The notes beneath the pieces were generated by a model that made no database searches, was not told where the DNA came from, and saw nothing but the letters and a program-made list of their open reading frames with translations. A stretch of 64,000 nt of DNA from Symbiodinium sp. CCMP2592 (Eukaryota; Sar; Dinophyceae; Suessiales; Symbiodiniaceae): the NCBI GenBank assembly GCA_905221615.1, contig CAJNDT010004558.1:310001-374000 (forward strand), given 5' to 3'. Position 1 is the first letter of the stretch; the number at the start of each line of letters is the position of its first letter. Shown piece by piece: positions 1-64,000 of the stretch. The position numbers were made by a program, and so were the translations under genes.

Positions 1-1
1 A

Positions 2-2482
2 GACCGGAAGAAGGCTGTGATAGGAAAGAAGATAGTCACCAAGATTTTGGACAACATGATCTTTCCCAAGATTGTCCCGTGTGAAGAAATTGATCTGCAA
101 CTCAACGTGTCCGTTGATGACGACGATGGTTGGTCATGGGCACAGTCCTATGTGGATCAATATACACAGGAACAATTCTTGGCAGAGGTTGTGCCGGCCG
201 TTCCGGCGCATATGGTCATGGATGATAACTGGATTCCTTCTATGCCGTGTACGACTTCTCACAGAAACGTACATCGGGAAAAGAATCATGCAGGAGGATC
301 GTGCTTCAATGCCATGGTCACTCGACCCGTCACACGCAAGGAGATGATCAACAATCCCAAGGCCATGGAAGCTTTCATGAAAGAATGGAAGGGATTGTGG
401 GACCAAGAGGTGTTTGACTTCTCAACTACGCGTGAATATGACGACGTCGTCGCTGAGGCAAAGAAGAAAGGTGAGAAAGTACACATGGCGCGAGTACATG
501 GACTGATATACGAGAAGAACTATCAGCTCAAAGAGGACGATCCTGCCAGGAAGTTCAAGGGGCGAGGTGTACTACTCGGTGATCAGGTCAAAGACCAGAA
601 TATGGAAGCCGCATTGTTTCAGGATTTGGGGAATTCCCCGGCTACGTTTGACGCCTCACGATGGGCAGATTATTACGGATGCCTTCCTGGCAACGATGTC
701 CAGATGGCGGATGCTATCCAAGCATACATTCAGGCGAGACTATCGGGCACTCCATGTTGGGTTGAACTGCCTGATGAAGCCTGGCATCCATCTGCGAAAC
801 GGCACAAATTCCGTAGGCCGGTATGTCGCCTGATCAAAGCTCTATATGGACATCCTGACGCAGGAACCATGTGGGAACAACATTGCCACACCGCGGTACA
901 GAAAGTAGGATTCAAGCCGATTGGCGATGAATGGCCATCATTGTATTTTCACCCGCAAATGAAGCTCTTACTTGTCATCTACGTGGATGATCTCAAGATG
1001 GCAGGACCCAAAGAGAATCTACCCAAGGGTTGGGACATGCTGCGCCAAGAACTTCGATTGGAAGAAGAAACGCCGCTGGGCTTGTATCTGGGTTGTCGCA
1101 TCTCCAAGGGCGAGGCAACGTTGCATGACAAAACGAAGGTGCAGACCGTTACCTACGACATGGAGACGTACCTGGACATGACAGTCAAGAAGTACTGCGA
1201 CGTGACTGGGTTCGATCCGACAAAATTCAAGACGGTACCATCGCCGAGTCCGGCTGAGGAGACTAAGAATCACCCAGCTCGCGCTCCGGCACAGTCAGGT
1301 AAAAGCCATCGATGCACGTGGTGTGGACACACCATGCCTGTTGATAAGGATGGTCGGCTCGTTCCGCCTCCACCTATTCCCAAGGCGCCCGAGGAAGAGG
1401 AAATCAACGAGGCCAATCGCGGCGCACTTGCTCCGCAGGCAGCCAGCATTCTCATGAAATTGCTTTATGCCGCGCGCATTTGCCGCTTTGATCTTCTGCG
1501 CAGTATCAACAATCTCGCACGCAAGATCACGAAATGGACCAAGAAGGAGGATGCTCTTCTTCATCATCTCATGGCCTATGTGCACCAGTCCAAACATCAC
1601 ATGATGATTGGATGGGTCGGGAACTCTTTGGACTCGTCCATCGGGCTGTTTGCAGATGCGGACTATGCAGGTTGTGGAGAAAGTTTGAAATCTACCTCCG
1701 GTGCTCATTTGCACATTCAAGGTTCTCACACCAGATTTCCCTTGGCGGGACTTAGCAAAAGGCAGGGGTGCTTGAGTCATTCCACACCTGAGGCCGAGAT
1801 TGTCGCGGCCGACTTTGCCATGTCACGTCTTGGATTGCCTGCTATCACGTTGTGGCAGCAGCTTGGGGGGCAAGACCCCAACTTCGTCTTCTACGACGAC
1901 AACCAGACCATGATCGGGGTGATTCGCACGGGCAAGAATCCGACTATGCGTCACTTGGAACGTACCCACGGTATCTGCATTGGATGGATGCATTCTATCT
2001 TTCAGGAAGGTTACGTTTCTCTTGCCTATGAGGTCACTGCCAAGATGTCAGCGGACATACACACCAAGTCGTTCAAGGATTCCGTGTCCTGGACACATGC
2101 GTGTCAGCTCATCAACATCTTTCCGCCGGATCTCATCGGCTCCCAAGAGATTATGGATCTGATGCGGCCTACTCATACCCAAAGCACGGATGAGAAGGGT
2201 CAGCAGCACTACTCGTTCAAGAGCGAGGTGCCTTGTTTTCCTTACACGCAGACGCCGATCCTCCCTCAGGTGTTGTATCGCGCTGGATTGTCGAGTAAGG
2301 AAGGCTTGCAAGAACATGACAGTGTGGACCCCATCCTGGTTGTCAAGTTCCCGCGCATGTTGCGGGGGCCGCCTTCCGCGTTGCCGCCTGGTCGTTACCT
2401 TCGGTCGACTTGGATTCTTCGTGAAGGGCAGTGGCACCAGATGGAGGATCGTGCTGCTATCCTTGATAATGTGGGAACCTGA
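2..2482 (+). CDS. pol: Ty1/copia-type retrotransposon pol, C-terminal part (reverse transcriptase + RNase H), 5' partial
   Basis: The frame is open from the left edge of the window, so the N-terminal part (gag, protease, integrase) lies outside it; the first in-frame start, GTG at 17, is probably not the real start. Counting from 17, a copia-type reverse transcriptase spans about residues 180-370, with the catalytic YVDD at 322-325 and the usual LYGHPDAG segment before it. RNase H follows, with ADADYAG (about 546-552), an SKRQ segment, a PEAE segment (about 591-594) and a YDDNQ segment (about 626), which together carry the acidic metal-binding residues. A Cys/His cluster (CTWCGH) lies between the two domains. 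The enzyme would copy element RNA into cDNA and degrade the RNA strand. The frame has no stop or frameshift up to 2482, so the copy may be young. Family assignment is sure; activity is not shown. Confidence 0.93.
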   Translation, partial: DRKKAVIGKKIVTKILDNMIFPKIVPCEEIDLQLNVSVDDDDGWSWAQSYVDQYTQEQFLAEVVPAVPAHMVMDDNWIPSMPCTTSHRNVHREKNHAGGSCFNAMVTRPVTRKEMINNPKAMEAFMKEWKGLWDQEVFDFSTTREYDDVVAEAKKKGEKVHMARVHGLIYEKNYQLKEDDPARKFKGRGVLLGDQVKDQNMEAALFQDLGNSPATFDASRWADYYGCLPGNDVQMADAIQAYIQARLSGTPCWVELPDEAWHPSAKRHKFRRPVCRLIKALYGHPDAGTMWEQHCHTAVQKVGFKPIGDEWPSLYFHPQMKLLLVIYVDDLKMAGPKENLPKGWDMLRQELRLEEETPLGLYLGCRISKGEATLHDKTKVQTVTYDMETYLDMTVKKYCDVTGFDPTKFKTVPSPSPAEETKNHPARAPAQSGKSHRCTWCGHTMPVDKDGRLVPPPPIPKAPEEEEINEANRGALAPQAASILMKLLYAARICRFDLLRSINNLARKITKWTKKEDALLHHLMAYVHQSKHHMMIGWVGNSLDSSIGLFADADYAGCGESLKSTSGAHLHIQGSHTRFPLAGLSKRQGCLSHSTPEAEIVAADFAMSRLGLPAITLWQQLGGQDPNFVFYDDNQTMIGVIRTGKNPTMRHLERTHGICIGWMHSIFQEGYVSLAYEVTAKMSADIHTKSFKDSVSWTHACQLINIFPPDLIGSQEIMDLMRPTHTQSTDEKGQQHYSFKSEVPCFPYTQTPILPQVLYRAGLSSKEGLQEHDSVDPILVVKFPRMLRGPPSALPPGRYLRSTWILREGQWHQMEDRAAILDNVGT

Positions 2483-2483
2483 T

Positions 2484-2515
2484 TAAGAAAGGGGGGGAGC
2501 CCCCCCCCCCCGCTA
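2484..2515 (+). promoter_or_regulatory. Polypurine-tract-like run and G/C hairpin just after pol
   Basis: Two bases after the pol stop is a purine run (AAGAAAGGGGGGGAG) followed by about 12 C. The purine run sits where the plus-strand priming polypurine tract of an LTR retrotransposon is expected. The G run and C run can also fold back on each other. No LTR could be defined downstream because minisatellite sequence begins within 150 bp. Confidence 0.45.
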
Positions 2516-2637
2516 TCAAGGTCACAAGGTCGGACACCTCGCCCCCAAAACCCCCGAAACGATTAAGTGGAAGAACCTTGTTGGGGGGGTTTGGGGGAAA
2601 CCTTGTTCAAGGTCCCGGAGAACCTTGTTTGGGGACC

Positions 2638-4688
2638 AGTATAGTAGTGTAGTAGTACAGTAGTAGTACAGTAGTAGTACAGTAGTAGTACAGTAGTAGT
2701 ACAGTAGTAGTACAGTAGTAGTACAGTAGTAGTACAGTAGTAGTACAGTAGTAGTACAGTAGTAGTACAGTTGTAGTACAGTAGTAGTACAGTAGTAGTA
2801 CAGTAGTAGTACAGTAGTAGTACAGTAGTAGTACAGTAGTAGTACAGTAGTAGTACAGTAGTAGTACAGTAGTAGTACAGTAGTAGTACAGTAGTAGTAC
2901 AGTAGTAGTACAGTAGTAGTAGCAGTACAGTACCAGTGGACCCTTCTAATGGGGGGGGTGGGCATGGGGGTTTATTCAAGGTCAGGTTTTTCCGGGCGAG
3001 ATCGGGTGAGCCTGTCTAATTGGGGGGGTGGGCATGGGGGTTTATTCAAGGTCAGGTTTTTCCGGGCGAGATCGGGTGAGCCTGTCTAATTGGGGGTGTG
3101 TAGCCAAACTCCGCGCTATTGGGGGGGTGAACGTTTAAAGCAATACAAGACCTTGTTTGGGGAATTGGGGGAAACCTGTTCGAGGGAAAGCTAATACATA
3201 TTGATTTATTAATTAGTATACTACTAGTTACTAGTACAGTAGTAGTACAGTAGTAGTACAGTACTAGTACAGTAGTAGTACAGTAGTAGTACAGTTGTAG
3301 TACAGTTGTAGTACAGTAGTAGTACAGTAGTAGTACAGTAGTAGTACAGTAGTAGTACAGTAGTAGTACAGTAGTAGTACAGTAGTAGTACAGTAGTAGT
3401 ACAGTAGTAGTACAGTAGTAGTACAGTAGTAGTACAGTAGTAGTTCAGTAGTAGTGCAGTTGTAGTACAGTTGTAGTACAGTAGTAGTACAGTAGTAGTA
3501 CAGTTGTAGTACAGTTGTAGTACAGTAGTAGTACAGTAGTAGTACAGTAGTAGTACAGTAGTAGTACAGTAGTAGTACAGTAGTAGTACAGTAGTAGTAC
3601 AGTAGTAGTACAGTAGTAGTACAGTAGTAGTACAGTAGTAGTACAGTAGTAGTGCAGCAGTAGTAGTACAGTACCAGTGGACCCTTCTAATGGGGGGGGT
3701 GGGCATGGGGGTTTATTCAAGGTCAGGTTTTTCCGGGCGAGATCGGGTGAGCCTGTCTAATTGGGGGGGTGGGCATGGGGGTTTATTCAAGGTCAGGTTT
3801 TTCCGGGCGAGATCGGGTGAGCCTGTCTAATTGGGGGTGTGTAGCCAAACTCCGCGCTATTGGGGGGTTGAACGTTTAAAGCAATACAAGACCTTGTTTG
3901 GGGAATTGGGGGAAACCTGTTCGAGGGAAAGCTAATACATATTGATTTATTAATTAGTATACTACTAGTTACTAGTACAGTTGTAGTACAGTAGTAGTAC
4001 AGTAGTAGTACAGTAGTAGTACAGTAGTAGTACAGTAGTAGTACAGTAGTAGTACAGTAGTAGTACAGTAGTAGTACAGTAGTAGTGCAGTTGTAGTACA
4101 GCAGTAGTACAGCAGTAGCACAGTAGTACAGTAGTAGTACAGTAGTAGTGCAGTAGTAGTGCAGTAGTAGTGCAGCAGTAGTAGTACAGTACCAGTAGAC
4201 CCTTCTAATGGGGGGGGTGGGCATGGGGGTTTATTATTCAAGGTCAGGTTTTTCCGGGCGAGATCGGGTGAGCCTGTCTAATTGGGGGGGTGGGCATGGG
4301 GGTTTATTCAAGGTCAGGTTTTTCCGGGCGAGATCGGGTGAGCCTGTCTAATTGGGGGTGTGTAGCCAAACTCCGCGCTATTGGGGGGTTGAACGTTTAA
4401 AGCAATACAAGACCTTGTTTGGGGAATTGGGGGAAACCTGTTCGAGGGAAAGCTAATACATATTGATTTATTAATTAGTATACTACTAGTTACTAGTACA
4501 GTAGTAGTACAGTTGTAGTACAGTAGTAGTACAGTAGTAGTACAGTAGTAGTACAGTAGTAGCACAGTAGTAGTACAGTAGTAGTACAGTAGTAGTACAG
4601 TTGTAGTACAGTAGTAGTACAGTAGTAGTACAGTAGTAGTACAGTAGTAGTACAGTAGTAGTACAGTTGTAGTACAGTTGTAGTACAA
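2638..4688. repeat. 11-bp minisatellite blocks inside a larger repeat
   Basis: Four blocks (about 2638-2930, 3233-3673, 3974-4190 and 4496-4687) are built from the 11-mer CAGTAGTAGTA, with scattered CAGTTGTAGTA and CAGCAGTAGTA variants. Between blocks is a spacer of about 280-310 bp containing two tandem ~70-bp copies (GGGCATGGGGGTTTATTC ... GAGCCTGTCTAATTGGGG) and then a segment ending in TACTACTAGTTACTAG. Block plus spacer therefore repeats three times. Because 11 is not a multiple of 3, the array cycles through all frames and gives long stop-free Tyr/Cys/Thr/Val/Leu ORFs on the minus strand; these are not counted as genes. Confidence 0.95.
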
Positions 4689-4869
4689 CCTGTTCGGGGG
4701 AAAGCTAATATATATTGGGAGAGGGTAAGCTTTAAGCAACTAATTAATTAGTTAGTAGTGTGAGCAGTGTAATCATGTTTCGTGTTATGAGGGACCACAC
4801 CAGACGTGAGCTCTATCTCATGTTGCAGCCGCGAGACCTTGAGCCGTGTGCATGCCACGGATGAGTTCC

Positions 4870-6330
4870 AGCCATGTGTTCTGAGCAGAATGAGATGGAA
4901 GCTGTTTCGGCCTCACCTGGGTGGACATGAGCCAGAAGCTGGACTGGCATGGGTCCGATGAGTAGAAGCACGAGTACCGGGGGAATGCATTAGATTAGAT
5001 TTGGAGTTTGTTGTACGCCATGAGCCTTGAGCCTTGTTGTTTTTAGCAGTTTTTGAGCCACGAGGCAAATGAGTGACCTAACCTGGGTGGACATGAGCCA
5101 GAAGCTGGGCTGACATGGGTCCGATGAGGAGAAGCATCGAGAAGCATGAGTACCGGGGGAATGCATTAGATTTGGGTTTTGTTGTACGCTATGAGCCTTG
5201 AGACTTGTCGGTTTTAGCAGTTCTTGAGCCACGAGGCAGATGGGCGACCTAACCCGGGTGGACATGAGCCAGATGCTGGGCTGGCATGGGTCCGATGAGG
5301 AGAAGCATTGAGAAGCATGAGTACCGGGGGAATGCTTTAGATTTGGGGTTTGTTGTACGCCATGAGTTTCGAGAGAGTTGTTGCTTCAAAATAGCATTTG
5401 TTTAGCCATGAGGCACATGGGCGACCTGACCTGGGTGGACATGAGCCAGAAGCTGGGCTGACATGGGTCCGATGAGGAGAAGCATCGAGAAGCATGAGTA
5501 CCGGGGGAATGCATTAGATTTGGGTTTTGTTGTACGCTATGAGCCTTGAGACTTGTTGCTTTTAGCAGTTCTTGAGCCACGAGGCACATGGGCGACCTCA
5601 GCTGGGTGGAGTCGAGGCCGAAGCTGGACTGGCATGGGTCCGATGAGGAGAAGCATTGAGAAGCATGAGTACCGGGGGAATGCACTAGATTTGGGCATTG
5701 TTGCACGCCATGAGTTTCGAGAGAGTTGTTGCTTCAAATTAGCATTTGCTTGGCCATGAGGCACACGGGCTACATCAGCAGGGTGGACATGAGCTCGAAG
5801 CCGGACTGGTATGGGTCCGATGAGGAGAAGCATGAGTAGCTGGGACGGCATTAGATCTGATTTCGGGATTGCTGTACACCATGAGCCTTGAGACTTGTTG
5901 CTTTTAGCAGTTCTTGAGCCACGAGGCACATGGGCGACCTCAGCTGGGTGGACACGAGGCCGAAGCTGGACTGGCATGGGTCCGATGAGGAGAAGCATTG
6001 AGAAGCATGAGTACCGTGGGAATGCATTAGATTTGGGCATTGTTGCACGCCATGAGTTTCGAGAGAGTTGTTGCTTCAAGTTAGCATTTGCTTGGCCATG
6101 AGGCACACGGGCTACATCAGCAGGGTGGACCTTAGCCAGATGCTGGGCTGGCATGGGTCCGATGAGGAGAAGCATGAGTAGCTGGGATGGCATTAGATCT
6201 GATTTCGGGATTGCTGTACACCATGAGCCTTGAGACTTGTTGCTTTTAGCAGTTGTTGAGCCACGAGGCACATGGGCGACCTCAGCTGGGTGGACATGGA
6301 CTGGAAGCTGTTCTACTACCATGAGTACCT
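4870..6330 (+). repeat. ~172-bp tandem array with an exon-like core
   Basis: Eight copies are marked by GGGTCCGATGAG at 4951, 5117, 5288, 5464, 5636, 5813, 5978 and 6155 (spacing 165-177 bp). The last four copies form two nearly identical 342-bp dimers. On the plus strand each unit can encode a peptide of the type HEYRGNALDLGIV. This resembles the ends of the single exon-like pieces at about 6291-6357 (HEYLGNRLGFQIV) and 8290-8395 (HECLGNRWDFGIV). The array thus looks like a tandemly multiplied exon, though most copies contain stops in any one frame. Confidence 0.85.
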
Positions 6331-6357
6331 CGGAAATAGATTAGGATTTCAGATTGT
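6291..6357 (+). CDS. Exon-like piece, unknown protein (copy 1, part a)
   Basis: The frame WVDMDWKLFYYHEYLGNR...IV ends at a TGA. It is matched by DVDWKLFYHESDAENHECLGNRWDFGIV at about 8297-8395, showing conservation at protein level between the two duplicated segments. The function is unknown and the exon ends are approximate. Confidence 0.4.
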
Positions 6358-6493
6358 GCCATGAGCCTGCAGATTCGCTCTTGTGGCAAGTCGCATGAGC
6401 TCTGAATGTTTGGGTTGACTTTGGCCTGCTGCAGCCGCATGAGCATTGAGAGCCCTGAGCCCTGAGTTCTTTGAGCCTTGAGATCCGTGAGCC

Positions 6494-6733
6494 ATGGAAA
6501 TGAGCGGAGTCGATGAGACGACGATGAGTGCCGTCCACACGATGCTAGTGCACGTGGAGCGGAGACTCGATGAGATGGGTGGCTCATTGAGGGATCGCTT
6601 GAGGCATGTCTCTGGCCGGCTTCTCCAATTGAGAAGCTGGGTTTTGGTTTCATGGACGGCTTGGCGCTGTGAGGCCCATGAGAGAGATGCGCAAATGGTG
6701 CGTTGGATGAACATAGAGACTGCAAAGCAATGA
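6494..6733 (+). CDS. Exon-like ORF, Arg-rich helical protein (copy 1, part b)
   Basis: An 80-codon frame starts at ATG 6494. The stretch MLVHVERRLDEMGG, then LRDRLRHV...RSWVLVSW, aligns without gaps to the ORF at 8524 (MMVHLERRLDAHFGG, VRDRMRHL...RAWVLTGF). Amphipathic, Arg/Glu-rich helices are likely. Conservation between two otherwise diverged DNA copies supports coding. I do not recognise the family. Confidence 0.5.
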   Translation: MEMSGVDETTMSAVHTMLVHVERRLDEMGGSLRDRLRHVSGRLLQLRSWVLVSWTAWRCEAHERDAQMVRWMNIETAKQ

Positions 6734-6825
6734 TAAGTCAGCATTTTCTGTTTTTGAGATATTAGTTACAATAAACTAGTGATGTTTCTCAGTCATGAGA
6801 AGTTTCTCAGGAGCATGATCTCACC

Positions 6826-6960
6826 ATGAGCCATATGAATAAGCACATCGCGGAAAGCTGGCGGCCCCTGTGCAGCATGGCATGGGCGGAGGTTGAGCTG
6901 AAAATATGGCGCCATGAGTCCGATCAGACCTGGTATGGGTTTTTCGGTCGCATTGATTAA
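6826..6960 (+). CDS. Exon-like ORF, unknown (copy 1, part c)
   Basis: A 44-residue frame ending RHESDQTWYGFFGRID. The second duplicate has RHENDPTYNGFLG at about 8874-8998 in the same order and spacing, which supports a coding exon that was duplicated with its neighbours. Function unknown. Confidence 0.45.
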   Translation: MSHMNKHIAESWRPLCSMAWAEVELKIWRHESDQTWYGFFGRID

Positions 6961-7012
6961 TGAGTATTGTGGGTATGAGTACAAAGAGAATTAATTGGTT
7001 AAGTAGTCCATA

Positions 7013-7123
7013 ATGAGAAAACAGAGGCTCTTTGATGGATCCAACGATGAGTTGGCCGATCGTACCATGGTTCTTGAGGAGGTGAGAGCCAACATGGCGT
7101 CGGCCATGAGGCAACTTGTATGA
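7013..7123 (+). CDS. Exon-like ORF, unknown (copy 1, part d)
   Basis: A 36-residue frame (QRLFDGSNDELADRTMV...EVRANMASAMR). Its counterpart at 9056-9157 reads ERLMGDHNDTHADRQMI...ELRLNMSASLR. Charged and Met residues keep their spacing. Function unknown. Confidence 0.45.
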   Translation: MRKQRLFDGSNDELADRTMVLEEVRANMASAMRQLV

Positions 7124-7185
7124 TAAGAACAAGATAACAATAAGATTAGTTAGTAACAGTTCATTTGTTGATTATTCTTGTTTTT

Positions 7186-7193
7186 AGTAGTAC

Positions 7194-7254
<61 letters not shown>

Positions 7255-7255
7255 T
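7186..7255. repeat. (AGT)n microsatellite
   Basis: About 20 AGT/TAG triplets. It lies between exon-like parts d and e, exactly as the (AGT)n tract at 9280-9345 lies between the corresponding parts of the second copy. The microsatellite therefore predates the segmental duplication or arose from the same seed. Confidence 0.95.
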
Positions 7256-7299
7256 GTTGTATTGGTCTTAGTATCGGTAGCAGTATTAGTAGCCTTCTA

Positions 7300-7413
7300 A
7301 GGACGGGGATCTTTGAGCTGATCAGCGACACCGATGAGGCCTTTGAGGAGATGTGGAACCACCGCATGGGTCCTTTGACTTTCATGAGAGAACGTAGAGA
7401 ACTTTCAGTTTGA
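7300..7413 (+). CDS. Exon-like ORF, unknown (copy 1, part e)
   Basis: The frame RTGIFELISDTDEAFEEMWNHRMG...FMR is matched at 9361-9456 by RTGIYTLMSDTDEAAHELMNHYMG...VMR. This is the clearest protein-level match between the two copies. The exon probably begins after an upstream AG; the exact ends are not fixed. Function unknown. Confidence 0.5.
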   Translation, partial: RTGIFELISDTDEAFEEMWNHRMGPLTFMRERRELSV

Positions 7414-7504
7414 GGATTTGATTAGTAGTTTGTTGTTGTAGTTATCATTTATGAGATTGAATGAGCAGAATCATTAATGAGGCTTCCGCCATTTCTTCCG
7501 CATC

Positions 7505-7627
7505 ATGATCATTGAGCTCAGCGATTATGAGGTGAGGCAGCTCTCTGAATGGAATGAGACCTTCATGCACCCGTATTTGATGAGGCGAGTGCTTAAAAAG
7601 CTCAAGCCTGAGCTTTTCCAGGCATGA
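7505..7627 (+). CDS. Exon-like ORF, unknown (copy 1, part f)
   Basis: A 40-residue frame MIIELSDYEVRQLSEWNET...LMRRVLKKL. The second copy has MILELPTRTRDELLQFNES...VVRRLAAL at 9575-9679. The protein pattern is conserved while the flanking DNA has diverged. Function unknown. Confidence 0.45.
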   Translation: MIIELSDYEVRQLSEWNETFMHPYLMRRVLKKLKPELFQA

Positions 7628-7741
7628 GTCCTGGAGCATGCAAGGGCATGAGCTGAGCAATGATTGAGGGTATTAGTCAGAAAAAGCCCATCAGATGAGG
7701 GCTACATATAGATGAGTAATTATGAACTGTAATGATGAGCT

Positions 7742-7915
7742 GTCATCATCCGGCCCTCGATGCTTGCTGAGCCTTCGGGCATGAGGGGTGAGATTCCCTT
7801 GGTTTCTTTTTGAAGTGAGATCACCTGATGTGGTCATGAGGCGGTGAGTTTCTCTGATTTTTTGAACATGAGCAGAAGCTGTGAGCATGCCAGCAAAAGT
7901 CATGAGAATGTGTGC
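7742..7915 (+). repeat. ~170-bp block nearly identical to 9851-10018
   Basis: By eye the two blocks differ at only about five positions, although the exon-like pieces upstream differ at roughly half their residues. The block contains a short open frame (VRFPWFLFEVRSPDVVMRR, 7788-7847 and 9888-9947) followed by a good GT donor (CGGTGAGTTT). A third, degraded relative (TCACATGATGTGGTCATGAG) occurs near 10760. Confidence 0.85.
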
Positions 7916-7919
7916 TTAG

Positions 7920-8150
7920 ATTGGCCCTGAACTCTAAGGCCCTAGGACTCTACACCCCAACCCCCCTAACCCTATTTTCTAATCCGTAATACCCTGAAAC
8001 CCTAATCCTTAATACCCTGAATCTTAATCCCTTTAAGCCCCGAGCCCTAGAACGCCAAGGCCCTAAAGCCCTAGAACTCTATATTTCAAACCCTTTAACC
8101 CTAATCTGGGGTTGGGATTGGGGTTTTGGGTTGGGGTTTTGGGATGGATA
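7920..8150. repeat. Degenerate telomere-like CCCTAA tract
   Basis: Runs of CCCTAA, ACCCTAAT and CCCTGAA variants are followed by GGGGTTTTGGG variants. It resembles the TTTAGGG-type telomere unit but is too degenerate to be a functional telomere. Similar tracts occur at about 10020-10150, 17350-17600, 18325-18400 and 27125-27260, mostly in apparent introns or between exon clusters. Confidence 0.7.
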
Positions 8151-8289
8151 ACCAGCCAACTGAGGTATATGAGCGACATCAGCTGGGTGGACATGAGCTG
8201 CAAGGTGTTCCCATGAGTGCCTTGGAAATACATGGCACTCATGGCTTGTGCAGACCCATGAGCCTAAGAGTCACGACTGAGGTGCATGA

Positions 8290-8395
8290 GCGACATGAGC
8301 TGGTGGATGTGGACTGGAAGCTGTTCTACCATGAGTCCGATGCGGAGAACCATGAGTGCCTTGGCAACAGATGGGACTTTGGGATTGTGCCATGA
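8290..8395 (+). CDS. Exon-like piece, unknown protein (copy 2, part a)
   Basis: Frame with DVDWKLFYHES and HECLGNRWDFGIV, homologous to 6291-6357 and to the cores of the 172-bp array. Ends at a TGA in the frame GIVP. Exon limits are approximate. Confidence 0.4.
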
Positions 8396-8523
8396 ACCTG
8401 TGGAACAGTTCATGTGGCAAGTCTCATGAGCCCTGAATGTTTTGGGTGATTTTGCCATGCTGCAGCCGCCTGAGCCTTGAGTGCCGTGAGCCCTGAGCCT
8501 TGAGATCCCATCAGCATCCAGCC

Positions 8524-8784
8524 ATGAGCGACAACCGTGATATCCGCCGTGTCCATGAGATGATGGTGCACCTTGAGCGCCGGCTCGATGCCCACTTCGG
8601 TGGGGTGAGAGACAGGATGCGCCATCTCGGTGAGAGAGTGATGGGTGTGAGGGCATGGGTCCTCACGGGATTCACTGAGAACCGGGTTGAGGATTCGCAG
8701 AGAGAAGCGATGTTGAGAAGGTGGCTGTGCTATGAGATTCCGATGCATTCATTAGGCATTTTGTCGTTTTGTAAAATTAGTTGA
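8524..8784 (+). CDS. Exon-like ORF, Arg-rich helical protein (copy 2, part b)
   Basis: ATG at 8524 within a longer frame. MMVHLERRLDAHFGG and VRDRMRHLGERVMGVRAWV match the copy-1 exon at 6494-6733. The last residues, after about 8750, are probably intron. Function unknown. Confidence 0.5.
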   Translation: MSDNRDIRRVHEMMVHLERRLDAHFGGVRDRMRHLGERVMGVRAWVLTGFTENRVEDSQREAMLRRWLCYEIPMHSLGILSFCKIS

Positions 8785-8873
8785 TTAGTTTCAATTAGAG
8801 TTAATGTAGGCTGCATTAAAACTACTTGGTTATTTTGTCCGTCATGAGTAAGTACTCAGGAGATGGATGATTT

Positions 8874-8998
8874 GAGGTCCAACATGAGACTCCACAACTG
8901 CTGGAGTGAGATTTGCACGATCACATGGATCCACATGAGCATATGCCTAAGCCGGCATGAGAATGATCCCACGTACAATGGGTTTCTGGGATCGCATT
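8874..8998 (+). CDS. Exon-like ORF, unknown (copy 2, part c)
   Basis: Frame MDDLRSNMRLHNCWSEICT...RHENDPTYNGFLGSH; the RHENDPTYNGFLG segment matches copy 1 at 6826-6960. Function unknown. Confidence 0.4.
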
Positions 8999-9055
8999 GA
9001 GTAATTAAGAATTGATTAGCTGGTTTATTCGCCCATAACGGGACAAGAAAGGCTC

Positions 9056-9157
9056 ATGGGCGACCATAACGACACCCATGCCGATCGCCAGATGATCGGC
9101 AATGAGTTGCGTCTGAACATGAGTGCATCGCTGAGGAGACCCGGCATTAAACAATAA
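9056..9157 (+). CDS. Exon-like ORF, unknown (copy 2, part d)
   Basis: 33-residue frame MGDHNDTHADRQMIGNELRL... that aligns with the copy-1 ORF at 7013-7123. Function unknown. Confidence 0.4.
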   Translation: MGDHNDTHADRQMIGNELRLNMSASLRRPGIKQ

Positions 9158-9279
9158 GTAATGAGACTGCAAATAATCATAATTCTAAATAGAATTAGAA
9201 GTAAGAAGCTACTAAGCAGGGTTTACCAGCAATTAATATTAATTATTCGTAGTAGTAATAATAGTAATAAAATAATTTC

Positions 9280-9287
9280 AGTAGTAC

Positions 9288-9320
<33 letters not shown>

Positions 9321-9345
9321 CAGTAGTTGCTGTTGTTGTTGTAGC
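9280..9345. repeat. (AGT)n microsatellite, counterpart of 7186-7255
   Basis: AGT triplets passing into GTT/TGT triplets, at the same position in copy 2 as the 7186-7255 tract in copy 1. Confidence 0.95.
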
Positions 9346-9360
9346 ATGAGTTGACCTGTA

Positions 9361-9456
9361 AGGACCGGCATCTACACGCTCATGAGCGACACCGATGAGG
9401 CGGCCCATGAGCTCATGAACCACTACATGGGTTCTTCAACTGTCATGAGAACATAG
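9361..9456 (+). CDS. Exon-like ORF, unknown (copy 2, part e)
   Basis: RTGIYTLMSDTDEAAHELMNHYMG, matching copy 1 at 7300-7413 (10 of the first 14 residues identical by eye). Function unknown. Confidence 0.5.
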   Translation, partial: RTGIYTLMSDTDEAAHELMNHYMGSSTVMRT

Positions 9457-9574
9457 AGAACTTTTATTGAGATCGTTTGTGGGTTTAATCAGTCGTTTTT
9501 TTCTTTTGGTTCTTGTTTTCTGGGTTTTAATGAGCACAATCATCGTATGAGGCTTTGGGAACTGGGTCCGTGTG

Positions 9575-9679
9575 ATGATCCTTGAGTTGCCCACACGGAC
9601 CAGAGATGAGCTGCTTCAATTCAATGAGTCCACAAACCCGGCCCCATGGGTCGTGAGACGCCTTGCCGCTTTGGCATGA
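9575..9679 (+). CDS. Exon-like ORF, unknown (copy 2, part f)
   Basis: 34-residue frame MILELPTRTRDELLQFNES...VVRRLAAL matching copy 1 at 7505-7627. Function unknown. Confidence 0.42.
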   Translation: MILELPTRTRDELLQFNESTNPAPWVVRRLAALA

Positions 9680-9850
9680 GCAGAGCATGCCAGGCCATGA
9701 TCGTGTCATGAGGGCTGAGCAAGACTTTCAGGGTGCAAGGTTTAGGGTTTAGGGTAAAGATGAGTTTATGCCTAATTGAAGATCCCGTAAGCTTGAGGTA
9801 AGGGTTCAGGGTTAAAAAGATGAATATGAGTTTCATGAGCCCGTGCTGCA

Positions 9851-10018
9851 TGGCCCTCGATGCTCTCTGAGCCTTCGGGCATGAGGGGTGAGATTCCCTT
9901 GGTTTCTTTTTGAAGTGAGATCACCTGATGTGGTCATGAGGCGGTGAGTTTCTCTGATTTTTTGAACATGAGCAGAAGCTGTGAGCATGCCAGCAAAAGT
10001 CAGGAGAATGTGCGCTTT
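9851..10018 (+). repeat. ~170-bp block nearly identical to 7742-7915
   Basis: Second copy of the block described at 7742-7915. After it, 10020-10150 is CCCTAA/CCTGAA-rich telomere-like filler with no gene seen. Confidence 0.85.
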
Positions 10019-10224
10019 GATTGGCCCTGAGATACCCTAAAACCCCCAAGCCCTAATAATCCTGAATAATTACGTTGAAGCCCTAGTCCCGAATACCCTG
10101 GAACCCTTAACCCTGACGGAGCCCCGTAAGCTTAAGTCTAAGGCCATAAGTACCCATAAGCAGCCCCATCCGAGGTGCTACGATGAGATGAGGAGCAGAG
10201 TGCAGCGAGGAGTTGCGGGGCACA

Positions 10225-10338
10225 GCAGTAGTAGTAGTAGAAGTAGTAGTAGTAGTAGCACTAGTAGTAGTAGTAGTAGTAGTAACAGTAGTAGTAGTAG
10301 TAGTAGTAGTACTAGTGGTAGTAGTCGTAGTACTAGTC

Positions 10339-10390
<52 letters not shown>

Positions 10391-10585
10391 CAATAGTGGC
10401 ACTAGTGGCACTAGTAGTAGACTAGTAGTACTAGTAGTACTAGTAGTACTAGTAGTACTAGTAGGACTAGAAGTACTAGTAGTACTAGTACTAGTATTCG
10501 TACTAGTACTCAAGTACTAGTAGTAGTGGCACAAGAGGGATGGGTTCTAGTAGTAGTAGTAGTAGTAGTAGTAGTAATAATTAGT
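10225..10585. repeat. (AGT)n / (ACT AGT)n microsatellite
   Basis: Long AGT tract interrupted by ACTAGT steps, ending near 10585. It yields poly-Ser, poly-Val and poly-Leu ORFs in several frames, which are artefacts. No gene is seen from 10586 to about 11100 apart from TGAG-rich sequence. Confidence 0.95.
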
Positions 10586-11107
10586 AACAATCAACATAAG
10601 TTTGGTTTCTAATGGCCCTAAACCCTACGCCTTGCACCCTGAATGTCTTGCTGAGCCCTCATGAGATGCTCATGGCCTTGCATGCTCTGCCCATACTTTT
10701 GTTGCTGCACATTCATGAGTGATTGGGGCATGAGCTCTGAGACTTTGTGTTTTTATCGCGATCACATGATGTGGTCATGAGATTCAATAGGGAATGAGAT
10801 GAAGCTTGTCTCATGACAGAAAAAGTCATGAGCCGGGAGATGTGATGGGGCGAAATTAGAGGGTGTCGTGTTTGGTGGCGGTTTGGTTGCGGGATTAAGC
10901 TATTTTTTAAGCATGACTCATCATGGGCATGAGTGAGTTTCCTGATGATTCCTGATGGGCATCAGTGAGTTTGCTGACAAGTCAGCATCTGTCAGTGAGA
11001 TGAGAGAGAGCTTCAGTGCAGGCAGCATCATGAGCATTGTTTTTGAGTTTTGTGTAAGGTTAAGCCCATGACCCGTAAGCCCCATCTGAGATCGCCGTGA
11101 GCCCGCC

Positions 11108-11227
11108 ATGGTGTGGACCGTCGGGCTGCATAAGCAGCTTGAGCTCTGCAAGAATCGATATGAGTGCCTAGAGCATGAGCAAGAGCAATGGCAGGAGTGG
11201 GCTGTGAAAATAAGTTTCATAATTTAG
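11108..11227 (+). CDS. Exon-like ORF, Glu/Gln/Trp-rich
   Basis: 39 codons from ATG 11108: MVWTVGLHKQLELCKNRYEC then LEHEQEQWQEW. The composition (amphipathic, acidic, Trp) looks coding rather than random, but no homologue is in the window and the exon limits are guesses. Confidence 0.3.
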   Translation: MVWTVGLHKQLELCKNRYECLEHEQEQWQEWAVKISFII

Positions 11228-11281
11228 CAATAAATGTTTCTTGGTGTTAATGAGGGTTAAGATAGCAATGGCAAGGAGCCC

Positions 11282-11455
11282 AGCCATGAGGAAGCATGGG
11301 ACGATGCATGGGACGATTCATGGGACCCCTACTTTGACTGGAAGGCCCTTGATGAGATCGAGCCCTACAGTCTTGAGGACATGGCAGTGATGGGCAGGTT
11401 TCAGGATTGGATTAGCATAATTATGTTCCAAGCGCTTTTTTACATGGGATCCTGA
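11282..11455 (+). CDS. Exon-like ORF, Asp/Trp-rich
   Basis: 57 open codons. The frame has an internal repeat (EEAWDDAWDDSWDPYFDW) followed by an acidic helix (KALDEIEPYSLEDMAVMG). An AG immediately precedes it, fitting an exon start. Trp/Asp-rich modules also occur in the 52-63 kb gene region. Function unknown. Confidence 0.4.
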   Translation, partial: SHEEAWDDAWDDSWDPYFDWKALDEIEPYSLEDMAVMGRFQDWISIIMFQALFYMGS

Positions 11456-11669
11456 TAAGAACTTCTAAGCATTAGTTTAGTATCTTTTTGTTGGTGTTTG
11501 TATTGATTAGTACTCGTATTCGTTTTGATGTTTGCATTCGTATTGGTATGAATCTCAGTATTAGTACTAGAACTAGTATTTGTTATTGATATTTGTATTG
11601 GTATTCGTATCAGTATTAATTAGTATTGGTATTAGTCTTAGTATTAATACTAAAATATTTGATTACCTC

Positions 11670-12257
11670 ATGAGGCTTTGCTGGGCCGATGAGTTTGAGC
11701 GGATGGCGATGGTTCGTTCGGGCAATGAGACAGAGGAGGACGTGAGGCCGCAATCGCGGCGGGTGAGGCCGCATGTCCCCCATGTCATGAGGCCACTGAA
11801 GAGCACCATGAGCATGAGAAAAAAGAAGGCCGTGAGCAGAGCTGAGGCAGGCATCAGCACATGGGCTCATGAGACACGCAGCAAGAGCACATGGGCACAT
11901 GACACAGGCAACGTGAAAGGCTGCATGAGACATGAGCTGCTGGCCCGGCTTCGAAGTATCATCCGCGAAATGCAGTGGATGAGAAGTAAGATGTTTTCTC
12001 AGTTCATGAGGGCAATGAGAAAAGCAATGAGAAAGTCTGAGAAAGCCAGGCGGCATGAGAGCAGGGAGGCTGAGAAGCCCACCTCGCAATTCTTCGATTG
12101 GGATGAGCTGGATAAGAAGGAAAGAAGCCATGAGGCAATGAGAGAGTCTGAGAAAGCCAGGCGGCATGAGAGAAGGGAGGCCGAGAAGCCCAGCTCCCAA
12201 TTCTTCGATTGGAATGAGCTGGATAAGAAGGATAGAAGGCACAAGGCAAGCGGTTAA
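11670..12257 (+). CDS. Charged repeat protein exon (two 33-residue-type repeats)
   Basis: About 195 codons from ATG 11670 to the stop at 12257. The C-terminal half holds two copies of a charged unit (SEKARRHE.REAEKP.SQFFDW, then ELDKK), predicted to be helical. Met-Ser, Asp-Glu and His-Glu pairs are very frequent, reflecting TGAG enrichment in the DNA. It is probably the last exon of the gene whose pieces lie upstream. I do not recognise it. Confidence 0.5.
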   Translation: MRLCWADEFERMAMVRSGNETEEDVRPQSRRVRPHVPHVMRPLKSTMSMRKKKAVSRAEAGISTWAHETRSKSTWAHDTGNVKGCMRHELLARLRSIIREMQWMRSKMFSQFMRAMRKAMRKSEKARRHESREAEKPTSQFFDWDELDKKERSHEAMRESEKARRHERREAEKPSSQFFDWNELDKKDRRHKASG

Positions 12258-12294
12258 TATATCATTGCATGAGCATGTTTTAAACAGTATACAT

Positions 12295-12330
12295 ATAAGT
12301 ATTTGTATATATATATATATATACAAATGT
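12295..12330. repeat. Short AT microsatellite
   Basis: Alternating TA from about 12305, directly downstream of the charged repeat exon. No gene is seen between 12258 and the start of the tandem array near 12370. Confidence 0.85.
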
Positions 12331-12369
12331 GATGTAACAGCATGAATAGGCACACATAGGCCCGCTCGG

Positions 12370-15300
12370 CAAAGCCGCACCCTTTTAATCAGGACCCAAA
12401 GCTTCCCTGATTATTTGCGGAACCCTTGAGGCTAAGCGATGGCCTTGCAGGACTCCTCAAATTGCGTTCTGTGCGATTAAATGTGCTGTGGAATGGTAGT
12501 GGAGCTTGCCTTATGATTGCATCATTATGCTTTGGATTGGTAGGGGAGCCTTTCTTATGATTGTTGAGTGCAGAGCCAGAGGCACCTTCCGACCGGACAC
12601 ACCGGCGACCGGCCCTGCTAATCAGGACCCCAAAGCTTGCTCCTTTATTNNNNNNNNNNNNNNNNNNNNNNNNNNNNNNNNNNNNNNNNNNNNNNNNNNN
12701 NNNNNNNNNNNNNNNNNNNNNNNNNNNNNNNNNNNNNNNNNNNNNNNNNCATTGCTTTTGCCAAACCCACAACCACTCCCCCATGCAGAGCTTTCCCTGA
12801 TGATTGCTGAGTGCAAAGCCAGAGGCACCTTCCGACCGCACACACCGGCGACCGGCCCTGCTAATCAGGACCCCAGAGCTTGCTCCTTTATTTGTGGTGT
12901 CAGGCACCCAAAGGGGGGTAGCCTTGCAGAACTTGAGAAATCGCATTCTTTGAGAGGCCTTTGACAAAGAAATCATTACTTTCTGGAGGCCTGCAGTTTG
13001 GCCGGCAGCAGAACTTTCCTGATCATTGCTTTTGCCAAACCCACAACCACTACCCCATGCAGAGCTTTCCCTGATGATTGCTGATTGCAAAGCCAGAGGC
13101 GCCTTCCGACCGCACACACCGGCGACCGGCCCTGCTAATCAGGACCCCAGAGCTTGCTCCTTTATTTGTGGTGTCAGGCACCCAAAGGGGGGTAGCCTTG
13201 CAGAACTTGAGAAATCGCATTCTTTGACAGGCCTTTGATAAAGAAATCATTACTTTCTGGAGGCCTGCGGAACTTTCCTGATCACTGCTTTTGCCAAACC
13301 CACAACCACTCCCCCCTGCAGAACTTTCCCTGATGATAGCTGATTGCAAAGCCAGAGGCACCTCCTGACCGCACACACCGGCGACCGGCCCTGCTAATCA
13401 GGACCCCAGAGCTTGCTCCTTTATTTGTGGTGTGAGGCACCCAAAGGGGGGTAGCCTTGCAGAACTTGAGAAATCGCATTCTTTGAGAGGCCGTTGATAA
13501 AGAAATCATTACTTGCTGGAGGCCTGCGGTTTGGCCGGCAGCAGAACTTTCCTGATCATTGCTTTTGCCAAAACCACAACCACTCCCCCATGCAGAGTTT
13601 TCCCTGATTGATTGCTGATTGCAAAGCCAGAGGCACCTTCCGACCGGACACACCGGCGACCGGCCCTGCTAATCAGGACCCCAGAGCTTGCTCCTTTATT
13701 TGTGGTGTCAGGCACCCAGAGGGGGGTAGCCTTGCAGAACTTGAGAAATCGCATTCTTTGAGAGGCCTTTGATAAAGAAATCATTACTTTCTGGAGGCCT
13801 GCAGTTTGGCCGGCAGAAGAACTTTCCTGATCATTGCTTTTGCCAAACCCACAACCACTCCCCCATGCAGAGCTTTCTGTGATGATTGCTGATTGCAAAG
13901 CCAGAGGCACCTTCCGACTGCACACACCGGCGACCGGCCCTGCTAATCAGGACCCCAGAGCTTGCTCCTTTATTTGTGGTGTCAGGCACCCAAAGGGGGG
14001 TAGCCTTGCAGAACTTGAGAAATCGCATTTTTTGAGAGGCCGTTGATAAAGAAATCATTACTTTCTGGAGGCCTGCGGTTTGGCCGGCAGCAGAACTTTC
14101 CTGATCATTGCTTTTGCCAAAACCACAACCACTCCCCCATGCAGAGCTTTCCCTGATGATTGCTGATTGCAAAGCCAGAGGCACCTTCCGACCGCACACG
14201 CCGGCGACCGGCCCTGCTAATCAGGACCCCAGAGCTTGCTCCTTTATTTGTGGTGTCAGGCACCCAAAGGGGGGTAGCCTTGCAGAACTTGAGAAATCGC
14301 ATTCTTTGAGAGGCCGTTGATAAAGAAATCATTACTTTCTTGAGGCCTGCAGTTTGGCCGGCAGAAGAACTTTCTTGATCATTGCTTTTGCCAAACCCAC
14401 ACCCACTCCCGCATGCAGAGCTTTCCCTGATGATTGCTGATTGCAAAGCCAGAGGCACCTTCCGACCGCACACACCGGCGACCGGCCCTGCTAATCAGGA
14501 CCCCAGAGCTTGCTCCTTTATTTGTGGTGTCAGGCACCCACAGGGGGGTAGCCTTGCAGAACTTGAGAAATCGCATTCTTTGAGAGGCCTTTGATAAAGA
14601 AATCATTACTTTCTGGAGGCCTGCGGTTTGGCCGGCGCCAGAACTTTCCTGATCATTGCTTTTGCCAAACCCAGAACCACTTACCCATGCAGAGCTTTCC
14701 CTGATGATTGCTGATTGCAAAGCCAGAGGCACCTTCCGACCGGACACACCGGCGACCGGCCCTGCTAATCAGGACCCCAGAGCTTGCTCCTTTATTTGTG
14801 GTGTCCGGCACCCAAAGGGGGGTAGCCTTGCAGAACTTGAGAAATCGCATTCTTTGAGAGGCCTTTGATAAAGAAATCATTACTTTCTTGAGGCCTGCGG
14901 ACCCTTCCTGATCATTGCTTTTGCCAAACCCACAACCACTCCCCCATGCAGAGCTTTCCCTGATGATTGCTGATTGCAAAGCCAGAGGCACCTTCCGACC
15001 TGACACACCGCCGACCGGCCCTGCTAATCAGGACCCCAGAGCTTGCTCCTTTATTTGTGGTGTCAGGCACCCAAAGGGGGGTAGCCTTGCAGAACTTGAG
15101 AAATCGCATTTTTTGAGAGGCCTTTGATAAAGAAATCATTACTTTCTGGAGGCCTGCGGTTTGGCCGGCAGCAGAACTTTCTTGATCATTGCTTTTGCCA
15201 AACCCACAACCACTCCCCCATGCAGAGCTTTCTGTGATGATTGCTGCTTGCAAAGCCAGAGGCACCTTCCGACCGCACACACCGGCGACCGGCCCTGCTA

Positions 15301-15660
15301 ATCAGGACCCCAGAGCTTGCTCCTTTATATTTGTGGTGTCAGGCACCCAAAGGGGGGTAGCTTTGCAGAACTTGAGAAATCGCTTTCTTTGAGAGGCCTT
15401 TGATAAAGAAATCAATGCTTTCTGGAGGCCTGCGGTTTGGCCGGCAGCAGAACTTTCCACAACCACCACATGCACAGCTTTCTTTATGATTGCTGATCCA
15501 AACCAGACCCACACGCCGGCGACCGGCCCTGCTAATGAGGATTTCAACGCTTGCTCCTTTATTTGTGGTGTACATGCACATTTCCTTTTGATTGCTGATC
15601 CAAACCAGAGCCACAGGCCGGCGACCGGCCCTGCTAATCAGGACCCCAGAGCTTGCTCCT
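12370..15660. repeat. Tandem array A, ~274-bp unit
   Basis: About twelve visible copies plus an N gap. Copies are marked by CTAATCAGGACCCC at about 12619, 12863, 13137, 13398, 13671, 13946, 14218, 14492, 14767, 15028, 15299 and 15637. The usual spacing is 273-275 bp, with some 259-bp units. Each copy contains GGCGACCGGCCCTGCTAATC, CTTTATTTGTGGTGTCAGGC and GCAGAACTTGAGAAATCGC. Both strands stay open over 70-120 codons per unit (for example a minus-strand VPDTTNKGASSGVLISRAGR), but divergence shows no codon-level constraint that I can see, so no gene is called. Confidence 0.95.
12650..12749. other. Assembly gap (100 N)
   Basis: Exactly 100 N inside array A, the conventional placeholder for a gap of unknown size. 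The true copy number of the array is therefore not known. Confidence 0.99.
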
Positions 15661-15675
15661 TTCGAGTTCGATTCA

Positions 15676-15790
15676 ATAGATAGTTACACATGCATAGTCG
15701 ACATAGATAGTTACACATGCTTAGTTGACATAGATAGTTACACATGCTTACTTGACATAGATAGTTACACATGCATAGTTAACATACATA
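15676..15790. repeat. 27-bp tandem repeat, four copies
   Basis: Four copies of GATAGTTACACATGC followed by TTAGTTGACATA-type sequence, just upstream of the transposase-like gene. Possible promoter-proximal repeat; no function can be inferred. Confidence 0.9.
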
Positions 15791-15869
15791 CACAGACTTA
15801 GATTTTATAGTGGTGCGGCTATTTTTTTCCTGACATCAGGCAGAACAGCAGAGACAGCATTGGAGTGCC

Positions 15870-17351
15870 ATGATGAAGATGAGAGGAGGAGGAGGAGGTG
15901 AGACTCAGCGATCGGACACACATGAGACGATGGAAGAGACAAGCGATGTAGACCTAGAAGCGACGAATGAGGAGGCTGTCTCTGAGGAAAAGCCTGTGCC
16001 CGAAGATGAGCAGGCAGATCTTGAGCAGGAGAAGCCTGCTGATGGGGAGGATGCCGCTCATGAGGAGGCTGCCTCGAAGGAAAGGGCTGGGCGCGATGAT
16101 GAGCAGACATATTTTGAGCAGGAGAAGCCTGCTGATGGGGAGGATGCCGTTCATGAGGAGGCTGCCTCGAAGGAAAGGCCTGGGCGCGATGATGAGCAGA
16201 CAGATCTTGAGCAGGAGAAGCCTGCTGATGGGGAGGATGCCGTTGATGACAGCATGGCTGTTGATGACTCACTGGCTGCCGATGATGAGAAACAAAATCA
16301 AGAGGAGGAGCAAGAAGAGGATGAGGAGGCTGATCATGAGCAGCACATTGGGACTGCTGAGGAAGGGAGCCAGCTTGTTGCGGCAAATGAGGCTTCGGAT
16401 GATGACTTGCAAGTCATGACTCCTGTCAAGCATGCACCGCATGAGGTGCTTGTCGTGACTCCGGTGAGGCGACAGCTGAGCTTCGGATCAGAGGCTTCAT
16501 CAGCTTCAGACAAGAGCATGAGGCAAGTTGGCCTAATGAGATTCTGGTCGCCGGCGGGAGCATCAGACAAGAGCATGAGCTCTCCCGTGGGCTCTCCGCT
16601 GGCAGACCTGGAGGAATATCCTGAGGCGCCTCCCAGAAAGCCGAATAGGATGAGCATGGAAGATACCATAAGAGGCATGCTGCGGAGAGGTGAGCTGAGT
16701 GTGGGTGGTCAGCGGTTGAGCTTGACCGCTGAGAACATGAGAAGTGTTCATGAGTCGATGAGAAAGAGCACTGCAAGTCGAGGGCGGCCGATCAAATCCT
16801 CGAATGAGCTCAGAGGAGTCTTGGGCGGAAGGAAAACCAACCGCAGGGCCAAGAATGAGAAACCACGTCAGTTTGAGATCGCGATAAGCATGAAGCATGC
16901 CATCTGCAAAGAGATGTATGAGCAGCGGCTGAGATTTCCCAACGAGAGTTCCATGCTTGATGAGTTTTCCCGGGCCAAAAGCATCAGAAAAGATCGGCTG
17001 CAAGAGATATGGGCAAACAGAGCCGAATGGGCAAAGATGAGCCAGCATGGGAGAGCCAATGCCTCGGCCAATGAGATGAAGGGAACAAAGGCTCGCTTGA
17101 GACGAGAGGGAGGAGGCACCAAGAGGGAATTTCCTGAGCTGGTTGAGAAGGTGAGGCACTGGCTGGATAAGGAGAGGTCGCATGGGCATGTGGTCCTGGC
17201 AAAGCATTTGGCCATGACCTATGGGTCATTCCTCAAAGTGAGGGCTGATGAGCTGTCCACCCTGCTGGAGAATGAGGACTTGAGTATCCCTGACCGAAAG
17301 GCCTATCAGTTGAAGCGAGACAAGGCGAGGAACCATGGAAACTTTCACTAA
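15870..17351 (+). CDS. Transposase-derived gene, block 1: acidic N-terminus and CENP-B/Tc5-type DNA-binding domain
   Basis: 493 codons from ATG 15870. Residues about 25-150 are a Glu/Asp-rich region with three ~34-residue repeats built around EQEKPADGEDAVHEEAASKE. A Ser-rich basic linker follows (about 190-330). The last ~80 residues (PELVEKVRHWLDKERSHGHV, then VLAKHLAM) look like the helix-turn-helix of CENP-B/Tc5 transposases, which binds DNA ahead of a DDE_1 domain. The matching catalytic parts lie in the next two ORFs, so this is read as exon 1 of one gene; the splice donor was not resolved. TGAG occurs roughly every 35 bases across frames. It may be an active transposase or a domesticated gene. 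Confidence 0.7.
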   Translation: MMKMRGGGGGETQRSDTHETMEETSDVDLEATNEEAVSEEKPVPEDEQADLEQEKPADGEDAAHEEAASKERAGRDDEQTYFEQEKPADGEDAVHEEAASKERPGRDDEQTDLEQEKPADGEDAVDDSMAVDDSLAADDEKQNQEEEQEEDEEADHEQHIGTAEEGSQLVAANEASDDDLQVMTPVKHAPHEVLVVTPVRRQLSFGSEASSASDKSMRQVGLMRFWSPAGASDKSMSSPVGSPLADLEEYPEAPPRKPNRMSMEDTIRGMLRRGELSVGGQRLSLTAENMRSVHESMRKSTASRGRPIKSSNELRGVLGGRKTNRRAKNEKPRQFEIAISMKHAICKEMYEQRLRFPNESSMLDEFSRAKSIRKDRLQEIWANRAEWAKMSQHGRANASANEMKGTKARLRREGGGTKREFPELVEKVRHWLDKERSHGHVVLAKHLAMTYGSFLKVRADELSTLLENEDLSIPDRKAYQLKRDKARNHGNFH

Positions 17352-17600
17352 ACCTCAAATCCTAAAACCCCTAATGAAGCCCTGAAGCTTAAACCCTCAA
17401 ACCCTTCATAAAATCCTAAACCCAAGAATCAGTTAGATTATCGTATTTGGATTTCAATCCCCTGAACTAAACTCAAGCGCTAAACCTAGACCTTGAGCTT
17501 TAAGCACTATAAAGTGTCATCAGGAACCCTGAAATAGGCAATTAATTTAGTATCCCAAAGCTCAAGTAAAACTTGAACCATAACCCTAAGCCCTAAACCC
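17352..17600 (+). other. Apparent intron 1 of transposase-like gene, telomere-like filler
   Basis: About 250 bp rich in CCTAAA/ACCCTAA variants with stops in all frames, between two blocks that together form one transposase. Exact GT/AG ends were not fixed. Confidence 0.5.
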
Positions 17601-18332
17601 ATGAAGCAGGCCATGAGCCAGCACAAAGTGATCATGAGCACTTCCAAATCAGCCGATAAGAGAGGGGCAATCTTGGCGAGATGGTTGGGTGCGTCCATAA
17701 GAGTGCCGAACCTGACCACCCAGATCAGCGAAGTTGAAATGCAGGTCAGGGCTGAGCTCTCGTGGCAATACCACGATTACTTCATGAGCATCATCAGCCG
17801 GGGCGACGATGAGCTGCGGAAGTTTTGCGCCAAGATGAGCGAGGTGACGCCTGAGGTGAGAAAGAGATGTGTCATGGGATTCAGCGATCAGGTGCCCTTA
17901 TGGCTTAAGAAAACTTCACGTCGTGAGGTCTTCGCTAAGTGGGAAGTCCCCACTAAGAAGAGGAAGATGAGCACTGGGCCTGAATTCGAGATGTTGGCCG
18001 ATGAGCACGAACCAAAGCATGAGGAGCAGCCGCATGACGCACCAAACCAGCCGCATGAGGACCAGCCGCATGAGGACCAGCCGCATGACACATGGGAGTT
18101 GGCGAAGCCCGGCAGTGATGAGCAGCGAAAGCACTTGACTTCGAGGCGTGAGGAAAAGTCAGATCGCTTTCGGGTCACCTTTGAGGCGAATCAGCTGGTG
18201 AGCTCATGGTTTGATCCTGAGAAAGACCCCACGGGCCATGTGATCAGAGGCACTCTGATTGTGCCTGGCTCCCATGGGAACTTGGCCAACATTGATGAGC
18301 GAGGCTGCTGGATCGGGGATGAGAAACCCTAA
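17601..18332 (+). CDS. Transposase-derived gene, block 2: first part of DDE_1-like catalytic domain
   Basis: 243 codons. The segment MGFSDQVPLWLKK resembles the region of pogo/Tc5 (DDE_1) transposases that carries the first catalytic aspartate, usually ...DE/DQ.P. Downstream are NLS-like KKRKM, a His/Gln/Glu repeat (QPHEDQPHEDQPHD) and an RVTFEANQLVSSW...GTLIVPG stretch suggestive of the central beta strands. Block 3 carries the remaining catalytic elements. ATG 17601 need not be the start if this is an internal exon. Confidence 0.6.
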   Translation: MKQAMSQHKVIMSTSKSADKRGAILARWLGASIRVPNLTTQISEVEMQVRAELSWQYHDYFMSIISRGDDELRKFCAKMSEVTPEVRKRCVMGFSDQVPLWLKKTSRREVFAKWEVPTKKRKMSTGPEFEMLADEHEPKHEEQPHDAPNQPHEDQPHEDQPHDTWELAKPGSDEQRKHLTSRREEKSDRFRVTFEANQLVSSWFDPEKDPTGHVIRGTLIVPGSHGNLANIDERGCWIGDEKP

Positions 18333-18488
18333 CCCCTAAACCCGAAACCCCCAAGCCCGACTTAATCCTAGTTAAACCCTAACTAATTAGACCGTCGATG
18401 AAACAGGCAATTGGATTCGGGATGAGCGATTCCATTACAATGGGCAAGACCGGATGCATAAGAAACTTGGTGTCAGTGTTGAGAAGTA

Positions 18489-19622
18489 TTGAGCTGCATT
18501 CAATCATTTTCTTCGTGTGGAACTACGAATCTGAAAGTTCTAAATCATGTATTACCCGGGGCTCTTAAACGAAAGACCAGGAAGGGAATGAGCGCTGGAA
18601 GGACATTGGGGGCATGGAGAAAGTTGAGAAGTGAGTCGCCTGAGCTGCTGACGCATTTCAACGTCATGAGTCAGCCAGCATCGAACACGGATGGTGTACT
18701 TCTTCCATGGGGGATCATGGAGTCCGCAGCTGAGTACCCTTTGTCCTTATGGATGAGGGACTGCTATGGACCTGCATTCAGTGAGGCGAGCATGAGATCC
18801 ATGTTCCTGAGCCATCAGATCCCATCATTAGTGTTGCCGAAGATGACATCATTGCTTCAGCTCACGGACACGGACTTTAGCCATGCCTTCAAGGCTGCCG
18901 TGAGAAGAAGCCTGGATGAGCAACACCGGCGGCATGAGCCAGGCACAAATGCGAGGGATGGGCCGATGCATGAGTCGTTTACGAAACTGGGCATCCGTGA
19001 GATGGCGAAAGCCCTCCATGAGGCCATGGAACACATGATCAAATTGAATGAGGAAACAAACTGGGTTTTGGCCGGCTTGAGAAGGAATGGATGGTTGGCA
19101 CTGCGGCCAGATGAGACGGGAAAGCTCAAGAAATGTGATGATCAGCCATGGGCACAAGGCATGCGATTGGGCTGCAAACGAGTTGATGAGAGATGGCTCA
19201 AGAACCGCTTCCTGCATTTGAGTGATGAGGGCATCGTGAGTCCGCCGAATTGGGCAAGAGTGGACGGAGCAAAAGATCTCAGCGACTTTGTCCATTGGCA
19301 TTACGATGAGGCACGGAAAACTGAGGCAGATGCCGTCATCGAATTGGATGACCCTGATCATGAACTTGATGAGCCTGAATGGCAACAAGCCGCCCAATAT
19401 CAGCTGCCGCTGGACATGAGACGGTCATTGGCTGAGTATGAGAAGAACATCACTGATGAGGCTAAAAAGCTGAGAGCAGACCGCATGAAAAAAACTGTGA
19501 AGAGACGAGAACAACGAGATGCCCTGAAGAAACTGTCTGATGAGACGAAGGAAGAGCTGAGAGCCACACTGCAGAGCACATCAAGGCATGGGGGTGGGGG
19601 TGGGGGTGGCGGGCTTCGGTAA
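18489..19622 (+). CDS. Transposase-derived gene, block 3: rest of DDE_1-like catalytic domain and charged C-terminus
   Basis: The segment HQIPSLVLPKMTSLLQLTDT followed by DFSHAFKAAVRR closely follows the DDE_1 pattern 'LPPhtThllQPlDvgvFgplK', so the TD of LQLTDTD is the likely third acidic residue. Upstream, WMRDCYGPAFSEASMRSM replaces the usual DGHxxH stretch. The C-terminal ~120 residues are charged and end in a Gly run. The first ~40 codons may be intron or a divergent exon. Probably joined to blocks 1 and 2. Family DDE_1/pogo-like is likely; catalytic competence is unproven because the middle acidic residue was not assigned. Confidence 0.65.
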   Translation: MSCIQSFSSCGTTNLKVLNHVLPGALKRKTRKGMSAGRTLGAWRKLRSESPELLTHFNVMSQPASNTDGVLLPWGIMESAAEYPLSLWMRDCYGPAFSEASMRSMFLSHQIPSLVLPKMTSLLQLTDTDFSHAFKAAVRRSLDEQHRRHEPGTNARDGPMHESFTKLGIREMAKALHEAMEHMIKLNEETNWVLAGLRRNGWLALRPDETGKLKKCDDQPWAQGMRLGCKRVDERWLKNRFLHLSDEGIVSPPNWARVDGAKDLSDFVHWHYDEARKTEADAVIELDDPDHELDEPEWQQAAQYQLPLDMRRSLAEYEKNITDEAKKLRADRMKKTVKRREQRDALKKLSDETKEELRATLQSTSRHGGGGGGGGLR

Positions 19623-19639
19623 AGGGGGAGAGGTCCTGC

Positions 19640-22600
19640 TAGTGAATAAACGCAACCAAACGGGGTAATTAGCCTTGTAATCCTTACTTTTTGGAGGCTG
19701 TGGTTTGTCCCGCAGCAGCAGAGCTTCCTGATCACTGCTTCTTCCAAATCCACAACCTCCACACGCAGAGCTTTCCTTATGATTCCTGATCCAAACCAGA
19801 GCCGGACGCCGGCGACCGGCCCTGCTAATCAGGACCCCAAAGCTTGCTCCTTTATTTGTGGTGTCAGGCACCCAAAAAGGGGTGGCCTTGCAGAACTTGA
19901 GAAATCGCATTCTTTAAGATGCCTTCGATAAAGAAATCCTTACTTTCTGGAGGCCTGCAGTTTCGCCGTTTCGCCGGCAGCAGAGCTTTCCTGATCACTG
20001 CTTCTTCCAAAGCCACAACCACCACGTGCAGAGCTTTCCTTATGATTGCTGATCCAAACCAGAGCCACACGACGGCGACCGGCCCTGCTAATCAGGGCCC
20101 CCAGAGCTTGCTCCTTTATTTGTGGTGTCAGGCACCCAAAAAGGGGTAGCCTTGCAGAACTTGAGAAATCGCATTCTTTAAGAGGCCTTTTATAAAGAAA
20201 TCCTTACTTTCTGGAGGCCTGCAGTTTGGCCGGCAGCAGAGCTTTCTTGATCACTGCTTCTTCCAAACCCACGACCACGACGTGCAGAGCTTTCCTTATG
20301 ATTGCTGATCCAAGCCAGAGCCACACGACGGCGACCGGCCCTGCTAATCAGGGCCCCCAAAGCTTGCTCCTTTATTTGTGGTGTCAGGCACCCAAAAAGG
20401 GGTAGCCTTGCAGAACTTGAGAAATCGCATTCTTTAAAAGGCCTTTGATAAAGAAATCCTTACTTTCTGGAGGCCTGCAGTTTCGCCGGCACCAGAGCTT
20501 TCCTGATCACTGCTTCTTCCAAACCCACAACCACCACGTGCAGAGCTTTCCTTATGATTGCTGATCCAAACCAGAGCCACACGACGGCGACCGGCCCTGC
20601 TAATCAGGGCCCCAAAGCTTGCTCCTTTATTTGTGGTGTCAGGCACCCGAAGGGGGGTAGCCTTGCAGAACTTGAGAAATCGCATTCTTTGAGAGGCCTT
20701 TGATAAAGAAATCCTTACTTTCTGGAGGCCTGCAGTTTCGCCGTTTCGCCGGCAGCAGAGCTTTCCTGATCACTGCTTCTTCCAAAGCCACAACCACCAC
20801 GTGCAGAGCTTTCCTTATGATTGCTGATCCAAACCAGAGCCACACGCCGGCGACCGGCCCTGCTAATCAGGACCCCAAAGCTTGCTCCTTTATTTGTGGT
20901 GTCAGGCACCCCAAAAGGGGTAGCCTTGCAGAACTTGAGAAATCGCATTCTTTAAGAGGCCTTTGATAAAGAAATCCTTACTTTCTGGAGGCTGTGGTTT
21001 GTCCCGCAGCAGCAGAGCTTCCTGATCACTGCTTCTTCCAAATCCACAACCACCACGTGCAGAGCTTTCCTTATGATTGCTGATCCAAACCAGAGCCACA
21101 CGACGGCGACCGGCCCTGCTAATCAGGGCCCCAAAGCTTGCTCTTTTATTTGTGGTGTCAGGCACCCAAAAAGGGGCAGCCTTGCAGAACTTGAGAAATC
21201 GCATTCTTTGAGAGGCCTTTGATAAAGAAATCCTTACTTCCTGGAGGCCTGCAGTTTCGCCGGCAGCAGAGCTTTCTTGATCACTGCTTCTTCCAAACCC
21301 ACGACCACGACGTGCAGAGCTTTCCTTATGATTGATGATCCAAGCCAGAGCCACACGACGGCGACCGGCCCTGCTAATCAGGGCCCCAAAGCTTGCTCCT
21401 TTATTTGTGGTGTCAGGCACCCAAGAAGGGGTAGCCTTGCAGAACTTGAGAAATCGCATTCTTTGAGAGGCCTTTGATAAAGAAATCCTTACTTTTTGGA
21501 GGCTGTGGTTTGTCCCGCAGCAGCAGAGCTTCCTGATCACTGCTTCTTCCAAATCCACAACCACCACGTGCAGAGCTTTCCTTATGATTGCTGATCCAAA
21601 CCAGAGCCACACGACGGCGACCGGCCCTGCTAATCAGGGCCCCCAAAGCTTGCTCCTTTATTTGTGGTGTCAGGCACCCAAAAAGGGGTAGCCTTGCAGA
21701 ACTTGAGAAATCGCATTCTTTAAGAGGCCTTTGATAAAGAAATCCTTACTTTCTGGAGGCCTGCAGTTTCGCCGGCAGCAGAGCTTTCCTGATCACTGCT
21801 TCTTCCAAACCACAACCACCACGTGCAGAGCTTTCCTTATGATTGCTGATCCAAACCAGAGCCACACGACGGCGACCGGCCCTGCTAATCAGGGCCCCAA
21901 AGCTTGCTCCTTTATTTGTGGTGTCAGGCACCCGAAGGGGGGTAGCCTTGCAGAACTTGAGAAATCGCATTCTTTGAGAGGCCTTTGATAAAGAAATCGT
22001 TACTTTCTGGAGGCCTGCAGTTTCGCCGGCAGCAGAGCTTTCCTGATCACTGCTTCTTCCAAAGCCACAACCACCACGTGCAGAGCTTTCCTTATGATTG
22101 CTGATCCAAACCAGAGCCGGACGCCGGCGACCGGCCCTGCTAATCAGGACCCCAAAGCTTGCTCCTTTATTTGTGGTGTCAGGCACCCCAAAAGGGGTAG
22201 CCTTGCAGAACTTGAGAAATCGCATTCTTTAAGAGGCCTTTGATAAAGAAATCCTTACTTTCTGGAGGCCTGCAGTTTCGCCGGCAGCAGAGCTTTCCTG
22301 ATCACTGCTTCTTCCAAAGCCACAACCACCACGTGCAGAGCTTTCCTTATGATTGCTGATCCAAACCAGAGCCGGACGACGGCGACCGGCCCTGCTAATC
22401 AGGGCCCCAAAGCTTGCTCCTTTATTTGTGGTGTCAGGCACCCAAAAAGGGGTAGCCTTGCAGAACTTGAGAAATCGCATTCTTTAAGAGGCCTTTGATA
22501 AAGAAATCCTTACTTTCTGGAGGCCTGCAGTTTCGCCGGCACCAGAGCTTTCCTGATCACTGCTTCTTCCAAAGCCACAACCACCACGTGCAGAGCTTTC

Positions 22601-24590
22601 CTTATGATTGCTGATCCAAACCAGAGCCACACGACGGCGACCGGCCCTGCTAATCAGGGCCCCAAAGCTTGCTCTTTTATTTGTGGTGTCAGGCACCCAA
22701 AAAGGGGTAGCCTTGCAGAACTTGAGAAATCGCATTCTTTGAGAGGCCTTTGATAAAGAAATCCTTACTTCCTGGAGGCCTGCAGTTTCGCCGGCAGCAG
22801 AGCTTTCTTGATCACTGCTTCTTCCAAACCCACGACCACGACGTGCAGAGCTTTCCTTATGATTGATGATCCAAGCCAGAGCCACACGACGGCGACCGGC
22901 CCTGCTAATCAGGGCCCCAAAGCTTGCTCCTTTATTTGTGGTGTCAGGCACCCAAGAAGGGGTAGCCTTGCAGAACTTGAGAAATCGCATTCTTTGAGAG
23001 GCCTTTGATAAAGAAATCCTTACTTTTTGGAGGCTGTGGTTTGTCCCGCAGCAGCAGAGCTTCCTGATCACTGCTTCTTCCAAATCCACAACCACCACGT
23101 GCAGAGCTTTCCTTATGATTGCTGATCCAACCAGAGCCACACGACGGCGACCGGCCCTGCTAATCAGGGCCCCAAAGCTTGCTCCTTTATTTGTGGTGTC
23201 AGGCACCCAAAAAGGGGTAGCCTTGCAGAACTTGAGAAATCGCATTCTTTAAGAGGCCTTTGATAAAGAAATCCTTACTTTCTGGAGGCCTGCAGTTTCG
23301 CCGGCAGCAGAGCTTTCCTGATCACTGCTTCTTCCAAACCCACGACCACGACGTGCAGAGCTTTCCTTATGATTGCTGATCCAAGCCAGAGCCACACGAC
23401 GGCGACCGGCCCTGCTAATCAGGGCCCCAAAGCTTGCTCCTTTATTTGTGGTGTCAGGCACCCGAAGGGGTAGCCTTGCAGAACTTGAGAAATCGCATTC
23501 TTTGAGAGGCCTTTGATAAGAAATCGTTACTTTCTGGAGGCCTGCAGTTTCGCCGGCAGCAGAGCTTTCCTGATCACTGCTTCTTCCAAAGCCACAACCA
23601 CCACGTGCAGAGCTTTCCTTATGATTGCCATTTTTTAATTAGAGCCACACGACGGCGACCGGCCCTGCTAATCAGACCCCAAAGCTTGCTCCTTTATTTG
23701 TGGTGTCAGGCACCCAAAAAGGGGTAGCCTTGCAGAACTTGAGAAATCGCATTCTTTGAGAGGCCTTTGATAAAGAAATCCTTACTTTCTGGAGGCCTGC
23801 AGTTTCGCCGGCAGCAGAGCTTTCCTGATCACTGCTTCTTCCAAAGCCACAACCACCACGTGCAGAGCTTTCCTTATGATTGCTGATCCAAACCAGAGCC
23901 GGACGACGGCGACCGGCCCTGCTAATCAGGGCCCCAAAGCTTGCTCCTTTATTTGTGGTGTCAGGCACCCAAAAAGGGGTAGCCTTGCAGAACTTGAAAA
24001 TCGCATTCTTTCAGAGGCCTTTGATAAAGAAATCCTTACTTTCTGGAGGCCTGCAGTTTCGCCGGCACCAGAGCTTTCCTGATCACTGCTTCTTCCAAAG
24101 CCACAACCACCACGTGCAGAGCTTTCCTTATGATTGCTGATCCAAACCAGAGCCACACGACGGCGACCGGCCCTGCTAATCAGGGCCCCCAGAGCTTGCT
24201 CCTTTATTTGTGATGTCAGGCACCCGAAGGGGGGTAGCCTTGCAAAACTTGAAAATCGCATTCTTCAAGAGGTCTTTGGTAAAGAAATCCTTACTTTCTG
24301 GAGGCCTGCAGTTTCGCCGGCAGCAGAGCTTTCCTGATCACTGCTTCTTCCAAACCCACAAGCACCACAGGCAGAGCTTTCCTTATGATTGCTGATCCAA
24401 ACCAGAGCCGGACGCCGGCGACCGGCCCTGCTAATCAGGACCCCAAAGCTTGCTCCTTTATTTGTGGTGTCAGGCACCCCAAAAGGGGTAGCCTTGCAGA
24501 ACTTGAGAAATCGCATTCTTTAACAGGCCTTTGATAAAAGAATTCTTACTTTCTAGCAGAGCTTTCCTAATCACAACCACCACATGCAGA
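19640..24590. repeat. Tandem array B, ~255-bp unit related to array A
   Basis: Nineteen copies marked by CTGCTAATCAGG at about 19827, 20088, 20348, 20602, 20867, 21120, 21378, 21632, 21887, 22141, 22398, 22652, 22907, 23160, 23418, 23670, 23924, 24178 and 24431. The units share the array A blocks (GGCGACCGGCCCTGCTAATC, CTTTATTTGTGGTGTCAGGC, GAGAAATCGCATTCTTT) in the same orientation. A block at 21277-21477 recurs unchanged at protein level at 22808-23008, 1531 bp away (six units), which indicates a recent multi-unit duplication. One unit near 23628-23640 has a foreign ATTTTTTAATTAG patch. Confidence 0.95.
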
Positions 24591-24599
24591 GCTTGCCTT

Positions 24600-24680
24600 A
24601 GGGGTGGAGGGGTGGAGAGGAGTGAGGTGAGTGGAGGGGTGGAGGGTGGAGGGGTGTGAGGGGTGGAGGGGTTTCTTATG
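24600..24680. repeat. G-rich GGGGTGGA minisatellite
   Basis: Degenerate GGGGTGGAG/GGTGAG units between array B and the peptidase gene. The G runs could form a quadruplex on the plus strand. It overlaps the upstream part of the peptidase frame. Confidence 0.8.
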
Positions 24681-24688
24681 AGTACGTA

Positions 24689-25569
24689 ATGAGTTCATTT
24701 GGCAGCGAGCCTCCCGCATGCAGGTTCGAAGCAATGAGTACCGTGGTTCCTGAGGCCAGAGTGAGCCGAGGTCAAGCCAAGGCGAAACCATCGGCCAAGA
24801 AAAAGCCGTTGAGCTTGGGCAAGATGGCTAAGAAACAGCAGAAGAGATCGCAGATGATGAAGGCGGGAAGCAAGATTCCCAAGAATGAGGATCCGCCGGT
24901 GCCTTTGCCTCCGCCGAGTGAGGCCCCTCCGTTGGCGGATGGGGCCCTTCGCCCATCAGGGACATGGCGAGTGATAGATGAGCGAGCAGGCACAAGTGTG
25001 TTTGGGCGATCAGGTGAGATCCTGGGTGAGTCGACTGAGAATTACCACGTGCTGCTTGGGGTGTGCCCGCACATGGGGGGCAAAGAGAGGAAGGAGTGGG
25101 TGAGCAAGCGCTATGTCGTTGAGATTGGCAAGGACGTGAAGGCATACAAGTGGCAGCAGATGAGCTTGAGCCGGCACTGGAAGCAGGAGATCCTGGGTGA
25201 GATGGGTTTGTTGAGCGAAGACCTGGACCTGCTGGGGTCCCTGGATGAGGTCGATGAGCTGCCATTGAAGATGCCAGCTGGGGGCATCAGCCTCCAGCAC
25301 ATCCATCTGGGCTGGGCCCTGATGAGATGGCAGCTGGAGAAGAGTGGGCATACGCATGAGGAACAAGCCAAGACAATGAGTTTCGTGAGCCCTGGGTGGA
25401 CCCAGCCGCTGTATTTAGCCCATGAGGAGCCACGGATTGATGTGGATGAGTACGCAAAGGTAGTGAAGAAATTGATGAGTGAGCACAAGCTTTGTTTTTT
25501 GCCATTGGGCTCGCATGGGCATTGGGTTCTGCTGGTCGTTGACCGGCGATCAGCACCGATGAGCATCAG
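24689..25569 (+). CDS. Ulp1-like (C48) cysteine peptidase, exon 1
   Basis: The frame runs from at least 24656; ATG 24689 is the first ATG, with another at 24734. A Lys-rich basic N-terminus with Pro-rich linker (about residues 20-90) is followed by a folded region ending in LGSHGHWVLLVVDRR. There GHW carries the catalytic His of the C48 (Ulp1/SENP-like) fold. The donor at 25570 (CATCAG|GTCCCC) joins in phase to exon 2, giving SIR-YYDSL, the canonical 'H-W...D' spacing. C48 enzymes cleave SUMO-like proteins, and relatives are carried by several large DNA transposons. TGAG-rich DNA links it to the transposase-like gene upstream. Confidence 0.75.
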
Positions 25570-25604
25570 GTCCCCCACATGACACTTGCAGTTTATTATA
25601 CTAT

Positions 25605-25611
25605 GCATATA

Positions 25612-25662
<51 letters not shown>

Positions 25663-25715
25663 CATATATATATATATATATATTAATCTTATATATATAT
25701 ATATATTAAACGTTT
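25605..25715. repeat. AT microsatellite
   Basis: Alternating TA with short TTAA interruptions, inside peptidase intron 1. Confidence 0.95.
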
Positions 25716-25738
25716 TGTATGGTATATATAAATATGGA

Positions 25739-25857
25739 ATATAGTAGAAGCCAGAAAGTTGGAACATGGCTTTAGGAGGATTAGTGCTAGAATCCCTTAT
25801 ACTTTACCTTAAGGGCATGAGGAGTCTGATGTTCCAACTTTCTGGCTTCTACTATAT
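25739..25857. mobile_element. MITE-like inverted-repeat element, 29-bp TIRs
   Basis: Left end 25739-25767 (core AGTAGAAGCCAGAAAGTTGG) is the exact reverse complement of 25829-25857. Length 119 bp, no coding capacity. A second element with the same inner TIR (CCAGAAAGTTGGAA) sits in the next intron at 26390-26474. Non-autonomous DNA element or introner-like element; target-site duplication not identified. Confidence 0.8.
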
Positions 25858-25909
25858 GCCTTAAATTATAGAGTGAATGTAATGAGGGACCCTAAAGCCT
25901 TCCCATGAG

Positions 25910-26160
25910 GTACTACGACAGCCTGCCTGATGAGTCGCAGCAGTGCCGTGAGTACGCGGCGAAGGTCCTGGCGAGCCTGCTGAGCCTTGGATTGGTGGAT
26001 CAGGCAGAGCTTCCTGAGAGGATGACAAAAGTGCATCAGGGAGCAGATGAGTGTGGGATCTTCTTGCTGGCGAGCCTTGAGCGGGAGGCAGCTGAGGCCA
26101 TGGGCCATGGCCCGGCTGCCACTGGCTGGCCAACATGGGCAGCGAGCCGATGGCACTTTG
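25910..26160 (+). CDS. Ulp1-like cysteine peptidase, exon 2 (Asp, Gln and Cys of the active site)
   Basis: Begins by completing the Arg codon of exon 1 and continues YYDSLPDE, which contains the catalytic Asp. VHQGADECGIFLL at about 26034-26070 carries the oxyanion Gln and catalytic Cys, the C48 'Q...DCG' signature with E in place of D. So His, Asp, Gln and Cys are all present and the enzyme may be active. The donor is TTTG|GTTATA at 26161. Confidence 0.75.
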
Positions 26161-26389
26161 GTTATAATTAATTAGTTGAGTACTTATGTATTTCGTTGCT
26201 TTTTAAAAATAGAACATACGTATTTTTTAATAGTATCCCAACCCTGACCCAGGCATGAGAGGCTCCATAAGGGGAGCACCGGCTTGAAGATTGAGCAGAG
26301 CAAGAGGATTGGGGAATTGCAGAAGCATCATGAGACTTGGTTTTTTCCGATTGTGTAGTACATAACTTTTTGAAGTATTAAGGTAAAAG

Positions 26390-26474
26390 CCAGAAAGTTG
26401 GAATATGATTATCCTAACCCTTCTATGGTAAATTATAGGGTATCCTACCATGAAACCATATTCCAACTTTCTGG
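26390..26474. mobile_element. MITE-like element, 18-bp TIRs (same family as 25739-25857)
   Basis: CCAGAAAGTTGGAATATG at 26390-26407 is the exact reverse complement of 26457-26474. 85 bp long. The TIR core is shared with the intron 1 element while the interior differs. Confidence 0.8.
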
Positions 26475-26562
26475 AGCTCGCTGTAGGAAGTAGGCAAGTA
26501 ATTTGTACTCAAGTAACTTGAAATTGGTAGAGAGTAGGTGGTAGGTACTAGGTAGTACTGCT

Positions 26563-26655
26563 GATGATCTAAATCCTGCATTACCCATAATAAGGAATAT
26601 ACCATAAATTCCATAGTCTACGGCCCTTAAGGTCATGCAGGATTTATATCATCAA
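26563..26655. mobile_element. MITE-like element, 20-bp TIRs (different family)
   Basis: TGATGATCTAAATCCTGCAT (26563-26582) pairs with 26636-26655, with one mismatch. 93 bp. GTAGGAAGTAG occurs on both sides (about 26483 and 26659), possibly an older flanking duplication. Confidence 0.7.
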
Positions 26656-26694
26656 CCGTAGGAAGTAGTTTAGTAATTAGCGGTCATAAGTCAG

Positions 26695-27035
26695 CCAAGG
26701 AGAAGCTGATCGCCCAAGGTGAGAAAGCCAAGAAGGAGCGTGAGCACTTGGCTGAGGTCGCCGCAAAGCGGATGATGAAAAACCTTGAGCTCAATGAGCT
26801 CCAAAAGAAAGCTTATGAGCTGGTGCATGACGGAGGGCCGATTCTGGAATCAGAGCTGCCCGATGAGTACCGCAAAGAAGCTCTTAGGATCAAGCTGTAT
26901 GAGATAGGCGTTTGCAGCAAATGCAGACACACCTCAGGATGTCTGCGCTGCGATGAGTCCAAATGCTTGGCCTACTACATGAGACTTGAAGCCAAAAAAA
27001 CTGGCCGGGTCATCCGAGATGAGTACAAGCTCTGA
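26695..27035 (+). CDS. Ulp1-like peptidase gene, exon 3: helical segment and Cys cluster
   Basis: A charged helical part (KLIAQGEKAKKEREHLAEVA) leads into CSKCRHTSGCLRCDESKC, a five-Cys cluster (CxxCx5CxxCx4C) likely to bind zinc. The gene then ends with VIRDEYKL and TGA at 27035. I recall similar CSKCR..GCLRCD ends in other dinoflagellate proteins, but this must be checked. The cluster could bind nucleic acid or protein partners of the peptidase. Confidence 0.65.
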
Positions 27036-27540
27036 GCATGAGGCAATATGTGCCTTTCTCATGTGCTTGAAGACATGAGCGCCAGATCTGAGCATGAGCC
27101 AAAATGAGCCTTTCTGAGGTGCTTGAGAACTTAAACACCCAACCCCAAACCCTAAACACCCAACCCCAAACCCAAAACCCTAAGCCCTGAACCCGAAACC
27201 CCGAACCCCAAACTCAAAACCCTAATTAAACCTCGAACCCTATTTTACCCTAAGTCTTTTGCGGGGTGACTTTGGGTGGTTTGGGTTGGGGATTTCTAGC
27301 TGTATGGGATTTCAAGAGGGGGTTCTGCCTAATTGTGTTTTGGGTTCTGAGCCTTGTTTAATTTGGGGCCTAAACCCTACACCCTACTAAGCTAGCCACC
27401 TAACCCTTAGAATTACCCTAATTGACAGCCTATACTTGAATGGGGTGACGTTAAAGGTGTTTGGGTTTAGGATAACTGGGGGGGAAGTAATTCTAAAAAT
27501 TATTGGGGACTGTAAACAACGATCTTCTCTAATCTGAGAA
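27036..27540. other. Intergenic: telomere-like tract, no gene seen
   Basis: 27125-27260 is CCCTAAAC/ACCCCAAA-rich telomere-like filler. The rest is G- and T-rich without a supported ORF. Confidence 0.6.
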
Positions 27541-28545
27541 TTGTTCAGGGTCCATAAGAAGGGTTGGGTGGTGTGGGGTCCTAACTAACCAGGGGCTGTA
27601 AGCTAAAAAATTAATTAGGGGGTTCTGGTTGCTGTGAGGGATTAGACCCTTTTTAATCAGGGGGTTATCTTTAAGAATTATTCAGGGTCCATAAGAAGGG
27701 TTGGGTCGTGTGGGGTCCTTACTAATCAGGGGCTGTAAGCTGAAAATTTAATTAGGGGGGTGCTGGTTGCTGTGAGGGATTAGACCCTTCTTAATCAGGG
27801 GGTTATTTTTAAGAATTATTCAGGGTCCATAAGAAGGGCTGGGGGCTGTGGGGTCCTAACTAATCAGGGGCTGTAAGCTAAAAAATTAGTTAGGGGGGTG
27901 CTGGTTGCTGTGAGGGATTAGATCCTTTTTAATCAGGGGGTTATCTTTAAGAGTTATTCAGGGTCCATAAGAAGGGTTGGGGGCTGTGGGGTCCTAACTA
28001 ATCAGGGGCTGTAAGCTAAAAAATTAATTAGGGGGGTGCTGGTTGCTGTGAGGGATTAGACCCTTTTTAATCAGGGGGTTATCTTTATGAATTATTCAGG
28101 GTCCATAAGAAGGGCTGGGGGCTGTGGGGTCCTAACTAATCAGGGGCTGTAAGCTGAAAAATTAATTAGGGGGGTGCTGGTTGCTGCGAGGGATTAGACC
28201 CTTTTTAATCAGGGGGTTATCTTTAAGAATTATTCAGGGTCCATAAGAAGGGTTGGGGGCTGTGGGGTCCTAACTAATCAGGGGCTGTAAGCTAAAAAAT
28301 TAATTAGGGGGGTGCTGGTTGCTGTGAGGGATTAGACCCTTTTTAATCAGGGGGTTATCTTTAAGAATTATTCAGGGTCCATAAGAAGGGTTGGGGGCTG
28401 TGGGGTCCTAACTAATCAGGGGCTGTAAGCTGAAAATTTAATTAGGGGGGTGCTGGTTGCTGTGAGGGATTAGACCCTTCTTAATCAGGGGGTTATCTTT
28501 AAGAATTATTCAGGGTCCATAAGAAGGGCTGGGGGCTGTGGGGTA
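27541..28545. repeat. 138-bp tandem array, eight copies
   Basis: CAGGGTCCATAAGAAGG occurs at 27546, 27683, 27821, 27959, 28097, 28235, 28373 and 28511: seven intervals, six of exactly 138 bp and one of 137. Each unit contains CTAACTAATCAGGGGCTG and TTTTAATCAGGGGGTTATC, i.e. branch-point/acceptor-like CTAATCAGG words. High identity suggests recent amplification. No coding frame. Confidence 0.97.
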
Positions 28546-28749
28546 TCCTGTCTAATTGGGGGGACATTTTATTTATTTCGGGTTCAACTGAAAGTCAATC
28601 AAATTGTTTCTGTGGATGGAACGAGCCTGTCTAATTGGGGGGGTTGTTTTTTCAATTTTTTATCCTTATTTGGGGTTCAATTAAAACACATACAAATCTG
28701 ACCCCAACACCCGGCCCGTGCCATTCTAATCAGGGGAATTTCCTAATCA
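28546..28749 (+). other. Leader of the 28.7-38.4 kb unit, with GCCTGTCTAATTGGGG motifs
   Basis: GCCTGTCTAATTGGGGGGG occurs at about 28625, and a TGTCTAATTGGGGGG variant at about 28549. The same motif recurs in the spacers after the copia element at 2.9-4.4 kb. The segment ends in TTCCTAATCAG|G, a good branch point plus 3' splice site placed at the start of the open frame. Confidence 0.5.
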
Positions 28750-29898
28750 GGTTCCTACATTACACCGGGCAAGTTCGACCGCTATGTGGAGCGCGCTGTG
28801 TTTCAGTACCATCCGGTACGGGGACATTTGCGCCCCGCTGCTATTGCGGACGTCCTTGCGCCGCCGTTTTTGCCTCCTCCTGAACCGCCTCTAGGCCAGT
28901 CTTATGTGCGCGCCCTGCCCGCCAAATGGCGAGCGGTGGTTGTCACACTGGCGCGTGCCATCCATGGGGGGTACCAGGGCTTTACATTGCACCAGGGATT
29001 TTGTTTCAACGGCCAATCCAAAAGTCAAGCCTCTCAATTTGGTTATGACCAATGGTCGTCGGTGTACGAAGATGTATGGCATGATGCGGCGGAACAGAAA
29101 AGGGAATATCAAGGATATGATGGAGCAATTGTGCCTCACGTGGTCAATTTCGCCGAAAACAAGCCCAAGGAGGGTCTGGTGATCCAATTCCTCGACCACG
29201 ATGGAAGGTTGGTCCATGCTTACAAGAACCCTTACAGCCGGTGGAAGTACCGTATCACTATCAAAGATGCTCCAAAGGCAGTGACGGTATGGACATTGAT
29301 AGGAGTCGATGAGGAGAACTGGTGGAATGAGTATGCTCCAGGCAAGGATTGCATCGCCCAGCATGCTCCCGATTCTCACTACGACCCTGGGCTGCAAGTA
29401 AATGTTCTGAGTATGGGGCGAGAAGTTGACGACGCCATGTGCGCCTACATCTTTGATGTGGTGGAAGCAAGGAAAGACAACCCTAACTCCGTAATCTTCA
29501 TTGGTGCAGGGGTGTTGGGCAAGAATTCGTGGCTGAGTCGGAAAATCGCTGACAACCCGAAAAGGGCCAAATTGCGGACAGACTACCCATGGGGGGAGGT
29601 CGTCCAAAGAATTGCGCGCAGAGCGGCATCATGGGGGTTCCAAATCATCATCGAAGTGCCTCCTCGAGTACCAGTCCAGGAAACCAAGCAGTACAAGGGA
29701 CTTCAGGAAGATGCCATGTGGAAGAGCATCAAGATCAAGGATGCACTCACGGGCAACGTTATACCTTTCGGGATCCTGTATCTCCCGGAACCGCCGTTGA
29801 GCTCGGCTACTGCAAGGATGAATGGGAGTACATTGCCGCAAACGTCGCGCTGCATCCTAAGTCGTCTGATGTGTGCTCGTCCAAACATTTGCACATGA
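28750..29898 (+). CDS. Multi-ORF element, ORF 1a (unknown; possible hydrolase-like fold)
   Basis: Open from an AG|G acceptor at 28749/28750 (YITPGKFDRYVERAVFQYHP...); no ATG is needed if it is an exon. A His/Trp-rich N-terminal half is followed by a compact alpha/beta-looking part (NSVIFIGAGVLGKNSWLSRK, then GFQIIIEVPPRVP) that resembles strand-loop-helix patterns of SGNH-type hydrolases, but the catalytic residues are not convincing. The last ~35 residues before 29898 look random, while the +2 frame from about 29790 continues sensibly (VELGYCKDEWEYIAANVALH), so the true protein changes frame in the overlap. Confidence 0.6.
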   Translation, partial: GSYITPGKFDRYVERAVFQYHPVRGHLRPAAIADVLAPPFLPPPEPPLGQSYVRALPAKWRAVVVTLARAIHGGYQGFTLHQGFCFNGQSKSQASQFGYDQWSSVYEDVWHDAAEQKREYQGYDGAIVPHVVNFAENKPKEGLVIQFLDHDGRLVHAYKNPYSRWKYRITIKDAPKAVTVWTLIGVDEENWWNEYAPGKDCIAQHAPDSHYDPGLQVNVLSMGREVDDAMCAYIFDVVEARKDNPNSVIFIGAGVLGKNSWLSRKIADNPKRAKLRTDYPWGEVVQRIARRAASWGFQIIIEVPPRVPVQETKQYKGLQEDAMWKSIKIKDALTGNVIPFGILYLPEPPLSSATARMNGSTLPQTSRCILSRLMCARPNICT

Positions 29899-30773
29899 CT
29901 GATTCGGACGCTAAGGATCGATCTGATAAATGCGAGTTGACTAGCCAAATCTCCAGAAGATTGCTTAAAGCCTTGAAATTTCAGGCAACTGGCGATGGGA
30001 GATTGGTAGCCATGCCGTCGAAGGCTGGTGGACGAAAGCCAGACCGCATGATTGTTGACCTCTGTGGCTTGGGTAACGGCTACGCCGTACCTAAGTCCAC
30101 TAAGGGTTGCTCTCGCATAACTTGCAAGGAGCTGATCAGCTCCAAAGCCGATGAGGACAACCTTATCGGTATGATGAAGGATGCGTGCCGGAACGACCTG
30201 CGCACACCTGTGCTATTCGTGGCATCGCTTTTGCGATCAGGTGCTGGTCCTGGAAGTAGTGAAGGGGCTTGCGTGGGGGGTGAGAAACGTTCTGGTGGGA
30301 AGTACAAGGTTTTCAGAAGTGTCTTGAAATCTCTCAAACGCCTGCTGAAGAAGTGTGCGGAATTTTCCGACGTCTATTTTTCGCTTGACATGCCTTCTTC
30401 ATGTTCATGTTGGTCTTGGCCAGAGTTGCATGCTCTTGTTTCAAGTGGCAAGGTGACGAAGGTTAAGGTTGATGAGCATGTTGGTGCTGATGGCGATGGT
30501 GGTGGACGCAGGATCATGTTCTCTAACATGCCTGAAGCGGATCGTTTGATGGTGAGACCGGATGATTGCTTGGACCATGATTCGAAGAGCAGTTTGTCGC
30601 AGCGCATTGATGTCTCATGGCGGTCAATTGCGAGGAATGTTCGCAGCCTTGTTCGAGCTCATGTCAGTGTCAGTCATGTTGCACATGAATCTGAGGACAT
30701 TGCATGGCAGCAACATCAGTGTGTAGACGCTGATGAAGGGGCTATTAGACAGCCCCAACTAAGGAACAACTAA
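29790..30773 (+). CDS. Multi-ORF element, ORF 1b with a methyltransferase-like module
   Basis: This frame is open from 29589, but only the part after about 29790 looks like a continuation of ORF 1a. The segment RMIVDLCGLGNGYAVP, then PVLFVASLLRSGAGPGS and VYFSLDMPSSCSCWSWPEL, follows the order of a Rossmann/DNA-methyltransferase-like module that I recall in dinoflagellate retroelement polyproteins (VEFC...; SIPCTGGSPWQ; IEWP..CSYW). The usual Pro-Cys motif is lost here, so it is probably not a methyltransferase in the classical sense. It ends at 30773; 112 bp of non-coding sequence, with a CCTCC-TAC-GGAGG hairpin, separates it from the next ORF. Confidence 0.55.
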   Translation, partial: TAVELGYCKDEWEYIAANVALHPKSSDVCSSKHLHMTDSDAKDRSDKCELTSQISRRLLKALKFQATGDGRLVAMPSKAGGRKPDRMIVDLCGLGNGYAVPKSTKGCSRITCKELISSKADEDNLIGMMKDACRNDLRTPVLFVASLLRSGAGPGSSEGACVGGEKRSGGKYKVFRSVLKSLKRLLKKCAEFSDVYFSLDMPSSCSCWSWPELHALVSSGKVTKVKVDEHVGADGDGGGRRIMFSNMPEADRLMVRPDDCLDHDSKSSLSQRIDVSWRSIARNVRSLVRAHVSVSHVAHESEDIAWQQHQCVDADEGAIRQPQLRNN

Positions 30774-30885
30774 GGTCTGACCAGACAGATCGGGGAAGGG
30801 TGCCTCTTACGGAGAACCCGGAACCGTGAAGTCGAGTAGGGTGTAGGGACTTCCCTCCTACGGAGGAAGGACCGAAACCCGAGCC

Positions 30886-33800
30886 ATGGCTGAAAGCTAC
30901 AATGCCTACGAGCTGGCCTTCGAAGGAGTGGACCACGAAGAAGTTTTCCCGTCTGGTGGGATGATGCGAACGTTTCTGAAGTTCCACAAGTTCCTGGAGA
31001 TGTATTCTGGGGATTCGTCGCAGAGCGTTTCGCTCCCGCCGAAGATTACGAAAGACAAAGTGGTCGACAATGATCTCATTCGCACATGGGCAGCGTTCAA
31101 AGCACCTCCGTTGGTCTTGCTGTTCACGTGTGCAAATCTGTCGCCAGGAGGAGATCTTTCCATTCGAGTCCGAGAAATCCTCAAAGCTTGCTTATTTGCT
31201 GCCCCTGAGGAGTACATGGACAAACCCTATGGGGAGATACTCGCCATGGTCATCAAGTTTGGTGGAGGTCTCAAACACATTGTTGCTGACTACGAGGGGA
31301 AGTTCAATGCCATCACCAGGTTTATGGTGGATGAGGAAGTGATCCGCGATGATGCAAAATTGGCTGTGGTTGAACTGGAACAAGAACGAAAGCAAGTTCG
31401 GTTCGACTTGAACACTGCAACAAGGAACATCGTCAGTGCGGACGGGTACTACAACCTCGCCGTTCTCATCAACTCCGTGGAGACGCCCTACCAGACTGTG
31501 ACAGACACGAGAATTCAACAATGGTATACGGTGAATCAGGACTACTACCACAAGTTGCCTATGTCGGGTAGAGCACCTGACCAATCAGACCTGTTGGCGG
31601 AGCCTACGTTATGTAGGGTGTGCAAGCTGATGTACATGTTCGCAAAACACACTGGGTATGGACTACGGACCTACAACCAAGAATGTGCAGCGAACAACGA
31701 TGGCGCTACGCCAATCAACGTTCATCAGCTGGCTTTGATGATGCGCACAATGCCTCAAGGCATGGGACATCCACTCGCCTTTGCGATGAACTCGCTCCAG
31801 GCGTTCAGTGTCTGTCTCCATGTGCTTCATTCCTACGTATCATGGGTTGATCCAGATACTGGACACCCGCATTACAGATGGTCCAACGATGTGCTCCCTG
31901 ATTCCGACTACACCACGTATTCTTTCCTCAAGCACCATGTGGATGCTGTATGTGCAGATCAAGACAGGAACGGTTTCCAATTGCCGGATGCGTTCCGTAG
32001 CTACACCTGGAATCAATGCGGAGTTGAATCTGGGTATGTGGTCGACTGCTCTACCAAACGCGCCACGTTGAGCATATGGGAAGCAGAATTCCAACAGATG
32101 GGGGCACCAAGTCCGCTTATGCAAGATGATGGCCTATTTCCGCCCAACCTTCAACGGCATCCTAGCTGGGTGTACTCAACGGGGAGGGTGGCGATGCCTA
32201 CGGCAAGCAACCTCGAACCGGAAGGAATCGTGCACCCTGAACATGGAAGAACGCCGGGACAACCGCAAGGATCCGCTACCGAGCCTCGAGCCACCCCTAG
32301 CCACGGACCAAAGAGGGCAAGGACGGACGAGGCAACGGCATCGGCGTCATCTTCTTCTGCGGCACCTCCTCCACAACCACCGACTTCGCAACCGGAAGAA
32401 GAACCATCGCAACCGACATGGGAGGAAGCTCCAATCCCCGCTGGCGCTCAGGAAAGTTGGTACCATTATGTCAACATCGATGAAAAGGGCTGTCGCTCGA
32501 GCTTGCTGGCGACGACCCGTGATCAAGACGAGTACCCACCTACCATTGATGAGACGCCAAAGTTCGTGGCCAACCACGACGTGGGGACCACACCGATTCA
32601 GCATTACGTCAGAAGACTGGTGACCTACTTGGCAAGGATTCGTTCCGTCTCTCAAAGTGACGACAAGGGTCTCAACCTGAAGGTCTACGTGAAGCTGAGC
32701 ACGAAGATGTGGTTACGGATGTATTCGCGGCTGTACCATGCATTGGCATTGGTGTCGTGCGTGCATCTTCCTTCTCCTCCAATGCTTACCTCGGCAGTGA
32801 TGATCGAGGCAGACAGCGATCTTGTCGACAACGATGAAATTCCGGCAGAAGCAAGGATCAATACCATGAACACGCTGAACGGATTTCGCAATAGTTTGGG
32901 TATGGGTGGCAAGCCTGATGCCGCGACTATGCGCTCTCAATGCACAATCCTCGTCCAAGACTTTGACATGGTCGCAAGGACCAGAGGGTCATCGCATACA
33001 GTGAGAGAAAATCTCGTCATGCATGGATGGAGTGAGATCTACATTGTGAGCCCGTCGATCACCGCAGGTGCCAACTACAACTTCCAAGTCACAAAGGGAT
33101 CGTTGGAATCTGTGAATGAGACATTGGATGGCTTGACTGAAGAGCAGCTTGCAACCGTCACGTTGCATTACCATCTGTCTCTCCAGGCGATCCTCATCGA
33201 GAACATATCATTTCCGATGAGTGAGGTCGGAGACGGAGCAGCGATTCGTGCTGACTTGCAGCGACAGCTCAAGGTCACGTACGTTGACCCCATCATTGCG
33301 GCAGGGAAGCGTACCACGCGCCCTCCAATTGTCAACATCAATCATGACTTACGGTTCGTAGGAGCAGCCAGCAATTACCTTCGACAGAAAGCTTCTATGT
33401 TCAACGGTTTCCACGCGCTGGGAATGTATATTGAACTGGAGTTGCGGGCCCGAGCATGCGTGGTGATTCATGGATCTTCGTTTTGGTCAAGAATGTACAG
33501 CCAGGCGAAACATGCGTCGTCAGGCGTGCATACACTGTCAGTCGAAAAGGTGCCACCACCGGACAATCGGGTCAGGTTCAAATTGGGCCTAGCTATCTAC
33601 GAGAAGCAGCTGTTCTGCGAGAAGATGGTATCCACGTGCTTTGTTGAGGCATCGAAAGTTCGCTCATGGGACGAAACAGTCCGAACCGACTCAGTCGCTC
33701 ACCCGTCGCTTGTCGAGATTTGGGAGGACAAGAGTGAAGTCAAGACGTCCACCAAGATTTCGCAGACATGGTTTACGGGGGAACAGCAGCAACAGATCAG

Positions 33801-36546
33801 GTCGGGTGCCCAGGGTGACACGGTCGCTGAATCGTCCACAGTCACCTGGCAGGATTTTGACATCGCCATGACCGTTCCCGAGGCCTACTACGACAACAGG
33901 CACTACTGGTTCAGGATCGACACCTATGCGACCCTGAACACTGGTTATGTCAAAGGGAGAACGTTCTATTGCCCTGGATGTGAAGCAATGAAGTTGGCTG
34001 AGTGCTACGCACAAGCCTTCTTCAAGCCGACCGGAAACGGGTATCCTGGACACTGCATTGGGTGCGCGCATACTTCAGCCTTGAAGATGCAGCATCAAAT
34101 CGGCTCCTTCAATGACTTGATCACGTCCCAGAAGTACACCTTGGCTTGCGCAAAGCACCTTTATGACCTGAGGCTTCAATTCGTGGATCCTCGCGTGGAC
34201 ATCAAGGAGTTCCTCAAAGTCTGTGCAGAGATGGTCTATGAAGACATCGGCAAGACGGTTTCTCACTACGGTGGTCTCCGAATCACAGCCAGTCAGGCCA
34301 TCGAGTACGCGGCATGGGGAAAGGCCAAACAGTTGGCGTGGGACAGAGGGTACGACTCCGAAGGCAAGACATGCTACATCTGCTACTACGATGCCGGGAA
34401 CTGCGCTTATGCTGGTTTCATGAGGATGCTTTTGACTCCAGAAGAGCGCCAAGAATGCTACAGAGGGTCAGTCTTGCCCAAGGAAGAGCTCCTGGGTGAC
34501 ACAGTGGAGCTGGCGCTCGGGCTTCTTACAATTGCAATGAGACACCCAAGTCATTTTATGAATTGGGGTGGCCTTGAGGGAGCAAATGCGTGCGCGAGAG
34601 GAATCGAAAGGTCATTCTTCCGCTACGCGTCGGCCGAAGCCATCGAGCTGATCACGGTTGACTCCCCGCGCAAAAGGACACCGCCCAAGAAGAATGAAGC
34701 AGTCGCTGAGATCGTCAACAACATGTCCGCTGACCTCGTGATTGATTTCACAGTGATCGTCGATGGTGATATCTACCCTGTAGAGATTGCGAGAACCGAC
34801 GAGACACAGGCCGCTGACAACGTCACGGACGATCCAGGGTTCTCAGTTGCTCCACCAATACCTGCACAGGATGTGGATGTGGATGCGCAACCCGAAGAAG
34901 AGCAAGGTGCAGAAGGCCCTGATCCCAGGCATGCAATTCGTGAAGGATTTGTCACACAGCTTCAGGACTATGTTGGCGTACTCGCTCAGGGCGAAATGTC
35001 AGTCGGAAGCGATCGCATCACGTTCTGTGTTGCTTGTGGCAGTGACCTACACACTCTGTCAAATTGCACAGAGAATGCTGCAACCCGGGATCTGGTACTT
35101 CGAGGCGTCCAGATCATCAAGGAAAGTCTTCTTCGATATCCACGTCGAGTACCTACACAAGAGGCTGAGCCAATGGACGTTGACACCACAGATCATGTGA
35201 GTGTTGCATCCTCGGACCGACGACCCAAGGCCAAAGCCCGACCGCGACGCGGAGGCGAAGCCGTTCGGGGTGATGTGGTCTTGATCCGTTATGAGAACAA
35301 ACACAATCTCTGCACGGATGTGGAGAACCGTCGGGGCCTAAATGATGCTTGTGGCGTACCACTGCAGGAATCGGGACCAGAGAATAGCCAGCGAGTGGTG
35401 GACATCATTGAGCAGCTTTCGGACCATCGCGACCGACGCCTACCTCAACGAGGAGACCGTCCTAGCTTTGCTTACGATGAGAACACTCATAGCTACACCA
35501 ATCCAGGCTATGAATCCATCGGCGGCGGAAGGCCAATCCGGTGCGGGATTCTCGACCTGATCCCAACCAAGGGTGCAAGCTTCATCAACAATCGGTGGGA
35601 CATCGTGAACGAAGTTGTCCTTCGCAACATCACCCGTCAGCGCAGGTTGAACGCGGATTGGGCGCTATCATGCATCCAGTCTGACTTGCGCCACAGAATC
35701 GCCAGGCGCCCAGGCTCGGAATGGCTTGACAACAGGTGCCAGGTGGCATTCAACAGTGTCATCAAATGTGATGAAGGAGGATGGGTGATGATCGAAGACT
35801 TGGTGAGGCATGAGCCACTATGGACCCATGAAAGCAGACGCATCACCGAAGGGGTCTCAAGGACCGATGATCAACAGAAGAAGAGAGTGTACAATGAAAG
35901 ACTTCAGCTATTGTTCCAGGGGAACATGATTGCAGCCACGAAACGCAACAAGGCCAAGATTCGGTTGCAGTTCCTGGGTGTGAGAGTGAAGGACCCCGGC
36001 ACGGAAGTTCTTGGATCAGCAGGTTCGAACAGGTTGGTATCAGTTCAGGACCAGATCACGGAGATCCAGAACAACGATCATTGCCGGCATGGCCAGAGGT
36101 ACCTGAACCTATGCAACGGCTGGGTGAAGCCATGGGCAGTTCGGGCTACGAGTGGTCACTCTGCGCATTCAGATCCCCAGAACAATTTGCTTCAGTTGGA
36201 CAAGAACAGGTTCGCAATATCTCCATCTATGACCCTCTTGCAACGTCTTGGAGGTGCGTTCCACGCTACGGCATGCCGCAACTTGGATTCCATTGTCACG
36301 CAAGGCATCATGCCTGGTTCGGAGGACCCCGACGGGGACTTCGACCATAGGCGCCAATTCCGAGGCAACCAAGGTGGCAGACTCCACAGCTATTGGGGGG
36401 TGTTTGCGCCGTTCGATCACCGGAACGCAACGACCAAGATGCGAGTACATGGACGAGACGCCAAGCACATGCCATTGGCGGTCTTCATGTCCCATCGCAA
36501 GATCTTGCACGAGAGGATGGACGTATCACAGACAGCGGCATCATGA
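30886..36546 (+). CDS. Multi-ORF element, ORF 2: 1,886-residue protein with zinc clusters and a Tpt1/KptA-like RNA 2'-phosphotransferase domain
   Basis: Starts at ATG 30886 in a good context (GAGCCATGG). Residues 1-420 are globular and unrecognised. About 440-520 is a Pro/Ser/Glu linker. Zinc-binding-looking clusters are YCPGCEAMKLAEC...HCIGC, CYICYYDAGNC and CVACGSDLHTLSNC. The C-terminus matches Tpt1/KptA in order: LRH (1601-1603), GGWVMIEDLV (about 1631), RATSGHS (1753-1759, the RxNQGHS motif) and FHATACRNLDSIVTQGIMPG (about 1792). Tpt1/KptA uses NAD+ to remove an internal RNA 2'-phosphate. The domain is cut off at MDVSQTAAS by the stop at 36546, while its last strands continue in the next frame. 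The domain call is strong; the element's identity is unknown. Confidence 0.8.
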   Translation: MAESYNAYELAFEGVDHEEVFPSGGMMRTFLKFHKFLEMYSGDSSQSVSLPPKITKDKVVDNDLIRTWAAFKAPPLVLLFTCANLSPGGDLSIRVREILKACLFAAPEEYMDKPYGEILAMVIKFGGGLKHIVADYEGKFNAITRFMVDEEVIRDDAKLAVVELEQERKQVRFDLNTATRNIVSADGYYNLAVLINSVETPYQTVTDTRIQQWYTVNQDYYHKLPMSGRAPDQSDLLAEPTLCRVCKLMYMFAKHTGYGLRTYNQECAANNDGATPINVHQLALMMRTMPQGMGHPLAFAMNSLQAFSVCLHVLHSYVSWVDPDTGHPHYRWSNDVLPDSDYTTYSFLKHHVDAVCADQDRNGFQLPDAFRSYTWNQCGVESGYVVDCSTKRATLSIWEAEFQQMGAPSPLMQDDGLFPPNLQRHPSWVYSTGRVAMPTASNLEPEGIVHPEHGRTPGQPQGSATEPRATPSHGPKRARTDEATASASSSSAAPPPQPPTSQPEEEPSQPTWEEAPIPAGAQESWYHYVNIDEKGCRSSLLATTRDQDEYPPTIDETPKFVANHDVGTTPIQHYVRRLVTYLARIRSVSQSDDKGLNLKVYVKLSTKMWLRMYSRLYHALALVSCVHLPSPPMLTSAVMIEADSDLVDNDEIPAEARINTMNTLNGFRNSLGMGGKPDAATMRSQCTILVQDFDMVARTRGSSHTVRENLVMHGWSEIYIVSPSITAGANYNFQVTKGSLESVNETLDGLTEEQLATVTLHYHLSLQAILIENISFPMSEVGDGAAIRADLQRQLKVTYVDPIIAAGKRTTRPPIVNINHDLRFVGAASNYLRQKASMFNGFHALGMYIELELRARACVVIHGSSFWSRMYSQAKHASSGVHTLSVEKVPPPDNRVRFKLGLAIYEKQLFCEKMVSTCFVEASKVRSWDETVRTDSVAHPSLVEIWEDKSEVKTSTKISQTWFTGEQQQQIRSGAQGDTVAESSTVTWQDFDIAMTVPEAYYDNRHYWFRIDTYATLNTGYVKGRTFYCPGCEAMKLAECYAQAFFKPTGNGYPGHCIGCAHTSALKMQHQIGSFNDLITSQKYTLACAKHLYDLRLQFVDPRVDIKEFLKVCAEMVYEDIGKTVSHYGGLRITASQAIEYAAWGKAKQLAWDRGYDSEGKTCYICYYDAGNCAYAGFMRMLLTPEERQECYRGSVLPKEELLGDTVELALGLLTIAMRHPSHFMNWGGLEGANACARGIERSFFRYASAEAIELITVDSPRKRTPPKKNEAVAEIVNNMSADLVIDFTVIVDGDIYPVEIARTDETQAADNVTDDPGFSVAPPIPAQDVDVDAQPEEEQGAEGPDPRHAIREGFVTQLQDYVGVLAQGEMSVGSDRITFCVACGSDLHTLSNCTENAATRDLVLRGVQIIKESLLRYPRRVPTQEAEPMDVDTTDHVSVASSDRRPKAKARPRRGGEAVRGDVVLIRYENKHNLCTDVENRRGLNDACGVPLQESGPENSQRVVDIIEQLSDHRDRRLPQRGDRPSFAYDENTHSYTNPGYESIGGGRPIRCGILDLIPTKGASFINNRWDIVNEVVLRNITRQRRLNADWALSCIQSDLRHRIARRPGSEWLDNRCQVAFNSVIKCDEGGWVMIEDLVRHEPLWTHESRRITEGVSRTDDQQKKRVYNERLQLLFQGNMIAATKRNKAKIRLQFLGVRVKDPGTEVLGSAGSNRLVSVQDQITEIQNNDHCRHGQRYLNLCNGWVKPWAVRATSGHSAHSDPQNNLLQLDKNRFAISPSMTLLQRLGGAFHATACRNLDSIVTQGIMPGSEDPDGDFDHRRQFRGNQGGRLHSYWGVFAPFDHRNATTKMRVHGRDAKHMPLAVFMSHRKILHERMDVSQTAAS

Positions 36547-38387
36547 TCGTTGGTCGAACGATACCTTTCCATTTCGTCAAGGAGGTATGGTTTTGCGTCC
36601 CTGATCCTCGAGATACACACTCTTTCGCTCTGGTGGAAAAGATCTACGATGAAAGGTTGGAGAAAGAGCTGGTGTTGGACTACAATGCATCACCGTTGCT
36701 TCCTGAGTTCGAGAGATACCGAACGCCAAGCAAGATCATGGAATTGCTTTGCGAGATGCCTCCTGGACCCCACGACACAAGCAAGGAGCAGATCATTCGT
36801 GACCTCACAACTGTCCTGGAGTCCCACAGGGAGAACACGGTTCGGCATCACTACATGGACAAAGGAATCAAGTTTGTCATCAAGAATTGGCGACCCGAAG
36901 ACCTACGCAGAGACGAGGATGGACGGAGAATGAGGGTATGCCCGGCATGCTACAACATCGTTCCAGCATGTTTCTCCCGATGCACGTCTTGCTGGTCACA
37001 GTTCATTTCGAGCGGATATTACCAAGGTTCTCCACAACGGGAGACTCCTACGGAGATCCCCAGTGACTTCATTGCTCAGACAATGGAAGCCGCAGCAGCC
37101 GCAGTGCCTGAGGCGCCCGAAGAGGAGCAGGAAGCCATGGAGGTAGAGACCGTTGCGGAACCTGAAGAAATCCCAGAACCATCTGTCGTCGCGGAAGACG
37201 ATCCAGAACAGGAACCTGATGAAGAAATGGACGTCGAGCCTGGAGAGGACTTTGATGACGCAGTTCCAGAAGCAATCGCACAGGAACGTCGTCCCGTCTT
37301 CATTACCGGCCAGTCTTTGAACATCGATCCTGAGCTACAACTTGCACGTACCGCCATGCAGCCATCCTACTATTCTGGAAAGCGAAATGCCCATTGCATT
37401 GACGCGAACATGACCGCTCTTTCGTACATGGCATACGTGGTATGCAGATCCATCTACAAGGCTTGGTCAGGATTCGCAAAGTGGGCGACTATGCCGTTGT
37501 TTCAGATGAGGGAAAGTTTCGCACTTGGCCAGCGCTATGATGTGCTTGGAAAGTGGGGATCTTTGGCGGCAGTGGATAGGGAAACGGGTGTGAGCAAGGA
37601 TGTGACTGATGAGGAGATCATTCGCTTTGCCAAGGAACCTGAGAACCTCAAACAGTATGATCCCAACGGGACTTACACCTTGAAGCGCTTCCGGACGAAC
37701 CAGATGCTTTCTTTACTTACACGGGGAGCCAACATGATGGGAATTGGCAGGGACAACTTCAACCCTACTACTTACTTGAAGAGCGACAGGGATGAAGATG
37801 TGAAGGCTATGCACTTTTGTTGCCTGAACGTCCTGTGCGAGGTGATTCCAATGGTGACGGGACATCAACAATTCTCAGTGCTACGACCAACGCCAACTGG
37901 ACCAGTGGACTTCTTGTACATCGACCCCGTCGGTATTCTGCTGACTCATTCTGATCAGTCAGTCCAGACCATCGGCTTGCTGGTGGACCACAGTGTGCAA
38001 ATGCCTGCGCATTTCATGGACAGATTGAACAGATCCAAGGCTGAGAGACAGCAAAACCCGACGACCAAGCGTACGGAAGCCCTACACCACATTTCGGCCG
38101 CTGACTATCTTCCTCCAGGTGGTACATCCATCCTGGACACGCCTGTCACTACGGAGGAACGTGAAAGCGCTTCTTCATCCAAGGGACCTTCAAAAGGGCG
38201 TGGAAGAACCGGAGGCGAGCAACATGGTGGCTGGAACACCAATTCCTACCACGACTACATCGCCGCCAAAGGCCGAAACAAAGGCAAAGACAAAGGAAAG
38301 CCGAGGAACCAGTATCCAGAGGAGAACCTCCGGCCCTGGGATCGCGATCCTACGTCAACGCGAAGATGGTGGCGAGACAACGCCTGA
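36393..38387 (+). CDS. Multi-ORF element, ORF 3: end of the Tpt1-like domain, zinc ribbon, acidic linker and unknown C-terminal domain
   Basis: The frame is open from 36393, but its first ~45 codons are a shadow of ORF 2. The sensible protein starts near 36523 (DGRITDSGIMIVGRTIPFHF then VKEVWF), equivalent to the 'DG..F..S.NGVWLT' end of Tpt1/KptA. Next come a four-Cys ribbon (VCPACYNIVPACFSRCTSCW), a Glu-rich linker (about 37100-37290), a folded region of ~250 residues that I do not recognise, and a Gly/Lys/Arg tail typical of RNA-binding proteins. ORFs 2 and 3 are probably one polypeptide made by frameshifting, or one gene broken by a 1-base indel. Confidence 0.7.
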   Translation: MGGVCAVRSPERNDQDASTWTRRQAHAIGGLHVPSQDLAREDGRITDSGIMIVGRTIPFHFVKEVWFCVPDPRDTHSFALVEKIYDERLEKELVLDYNASPLLPEFERYRTPSKIMELLCEMPPGPHDTSKEQIIRDLTTVLESHRENTVRHHYMDKGIKFVIKNWRPEDLRRDEDGRRMRVCPACYNIVPACFSRCTSCWSQFISSGYYQGSPQRETPTEIPSDFIAQTMEAAAAAVPEAPEEEQEAMEVETVAEPEEIPEPSVVAEDDPEQEPDEEMDVEPGEDFDDAVPEAIAQERRPVFITGQSLNIDPELQLARTAMQPSYYSGKRNAHCIDANMTALSYMAYVVCRSIYKAWSGFAKWATMPLFQMRESFALGQRYDVLGKWGSLAAVDRETGVSKDVTDEEIIRFAKEPENLKQYDPNGTYTLKRFRTNQMLSLLTRGANMMGIGRDNFNPTTYLKSDRDEDVKAMHFCCLNVLCEVIPMVTGHQQFSVLRPTPTGPVDFLYIDPVGILLTHSDQSVQTIGLLVDHSVQMPAHFMDRLNRSKAERQQNPTTKRTEALHHISAADYLPPGGTSILDTPVTTEERESASSSKGPSKGRGRTGGEQHGGWNTNSYHDYIAAKGRNKGKDKGKPRNQYPEENLRPWDRDPTSTRRWWRDNA

Positions 38388-38800
38388 TCTTCCTCGCCTA
38401 TCAGTTCGTGACCTCTGAGCTTCGCCCATGGAATGCCATCGCGAATGCTTCTTTCTTCGGTGACGCCTGATTCGTTTGTCATTTCAGGGGATCGTTACTG
38501 ACGTAGATGAGTGTCACAACGTTTCTAATTGGGATGCAAAGCTCTGATTTTCAATGTCAACGTTGCGGCGGAAATTTTCTGTTGTCCTATCGTGCCATCT
38601 TCCGGGTGAGCAGCGTCGGAGACGCAACTCATGGGGGGTGCGAACGGACTGCGATGCCTTGTCAAGTTCTAAGGTGTCACTATAAGAGCTGTGAGCAAGA
38701 CCGTGTAAAGTGCAAGAGAAGGGGGCACGCTACGCGTCCCTCGACTCTAGGGGGCATGCTACGCATCCCTCATCTTTACCTTTCTATGTGACCGCCAACG
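38388..38800. other. 3' flank of the element; 31-bp direct repeat
   Basis: No supported ORF. GGGGGCACGCTACGCGTCCCTC (about 38719) is repeated as GGGGGCATGCTACGCATCCCTC (about 38750). Possible 3'-UTR of the element. Confidence 0.45.
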
Positions 38801-38805
38801 CAACG

Positions 38806-38816
38806 TTTGGCTCAAG
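38806..38816 (+). other. Possible relict of the dinoflagellate spliced leader
   Basis: TTTGGCTCAAG matches the last 11 bases of the known 22-nt dinoflagellate spliced leader; the bases upstream match poorly. Such relicts mark re-integration of trans-spliced mRNAs. A chance match of this length in 64 kb on both strands is about 3 in 100, so it is only suggestive. Confidence 0.35.
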
Positions 38817-38879
38817 TCAATGCCCATAGCTAAGTGCTATATGTGTCTTCTATCCTGAGCAATCAGAGCTATCCCGTTG

Positions 38880-39670
38880 CACAGACGAACCGCCGCCGGC
38901 AGTGAGTGCAAAAGGAACGGCCGCCGGTTCTGCCTGCATAGGATCGCACGTGTGGAAGTAAGAGGGAGAGACAGGGTCCAGTCTGTGGAGAGTGCTAGCC
39001 AGCCACACCTACGTTCATTACAGCTCTGGTGGGGAGAGCAGCAACCAAGTCGAGATCAATCCCCCACGCACTTTGTGCTTTTGTACAGCAGAGATAGGTG
39101 GAGACCATGGTAGTTTTGGTTTTCCAACTGTTTGCGTTGTGCATGTGGCTGGTTAGAGTAAAACAGATCCAAGGCATTGGTTGGAAAACCGTTTATTATT
39201 GGTTTTCTTGCACGTGGGTACCGTCACCAGCAAAAACCATTAAAAAAGTATTGGAAATTTCAAGAATTTCCAGATTGCGCGTGATTGCGCCAAGAACTGG
39301 TTTTCTTGCGCGGAGAACTGGTTTTCTTGCGCAACCTTGCGCGAGATTGCGCGGGGGTTCCGGGATACTTTTTTGGTTTCGGGGCGGTTTGGGTGGTGTT
39401 TTGGTTTTCAACCATCGGTTCCAACTATTTCCAACGCATGTTTGCGTGTTCTCTTAAAACGACTGCTTTGGAGCTCACTATAGTGTTGGTGTTGGCAGCA
39501 ACTCATGCATGTGCAAGCTATCAAGTCATCAAGTTGTGCTTCCAACACAATCACAAGTCCAAGCAAGATGTGTTTGTTCAGCCGACAGCAGCTTCAGCAG
39601 TTCATGCTTCTAGCACATGAATTGGGCATGCGGACCTAATGAATTATTGCAGGAGTCTTCTATACATTAG
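38880..39670. other. Intergenic: repeated GGTTTTCTTGCGC words, no gene
   Basis: 39115-39430 contains repeated (A/T)TGGTTTTC and TTGCGC words (ACTGGTTTTCTTGCGC twice near 39300-39340), with GGTTTTC-CAAC at both edges. The short ORFs here look non-coding. Confidence 0.5.
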
Positions 39671-39671
39671 A

Positions 39672-42600
39672 TCACAGGTTCAGAGCTTGTTTGAACACCA
39701 TTGGCATGACCAAGCTCTTACAACCTCGAAGATAAGCGATCACCTCAGGCATACCGGCTTCCTCCCAGAGCTGCTGGTCTTGCTGAATCTTGGTCAGAAG
39801 ATTCATGACCGACTCAGACCCAACTTCCTGGGGCACTGACATATGTTTCATTGGCATGATTATCAGAATGAAGTACCAAAGCTTGGTTACATGTGACAAG
39901 ACACAGATCAAGCCAACTTGCAGCTCAGAGCTCCTTTGGTGAACGCAGCCCCGTGATATGTGAAGATAGCTTCGGCAACAAAGCACCGATACGGTACCCA
40001 AAGGCACGGGTGTACATCCTTGGCAAGACAGCACACATGCCACACAAGGCCAAGGATGTTGTTGACAAGCAACCAAGGTGTTCGTGCTTGCACATGTTGG
40101 TATTCAGTCTTTGAGGCCGTAGCTGGCTCTTCTTCAGCTTTTTCTGCACTCCAGTGTACCGAGTCTTTCCCGTGGAATCAACATAGCGTCGGACGAGGGA
40201 TTGGGCTGTGTCTCGCATTTCCTCAGGGCTGATAGCACATGCCACATGCAGCAACGGCGTGTCATGCATCATGGCAACATACAGCTGCAGAACATGTGCA
40301 TTGTTGCGAAAGCAAGCAGCCTTGGACACAGTATCAGAACCCAGCTCGCCGATCAATCTGCTGTTAGACCAGAGACATGACTTCTTCATACTCGGAGCAC
40401 CGAAAGCCCTCATGTTGATTGTTTGTCGGTAAACCTGAGTATCTCAGAGGGCAGGCATCCAAATAAATATTCCCCATACAAAGTAGCTCTCAACTCGCAA
40501 CCGGTATGTCTCAGCTCAGCTACCCATGCCACTTCTTGACAGAAATGCTCCCATTGTGGCAAGAAAGAAAACTTGGCACTTGCGGGCTGCTCAAGGATAA
40601 AGCACAGGTTCAAAGCCGTGGCCAGGTAGCACAGAAGAATGCACCTGCCCATACCCCATGAAGCGGCTGGCTTATGGAAGATACTAGCAAACTCTGCGTC
40701 GCTCAGGACGATTATATATGCTCCGACTCCGACGGAGAATGGCACCTGTGGGCCAATAAGTTGCCGGTCCGCACCCAAGGGAGCGAGGTGTCCCCTAAAG
40801 GACACACTATAGATCGCCCCGATTGAGAGGCACACATATCCGAAAAGGAAGAGCACACAGGAGCCAGCACCACGAGTCCTCCGGCTTGGAGACGAAGGGC
40901 TGCAACCAATGCTAACCTTCGATATTCTTGACTGCGAACTTGTTCATGTGGAGATCTATACATAGAATTATGTATACAATGCACAACACAACATTGTCAG
41001 TTGCTATCCGGGAGCGCCATGCCAGCTGGAGTCAAGAGGTCGTAATATGTCTGATCAGGTGCGTATTCGTAGTCCAGGGCAATCGTTTTGAACGACAGTT
41101 TCTTTAAACTCATGGTAAGATTTGCTTTGCCTGCAAAGAACTCTACAGCACGCCAATCCTCAGACAAGCAATCAAGCCGACAATTGACATGACATGCTAT
41201 ACAATCACAAGACTGTGAGCACACTGTAATTCAATCGGCAAGCACGGCTTAGGTGGATATCTTCGATGAAGTAGAGGAGCAAGCAGCAAACGACCACAGC
41301 CTTGTATTGCAAAGTACAGACCGATACAGTAACATCACAAGACATGCAGCCACAGCAATGCCAACACTTCTATATAGACAATCGGATAGATAGATAGCCG
41401 AATTGCCCGTGGAACCCCAGCTCTGTAGAGGTTGCATACAAGCACCCGCAGGTTCCATGCATTGCGTCGGCTGAACATGTTCGTAAGAGGGTCTGTGCAG
41501 ATCTTGCATCTAGCAGTCTAGCAGAAGCCAATGATGCAAATAGCTTCAAACCTATGACGGAAGTTGGCACGGCGGAATTATGTTCGAAACCCCTGAACCG
41601 TGTCACTGCTGCAATCAAGCACAACAAAAAGGCTGCAGTCAAGAGTTGTTCCAGTCCAACTTGCAGTGCATGCACATGCCAATCTACCCAAGCCAAGGTA
41701 ACAGGTAACTCCAGCTTCATGCACGAGGGCAACCATGCCGGCTTCACCGACACTTGGCTGCAGTCGTTTCCAGCCGCGGGGCATCGGCGCCGACACCTCG
41801 ATCAGCAATGTGTTTGCATCAGCAGCAACACTCAACAACAAACAAGCTTGTGGCATGATGCTTGCTTGCAAGTTGATTGCAACATATGCCTGCACAATAG
41901 GCTGCAATTATTTTTTCTTCCAGCGGGCTGGGATAACGATGATGTCCCAATCTTCAGGACCACGGCACCACACAGTAGGCAACATCCGACATGTGTGATG
42001 TTTAAACAGGCAGCAATCACATCAAAAATGGAGCGGACAGCTCCTGCCACACGTATGTCTACGATTCCGTTTGCAATTGCTTTGCAATTCCGGCTGTAAC
42101 TGCAAGCAGGCCCAGGAGGCAACCCCGAGGATCCATCGTCGCTGCTACTCAGACAAGATCAACATGTGGAAGGTTTTCCATAGCCCAACCTACCCCATGA
42201 TTTTTTTCTATACATCATATATATACCACCATACAGCACACTAGCCCACTCCGGAGAGTGGGAGACGGATCCAATCCTCCAGACCTGTTCCTAAGCAATC
42301 ACGAACCTGGAAAAAGGCTCTTGGCTTCTCAGGTATCTACACCAAAGGAGGCGTGGCTTTCAGCTCGGCTCGGTACTTGCGTCGCAGGTTCATCAAGACG
42401 GAGTTTGCTTCGTAATTCACTTGTGCCCATTTTACATTCTTCCCATTCTTCTCGAAGAACTGCACCTTTCTTAGATCAGCAGCATTTCGAGAGTTTCAAC
42501 GATAGTACATGAGTATAGACCATATCATGCAGATATTCAATCGAGCAACCATCTCATTGCAAAGCTCGATCAGCACCGTGAACGATGCCCACGTGTAGCA

Positions 42601-45600
42601 AAACATGGACTTCCCCGACTCTTTGCATCGCACACCACATTTCGGGGCGGCACAAGTCCAATACACTTCGACACGATAGGTAGGCCCGTGAGCGATAAGC
42701 CTGCATGATCATCAAATTTTGCAAGAAAAGCACAAGCAAGTCAAGCACACAAGCACATGCACACATGCTCCATCGAATATTTCCCAGTGACGACTTGAGG
42801 TGCTTCTTCTGCTCGGAGGTGACAAGGCACTCTCCTTTTTTCACTCGCTTCGGCTGCTGGGCCTGATCAGGCTTGTCAGTGTCCTGGGACTGATCGGAAT
42901 CCTGTGGATCATGCTCCTTCTCCTCCTTCTCCTGAATGGGGGCGTCTGTCTCCTGATCCTTCTCTTGCTCCTCCTCTGGGTCGTGCTTCCTCTTGATGCT
43001 CCCATTGGCCGCAGCGGGTCGCTTCAGAGCGGCCTTTGCCTTTGCCTTACCCTTAGGCCACCCTTTCTTCTTTGGGGGGGCCTTATCCTGACCATCATCA
43101 GCATCCTCGTCCTTCTGCTCTTGCGGTGCTTCTGCGGGCTTGCCTGTTGCACTCTTGGCCTTTGGGTTTGCTTTGCTCTTCCCTGCAGCCTTCGCTTTGG
43201 CCTTACCCTTAGCCTTGGCCTTAGCCGAGGACTTCGCCGTTGGTTTCGGCTTGGGGTCAACTGCATCTGCCGATCCTTCGTCCTTCTTCTTCCTGCCTGA
43301 TGCCTTTCTAAGGGAATTCTGAGCCGCGTGAGTTAGCAGAGGAATGTCGTCTCCACTGTCCTTCTCAGCCTCCTCCATTCCTTCAGGGTTCTGCTCAGGC
43401 GAATAGTGCTGGGTTTGCTGATTGTCTTCTTGCTCCTCTGCTCCCTTGATTTCCTCGGGATCATGTCCATGCTCCTCCCCTGCTCCCTTGATTTCCTCGG
43501 GATCATGTCCAAGCCCACCCTGCTCTTCATCCCCACATGTTGCTGCATGCTTGTCTGCTCCATTGTCTGCATGCTCATGATCAAGCAATCCATTGGCTCG
43601 CATGAATGCCTCAACACCTACACCGCGATGAAGTGGCTCGGGGCTGGCAGACTCCGTATCTGAGCCATCCTCAGACCGGACCTCCAGGCTCACGGATCGC
43701 CGATCCGACTCCACAACCTCCCCCCAGGACACAGGTGGCTGCAACCGATCTTTGGGAGGGGTGATGGGCAGCTCCTCCGGATTCCATTCTGCGGCGCGAG
43801 CACGCACGAGGGCAGGGGTCTCTGGGGGCACATCAATCGGAAGCTCCTGAATCGGAAGCTCCTGATCTTCTTTCAAATGGTCACCCAGTTGCTTGGTTGT
43901 GGCGTCCGACCTAAATTTTATGCAACACACCATGATGTCTCATGATAAAAGAGATATAAAGATAGCAATAATCCGATAAAAACAAACAATCAACCAGTGT
44001 CATGACATGAAGCAACTGGTCGTGTAAATACACAAGTGGCAGTTGTTGCAACCGTGTTTCTCATCACCACTGCTGGCATCAATTGCTGTGTCCTGCGCAA
44101 CAACCAGATCCCATGAGCAACACACACAGGCAAGAAGATTTAATGCCAACCTCGCACTAATATCCTCACGACTCCCAGCAGACGATCGTAGCCGTGATGC
44201 CGCATCCTTAGCAACATGCAATCATAAGGTTCGCGCAACAGGTTATGATATGCCAATCGACCAGATAAACGAGAGGATGTCTGTTGCCTGAAGCAAAGCT
44301 AAGGACCCACAAATTCGTGAAGCAGAGGATCCTCCAGAACTTGACCTTCCACTACCTGGGTGTCCACATTATCCATGAGGCCGGGATTGGCATGGACTTG
44401 AACACGTGGCAGCTGCCTGCGATGACAGATAGCAGCTAAATATACACAGCTGTACAGACAAGCACAAGCAGCACAAGCAGCACAAGTTGCAACACGACGA
44501 CGGGACTGGTGGGACTTGATACAAAGACGAGGGGCTTGGCGGTGTTCACCAACTTCGCCAGTTTCTGCTTCAGATACCCGTAAGCATCACTTCCAGCGCC
44601 TATTCAACAAACTGTAAGGGGTAGGACCAGCAGTAGTATAGAAACAGCAGCTCTCACAAGATACCATGTCCAGCAGCACAAATGCCTGGTGCTGGAGTTG
44701 CAAACACGATCTCCACATCATCGAAACTCTCATCGGTCCAAGTGATCTTCTTGGCAGAGGCTGGGCCATCTGCCACATTAGCATGTTTGCTTGCAACCAA
44801 CAACAACTCTCATGTCAATTACATCCCTTTTTTCATACTCGAATCACCCACCTGAGGTCAAGTCTTGGGAATCCGGATCAAAGGATGCCACCGACGGAGC
44901 TGACAGAAGTTCAGCTCCAAACCTATCTTCACTGCCCATTGCAGATGCTGGTGGCTCCAGGTCTGAGTCGCTCTCCTCCTGGGGATTGTCAAAGATAGCC
45001 TCCACTCCCATCCATGGTGGGAGTGCCGGCCCTTCATACACAGCATCCCCCTCAGGCTCAGTGCCTGTAATATCGTCTCCAGCATCTTCGATAGGAGCAG
45101 CCTCTTCATCCTCTCCTTCCTGGCAATCCTCCTCCTCCTCTTCATCCCCCTCATGCTCAGCTTCCTCGGGAGCATCCTCTGGCCCCGCAGGCCTCCGATG
45201 ATTTGGCCTATGAGCATGTCGGTACACCGCCAAAGCACCTTCATCCCCAAGACGACCACGATACAAATCCTTATGTATTCTCAAAGCACAAGCAAGCCAG
45301 TTGATTCTCAATAATCAAGTCATGCATGATTGATGCTTGTTGTATTGGGTTGCATGCATGATTGATGCTTGTTGTGTCAAGTTGCATGCATGATTGATGC
45401 TTGTTGTGTTAAGTTGTGGCTTGCATCAATGCCAAGTTGTTGCTGCGATGTTCAAACGTGATATGCAATACCAAGGACACTCAGGAACTGGACGTCGGGG
45501 TCGCGCTGCACATCCGAACGTTCCATGAGCCCTCAGGCAAATACAACTGTGACGACAACAATGCTTCCAGTACTTTCTTGGGAACACTAATCCTATAGAC

Positions 45601-46221
45601 GAGCGACTCTTATGAGCGATCAGAAAGCTTTTGATGGCATGAGCATCCTGATTGATTTGAGTCTCCAGGATCTCCACCTGTGCCAACACGGTGCAATGCA
45701 GACTTGCTTAATAGAAGACCATGGTAATGTGTAAAGTTTGGCCATGACAAAATAGATTGCAACTGTCTTCTATAGATTAAGCAAAGCCACACCGAACTTT
45801 CTGGCTACCACCGTCAGCACCGGGGCAATCACTGGAATGCGAGCGATTTGAGGATGGCTTGCGAAGTTGGGCACGAAGTGGCGGAGCAGAATCTTCAAAG
45901 GGTCTACATCAACATATTTGCAAGTCTGTACATAATGCAAAACAGCCTTATCATGCATTAATGTCCTTGTTGAGTTTCATAGCATCGGTGGAAGCCTTAC
46001 GGAGCTTGCCCTTCTCGCTCAGCGGCCACATAACGAAGATCTTAATGTGAAGCGTTCGAGCTTTCAGCTCCTCGTCCACCGATGCTGCCTGCGAGTGCTA
46101 ACAACACCACACATATATGGACTGTTTGGGCCATGTAACTACAGATCTCCACATTTCCGTCATTAGCCTCAATAATATTCTGCATCAGTCTTTTCAAAAC
46201 CTGCTTCGGATCTTCCGCCAT
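39672..46221 (-). CDS. Multi-exon gene: dinoflagellate VEFFAGKANL-type protein of unknown function (~18-20 exons)
   Basis: Likely start is ATG at 46221 (MAEDPKQVLKRLMQNIIEAN). Approximate exons, right to left: 46221-46143; 46097-45962 (SVDEELKARTLHIKIFVMWP); 45925-45793; 45597-45480; 45300-44850; 44785-44665; 44599-44475; 44415-44310; 44214-44040; 43925-42775; 42699-42560; 42465-42345; 41975-41910; 41828-41708; 41158-41015; 40916-40746; 40644-40525; 40410-40343; 40236-40130; 40030-39928; 39837-39672. The C-terminal half matches a family I know from dinoflagellate gene models, with a Rossmann-like VEFFAGKANLT start. Introns are ~60-400 bp. The intron 40745-40645 was checked: CACAG|GT...GGGCAG|G restores the frame (LLAHRCILLCYL). 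Function unknown. Confidence 0.7.
39928..41158 (-). CDS. Conserved C-terminal domain exons of the minus-strand gene
   Basis: In order on the minus strand: DWRAVEFFAGKANLTMSLKK (glycine-loop strand typical of Rossmann/C5-methyltransferase folds), ALDYEYAPDQTYYDLLTPAG, GGLVVLAPVCSSFSDMCASQ (where a PC motif would sit), LCYLATALNLCFILEQP (where ENV/EQP follows a beta strand), FGAPSMKKSCLWSNS and RRYVDSTGKTRYTGVQKKLK. The arrangement is like a DNA cytosine methyltransferase fold, but APVCSS replaces the canonical PCQ. Activity is uncertain; a nucleic-acid-binding role is possible. Confidence 0.75.
42775..43930 (-). CDS. Large Lys/Ala/Glu-rich exon of the minus-strand gene
   Basis: About 385 codons. 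N-terminal acidic repeats (two copies of GHDPEEIKGAGEE type) are followed by a histone-H1-like basic stretch (AKAKAKGKAKAKAAGK) and mixed-charge repeats ending in KRVKKGECLVTSEQKKHLKS. Low complexity and probably disordered; the basic part could bind nucleic acid or be nuclear-localising. The antisense strand is open over long stretches, as expected for such composition. Confidence 0.65.
44850..45300 (-). CDS. Acidic exon of the minus-strand gene
   Basis: KDLYRGRLGDEGALAVYRHA, then a Glu run (EGDEEEEEDCQEGEDEEAAP) and a more ordered DNPQEESDSDLEPP part. Ends near a GGTGGGTG donor at about 44853. Confidence 0.6.
45321..45416. repeat. 32-bp tandem repeat, three copies
   Basis: CATGCATGATTGATGCTTGTTGT starts at 45321, 45353 and 45385, inside an apparent intron of the minus-strand gene. 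Confidence 0.95.
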
Positions 46222-47970
46222 GGCTACAGAAGGTCAATGACGCCTACCTACCCGAGCAAGGAAATGCACACAAACCGCAAATGGATCATGAAAGATCATA
46301 TAGCCATATACCATGGATTGCAACGAAGATCTCTCATGCAACTTGAGAAGCTGCAGGCATCAGGCATAACAATTAATATAACATGCAAATGCCAGCACCA
46401 AATGGTCCAAGCATGCACGAAACTGCCAAACACAGCTCATGGGCTCAAGCAATCAAGGCCAATGGCAACATGTTTGTTCTGCTGCATGCTGAGATCGGGG
46501 CAACCCATTCAAGAAGGGGCTCAGTCAATCATTGATGCTTGCTTCAAGTTATTATTGCTCATCGCCTGCCCGTGCAATAGATAGACCAGGTATCGATTGA
46601 TGATAGTATGATTCGATGCTCGGTGCTGCTGCCTAGCATGTAAAGACAAGAGCATGCAATCCATGTTCGAGCCATGCAAGAATGCTGACAAGAATTTATG
46701 ATTACAATCTGCTTGCTCAATCCGTCACCAACAGATGATGGCATGATGATGCAAAATAGGTTATCTTCAAGATCTCATATTCCGGATTGAAATTTCTTAA
46801 GAACAACTTTTCCTTTCTCAAGAATATCAAGAATTGGTTTCTGATTTGTAAGAACAAATCCTATATTACAAGAATTCGAAGAAGTGGTTTCTTATTCTCA
46901 AGAACATCGTCGTTTATCTTAAGAACAACGAAGAATTAGTTATTGAAGTAGGAACCAGAAACAAATGGTAGCAACCACAAAGATCCAGGGAACCACAAAA
47001 AGGAACTACATAAGAACTCCTAGGTAATAATATTAGAGTAGTACTCATGATACAATAGTAGTTGTCTTGTCGGGGTTTATTGGCTCAGGGTATTTCGTGA
47101 TTAAGGTTCATGGTGAGCGCGGAATGCGTGAGGTCTACGTGTCCTCCAACGGACTGTTGGTCTTCAACATGGAATATTCGCCAGGCGGGGTTGTGTCAGT
47201 CTGATCAAATTACTACACCTCAGACCCTAAACTTGACATCAGAACGCCGGCTCTCCACGAGCATCTTCTGGTGAGTCCGAGTGGAGAAGCAGTGCATGCA
47301 AATTCGGCACAAACAGCAGCATTTCGCAGACTTGGTCGTTTGCTGTCGAGGTTTAGGGCTTCGGTTTGAGGGTTTTCATTGGACGGTCTCGGTTGTGTTG
47401 CTTCTTTGTTGTTTGCTCTTCTTCTTCTTCTTCGTTTCGCTGCTGACCTGATCTGATCCTGGATGCAGTGAATGATGTGATGGCAGCTGTCTGCTACCAT
47501 GACTGATCGCGGCGATGACCATATTCGCTCGATTTCACTCGTGCAGGTACACACACACACACAGACACACGAGCGCACGTCCAGACACACACGCACGCAG
47601 CGACACAGATGTTCTGTCTGTCTGTCCCGTCCTGTCCCGTCCCGTCCTGGTCTCTCTTGTCATGCCATGCCAAGCCATGTCATGTTATGCTATGTTGTGC
47701 TATGCTATGCTATGTATGTATGCATCTTTCATCCAGCAGCTAAGCTGAAAGGGAAGAATGCTGCGAACAGCTGTGTGCGGGGATACTGTCGTTTGCATGC
47801 GCATAGTCTGGTCCACAAGCACGCACATAACATGCAATAACACATCAGAAGCCCATAGTCCCGCGCCATGAACACATAAGCACAACAAGCCTGACACCAT
47901 AACGTAGGGGCCTTAGGGTTTGGGGGGGGCTCCTTGTTGTAGTTCTGCAACTCTAGTGTAATAATCTAAA
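46222..47970. other. Upstream region of the minus-strand gene: simple repeats, no supported gene
   Basis: 46785-46960 is a patch where AAGAA(C/T) recurs about every 15 bases. 47548-47600 is CA-rich (ACAC), 47620-47650 has TGTCCCGTCC repeats and 47655-47725 has CTATG/CATG repeats. A minus-strand frame at 47213-47596 includes an Arg run and is weak. The promoter of the 46221 gene should lie here, but no motif could be assigned. Confidence 0.5.
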
Positions 47971-47989
47971 CCCCCCCCCCCCCCCCCCC
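47971..47989. repeat. Poly-C run (19 C)
   Basis: A homopolymer of 19 C, likely length-variable and error-prone in sequencing. Confidence 0.98.
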
Positions 47990-48214
47990 TACATTAGAAT
48001 CCTTATAATAACCCTTATAGTAGCCCTTATAGACCCCTTTAAAGAAACCCTAAAATAAACTCTACTACTAGGGCTTTATACTGGGCCCCCCAACAAAAGA
48101 AGACCTACTCCAACTAGCAAGACTCCTACGTTACACACTACATGACACCACGGGAGGACAGGACTTCCTTGCATTGGCCAACACCGCGGCGCCGAACGGG
48201 CCTCCCCGGCCTGA

Positions 48215-48360
48215 GGATTTAGGGTTTTAGGGTTTAGGGGCTTTGGGGTTTAGGGTTTAGGGGCTTTGGGGTTTAGGGTTTTAGGGTTTTAGGGTTTAGG
48301 GTTGATTTAGGGTTTTAGGGTTTAGGGTTTAAGAATTTGGGGTTTAGGGTTTAGGGTTGG
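48215..48360 (+). repeat. Interstitial telomere-like (TTTAGGG)n tract
   Basis: TTTAGGG/TTTTAGGG/TTTGGGG units in head-to-tail order over ~145 bp, the cleanest such tract in the window. TTTAGGG is the plant/dinoflagellate telomere type. Confidence 0.85.
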
Positions 48361-48725
48361 GTTCAAAAAAGGGTTTAGGGGCTTGTACAGTTTCAATTTC
48401 TTTGCATTGTGGAAGTCAATGTTCAGGCGATTGCACAAGTCCTGGGTTTTAGGGTTGAGGGTCCAGGGGGGCCTAATAGGCAATCGCGCGCTCCACGTAC
48501 CGCGACTAATTTTCGAGCAACTCAAGACTTGGGCTATGTAGACTAGAGCGAATAGGGGAGGTTGTCAAGTTTCCAGCTTCGCGCAACTCGCCCCCTGAAC
48601 TCAGACATTCATAACCTTTTCATAGCTCTAGGCCCAGGCTAGTCTTCTGGGACAAGGTGCAGAAAAGCAAGCAGGGTCACAGAGGCGCAGTCACGCTGTT
48701 TCACTGCAATCCTCCCACATTGACA

Positions 48726-48829
48726 TGGGAGTTTCCGAAAATTAGGGGTACCTTATTTTGGGTCCTTATAATAAGGGTCCTACTATTTAGGGTACTACAT
48801 TAGGGCCCCCCTGTTTTCGGAAACTCCCA
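48726..48829. mobile_element. MITE-like element, 16-bp TIRs
   Basis: TGGGAGTTTCCGAAAA (48726-48741) is the exact reverse complement of 48814-48829; 104 bp in total. Read on the minus strand, the right end gives VGVSENRG, a peptide I recall recurring in Symbiodiniaceae protein predictions, which would make this a high-copy element; that recollection needs checking. The 360-bp sequence after it (48830-49190) has only weak ORFs. Confidence 0.75.
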
Positions 48830-49189
48830 CATAGATTAAGGCTGGTATAGGGTCTGGTAGGGTTTTGGGGAGAAGAATCACTGTCGACACATGCAACCCC
48901 AAGCAAACCCCGGAGAGTGTCAACATTCGTGATGAGCCCTGCTTGAGCGAGTGTTGCCTTTCGAGTCCCTGGGGCATTTGTGTCTCGCTTCCCCTTCCTG
49001 TGTCCGGATCATCGGCTACTTTATGCCATAGTCTCCTTTGGATTTTTTTTATTTTCTCAGGGCAACACAGAAGGGGGCAACACTTTGGAAAGGCAAGACC
49101 CGACCCTTCGCCCGAAGTTCGTCGAACCCCGCCGGCGTTCGCCGAACCCTCGCCGAACACCTCCCCTCCTTCGAACCTTTATTATTAAA

Positions 49190-50540
49190 TTCTAATATTA
49201 TTAATATTAATTAATACTAATAATGCTAATAATAATTAATTAATATTCATTTAATTATAATTAATATTAATATTAATATTAATAATACGAATACTAATAT
49301 AATACTAATAATACTAATACTAATATAATAATACTACTAATAATAACTACTAATACTAATATTAATGCTAATACTAATTTGTTTAATATTAATACTAATA
49401 AAATCCTAATACTAATATTACATAAATTATTATTATATTTAAATTTATTTAAATACTAGTACTTATGATACTGATATTTCAATATAATTTGTAACAACAG
49501 AACTAATAATACTAATACACTAATTAAATTAGTAATTAAATATTACTAATACTAGTATTATTAATGATGTATTAAATACAAATATTTATTAAGTCTCATA
49601 TTAATAATTTTAGTAATATTTATATTCAAAAAATACAAAGGTGAAATTACAATGAATGTGAAAAACTAATAAACTAAAAAGTATTAGCAATAATGTGCAT
49701 AATTTAACCTTATCACGAATGGCTCATAGTATAATAGATTTGCATTCGAAGACTGAATGGCTTGTATTCTTAGTCATAGATGAACAATATGGGAACCCTG
49801 TCATGAACAATTAACTTGCAGAATACTTGTTAGTGTGCTGTTCAGAGTTACTAATTGATAATCAATGTCCATACAGGCCATTGTCAATAAAGTATATTGT
49901 TTGTTAGCTATTTCTTATTATTCAATTTGTGATACTATCGCTAGTGGTAACAATTTAAACAATAATTTTTAAATAACTCATCATCAGCACACTATTTCTC
50001 ACAGGGGCCTGCCTATCACCGGTACGATCCCAATTCATATTCTAATAGTATCAATAATAAAAAACTCAGTTTCCTGATTGCTTAATTTGGACGCAGAACA
50101 TGTGTGTCCTGGATATGCATCTATTTTCTTTGAGTGGTTCTGTATAATAATTAAGCAGCTTTATGAACTTGTGTATGATATGATGTCAACACTAATCAAA
50201 ACATACTGCCGTATAAGTGATGAACAATTAAATACACACTTTGACTTAGCTAGATTATTCGTGGTTTTGCTTGTTGTAACACTGAATACTGGCTAATAAG
50301 AACAATAGTACTATTTTATAATCAGCAGGTTTCAGCAAGATTGAGTACAATAATATCACGATCATCCCTCTGCTTGTAACCAGAAAGAATAAACAACAGT
50401 TGAGTCGAAAGAACAAACTTGACAATAGTGTAGCCAGAGGCTTAGGCAATTACATTGTTACTAACTGTTAGCAGCATAAAGAATGTAGTTAATAGCAACA
50501 ACAAATATGAACACATATAGATACTCACCATCATCATCGT
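49190..50540. other. AT-rich island, no gene called
   Basis: 49190-49620 is dominated by TAATA/ACTAAT triplet-like repeats. 49620-50540 is AT-rich and more complex. The ORF at 50078-50296 (MLNLDAEHVCPGYASIFFEW...) is hydrophobic but unsupported. Base composition contrasts sharply with the GC-rich flanks. Confidence 0.6.
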
Positions 50541-50698
50541 CATCATAATCATGCGTGCTGCTGTGTCTTTTTGTTTTGGGAAGGGGGGAAGGTTCAGTCA
50601 GGGCAAGACTTCGGCTTCGCTGCAGTTGGGAGGGTTTGGGGTTTGCGAGTCTTGCAGGGTTTGGCCCGAGTCCATTGTAAGAACCCTATTCCCAAAGA

Positions 50699-50842
50699 CC
50701 CGAAAAGAAAAGAAACCAACCCCACCATGCAGCCCCCCTGAAGCCGCAAGCCCAGCCCAAGCAAGAGAGCATTCACGTCTTGGACAAGATCATGGTGATG
50801 CTGGGAGCCCGGGCAAAGTACTCAGTGAGGGTTTTCGGGTGA
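50699..50842 (+). CDS. Exon-like ORF, basic linker and short folded segment
   Basis: Frame PEKKRNQPHHAAPLKPQAQP then ESIHVLDKIMVMLGARAKYS. The hydrophobic pattern of the second part looks coding. Start and end splice sites were not fixed; it may be an early exon of the 51-64 kb gene. Confidence 0.35.
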   Translation, partial: PEKKRNQPHHAAPLKPQAQPKQESIHVLDKIMVMLGARAKYSVRVFG

Positions 50843-50871
50843 GCGCCTAAGGATTCGGGTTAGGAGTTAAT

Positions 50872-51160
50872 GGGCCGACCGTGAGGTCGTGCCCGGGTCT
50901 AGGAGTAAGATTTACGCTAGCCGGGTCGACCGGGAGGTCGCGCCCGTTTTTGCAAGACGTCCATCGGACGCCGGCCGTGAGGTCGTAAGAACAGCGGCGG
51001 GGAAGCCGAGTCGTAATACGGCAAGAATTAGCAAGACGTCCATTTGGACGCCGGCCGTGAGGTCGTACGAGTAAGAGATAGCAAAGTCACTATATGGAGA
51101 GACGGTAGGGAGTAAGGTGTAAGATCAACAGACGTCCATAGGATGCCGACCGGGCGGTCG
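50872..51160 (+). ncRNA. Array of five short hairpins with conserved stems (candidate structured RNA)
   Basis: Stem CGACC/GGTCG (or CGGCC/GGTCG, using a G-U pair) encloses a four-base loop GTGA, GGGA, GTGA, GTGA and GGGC, at loop positions 50881, 50932, 50977, 51057 and 51152. Four of the loops fit GNRA. Hairpins 1 and 2 have extra outer GGGC/GCCC-type pairing (50872-50894, 50922-50946). Hairpins 3-5 are preceded by a second small hairpin, GTCC-(3-4 nt)-GGAC/GGAT. Stems are conserved while flanks vary. GTAAG and GCAAG words follow most units. It could be a structured RNA, an intronic element or a DNA-level repeat. Confidence 0.5.
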
Positions 51161-51165
51161 CAAGA

Positions 51166-51974
51166 TTAGAAAGGAGGGTCAATGCAGAGTAAGATTATTC
51201 TTCCAGCAAGCAACTAGTTACGTCGTATTGAACTGATATTATTGGCCATTGGTTGATGGTTGTTGGGTTGAGTAGTCAGTGTTACAGTGTATAATAAGAC
51301 TGTGATGTGTTTCTTGATGTGGGAATTTCAGGGCAAGACCTAACCCTGCCGAGAGCGTAAGAACCGATGACGAACGCCCCCTGATAAATACGGAGCTTCC
51401 GCAAGCTTTGAATGTAAGTCGTAAGTGTAAACCGAACCACCCTCTCCCGCGCAAGATTCCGATTTGCTAGCTGCCCGAAGCCATCAGACTTGAACTCTGC
51501 CTGACCTCAGACCCAACTCCGAGCCCTAAACCGGGACCAATCTCCAAACAGGCAAGAACATTTGTAAAAAATGTTAGACATTAGTTAGAGACTTGCCCAA
51601 GGCAATCAATCAATATACAAAATTCAAATCAATTAATAATAATATACAAAATTCATGCTAAGTGAATTGCCAGATTGACTACCGAGGCCAGACCTCCGCA
51701 TGCCTCGTCGTGCCAGATTTCTAGCAGGAGGAGACCCGGGTGGTTTGGTTTTCTGCAGTGGGCTTTTGATCAGATCAATAATCGAATCAGCGGTTGTTGA
51801 CCATTTGTCAGATTTGGCTTCACGTCAAGGTTGAATTGAGTCAGCAAGAACAGTGCGTCCGCAGTTGACCAGGTTGTCTCAGTCAGACTCAGAAGCATAA
51901 TTAATTAATTATATTTTTTACAACGTAGAGTGAGTGAAGACGAGTAGACACTGACACGTAGTAGCTCCGCTTCC
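51166..51974. other. No gene seen; GTAAG-rich, upstream of the Trp/Gln-rich exon
   Basis: Contains repeated GTAAG and GCAAG words to about 51460, then AT-richer sequence. The promoter of the 51975 gene may lie here; no motif was identified. Confidence 0.4.
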
Positions 51975-52220
51975 ATGGCTGACCAGTGGCAAGATCAGCA
52001 GTGGAATGACCGTGCCACGCGGTGGAATGAGTGGCAAGATGACCAGTGGCGGTGGAATGAGTGGCAAGATGAGCAGTGGCAAGATCAGCAGTGGAATGAC
52101 CGTGCCACGCAGTGGAATGAACACCGGCACTGGCCCGAGCAGCAGGGGGGCGACGAGGACCGGAGCAAGAAGAAGAAGAAGAAAAAAAGGGGGAAGGCGC
52201 CGTACTCCGACACACGCTTA
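51975..52220 (+). CDS. First exon of Trp/Gln/Asp-rich repeat protein
   Basis: ATG 51975 opens MADQWQDQQWNDRATRWNEW followed by repeats of WNEWQDDQW, then a Lys run (nine K/R) and PYSDT. The exon ends before or near 52220. The WNEWQD units are reminiscent of the DWSQQ repeats at 61.6 kb, hinting that both belong to one long gene or gene family. Likely disordered and nuclear (basic run); function unknown. Confidence 0.55.
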
Positions 52221-52317
52221 AACGGTTTGGCGTGACTTGGCATCTTGATAATAAAACTAACCTTTAAGACTTACTTGTTAAAGATCAGTATTATATTATT
52301 CAGTCGTCACATCCATG

Positions 52318-53015
52318 GCTGGACTCAGGTAGTTGGCACGCAAGAGTTATATTGCAGGCAACGAGCTGCACGGCAAGAGGTCCTCAACAAAGCAAAGGCT
52401 CCTCAAGTGGTCGTGGCCAGATGTAAAGCAGAGCCAAGCAGACCACTCGTGGCCAGATGTAAAGCAGAGCCAAGCAGACCAGAGGACAGACCAGAGCCCG
52501 TGGAGCCACAATCAACTTCGCCAGCACAGGTGAACATGCCTTCCCAGCCTCTGCCTGAGCCAGAGCCTGCGGCATTGCCCCGCCAGCCAATTGGACCACC
52601 CGTCAGCTTTGGCCCCCCAGCAAGGCCGCAGCCAGAACAAGCACTGAAGCCACAAGCAAGTCAAGCCACAGCCGCAGCAAGTCCAAGGAGACCACCTGAG
52701 AGCCTTTTAAACCCAAGGCATTCAGCAAGACCAGAAATGCCAATGCCACGAGCAAGTCCAGCCACAGCCGCAGCAAGCCCACCACCAGCAGGGCTGCAGC
52801 ACCAAGCCCAAGCCCCGCTAACTCCGCGGCCAAAAGGACGGCCAATGCAAATAACTGAGCCAGCACAGCAACAGCAAGAGCAGCAGGTCCAACAAGCCCC
52901 GCCAACTCCTCAGACTCCCCCCCCTCCTCGCAGCGGCCGCAGCAAGTGGCACAGCCACGGCAACAGCAACCAGCCCCACAAACTTCAGCTGCACAAACTC
53001 AGCAAGGGCTTCTAG
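52318..53015 (+). CDS. Pro/Gln/Ala-rich exon, part 1
   Basis: Open frame beginning after an AG near 52330, with a 36-bp tandem duplication (about 52405-52476) and then Pro/Gln/Ala-rich sequence. It stops at 53015, but the same kind of protein continues in another frame from about 52922 (SSQRPQQVAQPRQQQP), with a GCAAGT donor-like site at 52942. The pair is either two exons or a frameshifted exon. Confidence 0.45.
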
Positions 53016-53697
53016 CAGCACCGCCGCAGGTCCCAGAAATGCCGCCACCGCGGTGGCGGCCGTTGCGACAGCAGCTGCAGCAGGGAGCCCCGCCGCAGCA
53101 AGAGCAGCCGGCACCCGTGAGCCAGCCGCCGCTCAACCGTCAGCAACAGCCGCTACAGCAGAGAACATCACAGCAAGAGCAGCCCGCACCCGTGAACCAG
53201 CCGCTCAACCCTCGGCAAGAGCCGCTGCAGCAGAGAGCCCCGCCGCAGCAAGAGCAGCAGCCGCTCAACCCTCAGCAACAGCCACTGCAGCAGAGAGCCC
53301 TGCAGCAAGAACAGCAGAGAACATCGCAGCAAGAGCCCGCACGCGTGAACCAGCCGCTCAACCCTCGGCAAGAGCCGCTGCAGCAGAGAGCCCCGCCGCA
53401 GCAACAGCAGCAGCCGCTCAACCCTCGGCAACAGCCGCTGCAGCACAGAGCAAGACCGCAGCAAGAGCCAGCGCCCGTGAGCCAGCCTCTGAACCCGTTG
53501 AACGTGCCATTCGGCTTTCCGATGCCGCCGCTGGCGAATCCGTTGCTGCCGCCGCCACCGCTGCCGTTGCCGGTTGTTCAAGGGCAAGAAGTGGTTGAGC
53601 AGATGGCTTCGCTGCTCAAGGTTACGACAGCAATGCTGCTACTCAACCGCAATTTGCATGTGTGTGATGGTTCGGTATGTGTAATTTCAATCAGTAG

Positions 53698-53713
<16 letters not shown>
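52922..53713 (+). CDS. Pro/Gln/Ala-rich exon, part 2 with PLNPRQ repeats
   Basis: Degenerate repeats of QPLNPRQEPLQQRAPPQQ (~20 residues). The end is a more ordered segment (FGFPMPPLANPLLPPP, VVQGQEVVEQMASLLKVTTA). All three frames are partly open because of CAG/GCA repetition. The DNA repeats GCAAGAGC. Intrinsically disordered; function unknown. Confidence 0.5.
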
Positions 53714-54345
<632 letters not shown>

Positions 54346-54718
54346 TACTAGTACTACAACTCTACACATATTTGTTTTATACACACAGTTGCGCTACAGC
54401 TAGCAATCGTTTCTGCTGTAAGAAGCTGATAAAAAGCAACAGTTGTCGTTGCCCAACTCCGCCCAAGGTCTGACTCGCAAAAGAACTATTTCAATGCCGA
54501 GCAGTGCAGGATGGAAGAGGCAAAACGCGGTGCCAAGAACGAAATTCGGGCTCAGCAGGCCTGGACATGTCAAAGAAAAACCTCCGAGTAAATGCCAGCA
54601 GCCGCACGAAGTAGCAGTAGTAGTAGTCGTCGTCGTCGTCGTAGTAGTATTAGTAGTCGTACTAGTACTAGTACTTACTCGTGGTCGTCCTCGAGTTTGA
54701 GCACAGTTCCCTGATCAG

Positions 54719-55108
54719 GTGAGTCTGCAAGAGGACAGAGCCCGGGAAGAGCTGGCGAAGGCGAAGACAATGCTGGAGGCTGCATTTAACGCTGCTGGCC
54801 AGAAGAGGCCAGTCAGCCAGACGAGTCCGTTCGATCCGATAATAAGAAAACGAGCCCCATCACCGGCGCCAGAGAAGAAGGAGAAGCCGGCGGAGCTAGA
54901 GACGGAGACGGAGGAGATGAAGGGCGGCAAGAAAAGGGGCAAGAAGCAGCGCTCGGACAGGAAGACGAAGAAGGAGAAGAAGGAGAAGAAGGAGAAGAAG
55001 GAGAAGAAGAGCAAGTCCTCAAGAAGAACTCCCAGTCCTTCCCTGACCTCGAGCAGCATCAGCACGCACATGCGGAGACTACGAGATGGGTCGAGTCGCA
55101 AGAAGTAA
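54719..55108 (+). CDS. Lys/Glu-rich, SR-like exon
   Basis: Preceded by TGATCAG|G at 54718. Starts with a helix (SLQEDRAREELAKAKTMLEA), then KRAPSPAPEKKEKPAELETE, a run of EKK repeats and a Ser/Arg-rich end (SKSSRRTPSPSLTSSS). The charged and RS-type composition suggests a nuclear or RNA-associated protein. The frame ends at TAA 55106-55108, possibly read through by splicing. Confidence 0.55.
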   Translation: MSLQEDRAREELAKAKTMLEAAFNAAGQKRPVSQTSPFDPIIRKRAPSPAPEKKEKPAELETETEEMKGGKKRGKKQRSDRKTKKEKKEKKEKKEKKSKSSRRTPSPSLTSSSISTHMRRLRDGSSRKK

Positions 55109-55274
55109 GATTCAATTCAAGAAGGACACCGCAAGAATCGAGGCTAGCTGAGATAGTTAGTAAGACAAGCCAAGGTTCATGCTACATGGTTTTGTTTAAA
55201 AATTATGGCGCGTGTGACGACATCGCCTTGGTTCCATCCGGTGTCCTTTTCATTTTCTCTGCTTTGCTGATCGC

Positions 55275-55400
55275 CAGACATCTCCAGACAGCAGCTGGAA
55301 AAAGAAGCCACTTGCCAGGCTGTTAAACGTCCATGAGCTAGAGTCTTTCTGGTTGGCCCAATCAGCAAGAGCGAAGAAGCATAAGCAGCATGCCCAATAA
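55275..55400 (+). CDS. Exon-like ORF
   Basis: Frame SPDSSWKKKPLARLLNVHEL then ESFWLAQSARAKKHKQ. DSSW and WLAQSARA resemble the DSWxARA ends of the exon modules at 59.6-63.2 kb. An overlapping frame (MPNKPSDPLQELLHFGPLLA, from 55390) is also possible. Boundaries approximate. Confidence 0.4.
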   Translation, partial: QTSPDSSWKKKPLARLLNVHELESFWLAQSARAKKHKQHAQ

Positions 55401-55738
55401 GCCAAGCGACCCACTCCAGGAGCTTCTTCACTTCGGGCCGCTGCTGGCTCGGCACCGACATGCAGGCCAGAACCGGGCAAGGCCGCAGGCTGCAGGGTGC
55501 GGGACAGCTTCAAATCATTTATTAGCCCCGCTCTTCGGTCACTGTCCCAAGGTGACAGACATCCTCGGCAAGAGACGACTTGGAGGCCAGCCCTGCACAT
55601 AGAAGCAGTAGTCAGTCAGCTTTGAGTTTCTGGATGCATGCATGAGTCTTGAGCGACATGTGGGCCTTGAATTTTTGATCTCAAGCAAGAAAAGTGAATC
55701 GGGGTGTCAGAAGCCGCGGGCAAGAAGAGTCGCCCGCG

Positions 55739-55910
55739 CTGCCATGGCCGAAGAGCCAGAGCCCAAGAAGAAGGTGCCAGATGTGGTCTGGCGCTGGCGC
55801 AAGACACTGGCCAACAGCCTGAGTGGCCTCAAGCCGCCTTATGGAGAACAAGGCCGGCTGCTCTTGCGCGCGATAGAAGTCTGCAACTCGACTGCAACAT
55901 ATCAGATTGC
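55739..55910 (+). CDS. Exon-like ORF, basic/aromatic
   Basis: RAAMAEEPEPKKKVPDVVWR then WRKTLANSLSGLKPPYGEQG, RLLLRAIE. The alternation of Trp, Leu and basic residues looks like a folded domain. The in-frame ATG at 55744 could be a start. Function unknown. Confidence 0.5.
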
Positions 55911-55950
55911 TACATTTGTAAGACTCGACCGTTCTCTCCCTGCGTACTGA

Positions 55951-56165
55951 GACTGGGATGAGCTCCCACGAACGACCCGGCCGACAAGCAGTTGGCCACT
56001 GCCAGACTACAAATCGGCGCAAGAGTGCGATAAGTTCGTGACGCAAGAGCTGCTGTTTTTGAGTCCGGATCTGGCATGGGTGATGCTTCAACTCCAGATA
56101 GATATGCCGGCGTGGGCCGTTCCTTGGCTGCAAGAGCTGAAAAAGTTGTATTGCAATTCAAGCGA
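55951..56165 (+). CDS. Exon-like ORF
   Basis: Starts after TACTGAG|GAC: DWDELPRTTRPTSSWPLPDY, then ECDKFVTQELLFLSPDLAWV and DMPAWAVPWLQELKKLYC. The strong amphipathic pattern supports coding. It is followed by similar-looking exons at 56189 and 56341, probably one domain split over three exons. Not recognised. Confidence 0.55.
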
Positions 56166-56188
56166 GAATGTTTCTTGCGCAATCCCAG

Positions 56189-56278
56189 GCGGTCTTGGCG
56201 GTAAGATCCCACCCTTGCCAGAAGCGCGCGAAGGCGTTCGCCAAGGAGCTCACGCACAAGTTGCTCCGAGACTTAGCG
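56189..56278 (+). CDS. Short exon-like ORF
   Basis: After CCCAG|GCG: AVLAVRSHPCQKRAKAFAKE then LTHKLLRDLA. A basic helix; the frame ends in TGA at 56279. Part of the same domain as the neighbouring exons by composition. Confidence 0.45.
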
Positions 56279-56340
56279 TGATTCATCTAGCCAGTAAGGT
56301 TTTTTCAGGCTGCAGTGTGAGAGTCAGACTTGACTGATTG

Positions 56341-56466
56341 CTGCGAGGCCACTGGCTCGCCTTCAACAAGGCACACGTCTATCCAGACGTGTTCAGATTT
56401 TGCGTGGCCTGGGCGCATGAGAAAAACTACCTCCTCAGCAGCTTCTTCGCAAGAGAGACATGGTAG
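56341..56466 (+). CDS. Short exon-like ORF
   Basis: LRGHWLAFNKAHVYPDVFRF then CVAWAHEKNYLLSSFFARE, rich in aromatic residues. The frame ends in TAG after GCAAGAGAGACATGG. Confidence 0.5.
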   Translation: MRGHWLAFNKAHVYPDVFRFCVAWAHEKNYLLSSFFARETW

Positions 56467-56562
56467 TGGTGTCCAGTCAGCCAGTCAGACAGTCACGTCA
56501 GTCAGTCCGATCTCTGTGTGTGTATGCGCATAGCGTTGCAGATTTGCTTTGACCCTGTGCGA

Positions 56563-56765
56563 TCCAAGTGGCGGGGCACCCGCAGCACTGGAACTACGAC
56601 AAGTCAGAGTGGTACAGGGTCCCGAAGGAGGACAAGCCGGTCCAGACGGATCTGGAACCGAGCTATTTGCAAGAAAACCCGTTCCGCAAGAAGCCACCTC
56701 CGCCTCCGGGTCGTCCCCCCTGGGGTTACGGTTCGAATGCACAGGCGCCTGAGGGCAGTGATTGA
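56563..56765 (+). CDS. Exon-like ORF, Tyr/Trp/Pro-rich
   Basis: VAGHPQHWNYDKSEWYRVPK then DKPVQTDLEPSYLQENPFRK and a Pro-rich end (PPPPPGRPPWGYGSNAQAPE) stopping at TGA 56765. It may be the last exon of one gene, or be spliced onwards before the stop to the module array that follows. Confidence 0.5.
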
Positions 56766-56847
56766 AGCTAGCTGGCTGCGGCAATATTCTTCAGTGTTGG
56801 TGTGTCAGAGAATGACTCATTGGCAACAATTTATAGCATCCCCCCAT

Positions 56848-58463
56848 TCAGGTGCCGCAAGACCAGGCTGCGGAAGCGAAGGCCAAGGCAACTTGCAATG
56901 CAATTTGTGGAAATTGCCCCCACTGTTCACTTCACTGTTCACGTGGTGTCCCAGCAGCCAAACTTCTCCAGTGCCGCTGCTCAGGCGTCGTCAGAGCAAG
57001 ACGCAGCCACTTGGTCTGCAAGTACAGTATTAATTATTGGTGTTCCTCGATTCTGACAATGACAATCTTGTCGCTGCAAAGGCAAGACCAAAGCAGCCCA
57101 CCACTCCTAAGGACAATGACAAGGTGACTTGCATTGCAAGATTTTGCTTGGTGAGTGCCTGCTATTGATCATCGTTGCTGCTCAGGGGCCGTCAGATCAG
57201 CCTGGCACGGGAAAGGCCGAGACGACTTGTGCGGCAACAATTATTTGTAGCACGTCGTCTGGATGAGCTCTTTTGTGACGGCGGCACTTGTTCAGGCGCC
57301 ATCACAGCCGCTCGCCGCGCAGAAAGCCGCCACTCCCAAGGGCAAGGCGACTTGCTTGCTCCGCAAGAAACCCGAGTTTCTTATTCGGTGAGTGCTTGTC
57401 GTTGTTGCTGCTCAGGCGCCATCAGATCAGCCTGGCACGGGAAAGGCCGAGACGACTTAAAAGATTAATAGTGTGTCGGCGTGTCTGTGTGAGCTCTTCT
57501 GTGATGGCGGCACTTGTTCAGGCGCCGTCACAGCCGCCCGCCGCGAAGAAAGCCGCCGCTCCCAAGAATAAGGCGACTTGCTCTGCAAGAAACCAGAGTT
57601 TCTTATTCGGTGAGTGCTTCTCAGACTCCATCAGATCAGCCTGGGACGGGAAAAGCCGAGACAACATGCAATCCAGAACCCAGCAGCGTGAGGGAGTGTG
57701 AGCTCTTCTGTGGCACCTGTTCAGGCAGTGATACAGTCACAGCCACAACTGGCCCGTACCGCCGCTCCCGAGGAACAGGCGGCGACTTGCTTTGCAAGAA
57801 AACCGGTTTCTCATTTGAGTACTGCGTGCTTCGGTGCTGCTGCTCAGGGGACAACGTCGCCAGAGCCAGAGGCGACTTGCACTGCTCACAACTGCAATTT
57901 GAGTGAGAGTGTTTGAGTGGCTGGGTTGGTCGAGTGTAATTCTGGCCGTTGTTGCATCAGGCGCAAAGAATAAAAGCCCCGCCGCCGTTCACTCATGAGG
58001 CTTCTAATCTCATTATTCACTGCGAGGGTAATTCAGTCAGTCAGCACTAGTCACTGATCGCCGCTGCTGATGACGAGGCCCCTACTATCACTCCTGGCGC
58101 CAACGTCGCGACTTGTAATGCAATTACCGCATGGGAGTTTGTGGATCGGTGGTCAATGAATCCAGGAAAATTCTTGTTGAATGCTGTCTAGTTGTAGTGT
58201 TGTAGTGTTCCGAACAACTACCGCAAATGCCTTGCAGTGCATGTGCATTAATTGGCCGGCCGCTGCGACGGCAGCGACTGAACAGTGGCTGCAAGAACTC
58301 ATCTCTGATCAGGCATCACCACCGTTGCTGGACATTTTTCCAGGCCAGCAAGACAAGGCCGACGTGACTTGGCATGATAATATTATTATCAGTATATTAT
58401 CATTATAATTTAATAATTATTAGTATTAGTATTAAAAATTAGTATTATTTTTTTAATATATAA

Positions 58464-58526
<63 letters not shown>

Positions 58527-59220
58527 ATATATTAATATATTAATATATTATTAGTATCATATATATATATATATATATATATGTTTATTTATTTATTTGT
58601 TCATTTATTTATTTACTTTATTATTGTTATTATTTTCACCGCTGCCTTACGTTGCAATGTAAGTTTTGCCTGAGAATGGCAATTAACAAAAAATATTACG
58701 ATAATGCAAATATCAACAGTACAGTGGTTTTCAAAGATAAGTAATTTACATTAGGTTTGATTTGACTTATTTAGTTGAATAAATGTTGTAAATAAATACT
58801 TCTGACCATCAGTACTTATTATGTGAATAGAGGCAGTAAGTAATAAACAACAATGAATTCAACTTCGTTTGCATTAGATAATGATTTTTCAGACGCGAAA
58901 GAAATGTCATTAATTACTTGTGGGTACTGCGCAGTTGTCGCCACAACCACCGCCCCCATCCACGAGGCACAGCCGCCCACATCCAGGAGCAAGGCGACCT
59001 GCGCTGCAATGCACAATCCAATCGAATCACGACAATGTCATGAGTTCCAATTTGAACGAGTAACCCTTGCGGCTCAGGTAAAGCAGTCTTCGGCGGTGGT
59101 GCCGGGCCCTGCCAAGGCGACTTGTGAAACATAGATTGATGAATTGCTGTGCGTTGGCGATTCCTGATCAGGCGGTTCAGATGAAAGAACCTCCGCCAAA
59201 AAAGACGGCACAGCCGAAGG
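56848..59220 (+). CDS. Array of short homologous exon modules ending in a KATC-type motif
   Basis: At least 12 modules of ~50-80 nt, most preceded by (T)CAG|G and ending in AAGGCGACTTGCNNTGCAA or a near copy. GACTTG or GACCTG words lie near 57003, 57122, 57222, 57347, 57451, 57573, 57782, 57870, 58108, 58365, 58993 and 59117. Typical peptides are QAPSQPLAAQKAATPKGKAT, QAPSQPPAAKKAAAPKNKAT and QGPSDQPGTGKAETT. A QxPSDQPGTGKAETT module occurs three times. The ends could be GC-type donors (AAG|GCGAC or AAG|GCAAGG). The protein would be a Pro/Ala/Lys-rich disordered chain. Individual exon limits are not settled. Confidence 0.5.
58380..58850. repeat. AT-rich/AT-microsatellite stretch between modules
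   Basis: TATATA and TTAATATA repeats at about 58450-58590 followed by ATTTATTT repeats. No gene. Confidence 0.9.
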
Positions 59221-59429
59221 CAAGTCCTCCACCCGTGCCAGACGAGCCAACCGCAGCTGGGCTGGATTCAGAGCAATTTTCGTTTACACTGAAGCCATTT
59301 GCTCTCTGTACAGGAGCCAGAGACGCCCTCAGAGCAAGAGTTCCCGACCATGGCTCCCTCCTCAGGCAACAAACACATGGTCCATTGGAGCCTCATGCTC
59401 TGAACAACCGTGCTATAAGGACGATCTAA

Positions 59430-62400
59430 GCTATGATGCCTGGGGCAGCTATCAGCCTGGCAAAGCCCGACCTCCAACTGAGGACAGTGATTCTGTTTGT
59501 CTCGCAAAGAGTTTCAGCCTCGCATCAACCTGCAGGACCACATCGTGGGGCCAGACGAGGAGACTCGTTGCAGTTTCTCAGATGTGTACGGCCGGATATA
59601 GCAGTCGGTCTGGTGTTGAAATCATAATATTGAAAAACCTTGGCAAGATGAAAATCAAGACAACGGCGAGTCTTGGCCGGCAACCAACAGATTTGCTTGC
59701 TACACCAGCGAGAGACAACAACTTAGACTTAGATTAGATTCTGAGGAACAAACAACACCCGCCCCGGTCTACAGACATTTCGACGGAGCTAGTTTTGGAA
59801 GGCCAAGCAAATATCGACTCAGGATGCTGATGACAGTGTCAACAGCTGGCACAGTAGCATCAGCTCAGAACGCTGGCTCGAGGAAGAGTGGCCAGCAGAT
59901 GAAGAAGAGGCTGGCGAGTCTTGGCAGGCAAAAGCAGGCTAAAACAGGGGGTGCGCCACATGTCCAAGGTCAGATTTGCCATACTTGAGACACTGCTATT
60001 CCGAGGGCGCAGCAACCGGCCCTCAAGAACACCAAGAGTCTTGGTCGGCAAGAGCCACATGTCCAGGTCTGTTTCAGCACCTTAACTTCAACGGTTGCCG
60101 TAACCCGAGGGCGAAATGCCGGTCGATGAGCAGGAGGAACACCAGGGCGGTGGGCAAGAGCACCAGGGCGACGGGCACGAACAGCAGGACTCTTTGGAAG
60201 AGCAGGTCAGAATACGGTGCACGCCACATTTCGCAGCTTTAGCGTGTAACCTTAATTTAATAAGGCTAGGAGGCAGAACCAGGTACGACTAGTAGGGTTT
60301 CTGCCATTAATATGTCCAAAGTCAGATATACAACCTTGTGAGTAATTATCTATTCGGAGGACACAGCCGTGGGCCTTGAGGACCACGAGGAGGAGCAGCC
60401 AGAGCAAGAACACGAGTTTTTGTCTGCAACAGCCGCATGTCCACAGACAGTCAGTTTTTTTCAGAAGTTACACTGCGGCATTATTATATATAAAACTACT
60501 TAATCCCTTATATTGCCGGTTTCTGAGGACGAAGTGCCGTGCGATGAGGATGGGCAAGAGCACGGACACCAGGTTTCTTTGACGGCAAGAGCAGCTAGAA
60601 TCCGGTGTGCGTCACATCTCGCAGCTTCAGCGTGTAATACGTACAGAGTACATTAATAATGAGTTAACTAACACTTGAGACCAGGAAGCAAAACCAGGTA
60701 AGTATAGGGTCCATGTGCGTGTCCAAACTCAGATTTGCCGCGCCATCAGTCAGTGCCAGTTAATAAATATATTAATAATGAATCGCACCGTGTCTAAACC
60801 GAGGACGAAACCCCGCACGATGTGTGCCACGGGCACCAGGACTCTTTGACGGCAAGAGCAGGTCAGAACACCACATGTCAGACGTCCAAGATGAGCTTGA
60901 TTTTGTTGTTAATTATATTTTTCCGAGGATGCAACCACCGGCGACGGGCGTCAGAAGCCGCACGAAGACGATTCTTGTCGGCAAGAGCAAGTGAGAATGG
61001 GTTCGAAAGGTGCCGGCCAGATGTCGCAGGTTTGCTCTCGTAGATTAGATTGGATGTGATGTAAATTTAAAATGTGGTTGATTCCTTGCATGGGGTGCCG
61101 CGAGAGGAAGACTTCATTTCGACGATGTAGCACAATATAATTAATGTAGCAGTCATCATATCATATACTTGCCAAGTATTGGCGAGGCTGGATCTCAGAG
61201 CTACTACCCTCCCTCACAGGCAAGGCAGGACCCGGATTCTTGGTCCTGAATATGACTCGGACATCTACAATCGCTAACATTGACACTTAGTATGTATATT
61301 CTAATTTAATTAGTTAGTTACCAGGCTACCATGAATCTTGGGAAGCGGATTCTTGGTTCAAACTTGCAGGATTGACAATTGAGAGTCAACGGGAGTAAGC
61401 TTGCCACATATCCCTGTTGCCGGTGCAAGCAATAAACTTGGGTCAGGATACTGCTTCTGGAGCAGATTGATTTAGCACGACGAATGACGTTGTCTGACTT
61501 CTACCACACACACACAAGATGAGCAATCAACTAGTGCTGAGTGTGTCTTGATTCAAGATGATTTCATTCTCAGGCCGACAGCGGTTGGTGCAACTCCCGG
61601 CAGCATCAAAACTGGAGCCAGCAAGACTGGAGCCAGCAAGACTGGAGCCAGCGAGACTGGAGCCAGCAAGACTGGAGCCAGCAAGGCTGGAGCCAGCAAG
61701 GCTGGAGCCAGCAAGACTGGAGCCAGAGCTCGTGGGGACAAGGGCCAGGCTATGATGATTCTTGGTTGGTACACAGGGGCAAGGTTTCATGAATATTCGG
61801 AAAGCAACTACTTAACAATATTTAATACCAACACAATCAATCATTGTTAATTATTAATGTTCCGAGGAAAGCAGTTGGCACGACTTTGAGCAGGAGCAGC
61901 CCCAAAATGATGATTCTTGGCTCGCAAGAGCAGGTATTAGGTTCAGTCCTGGAACTAAATTTCAAAACTGCAGAAATCATACTTACTATTTATTACTTAC
62001 TGATTCTCAGATTCTTCCTTCGTCCGCACGGGCTCAGTCACGATGATAGTTTCTGGTTAGGAAGGTCGTTATTGGTAAGTTGCCAGCCCGGAAATCGTCA
62101 GCACGGCTCGTCACGAGTCGGCAAAGGAGGCCAACGTGAATCGTTTCCAAGAGCAGGCAGGAGTGTTCCGCTACAGAGCCAGACAGTTAATCCGAAAGAA
62201 CTGCGCCAGCTAGAGCTCCATCTTCTTCGGTAGCCTGAAGATGCATGAGGATATTCTATACAATACTGCTTACGTTTGTTTCAAGAGCTCAGTAGAACAT
62301 GCTCCGAATAGCAGTTGTTGGCCAAAATACAAGTCAGCCTTTCAACTTCGGCATCCCTTGTACCTTGGACAGAAACCTGGTCTGGTCAGGGCTCACATGA

Positions 62401-62982
62401 CTGAGTCTGCGGTAGGACGCCAGGAAGCTACAAGAACAGCATCAGAACACGTTTAATTGCAATTCGGCATGTCACTCCGAGGATGAAAGCTAGGATCGTC
62501 AGGGCTCAGCCGAATCTTCGAAAGGATTCCAGAGCTCTCCAAAACGGTGTGGCACGTAAAACGTAAACCTAAGAAGCAACAGCCCATCTCCGAGGACGGG
62601 AATTCAGGCCAACAGAGTGGCCTGCATGCTGACGCTGGGTACGCAAGATGATGATATCCAGAGCCAGGGTTTAAGTGTTAGCCGTGTAACGCCAAGGAGA
62701 GAGCCTCAGGGGGCGAAGCAGGAAAGCATGACGCTCCGTCTCATGCTATATCCTCAAGCATTGTCTGCTGTAAGTTGCATATTTCATTGGCTAGGCCTGC
62801 AACTTTTTCACTCCGAGGAGGCGGAAACCAGCACTGGCAAGAGTCAGCAAGGTGGCTCCTCCGGGGGAGATGGAGAAGTCCAGCATGATTCTTTGCTTAC
62901 AGTTGCAGTTTCTCAGATGTAATACATAATATTTAATAATACATACATACGTACTTACATATATATATATATATATATACAT

Positions 62983-63025
<43 letters not shown>

Positions 63026-63240
63026 ATCTATCTATATATATATATATGTATATACATAATATAATATAATTATATAACATAATATAAACATATATAAATA
63101 ATAGTTCATAACTTTAACTGTTTTTGTCAGTCCGAGGACACGACGTCCGGCACTGGCAAGGCTCACGGAGGTGGCACTTCCAAGAAGAAGGAAGACGAAG
63201 CCCAGCATGAGTCTTGGTCCAAAAGAAGCAGTGGTCGTTT
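59430..63240 (+). CDS. Array of short homologous exon modules of the ED...(D/E)SW.ARA type
   Basis: Each module starts after CCGAG|GA (60001, 60105, 60799, 60923, 61862, 62476, 62590, 62813, 63132; CGGAG or CTGAG variants near 60355 and 60521) and ends with GA(T/G/C)TCTTGG/TTTG, often then GCAAGAGCAG|GT. Examples: EDTTSGTGKAHGGGTSKKKE...HESW; EEAETSTGKSQQGG...QHDSL; ESSWHDFEQEQPQNDDSWLA; EEEAGESWQAKA. Intervening sequences of 100-300 bp have stops in all frames. A long acidic, Gly/Gln/Trp-containing disordered protein is predicted. The pattern is direct; the exact exon chain is inferred. Confidence 0.55.
61575..61775 (+). CDS. Exon module with 15-bp tandem repeat encoding (QQDWS)n
   Basis: CAGCAAGACTGGAGC repeated eight times at about 61604-61723 gives QQDWS/QRDWS/QQGWS in one frame, flanked by DSGWCNSRQHQNWS and QSSWGQGPGYDDSW. 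The other frames give ASKTG and PARLE repeats. The DSW ending and flanks favour the QQDWS frame. It may be a variable-length repeat. Confidence 0.6.
62935..63075. repeat. AT microsatellite
   Basis: TATATA tracts with short interruptions, in the intron between the modules at 62813 and 63132. Confidence 0.95.
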
Positions 63241-63291
63241 GACTCACTTACTTGGATAGAGAGCAGCGTGCACCTCTTTATGGCTAGCCAT

Positions 63292-63520
63292 TGCTTGAGG
63301 AGCCTCGAGGCGACGGAGGGTCACCAGAATCCCGGCAGCAACCAATAAGAAGTTTCAAGCAGCAGTGCATGCAGGTAGAAACGAAGCAGAATGCGATGAG
63401 TCCAACACAGAGTCGCCGATGTCCAGCAAGACACCGACCGAACCTGCAATTGAAATCAAAGAAGCCTGGCAATTGTGGGTAATGGAACCTGGTCGCAGGG
63501 CGTATGAGAGACCCAACTCA
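63292..63520 (+). CDS. Exon-like ORFs following the module array
   Basis: GAG|GAGCCTCGAGG opens EPRGDGGSPESRQQPIRSFK (module-like). From about 63372 another frame reads RNEAECDESNTESPMSSKTP then EPAIEIKEAWQLW. Two short exons are likely; splice sites not settled. Confidence 0.4.
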
Positions 63521-63625
63521 GAGGCACCCGGCAGCAAACAAATTCATGTCAGACATGACATGGCAAGACAATTTTGTTTTAAGTGGTACATGTTTTCCTT
63601 ATTTCCGTGAGATAAGGACATCATG

Positions 63626-63859
63626 CAGATTCGGGCGCAAGAGCTGCATGACATGGCAGCCGCTGCCAAGGCGAGACGCAGCCAGAAGACGCAACCGCCA
63701 GAGCCACATGAGGGAGGAGACGGGCACCCGACAGAAGATCAGCGGAAGAAGCTGTTAGAGGCAGCCTCCTACGGTGTTGATGAGCGAGAGACTGCCATGG
63801 CGGAGAAGGGCAAGATTCGCTTGGCCGACGACGAGGTGCCGGACCCCTGTAGCCTGTAG
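63626..63859 (+). CDS. Exon-like ORF, helical and acidic
   Basis: After ATGCAG|ATT: IRAQELHDMAAAAKARRSQK, then GHPTEDQRKKLLEAASYGVD and ERETAMAEKGKIRLADDEVP. The strong helical pattern supports coding. The frame ends at a TAG after CSL; splicing before it probably joins the next exon. Confidence 0.55.
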   Translation, partial: QIRAQELHDMAAAAKARRSQKTQPPEPHEGGDGHPTEDQRKKLLEAASYGVDERETAMAEKGKIRLADDEVPDPCSL

Positions 63860-63884
63860 CCTAAGTAAGTAAGTTGCTTAGACA

Positions 63885-64000
63885 GCTGACAACGAGGTCG
63901 AGCCAGACGGTCCCGACGACGTCTTCGATTATGACAGGGACCTGGAGCCACAGCAGGACGGGCCGCCAGAAGCCCGAGTGGGTATTGCATCATACGTTCT
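63885..64000 (+). CDS. Exon-like ORF, acidic, running off the right edge
   Basis: After GACAG|CT: ADNEVEPDGPDDVFDYDRDL then EPQQDGPPEARVGIASYV, open to the last base. Continues the acidic protein of the preceding exon; truncated by the window. Confidence 0.5.

Follow-up and report, generated by a model that had tools for sequence, protein, structure and literature searches.

A Tpt1/KptA-like domain inside a giant Ty1/copia retrotransposon of the dinoflagellate Symbiodinium sp. CCMP2592

In the window (the whole 64-kb stretch of DNA that we analysed), we found that positions 28763-38387, which carry ORF1 to ORF3, form the 3' half of an LTR retrotransposon of the Ty1/copia type from the dinoflagellate Symbiodinium sp. 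CCMP2592. The uninterrupted element is 19.69 kb long in two other copies in the same genome, on contigs C4941 and C125, where two long frames lie between the LTRs. ORF A (3,637 codons, gag to ORF1) contains gag with CCCH fingers, a protease (an aspartic-protease-like stretch), reverse transcriptase (RT) and RNase H, and continues into an additional ORF1 part; ORF B (2,513 codons, ORF2 plus ORF3) contains zinc motifs and a Tpt1/KptA-like domain. Because one LTR pair encloses both frames in C4941, in C125 and in the window copy, the KptA module is inside the retrotransposon. We put the whole account, in which a 19.7-kb Ty1/copia element has this DNA as its 3' half and an ORF B whose KptA-like domain acts on element RNA, at a probability of roughly three in four. 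A preliminary description had proposed a mobile unit with a Tpt1/KptA-like enzyme, and profile matches and the multicopy status of the unit, which a genome-wide copy search found not to be single-copy, back this proposal. The three long same-strand ORF blocks on which it was built are real (ORFs at 28747-29898, 29553-30773, 30847-36546 with 1,899 codons, and 36351-38387); these, like the domains, motifs and 3' LTR described below, are on the plus strand.

The LTRs put the ends of the element elsewhere than at the limits of 28750 and 38387 first drawn around the ORFs. In the window copy, the 3' LTR is at 38639-39070 (432 bp, TGCGAACGG...CCCCCACGCA) and the 5' LTR, also of 432 bp, is at C4557:303089-303520; a search restricted to the window found no LTR pair because the 5' LTR lies before the window start. 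The two LTRs differ at 2 of 432 bases, and the target-site duplication CTTTG (39071-39075, plus strand) is repeated ahead of the 5' LTR. Both LTRs and a 5-bp target duplication are also present in C4941, while in C125 the LTRs are present and the flanks share AAAA only; the 432-bp LTRs of these two copies have a one-base difference. For C569, we found no 5' LTR in the examined stretches. The LTRs and the 5-bp target duplications show that the element has spread, and recently, by reverse transcription and integration, that is, by LTR retrotransposition. Directly after the 5' LTR, 3/3 copies have GGTTATCAGCCG, a candidate primer-binding site. Copia elements are primed by a half-tRNA, and we take GGCTGATAACC, which is complementary to the bases that follow the 5' LTR, to resemble an anticodon arm. 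A genome search for GGCTGATAACC plus a T-arm pattern at tRNA spacing, a pattern used without a validating control, gave 0 matches; a tRNA scan of the 64-kb window gave 0 tRNAs and an Rfam scan 0 matches.

The end part of ORF A, the gag-pol frame, occupies positions 1-2482, and the frame is open from C4557:303570, upstream of the window. RT and RNase H (5-2182) match Pfam RVT_2 (PF07727) at 35.5 bits in the window and 34.0 bits in C4941, which places a copia-type RT above the curated cut-off of 31.6. They are followed by a conserved linker (2183-2464) with 96% identity to P0005 and 92% to P0006, and in the two uninterrupted copies RT/RNase H lies directly upstream of ORF1. The earlier statement that the unit had no RT and that its mode of spread was open is refuted: in the window, RT/RNase H is found 26 kb upstream but between the LTRs of this one element, and its position inside the same LTR pair rules out a unit without RT. 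An integrase lies ahead of the RT in the relatives P0009, P0010 and P0014, as judged by similarity to the N-terminal part of P0014, which we take to be integrase from its motifs; no Pfam integrase family had a reported match, and a match to SH3_retrovirus was below the cut-off.

ORF1, the accessory end of ORF A, starts with ORF1a (28763-29779; 53% identity to P0005 292-621), which in C4941 and C125 is in frame with pol and contiguous with the linker. ORF1b (29739-30773) continues ORF1a in another frame, with P0005 614-811 matching frame 3 at 29739-30305. The window copy is split by a frameshift near 29739-29763, and ORF1 is a single frame in C4941 and C125. Between families, ORF1a divergence is far above that of pol (median 0.67 versus 0.21). 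The Mantel test covered 8/9 copies, with P0014 omitted and P0010 partial. Profile, alignment and PDB searches gave no support to the methyltransferase-like module previously proposed for this unit. A C5 DNA methyltransferase in ORF1b was rejected, with no Pfam match at E<=10, 0.07% in hhalign against E. coli Dcm and no such PDB match.

ORF2, the first part of ORF B from its ATG (30886-36546), has 75% identity to residues 1-1865 of the database relative P0001; under a simple base-composition model, an open frame of 1,899 codons at the given place has p ~10^-38. ORF3 (36483-38387; 73% identity to P0001 1862-2490, frame 3) contains the end of the KptA domain, a CPAC/CTSC pair (36939-36992) and the C-terminal part of ORF B. 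The zinc clusters named in the preliminary description are present at the motif level, as this pair, a zinc-ribbon-like CPGC/CIGC pair (33970-34065) and a CCHC zinc-knuckle pattern, CX2CX4HX4C (CVACGSDLHTLSNC, 35026-35067). The CCHC pattern is kept in 20/20 own-genome copies and arose in 0/2000 shuffles; Pfam zf-CCHC had no match to its region. Pfam searches with pieces of ORF2 and ORF3 returned APC_r alone (E=0.91), a PDB search with the zinc region returned ZFAT (E=0.081), and NCBIfam and PHROGs searches returned nothing informative. The putative zinc knuckle lies near the KptA-like domain, which suggests RNA binding.

The Tpt1/KptA-like domain (35653-36602) has the motifs DLRH (35683), KIRLQF (35956), RATSGHS (36142), FHAT (36259) and GRLHSY (36376) in Tpt1/KptA order; LRH, RATSGHS and FHAT in this order had been noticed before. 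The proposed Pfam search for PTS_2-RNA was borne out in part: PF01885 matches ORF2 residues 1638-1823 with E=5e-5, but the score of 23.9 bits is below the cut-off of 26. C4941 scores 25.2 bits and P0040 27.4 bits; the match is absent in 4/10 relatives, and whole-protein Pfam scans of P0001 and P0003 had no match at E<=1. The Arg-His-Arg-Arg tetrad, in which we assume the positions of residues 3 and 4 from their motifs and E. coli numbering, is retained in 48/49, 44/49, 57/61 and 38/44 alignment rows and is intact in 20/20 own-genome copies; a few relatives lack tetrad residues. In Tpt1, the tetrad contacts the RNA 3'-PO4 and 2'-PO4, and three of its four residues are in the RNA lobe, according to passages of PMC6333775. 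The alternative positions first taken as residues 3 and 4 are likewise conserved (41/45 and 33/39).

The predicted fold (an AlphaFold model from 74 rows, pTM 0.56; an earlier model had pLDDT 54) has the arrangement of an RNA lobe and an NAD+ lobe. In structure lists, Tpt1 came ahead and other ADP-ribosyltransferase folds came next; a Foldseek search with the predicted model gave no match below 1e-3 and TM values of 0.22-0.27. The score of CC0527 was comparable to those of archaeal enzymes and restricted to the NAD lobe, and comparison with the single E. coli KptA gave 45% only. PDB sequence searches were without significance (8tfz, E=0.23 and 1.2), and one with A2 put an unrelated RNase P subunit on top. 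Taken together, motif order, tetrad and predicted fold confirm, at the level of sequence and model, that the domain is related to Tpt1/KptA.

A frameshift near 36474-36486, within the KptA domain, separates ORF2 from ORF3 in the window copy. This break is absent from 22/25 scored own-genome copies, and relatives also have one frame. The family is young and multicopy, and differences between its copies are mostly synonymous, in a selection test whose 20 copies were picked for their similarity in ORF2, a choice that depresses the number of nonsynonymous changes, and in which the counts for the KptA part are small (4 against 20). For the conservation counts, the 20 own-genome copies, 11 of them minus-strand, were all turned to one orientation.

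We infer what the domain would catalyse, its substrate and its benefit to the element as follows. The KptA-like domain is most likely NAD+-dependent and would remove or ADP-ribosylate phosphates on RNA held by the same polyprotein; candidate substrates are the 2'-phosphates that repair or processing leaves on element RNA, or those of the cut tRNA primer. 2'-phosphates block RT, and their removal would allow reverse transcription to proceed. Tentatively, and at less than even odds, we picture a recently active giant copia lineage with its own RNA end-healing enzyme, in which the zinc knuckle would bind element RNA and the KptA-like domain would clear 2'-phosphates from genomic RNA that was nicked and re-sealed, or from the half-tRNA primer end, unblocking RT; no earlier retroelement would be known to use NAD+-dependent RNA repair.

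The same retrotransposon could instead use the domain as an ADP-ribosyltransferase against host protein, DNA or RNA, in counter-defence and not in repair of element RNA. The excess of ORF1a over pol divergence is as expected for conflict proteins, the structure lists place further ADP-ribosyltransferase folds behind Tpt1, and viral ADP-ribosyltransferases are frequently conflict proteins in the account given in parts of PMC9503650. However, the domain retains the tetrad that contacts RNA phosphates, with three of its residues in the RNA lobe (PMC6333775, in part), and the nearby zinc knuckle suggests RNA binding, and we consider this reading rather unlikely. It is more doubtful still that the domain has lost its enzymatic activity and only binds RNA or plays a structural role within the second polyprotein: sub-threshold Pfam scores, HAT in place of HGT, an RNA lobe with long insertions and the absence of tetrad residues from a few relatives would fit, but the tetrad is present in 38/44 to 48/49 rows and in all 20 own copies.

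The element in the window is split by a 26.3-kb insertion (2469-28760), largely of tandem arrays, whose site is empty in two other copies; the insertion is later than the retrotransposon. A 24-bp left inverted repeat, TA included (2467-2490, plus strand), is matched at 22/24 bases by the right one (28739-28762, minus strand). The repeat pattern occurs at two places only in the window (0.00 by chance) and has 12,922 matches genome-wide, against 0 for the reversed control. Inverted repeats and TA duplication, the marks of a TIR DNA transposon or introner, are both present, and no transposase was found in 5 ORFs scanned inside the insertion. The tandem array described upstream of the ORFs is real (138-bp units, 27537-28544), but the "splice-acceptor-like start" is the right inverted-repeat end, with coding from 28763, and a splice acceptor at 28750 was rejected as GT-AG joining disrupts the frame. 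The window copy is dead because of the insertion and the two frameshifts. It could still yield a joined mRNA if the insertion were spliced out like an introner; both inverted and direct repeats are known from the introners of dinoflagellates (PMC7789003, in part), and the inverted repeat has its 12,922 occurrences in the genome. We regard this as quite improbable, since GT-AG removal at the ends of the repeats would destroy the reading frame, which exact removal only would keep, and two frameshifts persist even without the insertion.

That ORF1-ORF3 are a separate virus or host gene cluster merely near copia pol, as the 26 kb between the halves in the window and the KptA of a few RNA-virus polyproteins (passages of PMC9503650) might suggest, is hardly credible, being contradicted for the present-day element by the one LTR pair around both frames in C4941 and C125, by the LTRs and target duplication around both halves of the window copy, and by IMG/VR scans with two alignments, which gave 41 and 40 pattern stretches and no relative. 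An old viral origin of the KptA module is possible.

If the enzyme is active, RNA phosphate scars would hinder reverse transcription in vivo so strongly that a mobile element carries its own remedy. Because this is a young, multicopy family, its RNA, primer and enzyme are open to direct study. In databases such proteins are unnamed products, and dinoflagellate Tpt1-like gene counts may partly reflect retrotransposons. Our searches of the open-licence literature brought up no retrotransposon that carries a Tpt1/KptA-like domain, and the three open-licence papers with both "KptA" and "retrotransposon" do not link the two where these words occur.

The element shares with Ty1/copia the RVT_2 RT, CCCH gag, aspartic-protease-like stretch, 432-bp LTRs, 5-bp target duplication and, in relatives, integrase before RT, but it is 19.7 kb long, with ~3,100 additional codons after RNase H; a survey of 121 angiosperm genomes (PMC9289625), in the parts that we draw on, did not see Copia-type elements acquire domains. 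With Tpt1/KptA (PF01885) it shares motif order, tetrad and predicted fold, and it differs in a ~50-residue insertion between KIRLQF and RATSGHS, in HAT for HGT, in being embedded in a polyprotein and in scores mostly below the Pfam cut-off. KptA is also found on mobile genomes in viruses, within the polyproteins of Beihai picorna-like virus and Botrylloides leachii nidovirus and free in sawfly baculoviruses (PMC9503650 and PMC3230848, each in part); these are without LTR retrotransposition, and "retrotransposon" has 0 occurrences in the main text of PMC9503650. Additional enzyme ORFs in large LTR elements are described in sections of PMC5408684 for bdelloid Vesta/Juno (captured GDSL and DEDDy) and of PMC9289625 for a 25-kb orchid Gypsy with an AlkB m6A demethylase, which also acts on RNA; enzymes and hosts differ from ours, and the orchid element is a Gypsy. 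From the same host group come the LINE and DIRS elements of Symbiodinium that carry DNA methyltransferases (passages of PMC5890265, where Copia is without DNMT), which likewise captured a nucleic-acid enzyme, but a different one and in another element class.

Long plus-strand ORFs span 28747–38387 in the window, as the preliminary description had it, and its Tpt1/KptA-like domain (35653–36602) was recovered in ORF2 as a PTS_2-RNA profile match (E = 5e-5, 23.9 bits, below the Pfam cut-off of 26). Where no reverse transcriptase had been reported, Pfam finds the copia reverse transcriptase RVT_2 in an ORF at 17–2482, the other half of the same LTR-bounded element, and the supposed methyltransferase-like module, ORF1b, had no relation to any methyltransferase in the comparisons run. 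Among relatives with a name, those nearest come from Symbiodinium sp. KB8 (7 protein matches among 4546 candidates) and, in a second search, from S. microadriaticum. None of 2000 shuffles reproduced the CX2CX4HX4C knuckle, which is conserved in the relative proteins P0001, P0002, P0004 and P0005; it was not found in P0003, P0006 and P0007 and has no Pfam score. ORF1b of P0011 and P0013, a domain that belongs to no known family, has conserved ALPCTGGSSW and FELP..C.YWKW motifs, both of which the window copy lacks.

The two halves are joined in related proteins (8 from 4312 candidates, query included). The RNase H end of P0005 matches window 1604–2467 (93%), P0006 matches from reverse transcriptase to linker (5–2461, 82%), and later parts of both match 28765–36881. 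RNase H and the linker (2183–2464) are found in 8/8, with reverse transcriptase in five (P0006, P0009, P0010, P0013 and P0014); ORF1a is matched by all except P0014, the match extends into ORF2 in four (P0005, P0006, P0011 and P0013) and it reaches KptA in two. As gene models, these proteins could owe the fusion of their parts to introns; the linkage of pol and accessory frames is settled because own-genome copies carry both frames between LTRs. In all seven proteins with both linker and ORF1a (P0005, P0006, P0009–P0013), identity to the window falls from 67–96% in the linker to 27–53% in ORF1a, and these parts appear to evolve at very different rates within one element.

We searched the 1.10-Gb own assembly (5383 contigs), probably that of a Symbiodiniaceae-like dinoflagellate, in which the window corresponds to C4557:310001–374000. 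Copies on contigs C4941 and C125 measure 19,692 and 19,694 bp from LTR end to LTR end, with 432-bp LTRs that differ at one position per copy. Between the LTRs lie two frames, ORF A with 3,637 codons and ORF B with 2,513, read without one codon across each 10-kb cut, and in both copies the linker runs uninterrupted into ORF1. In C4941, zf-CCCH and RVT_2 score above the Pfam cut-off, aspartic protease and SH3_retrovirus below it, and PTS_2-RNA just under it (25.2 bits). In the window copy, the 5' LTR lies at C4557:303089–303520 and the 3' LTR at window 38639–39070 (2/432 differ). CTTTG flanks the window copy on both sides and GTTTC flanks the C4941 copy; the C125 flanks share AAAA only. For a fourth copy (C569), no 5' LTR was found within the stretches examined. 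In 3/3 copies (L029, L035, L038), GGTTATCAGCCG / GGTTATCAGCCGTACGCGG directly follows the 5' LTR. The complement of GGTTATCAGCCG resembles a tRNA anticodon arm, as in half-tRNA priming; a pattern search of the genome found no tRNA matching it.

A 24-base inverted repeat (2467–2490 and 28739–28762, 22/24 bases identical) bounds the insertion and occurs nowhere else in the window. Excising 2469–28762 with one TA left restores ...RAAILD-TPGKFDRYVERAV..., equal in length to RAAIPD-AAAKFDRYVERAV of P0005, and without the insertion the element computes to 19,688 bp. The repeat has 12,922 matches genome-wide (reversed control, 0), which marks a MITE- or introner-like family of very high abundance; among the matches listed, several opposite-oriented pairs span ~110 bp, and four loci checked had single repeats only. 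Given these matches and pairs, the site was probably hit by a small inverted-repeat element of a very common kind, which 26 kb of arrays filled later. The insertion (2469–28760) is possibly an introner (compare PMC7789003). The five ORFs scanned inside it contained no transposase, and one Exonuc_V_gamma match fell under the cut-off (E = 0.046). Tandem arrays with units of 11, 70, 171/342, 274, 255 and 138 bp fill the insertion; those at 12750–15458 (274 bp) and 19679–24554 (255 bp) have related units sharing CTAATCAGG, which recurs in the 138-bp array and adjoining the right inverted repeat. A long AGT array lies at 53706–54329, TAG/AGT arrays resembling it lie at 7185, 9280 and 10227, and a minus-strand ORF of 459 residues with internal repeats (42554–43933) has no Pfam match at E <= 0.1.

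The ORF2 search gave 4038 first-look candidates, and the 25 scored show the unit to be multicopy; with the LTR-bounded copies they bear out the proposal that it is mobile. All 25 are 99–100% identical in ORF2 (differences among 20 copies, 0.2–1.5%). The frame has at least 2221 codons in 22, exactly 2513 in 18, and ends at 1897–1899 in the window, C447 and C503 copies. C2726:7776–13415 (L013) is listed with a 3,654-codon open frame instead of 2,513. Nonsynonymous relative to synonymous change per site is 0.04–0.05 over the initial 5.3 kb of ORF A, measured in three copies; it is 0.10 for the end part of ORF A, 0.12 for ORF1 and 0.07 for ORF B (C4941 against C125). Selecting copies by ORF2 similarity biases the ORF B ratio downward and leaves ORF A unbiased. 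Across 20 copies, KptA has 4 nonsynonymous variants as against 20 synonymous ones (0.04 and 0.07). With 1–2 LTR differences, the family has spread recently and is under constraint. The window copy is a relic, given its insertion and two frame changes relative to relatives (near 29739–29763 and 36474–36486).

LTRs and pol together indicate spread by retrotransposition. The KptA-like domain would most simply be read as carrying out Tpt1 chemistry on RNA that its own polyprotein binds; its substrate and its benefit are inferences. Its main functional rival is that the domain ADP-ribosylates host targets; LTRs, copies and selection raise our confidence in identity and leave the odds on function unchanged. 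RNA processing is how KptA in RNA-virus polyproteins is interpreted in PMC9503650.

In open-licence literature, a scope outside which most subscription papers fall, we found no retrotransposon with KptA/Tpt1. Enzymes captured by LTR elements are already known from PMC5408684 and PMC9289625, and according to PMC5890265, Symbiodinium LINE/DIRS elements carry DNA methyltransferases, whereas Copia does not.
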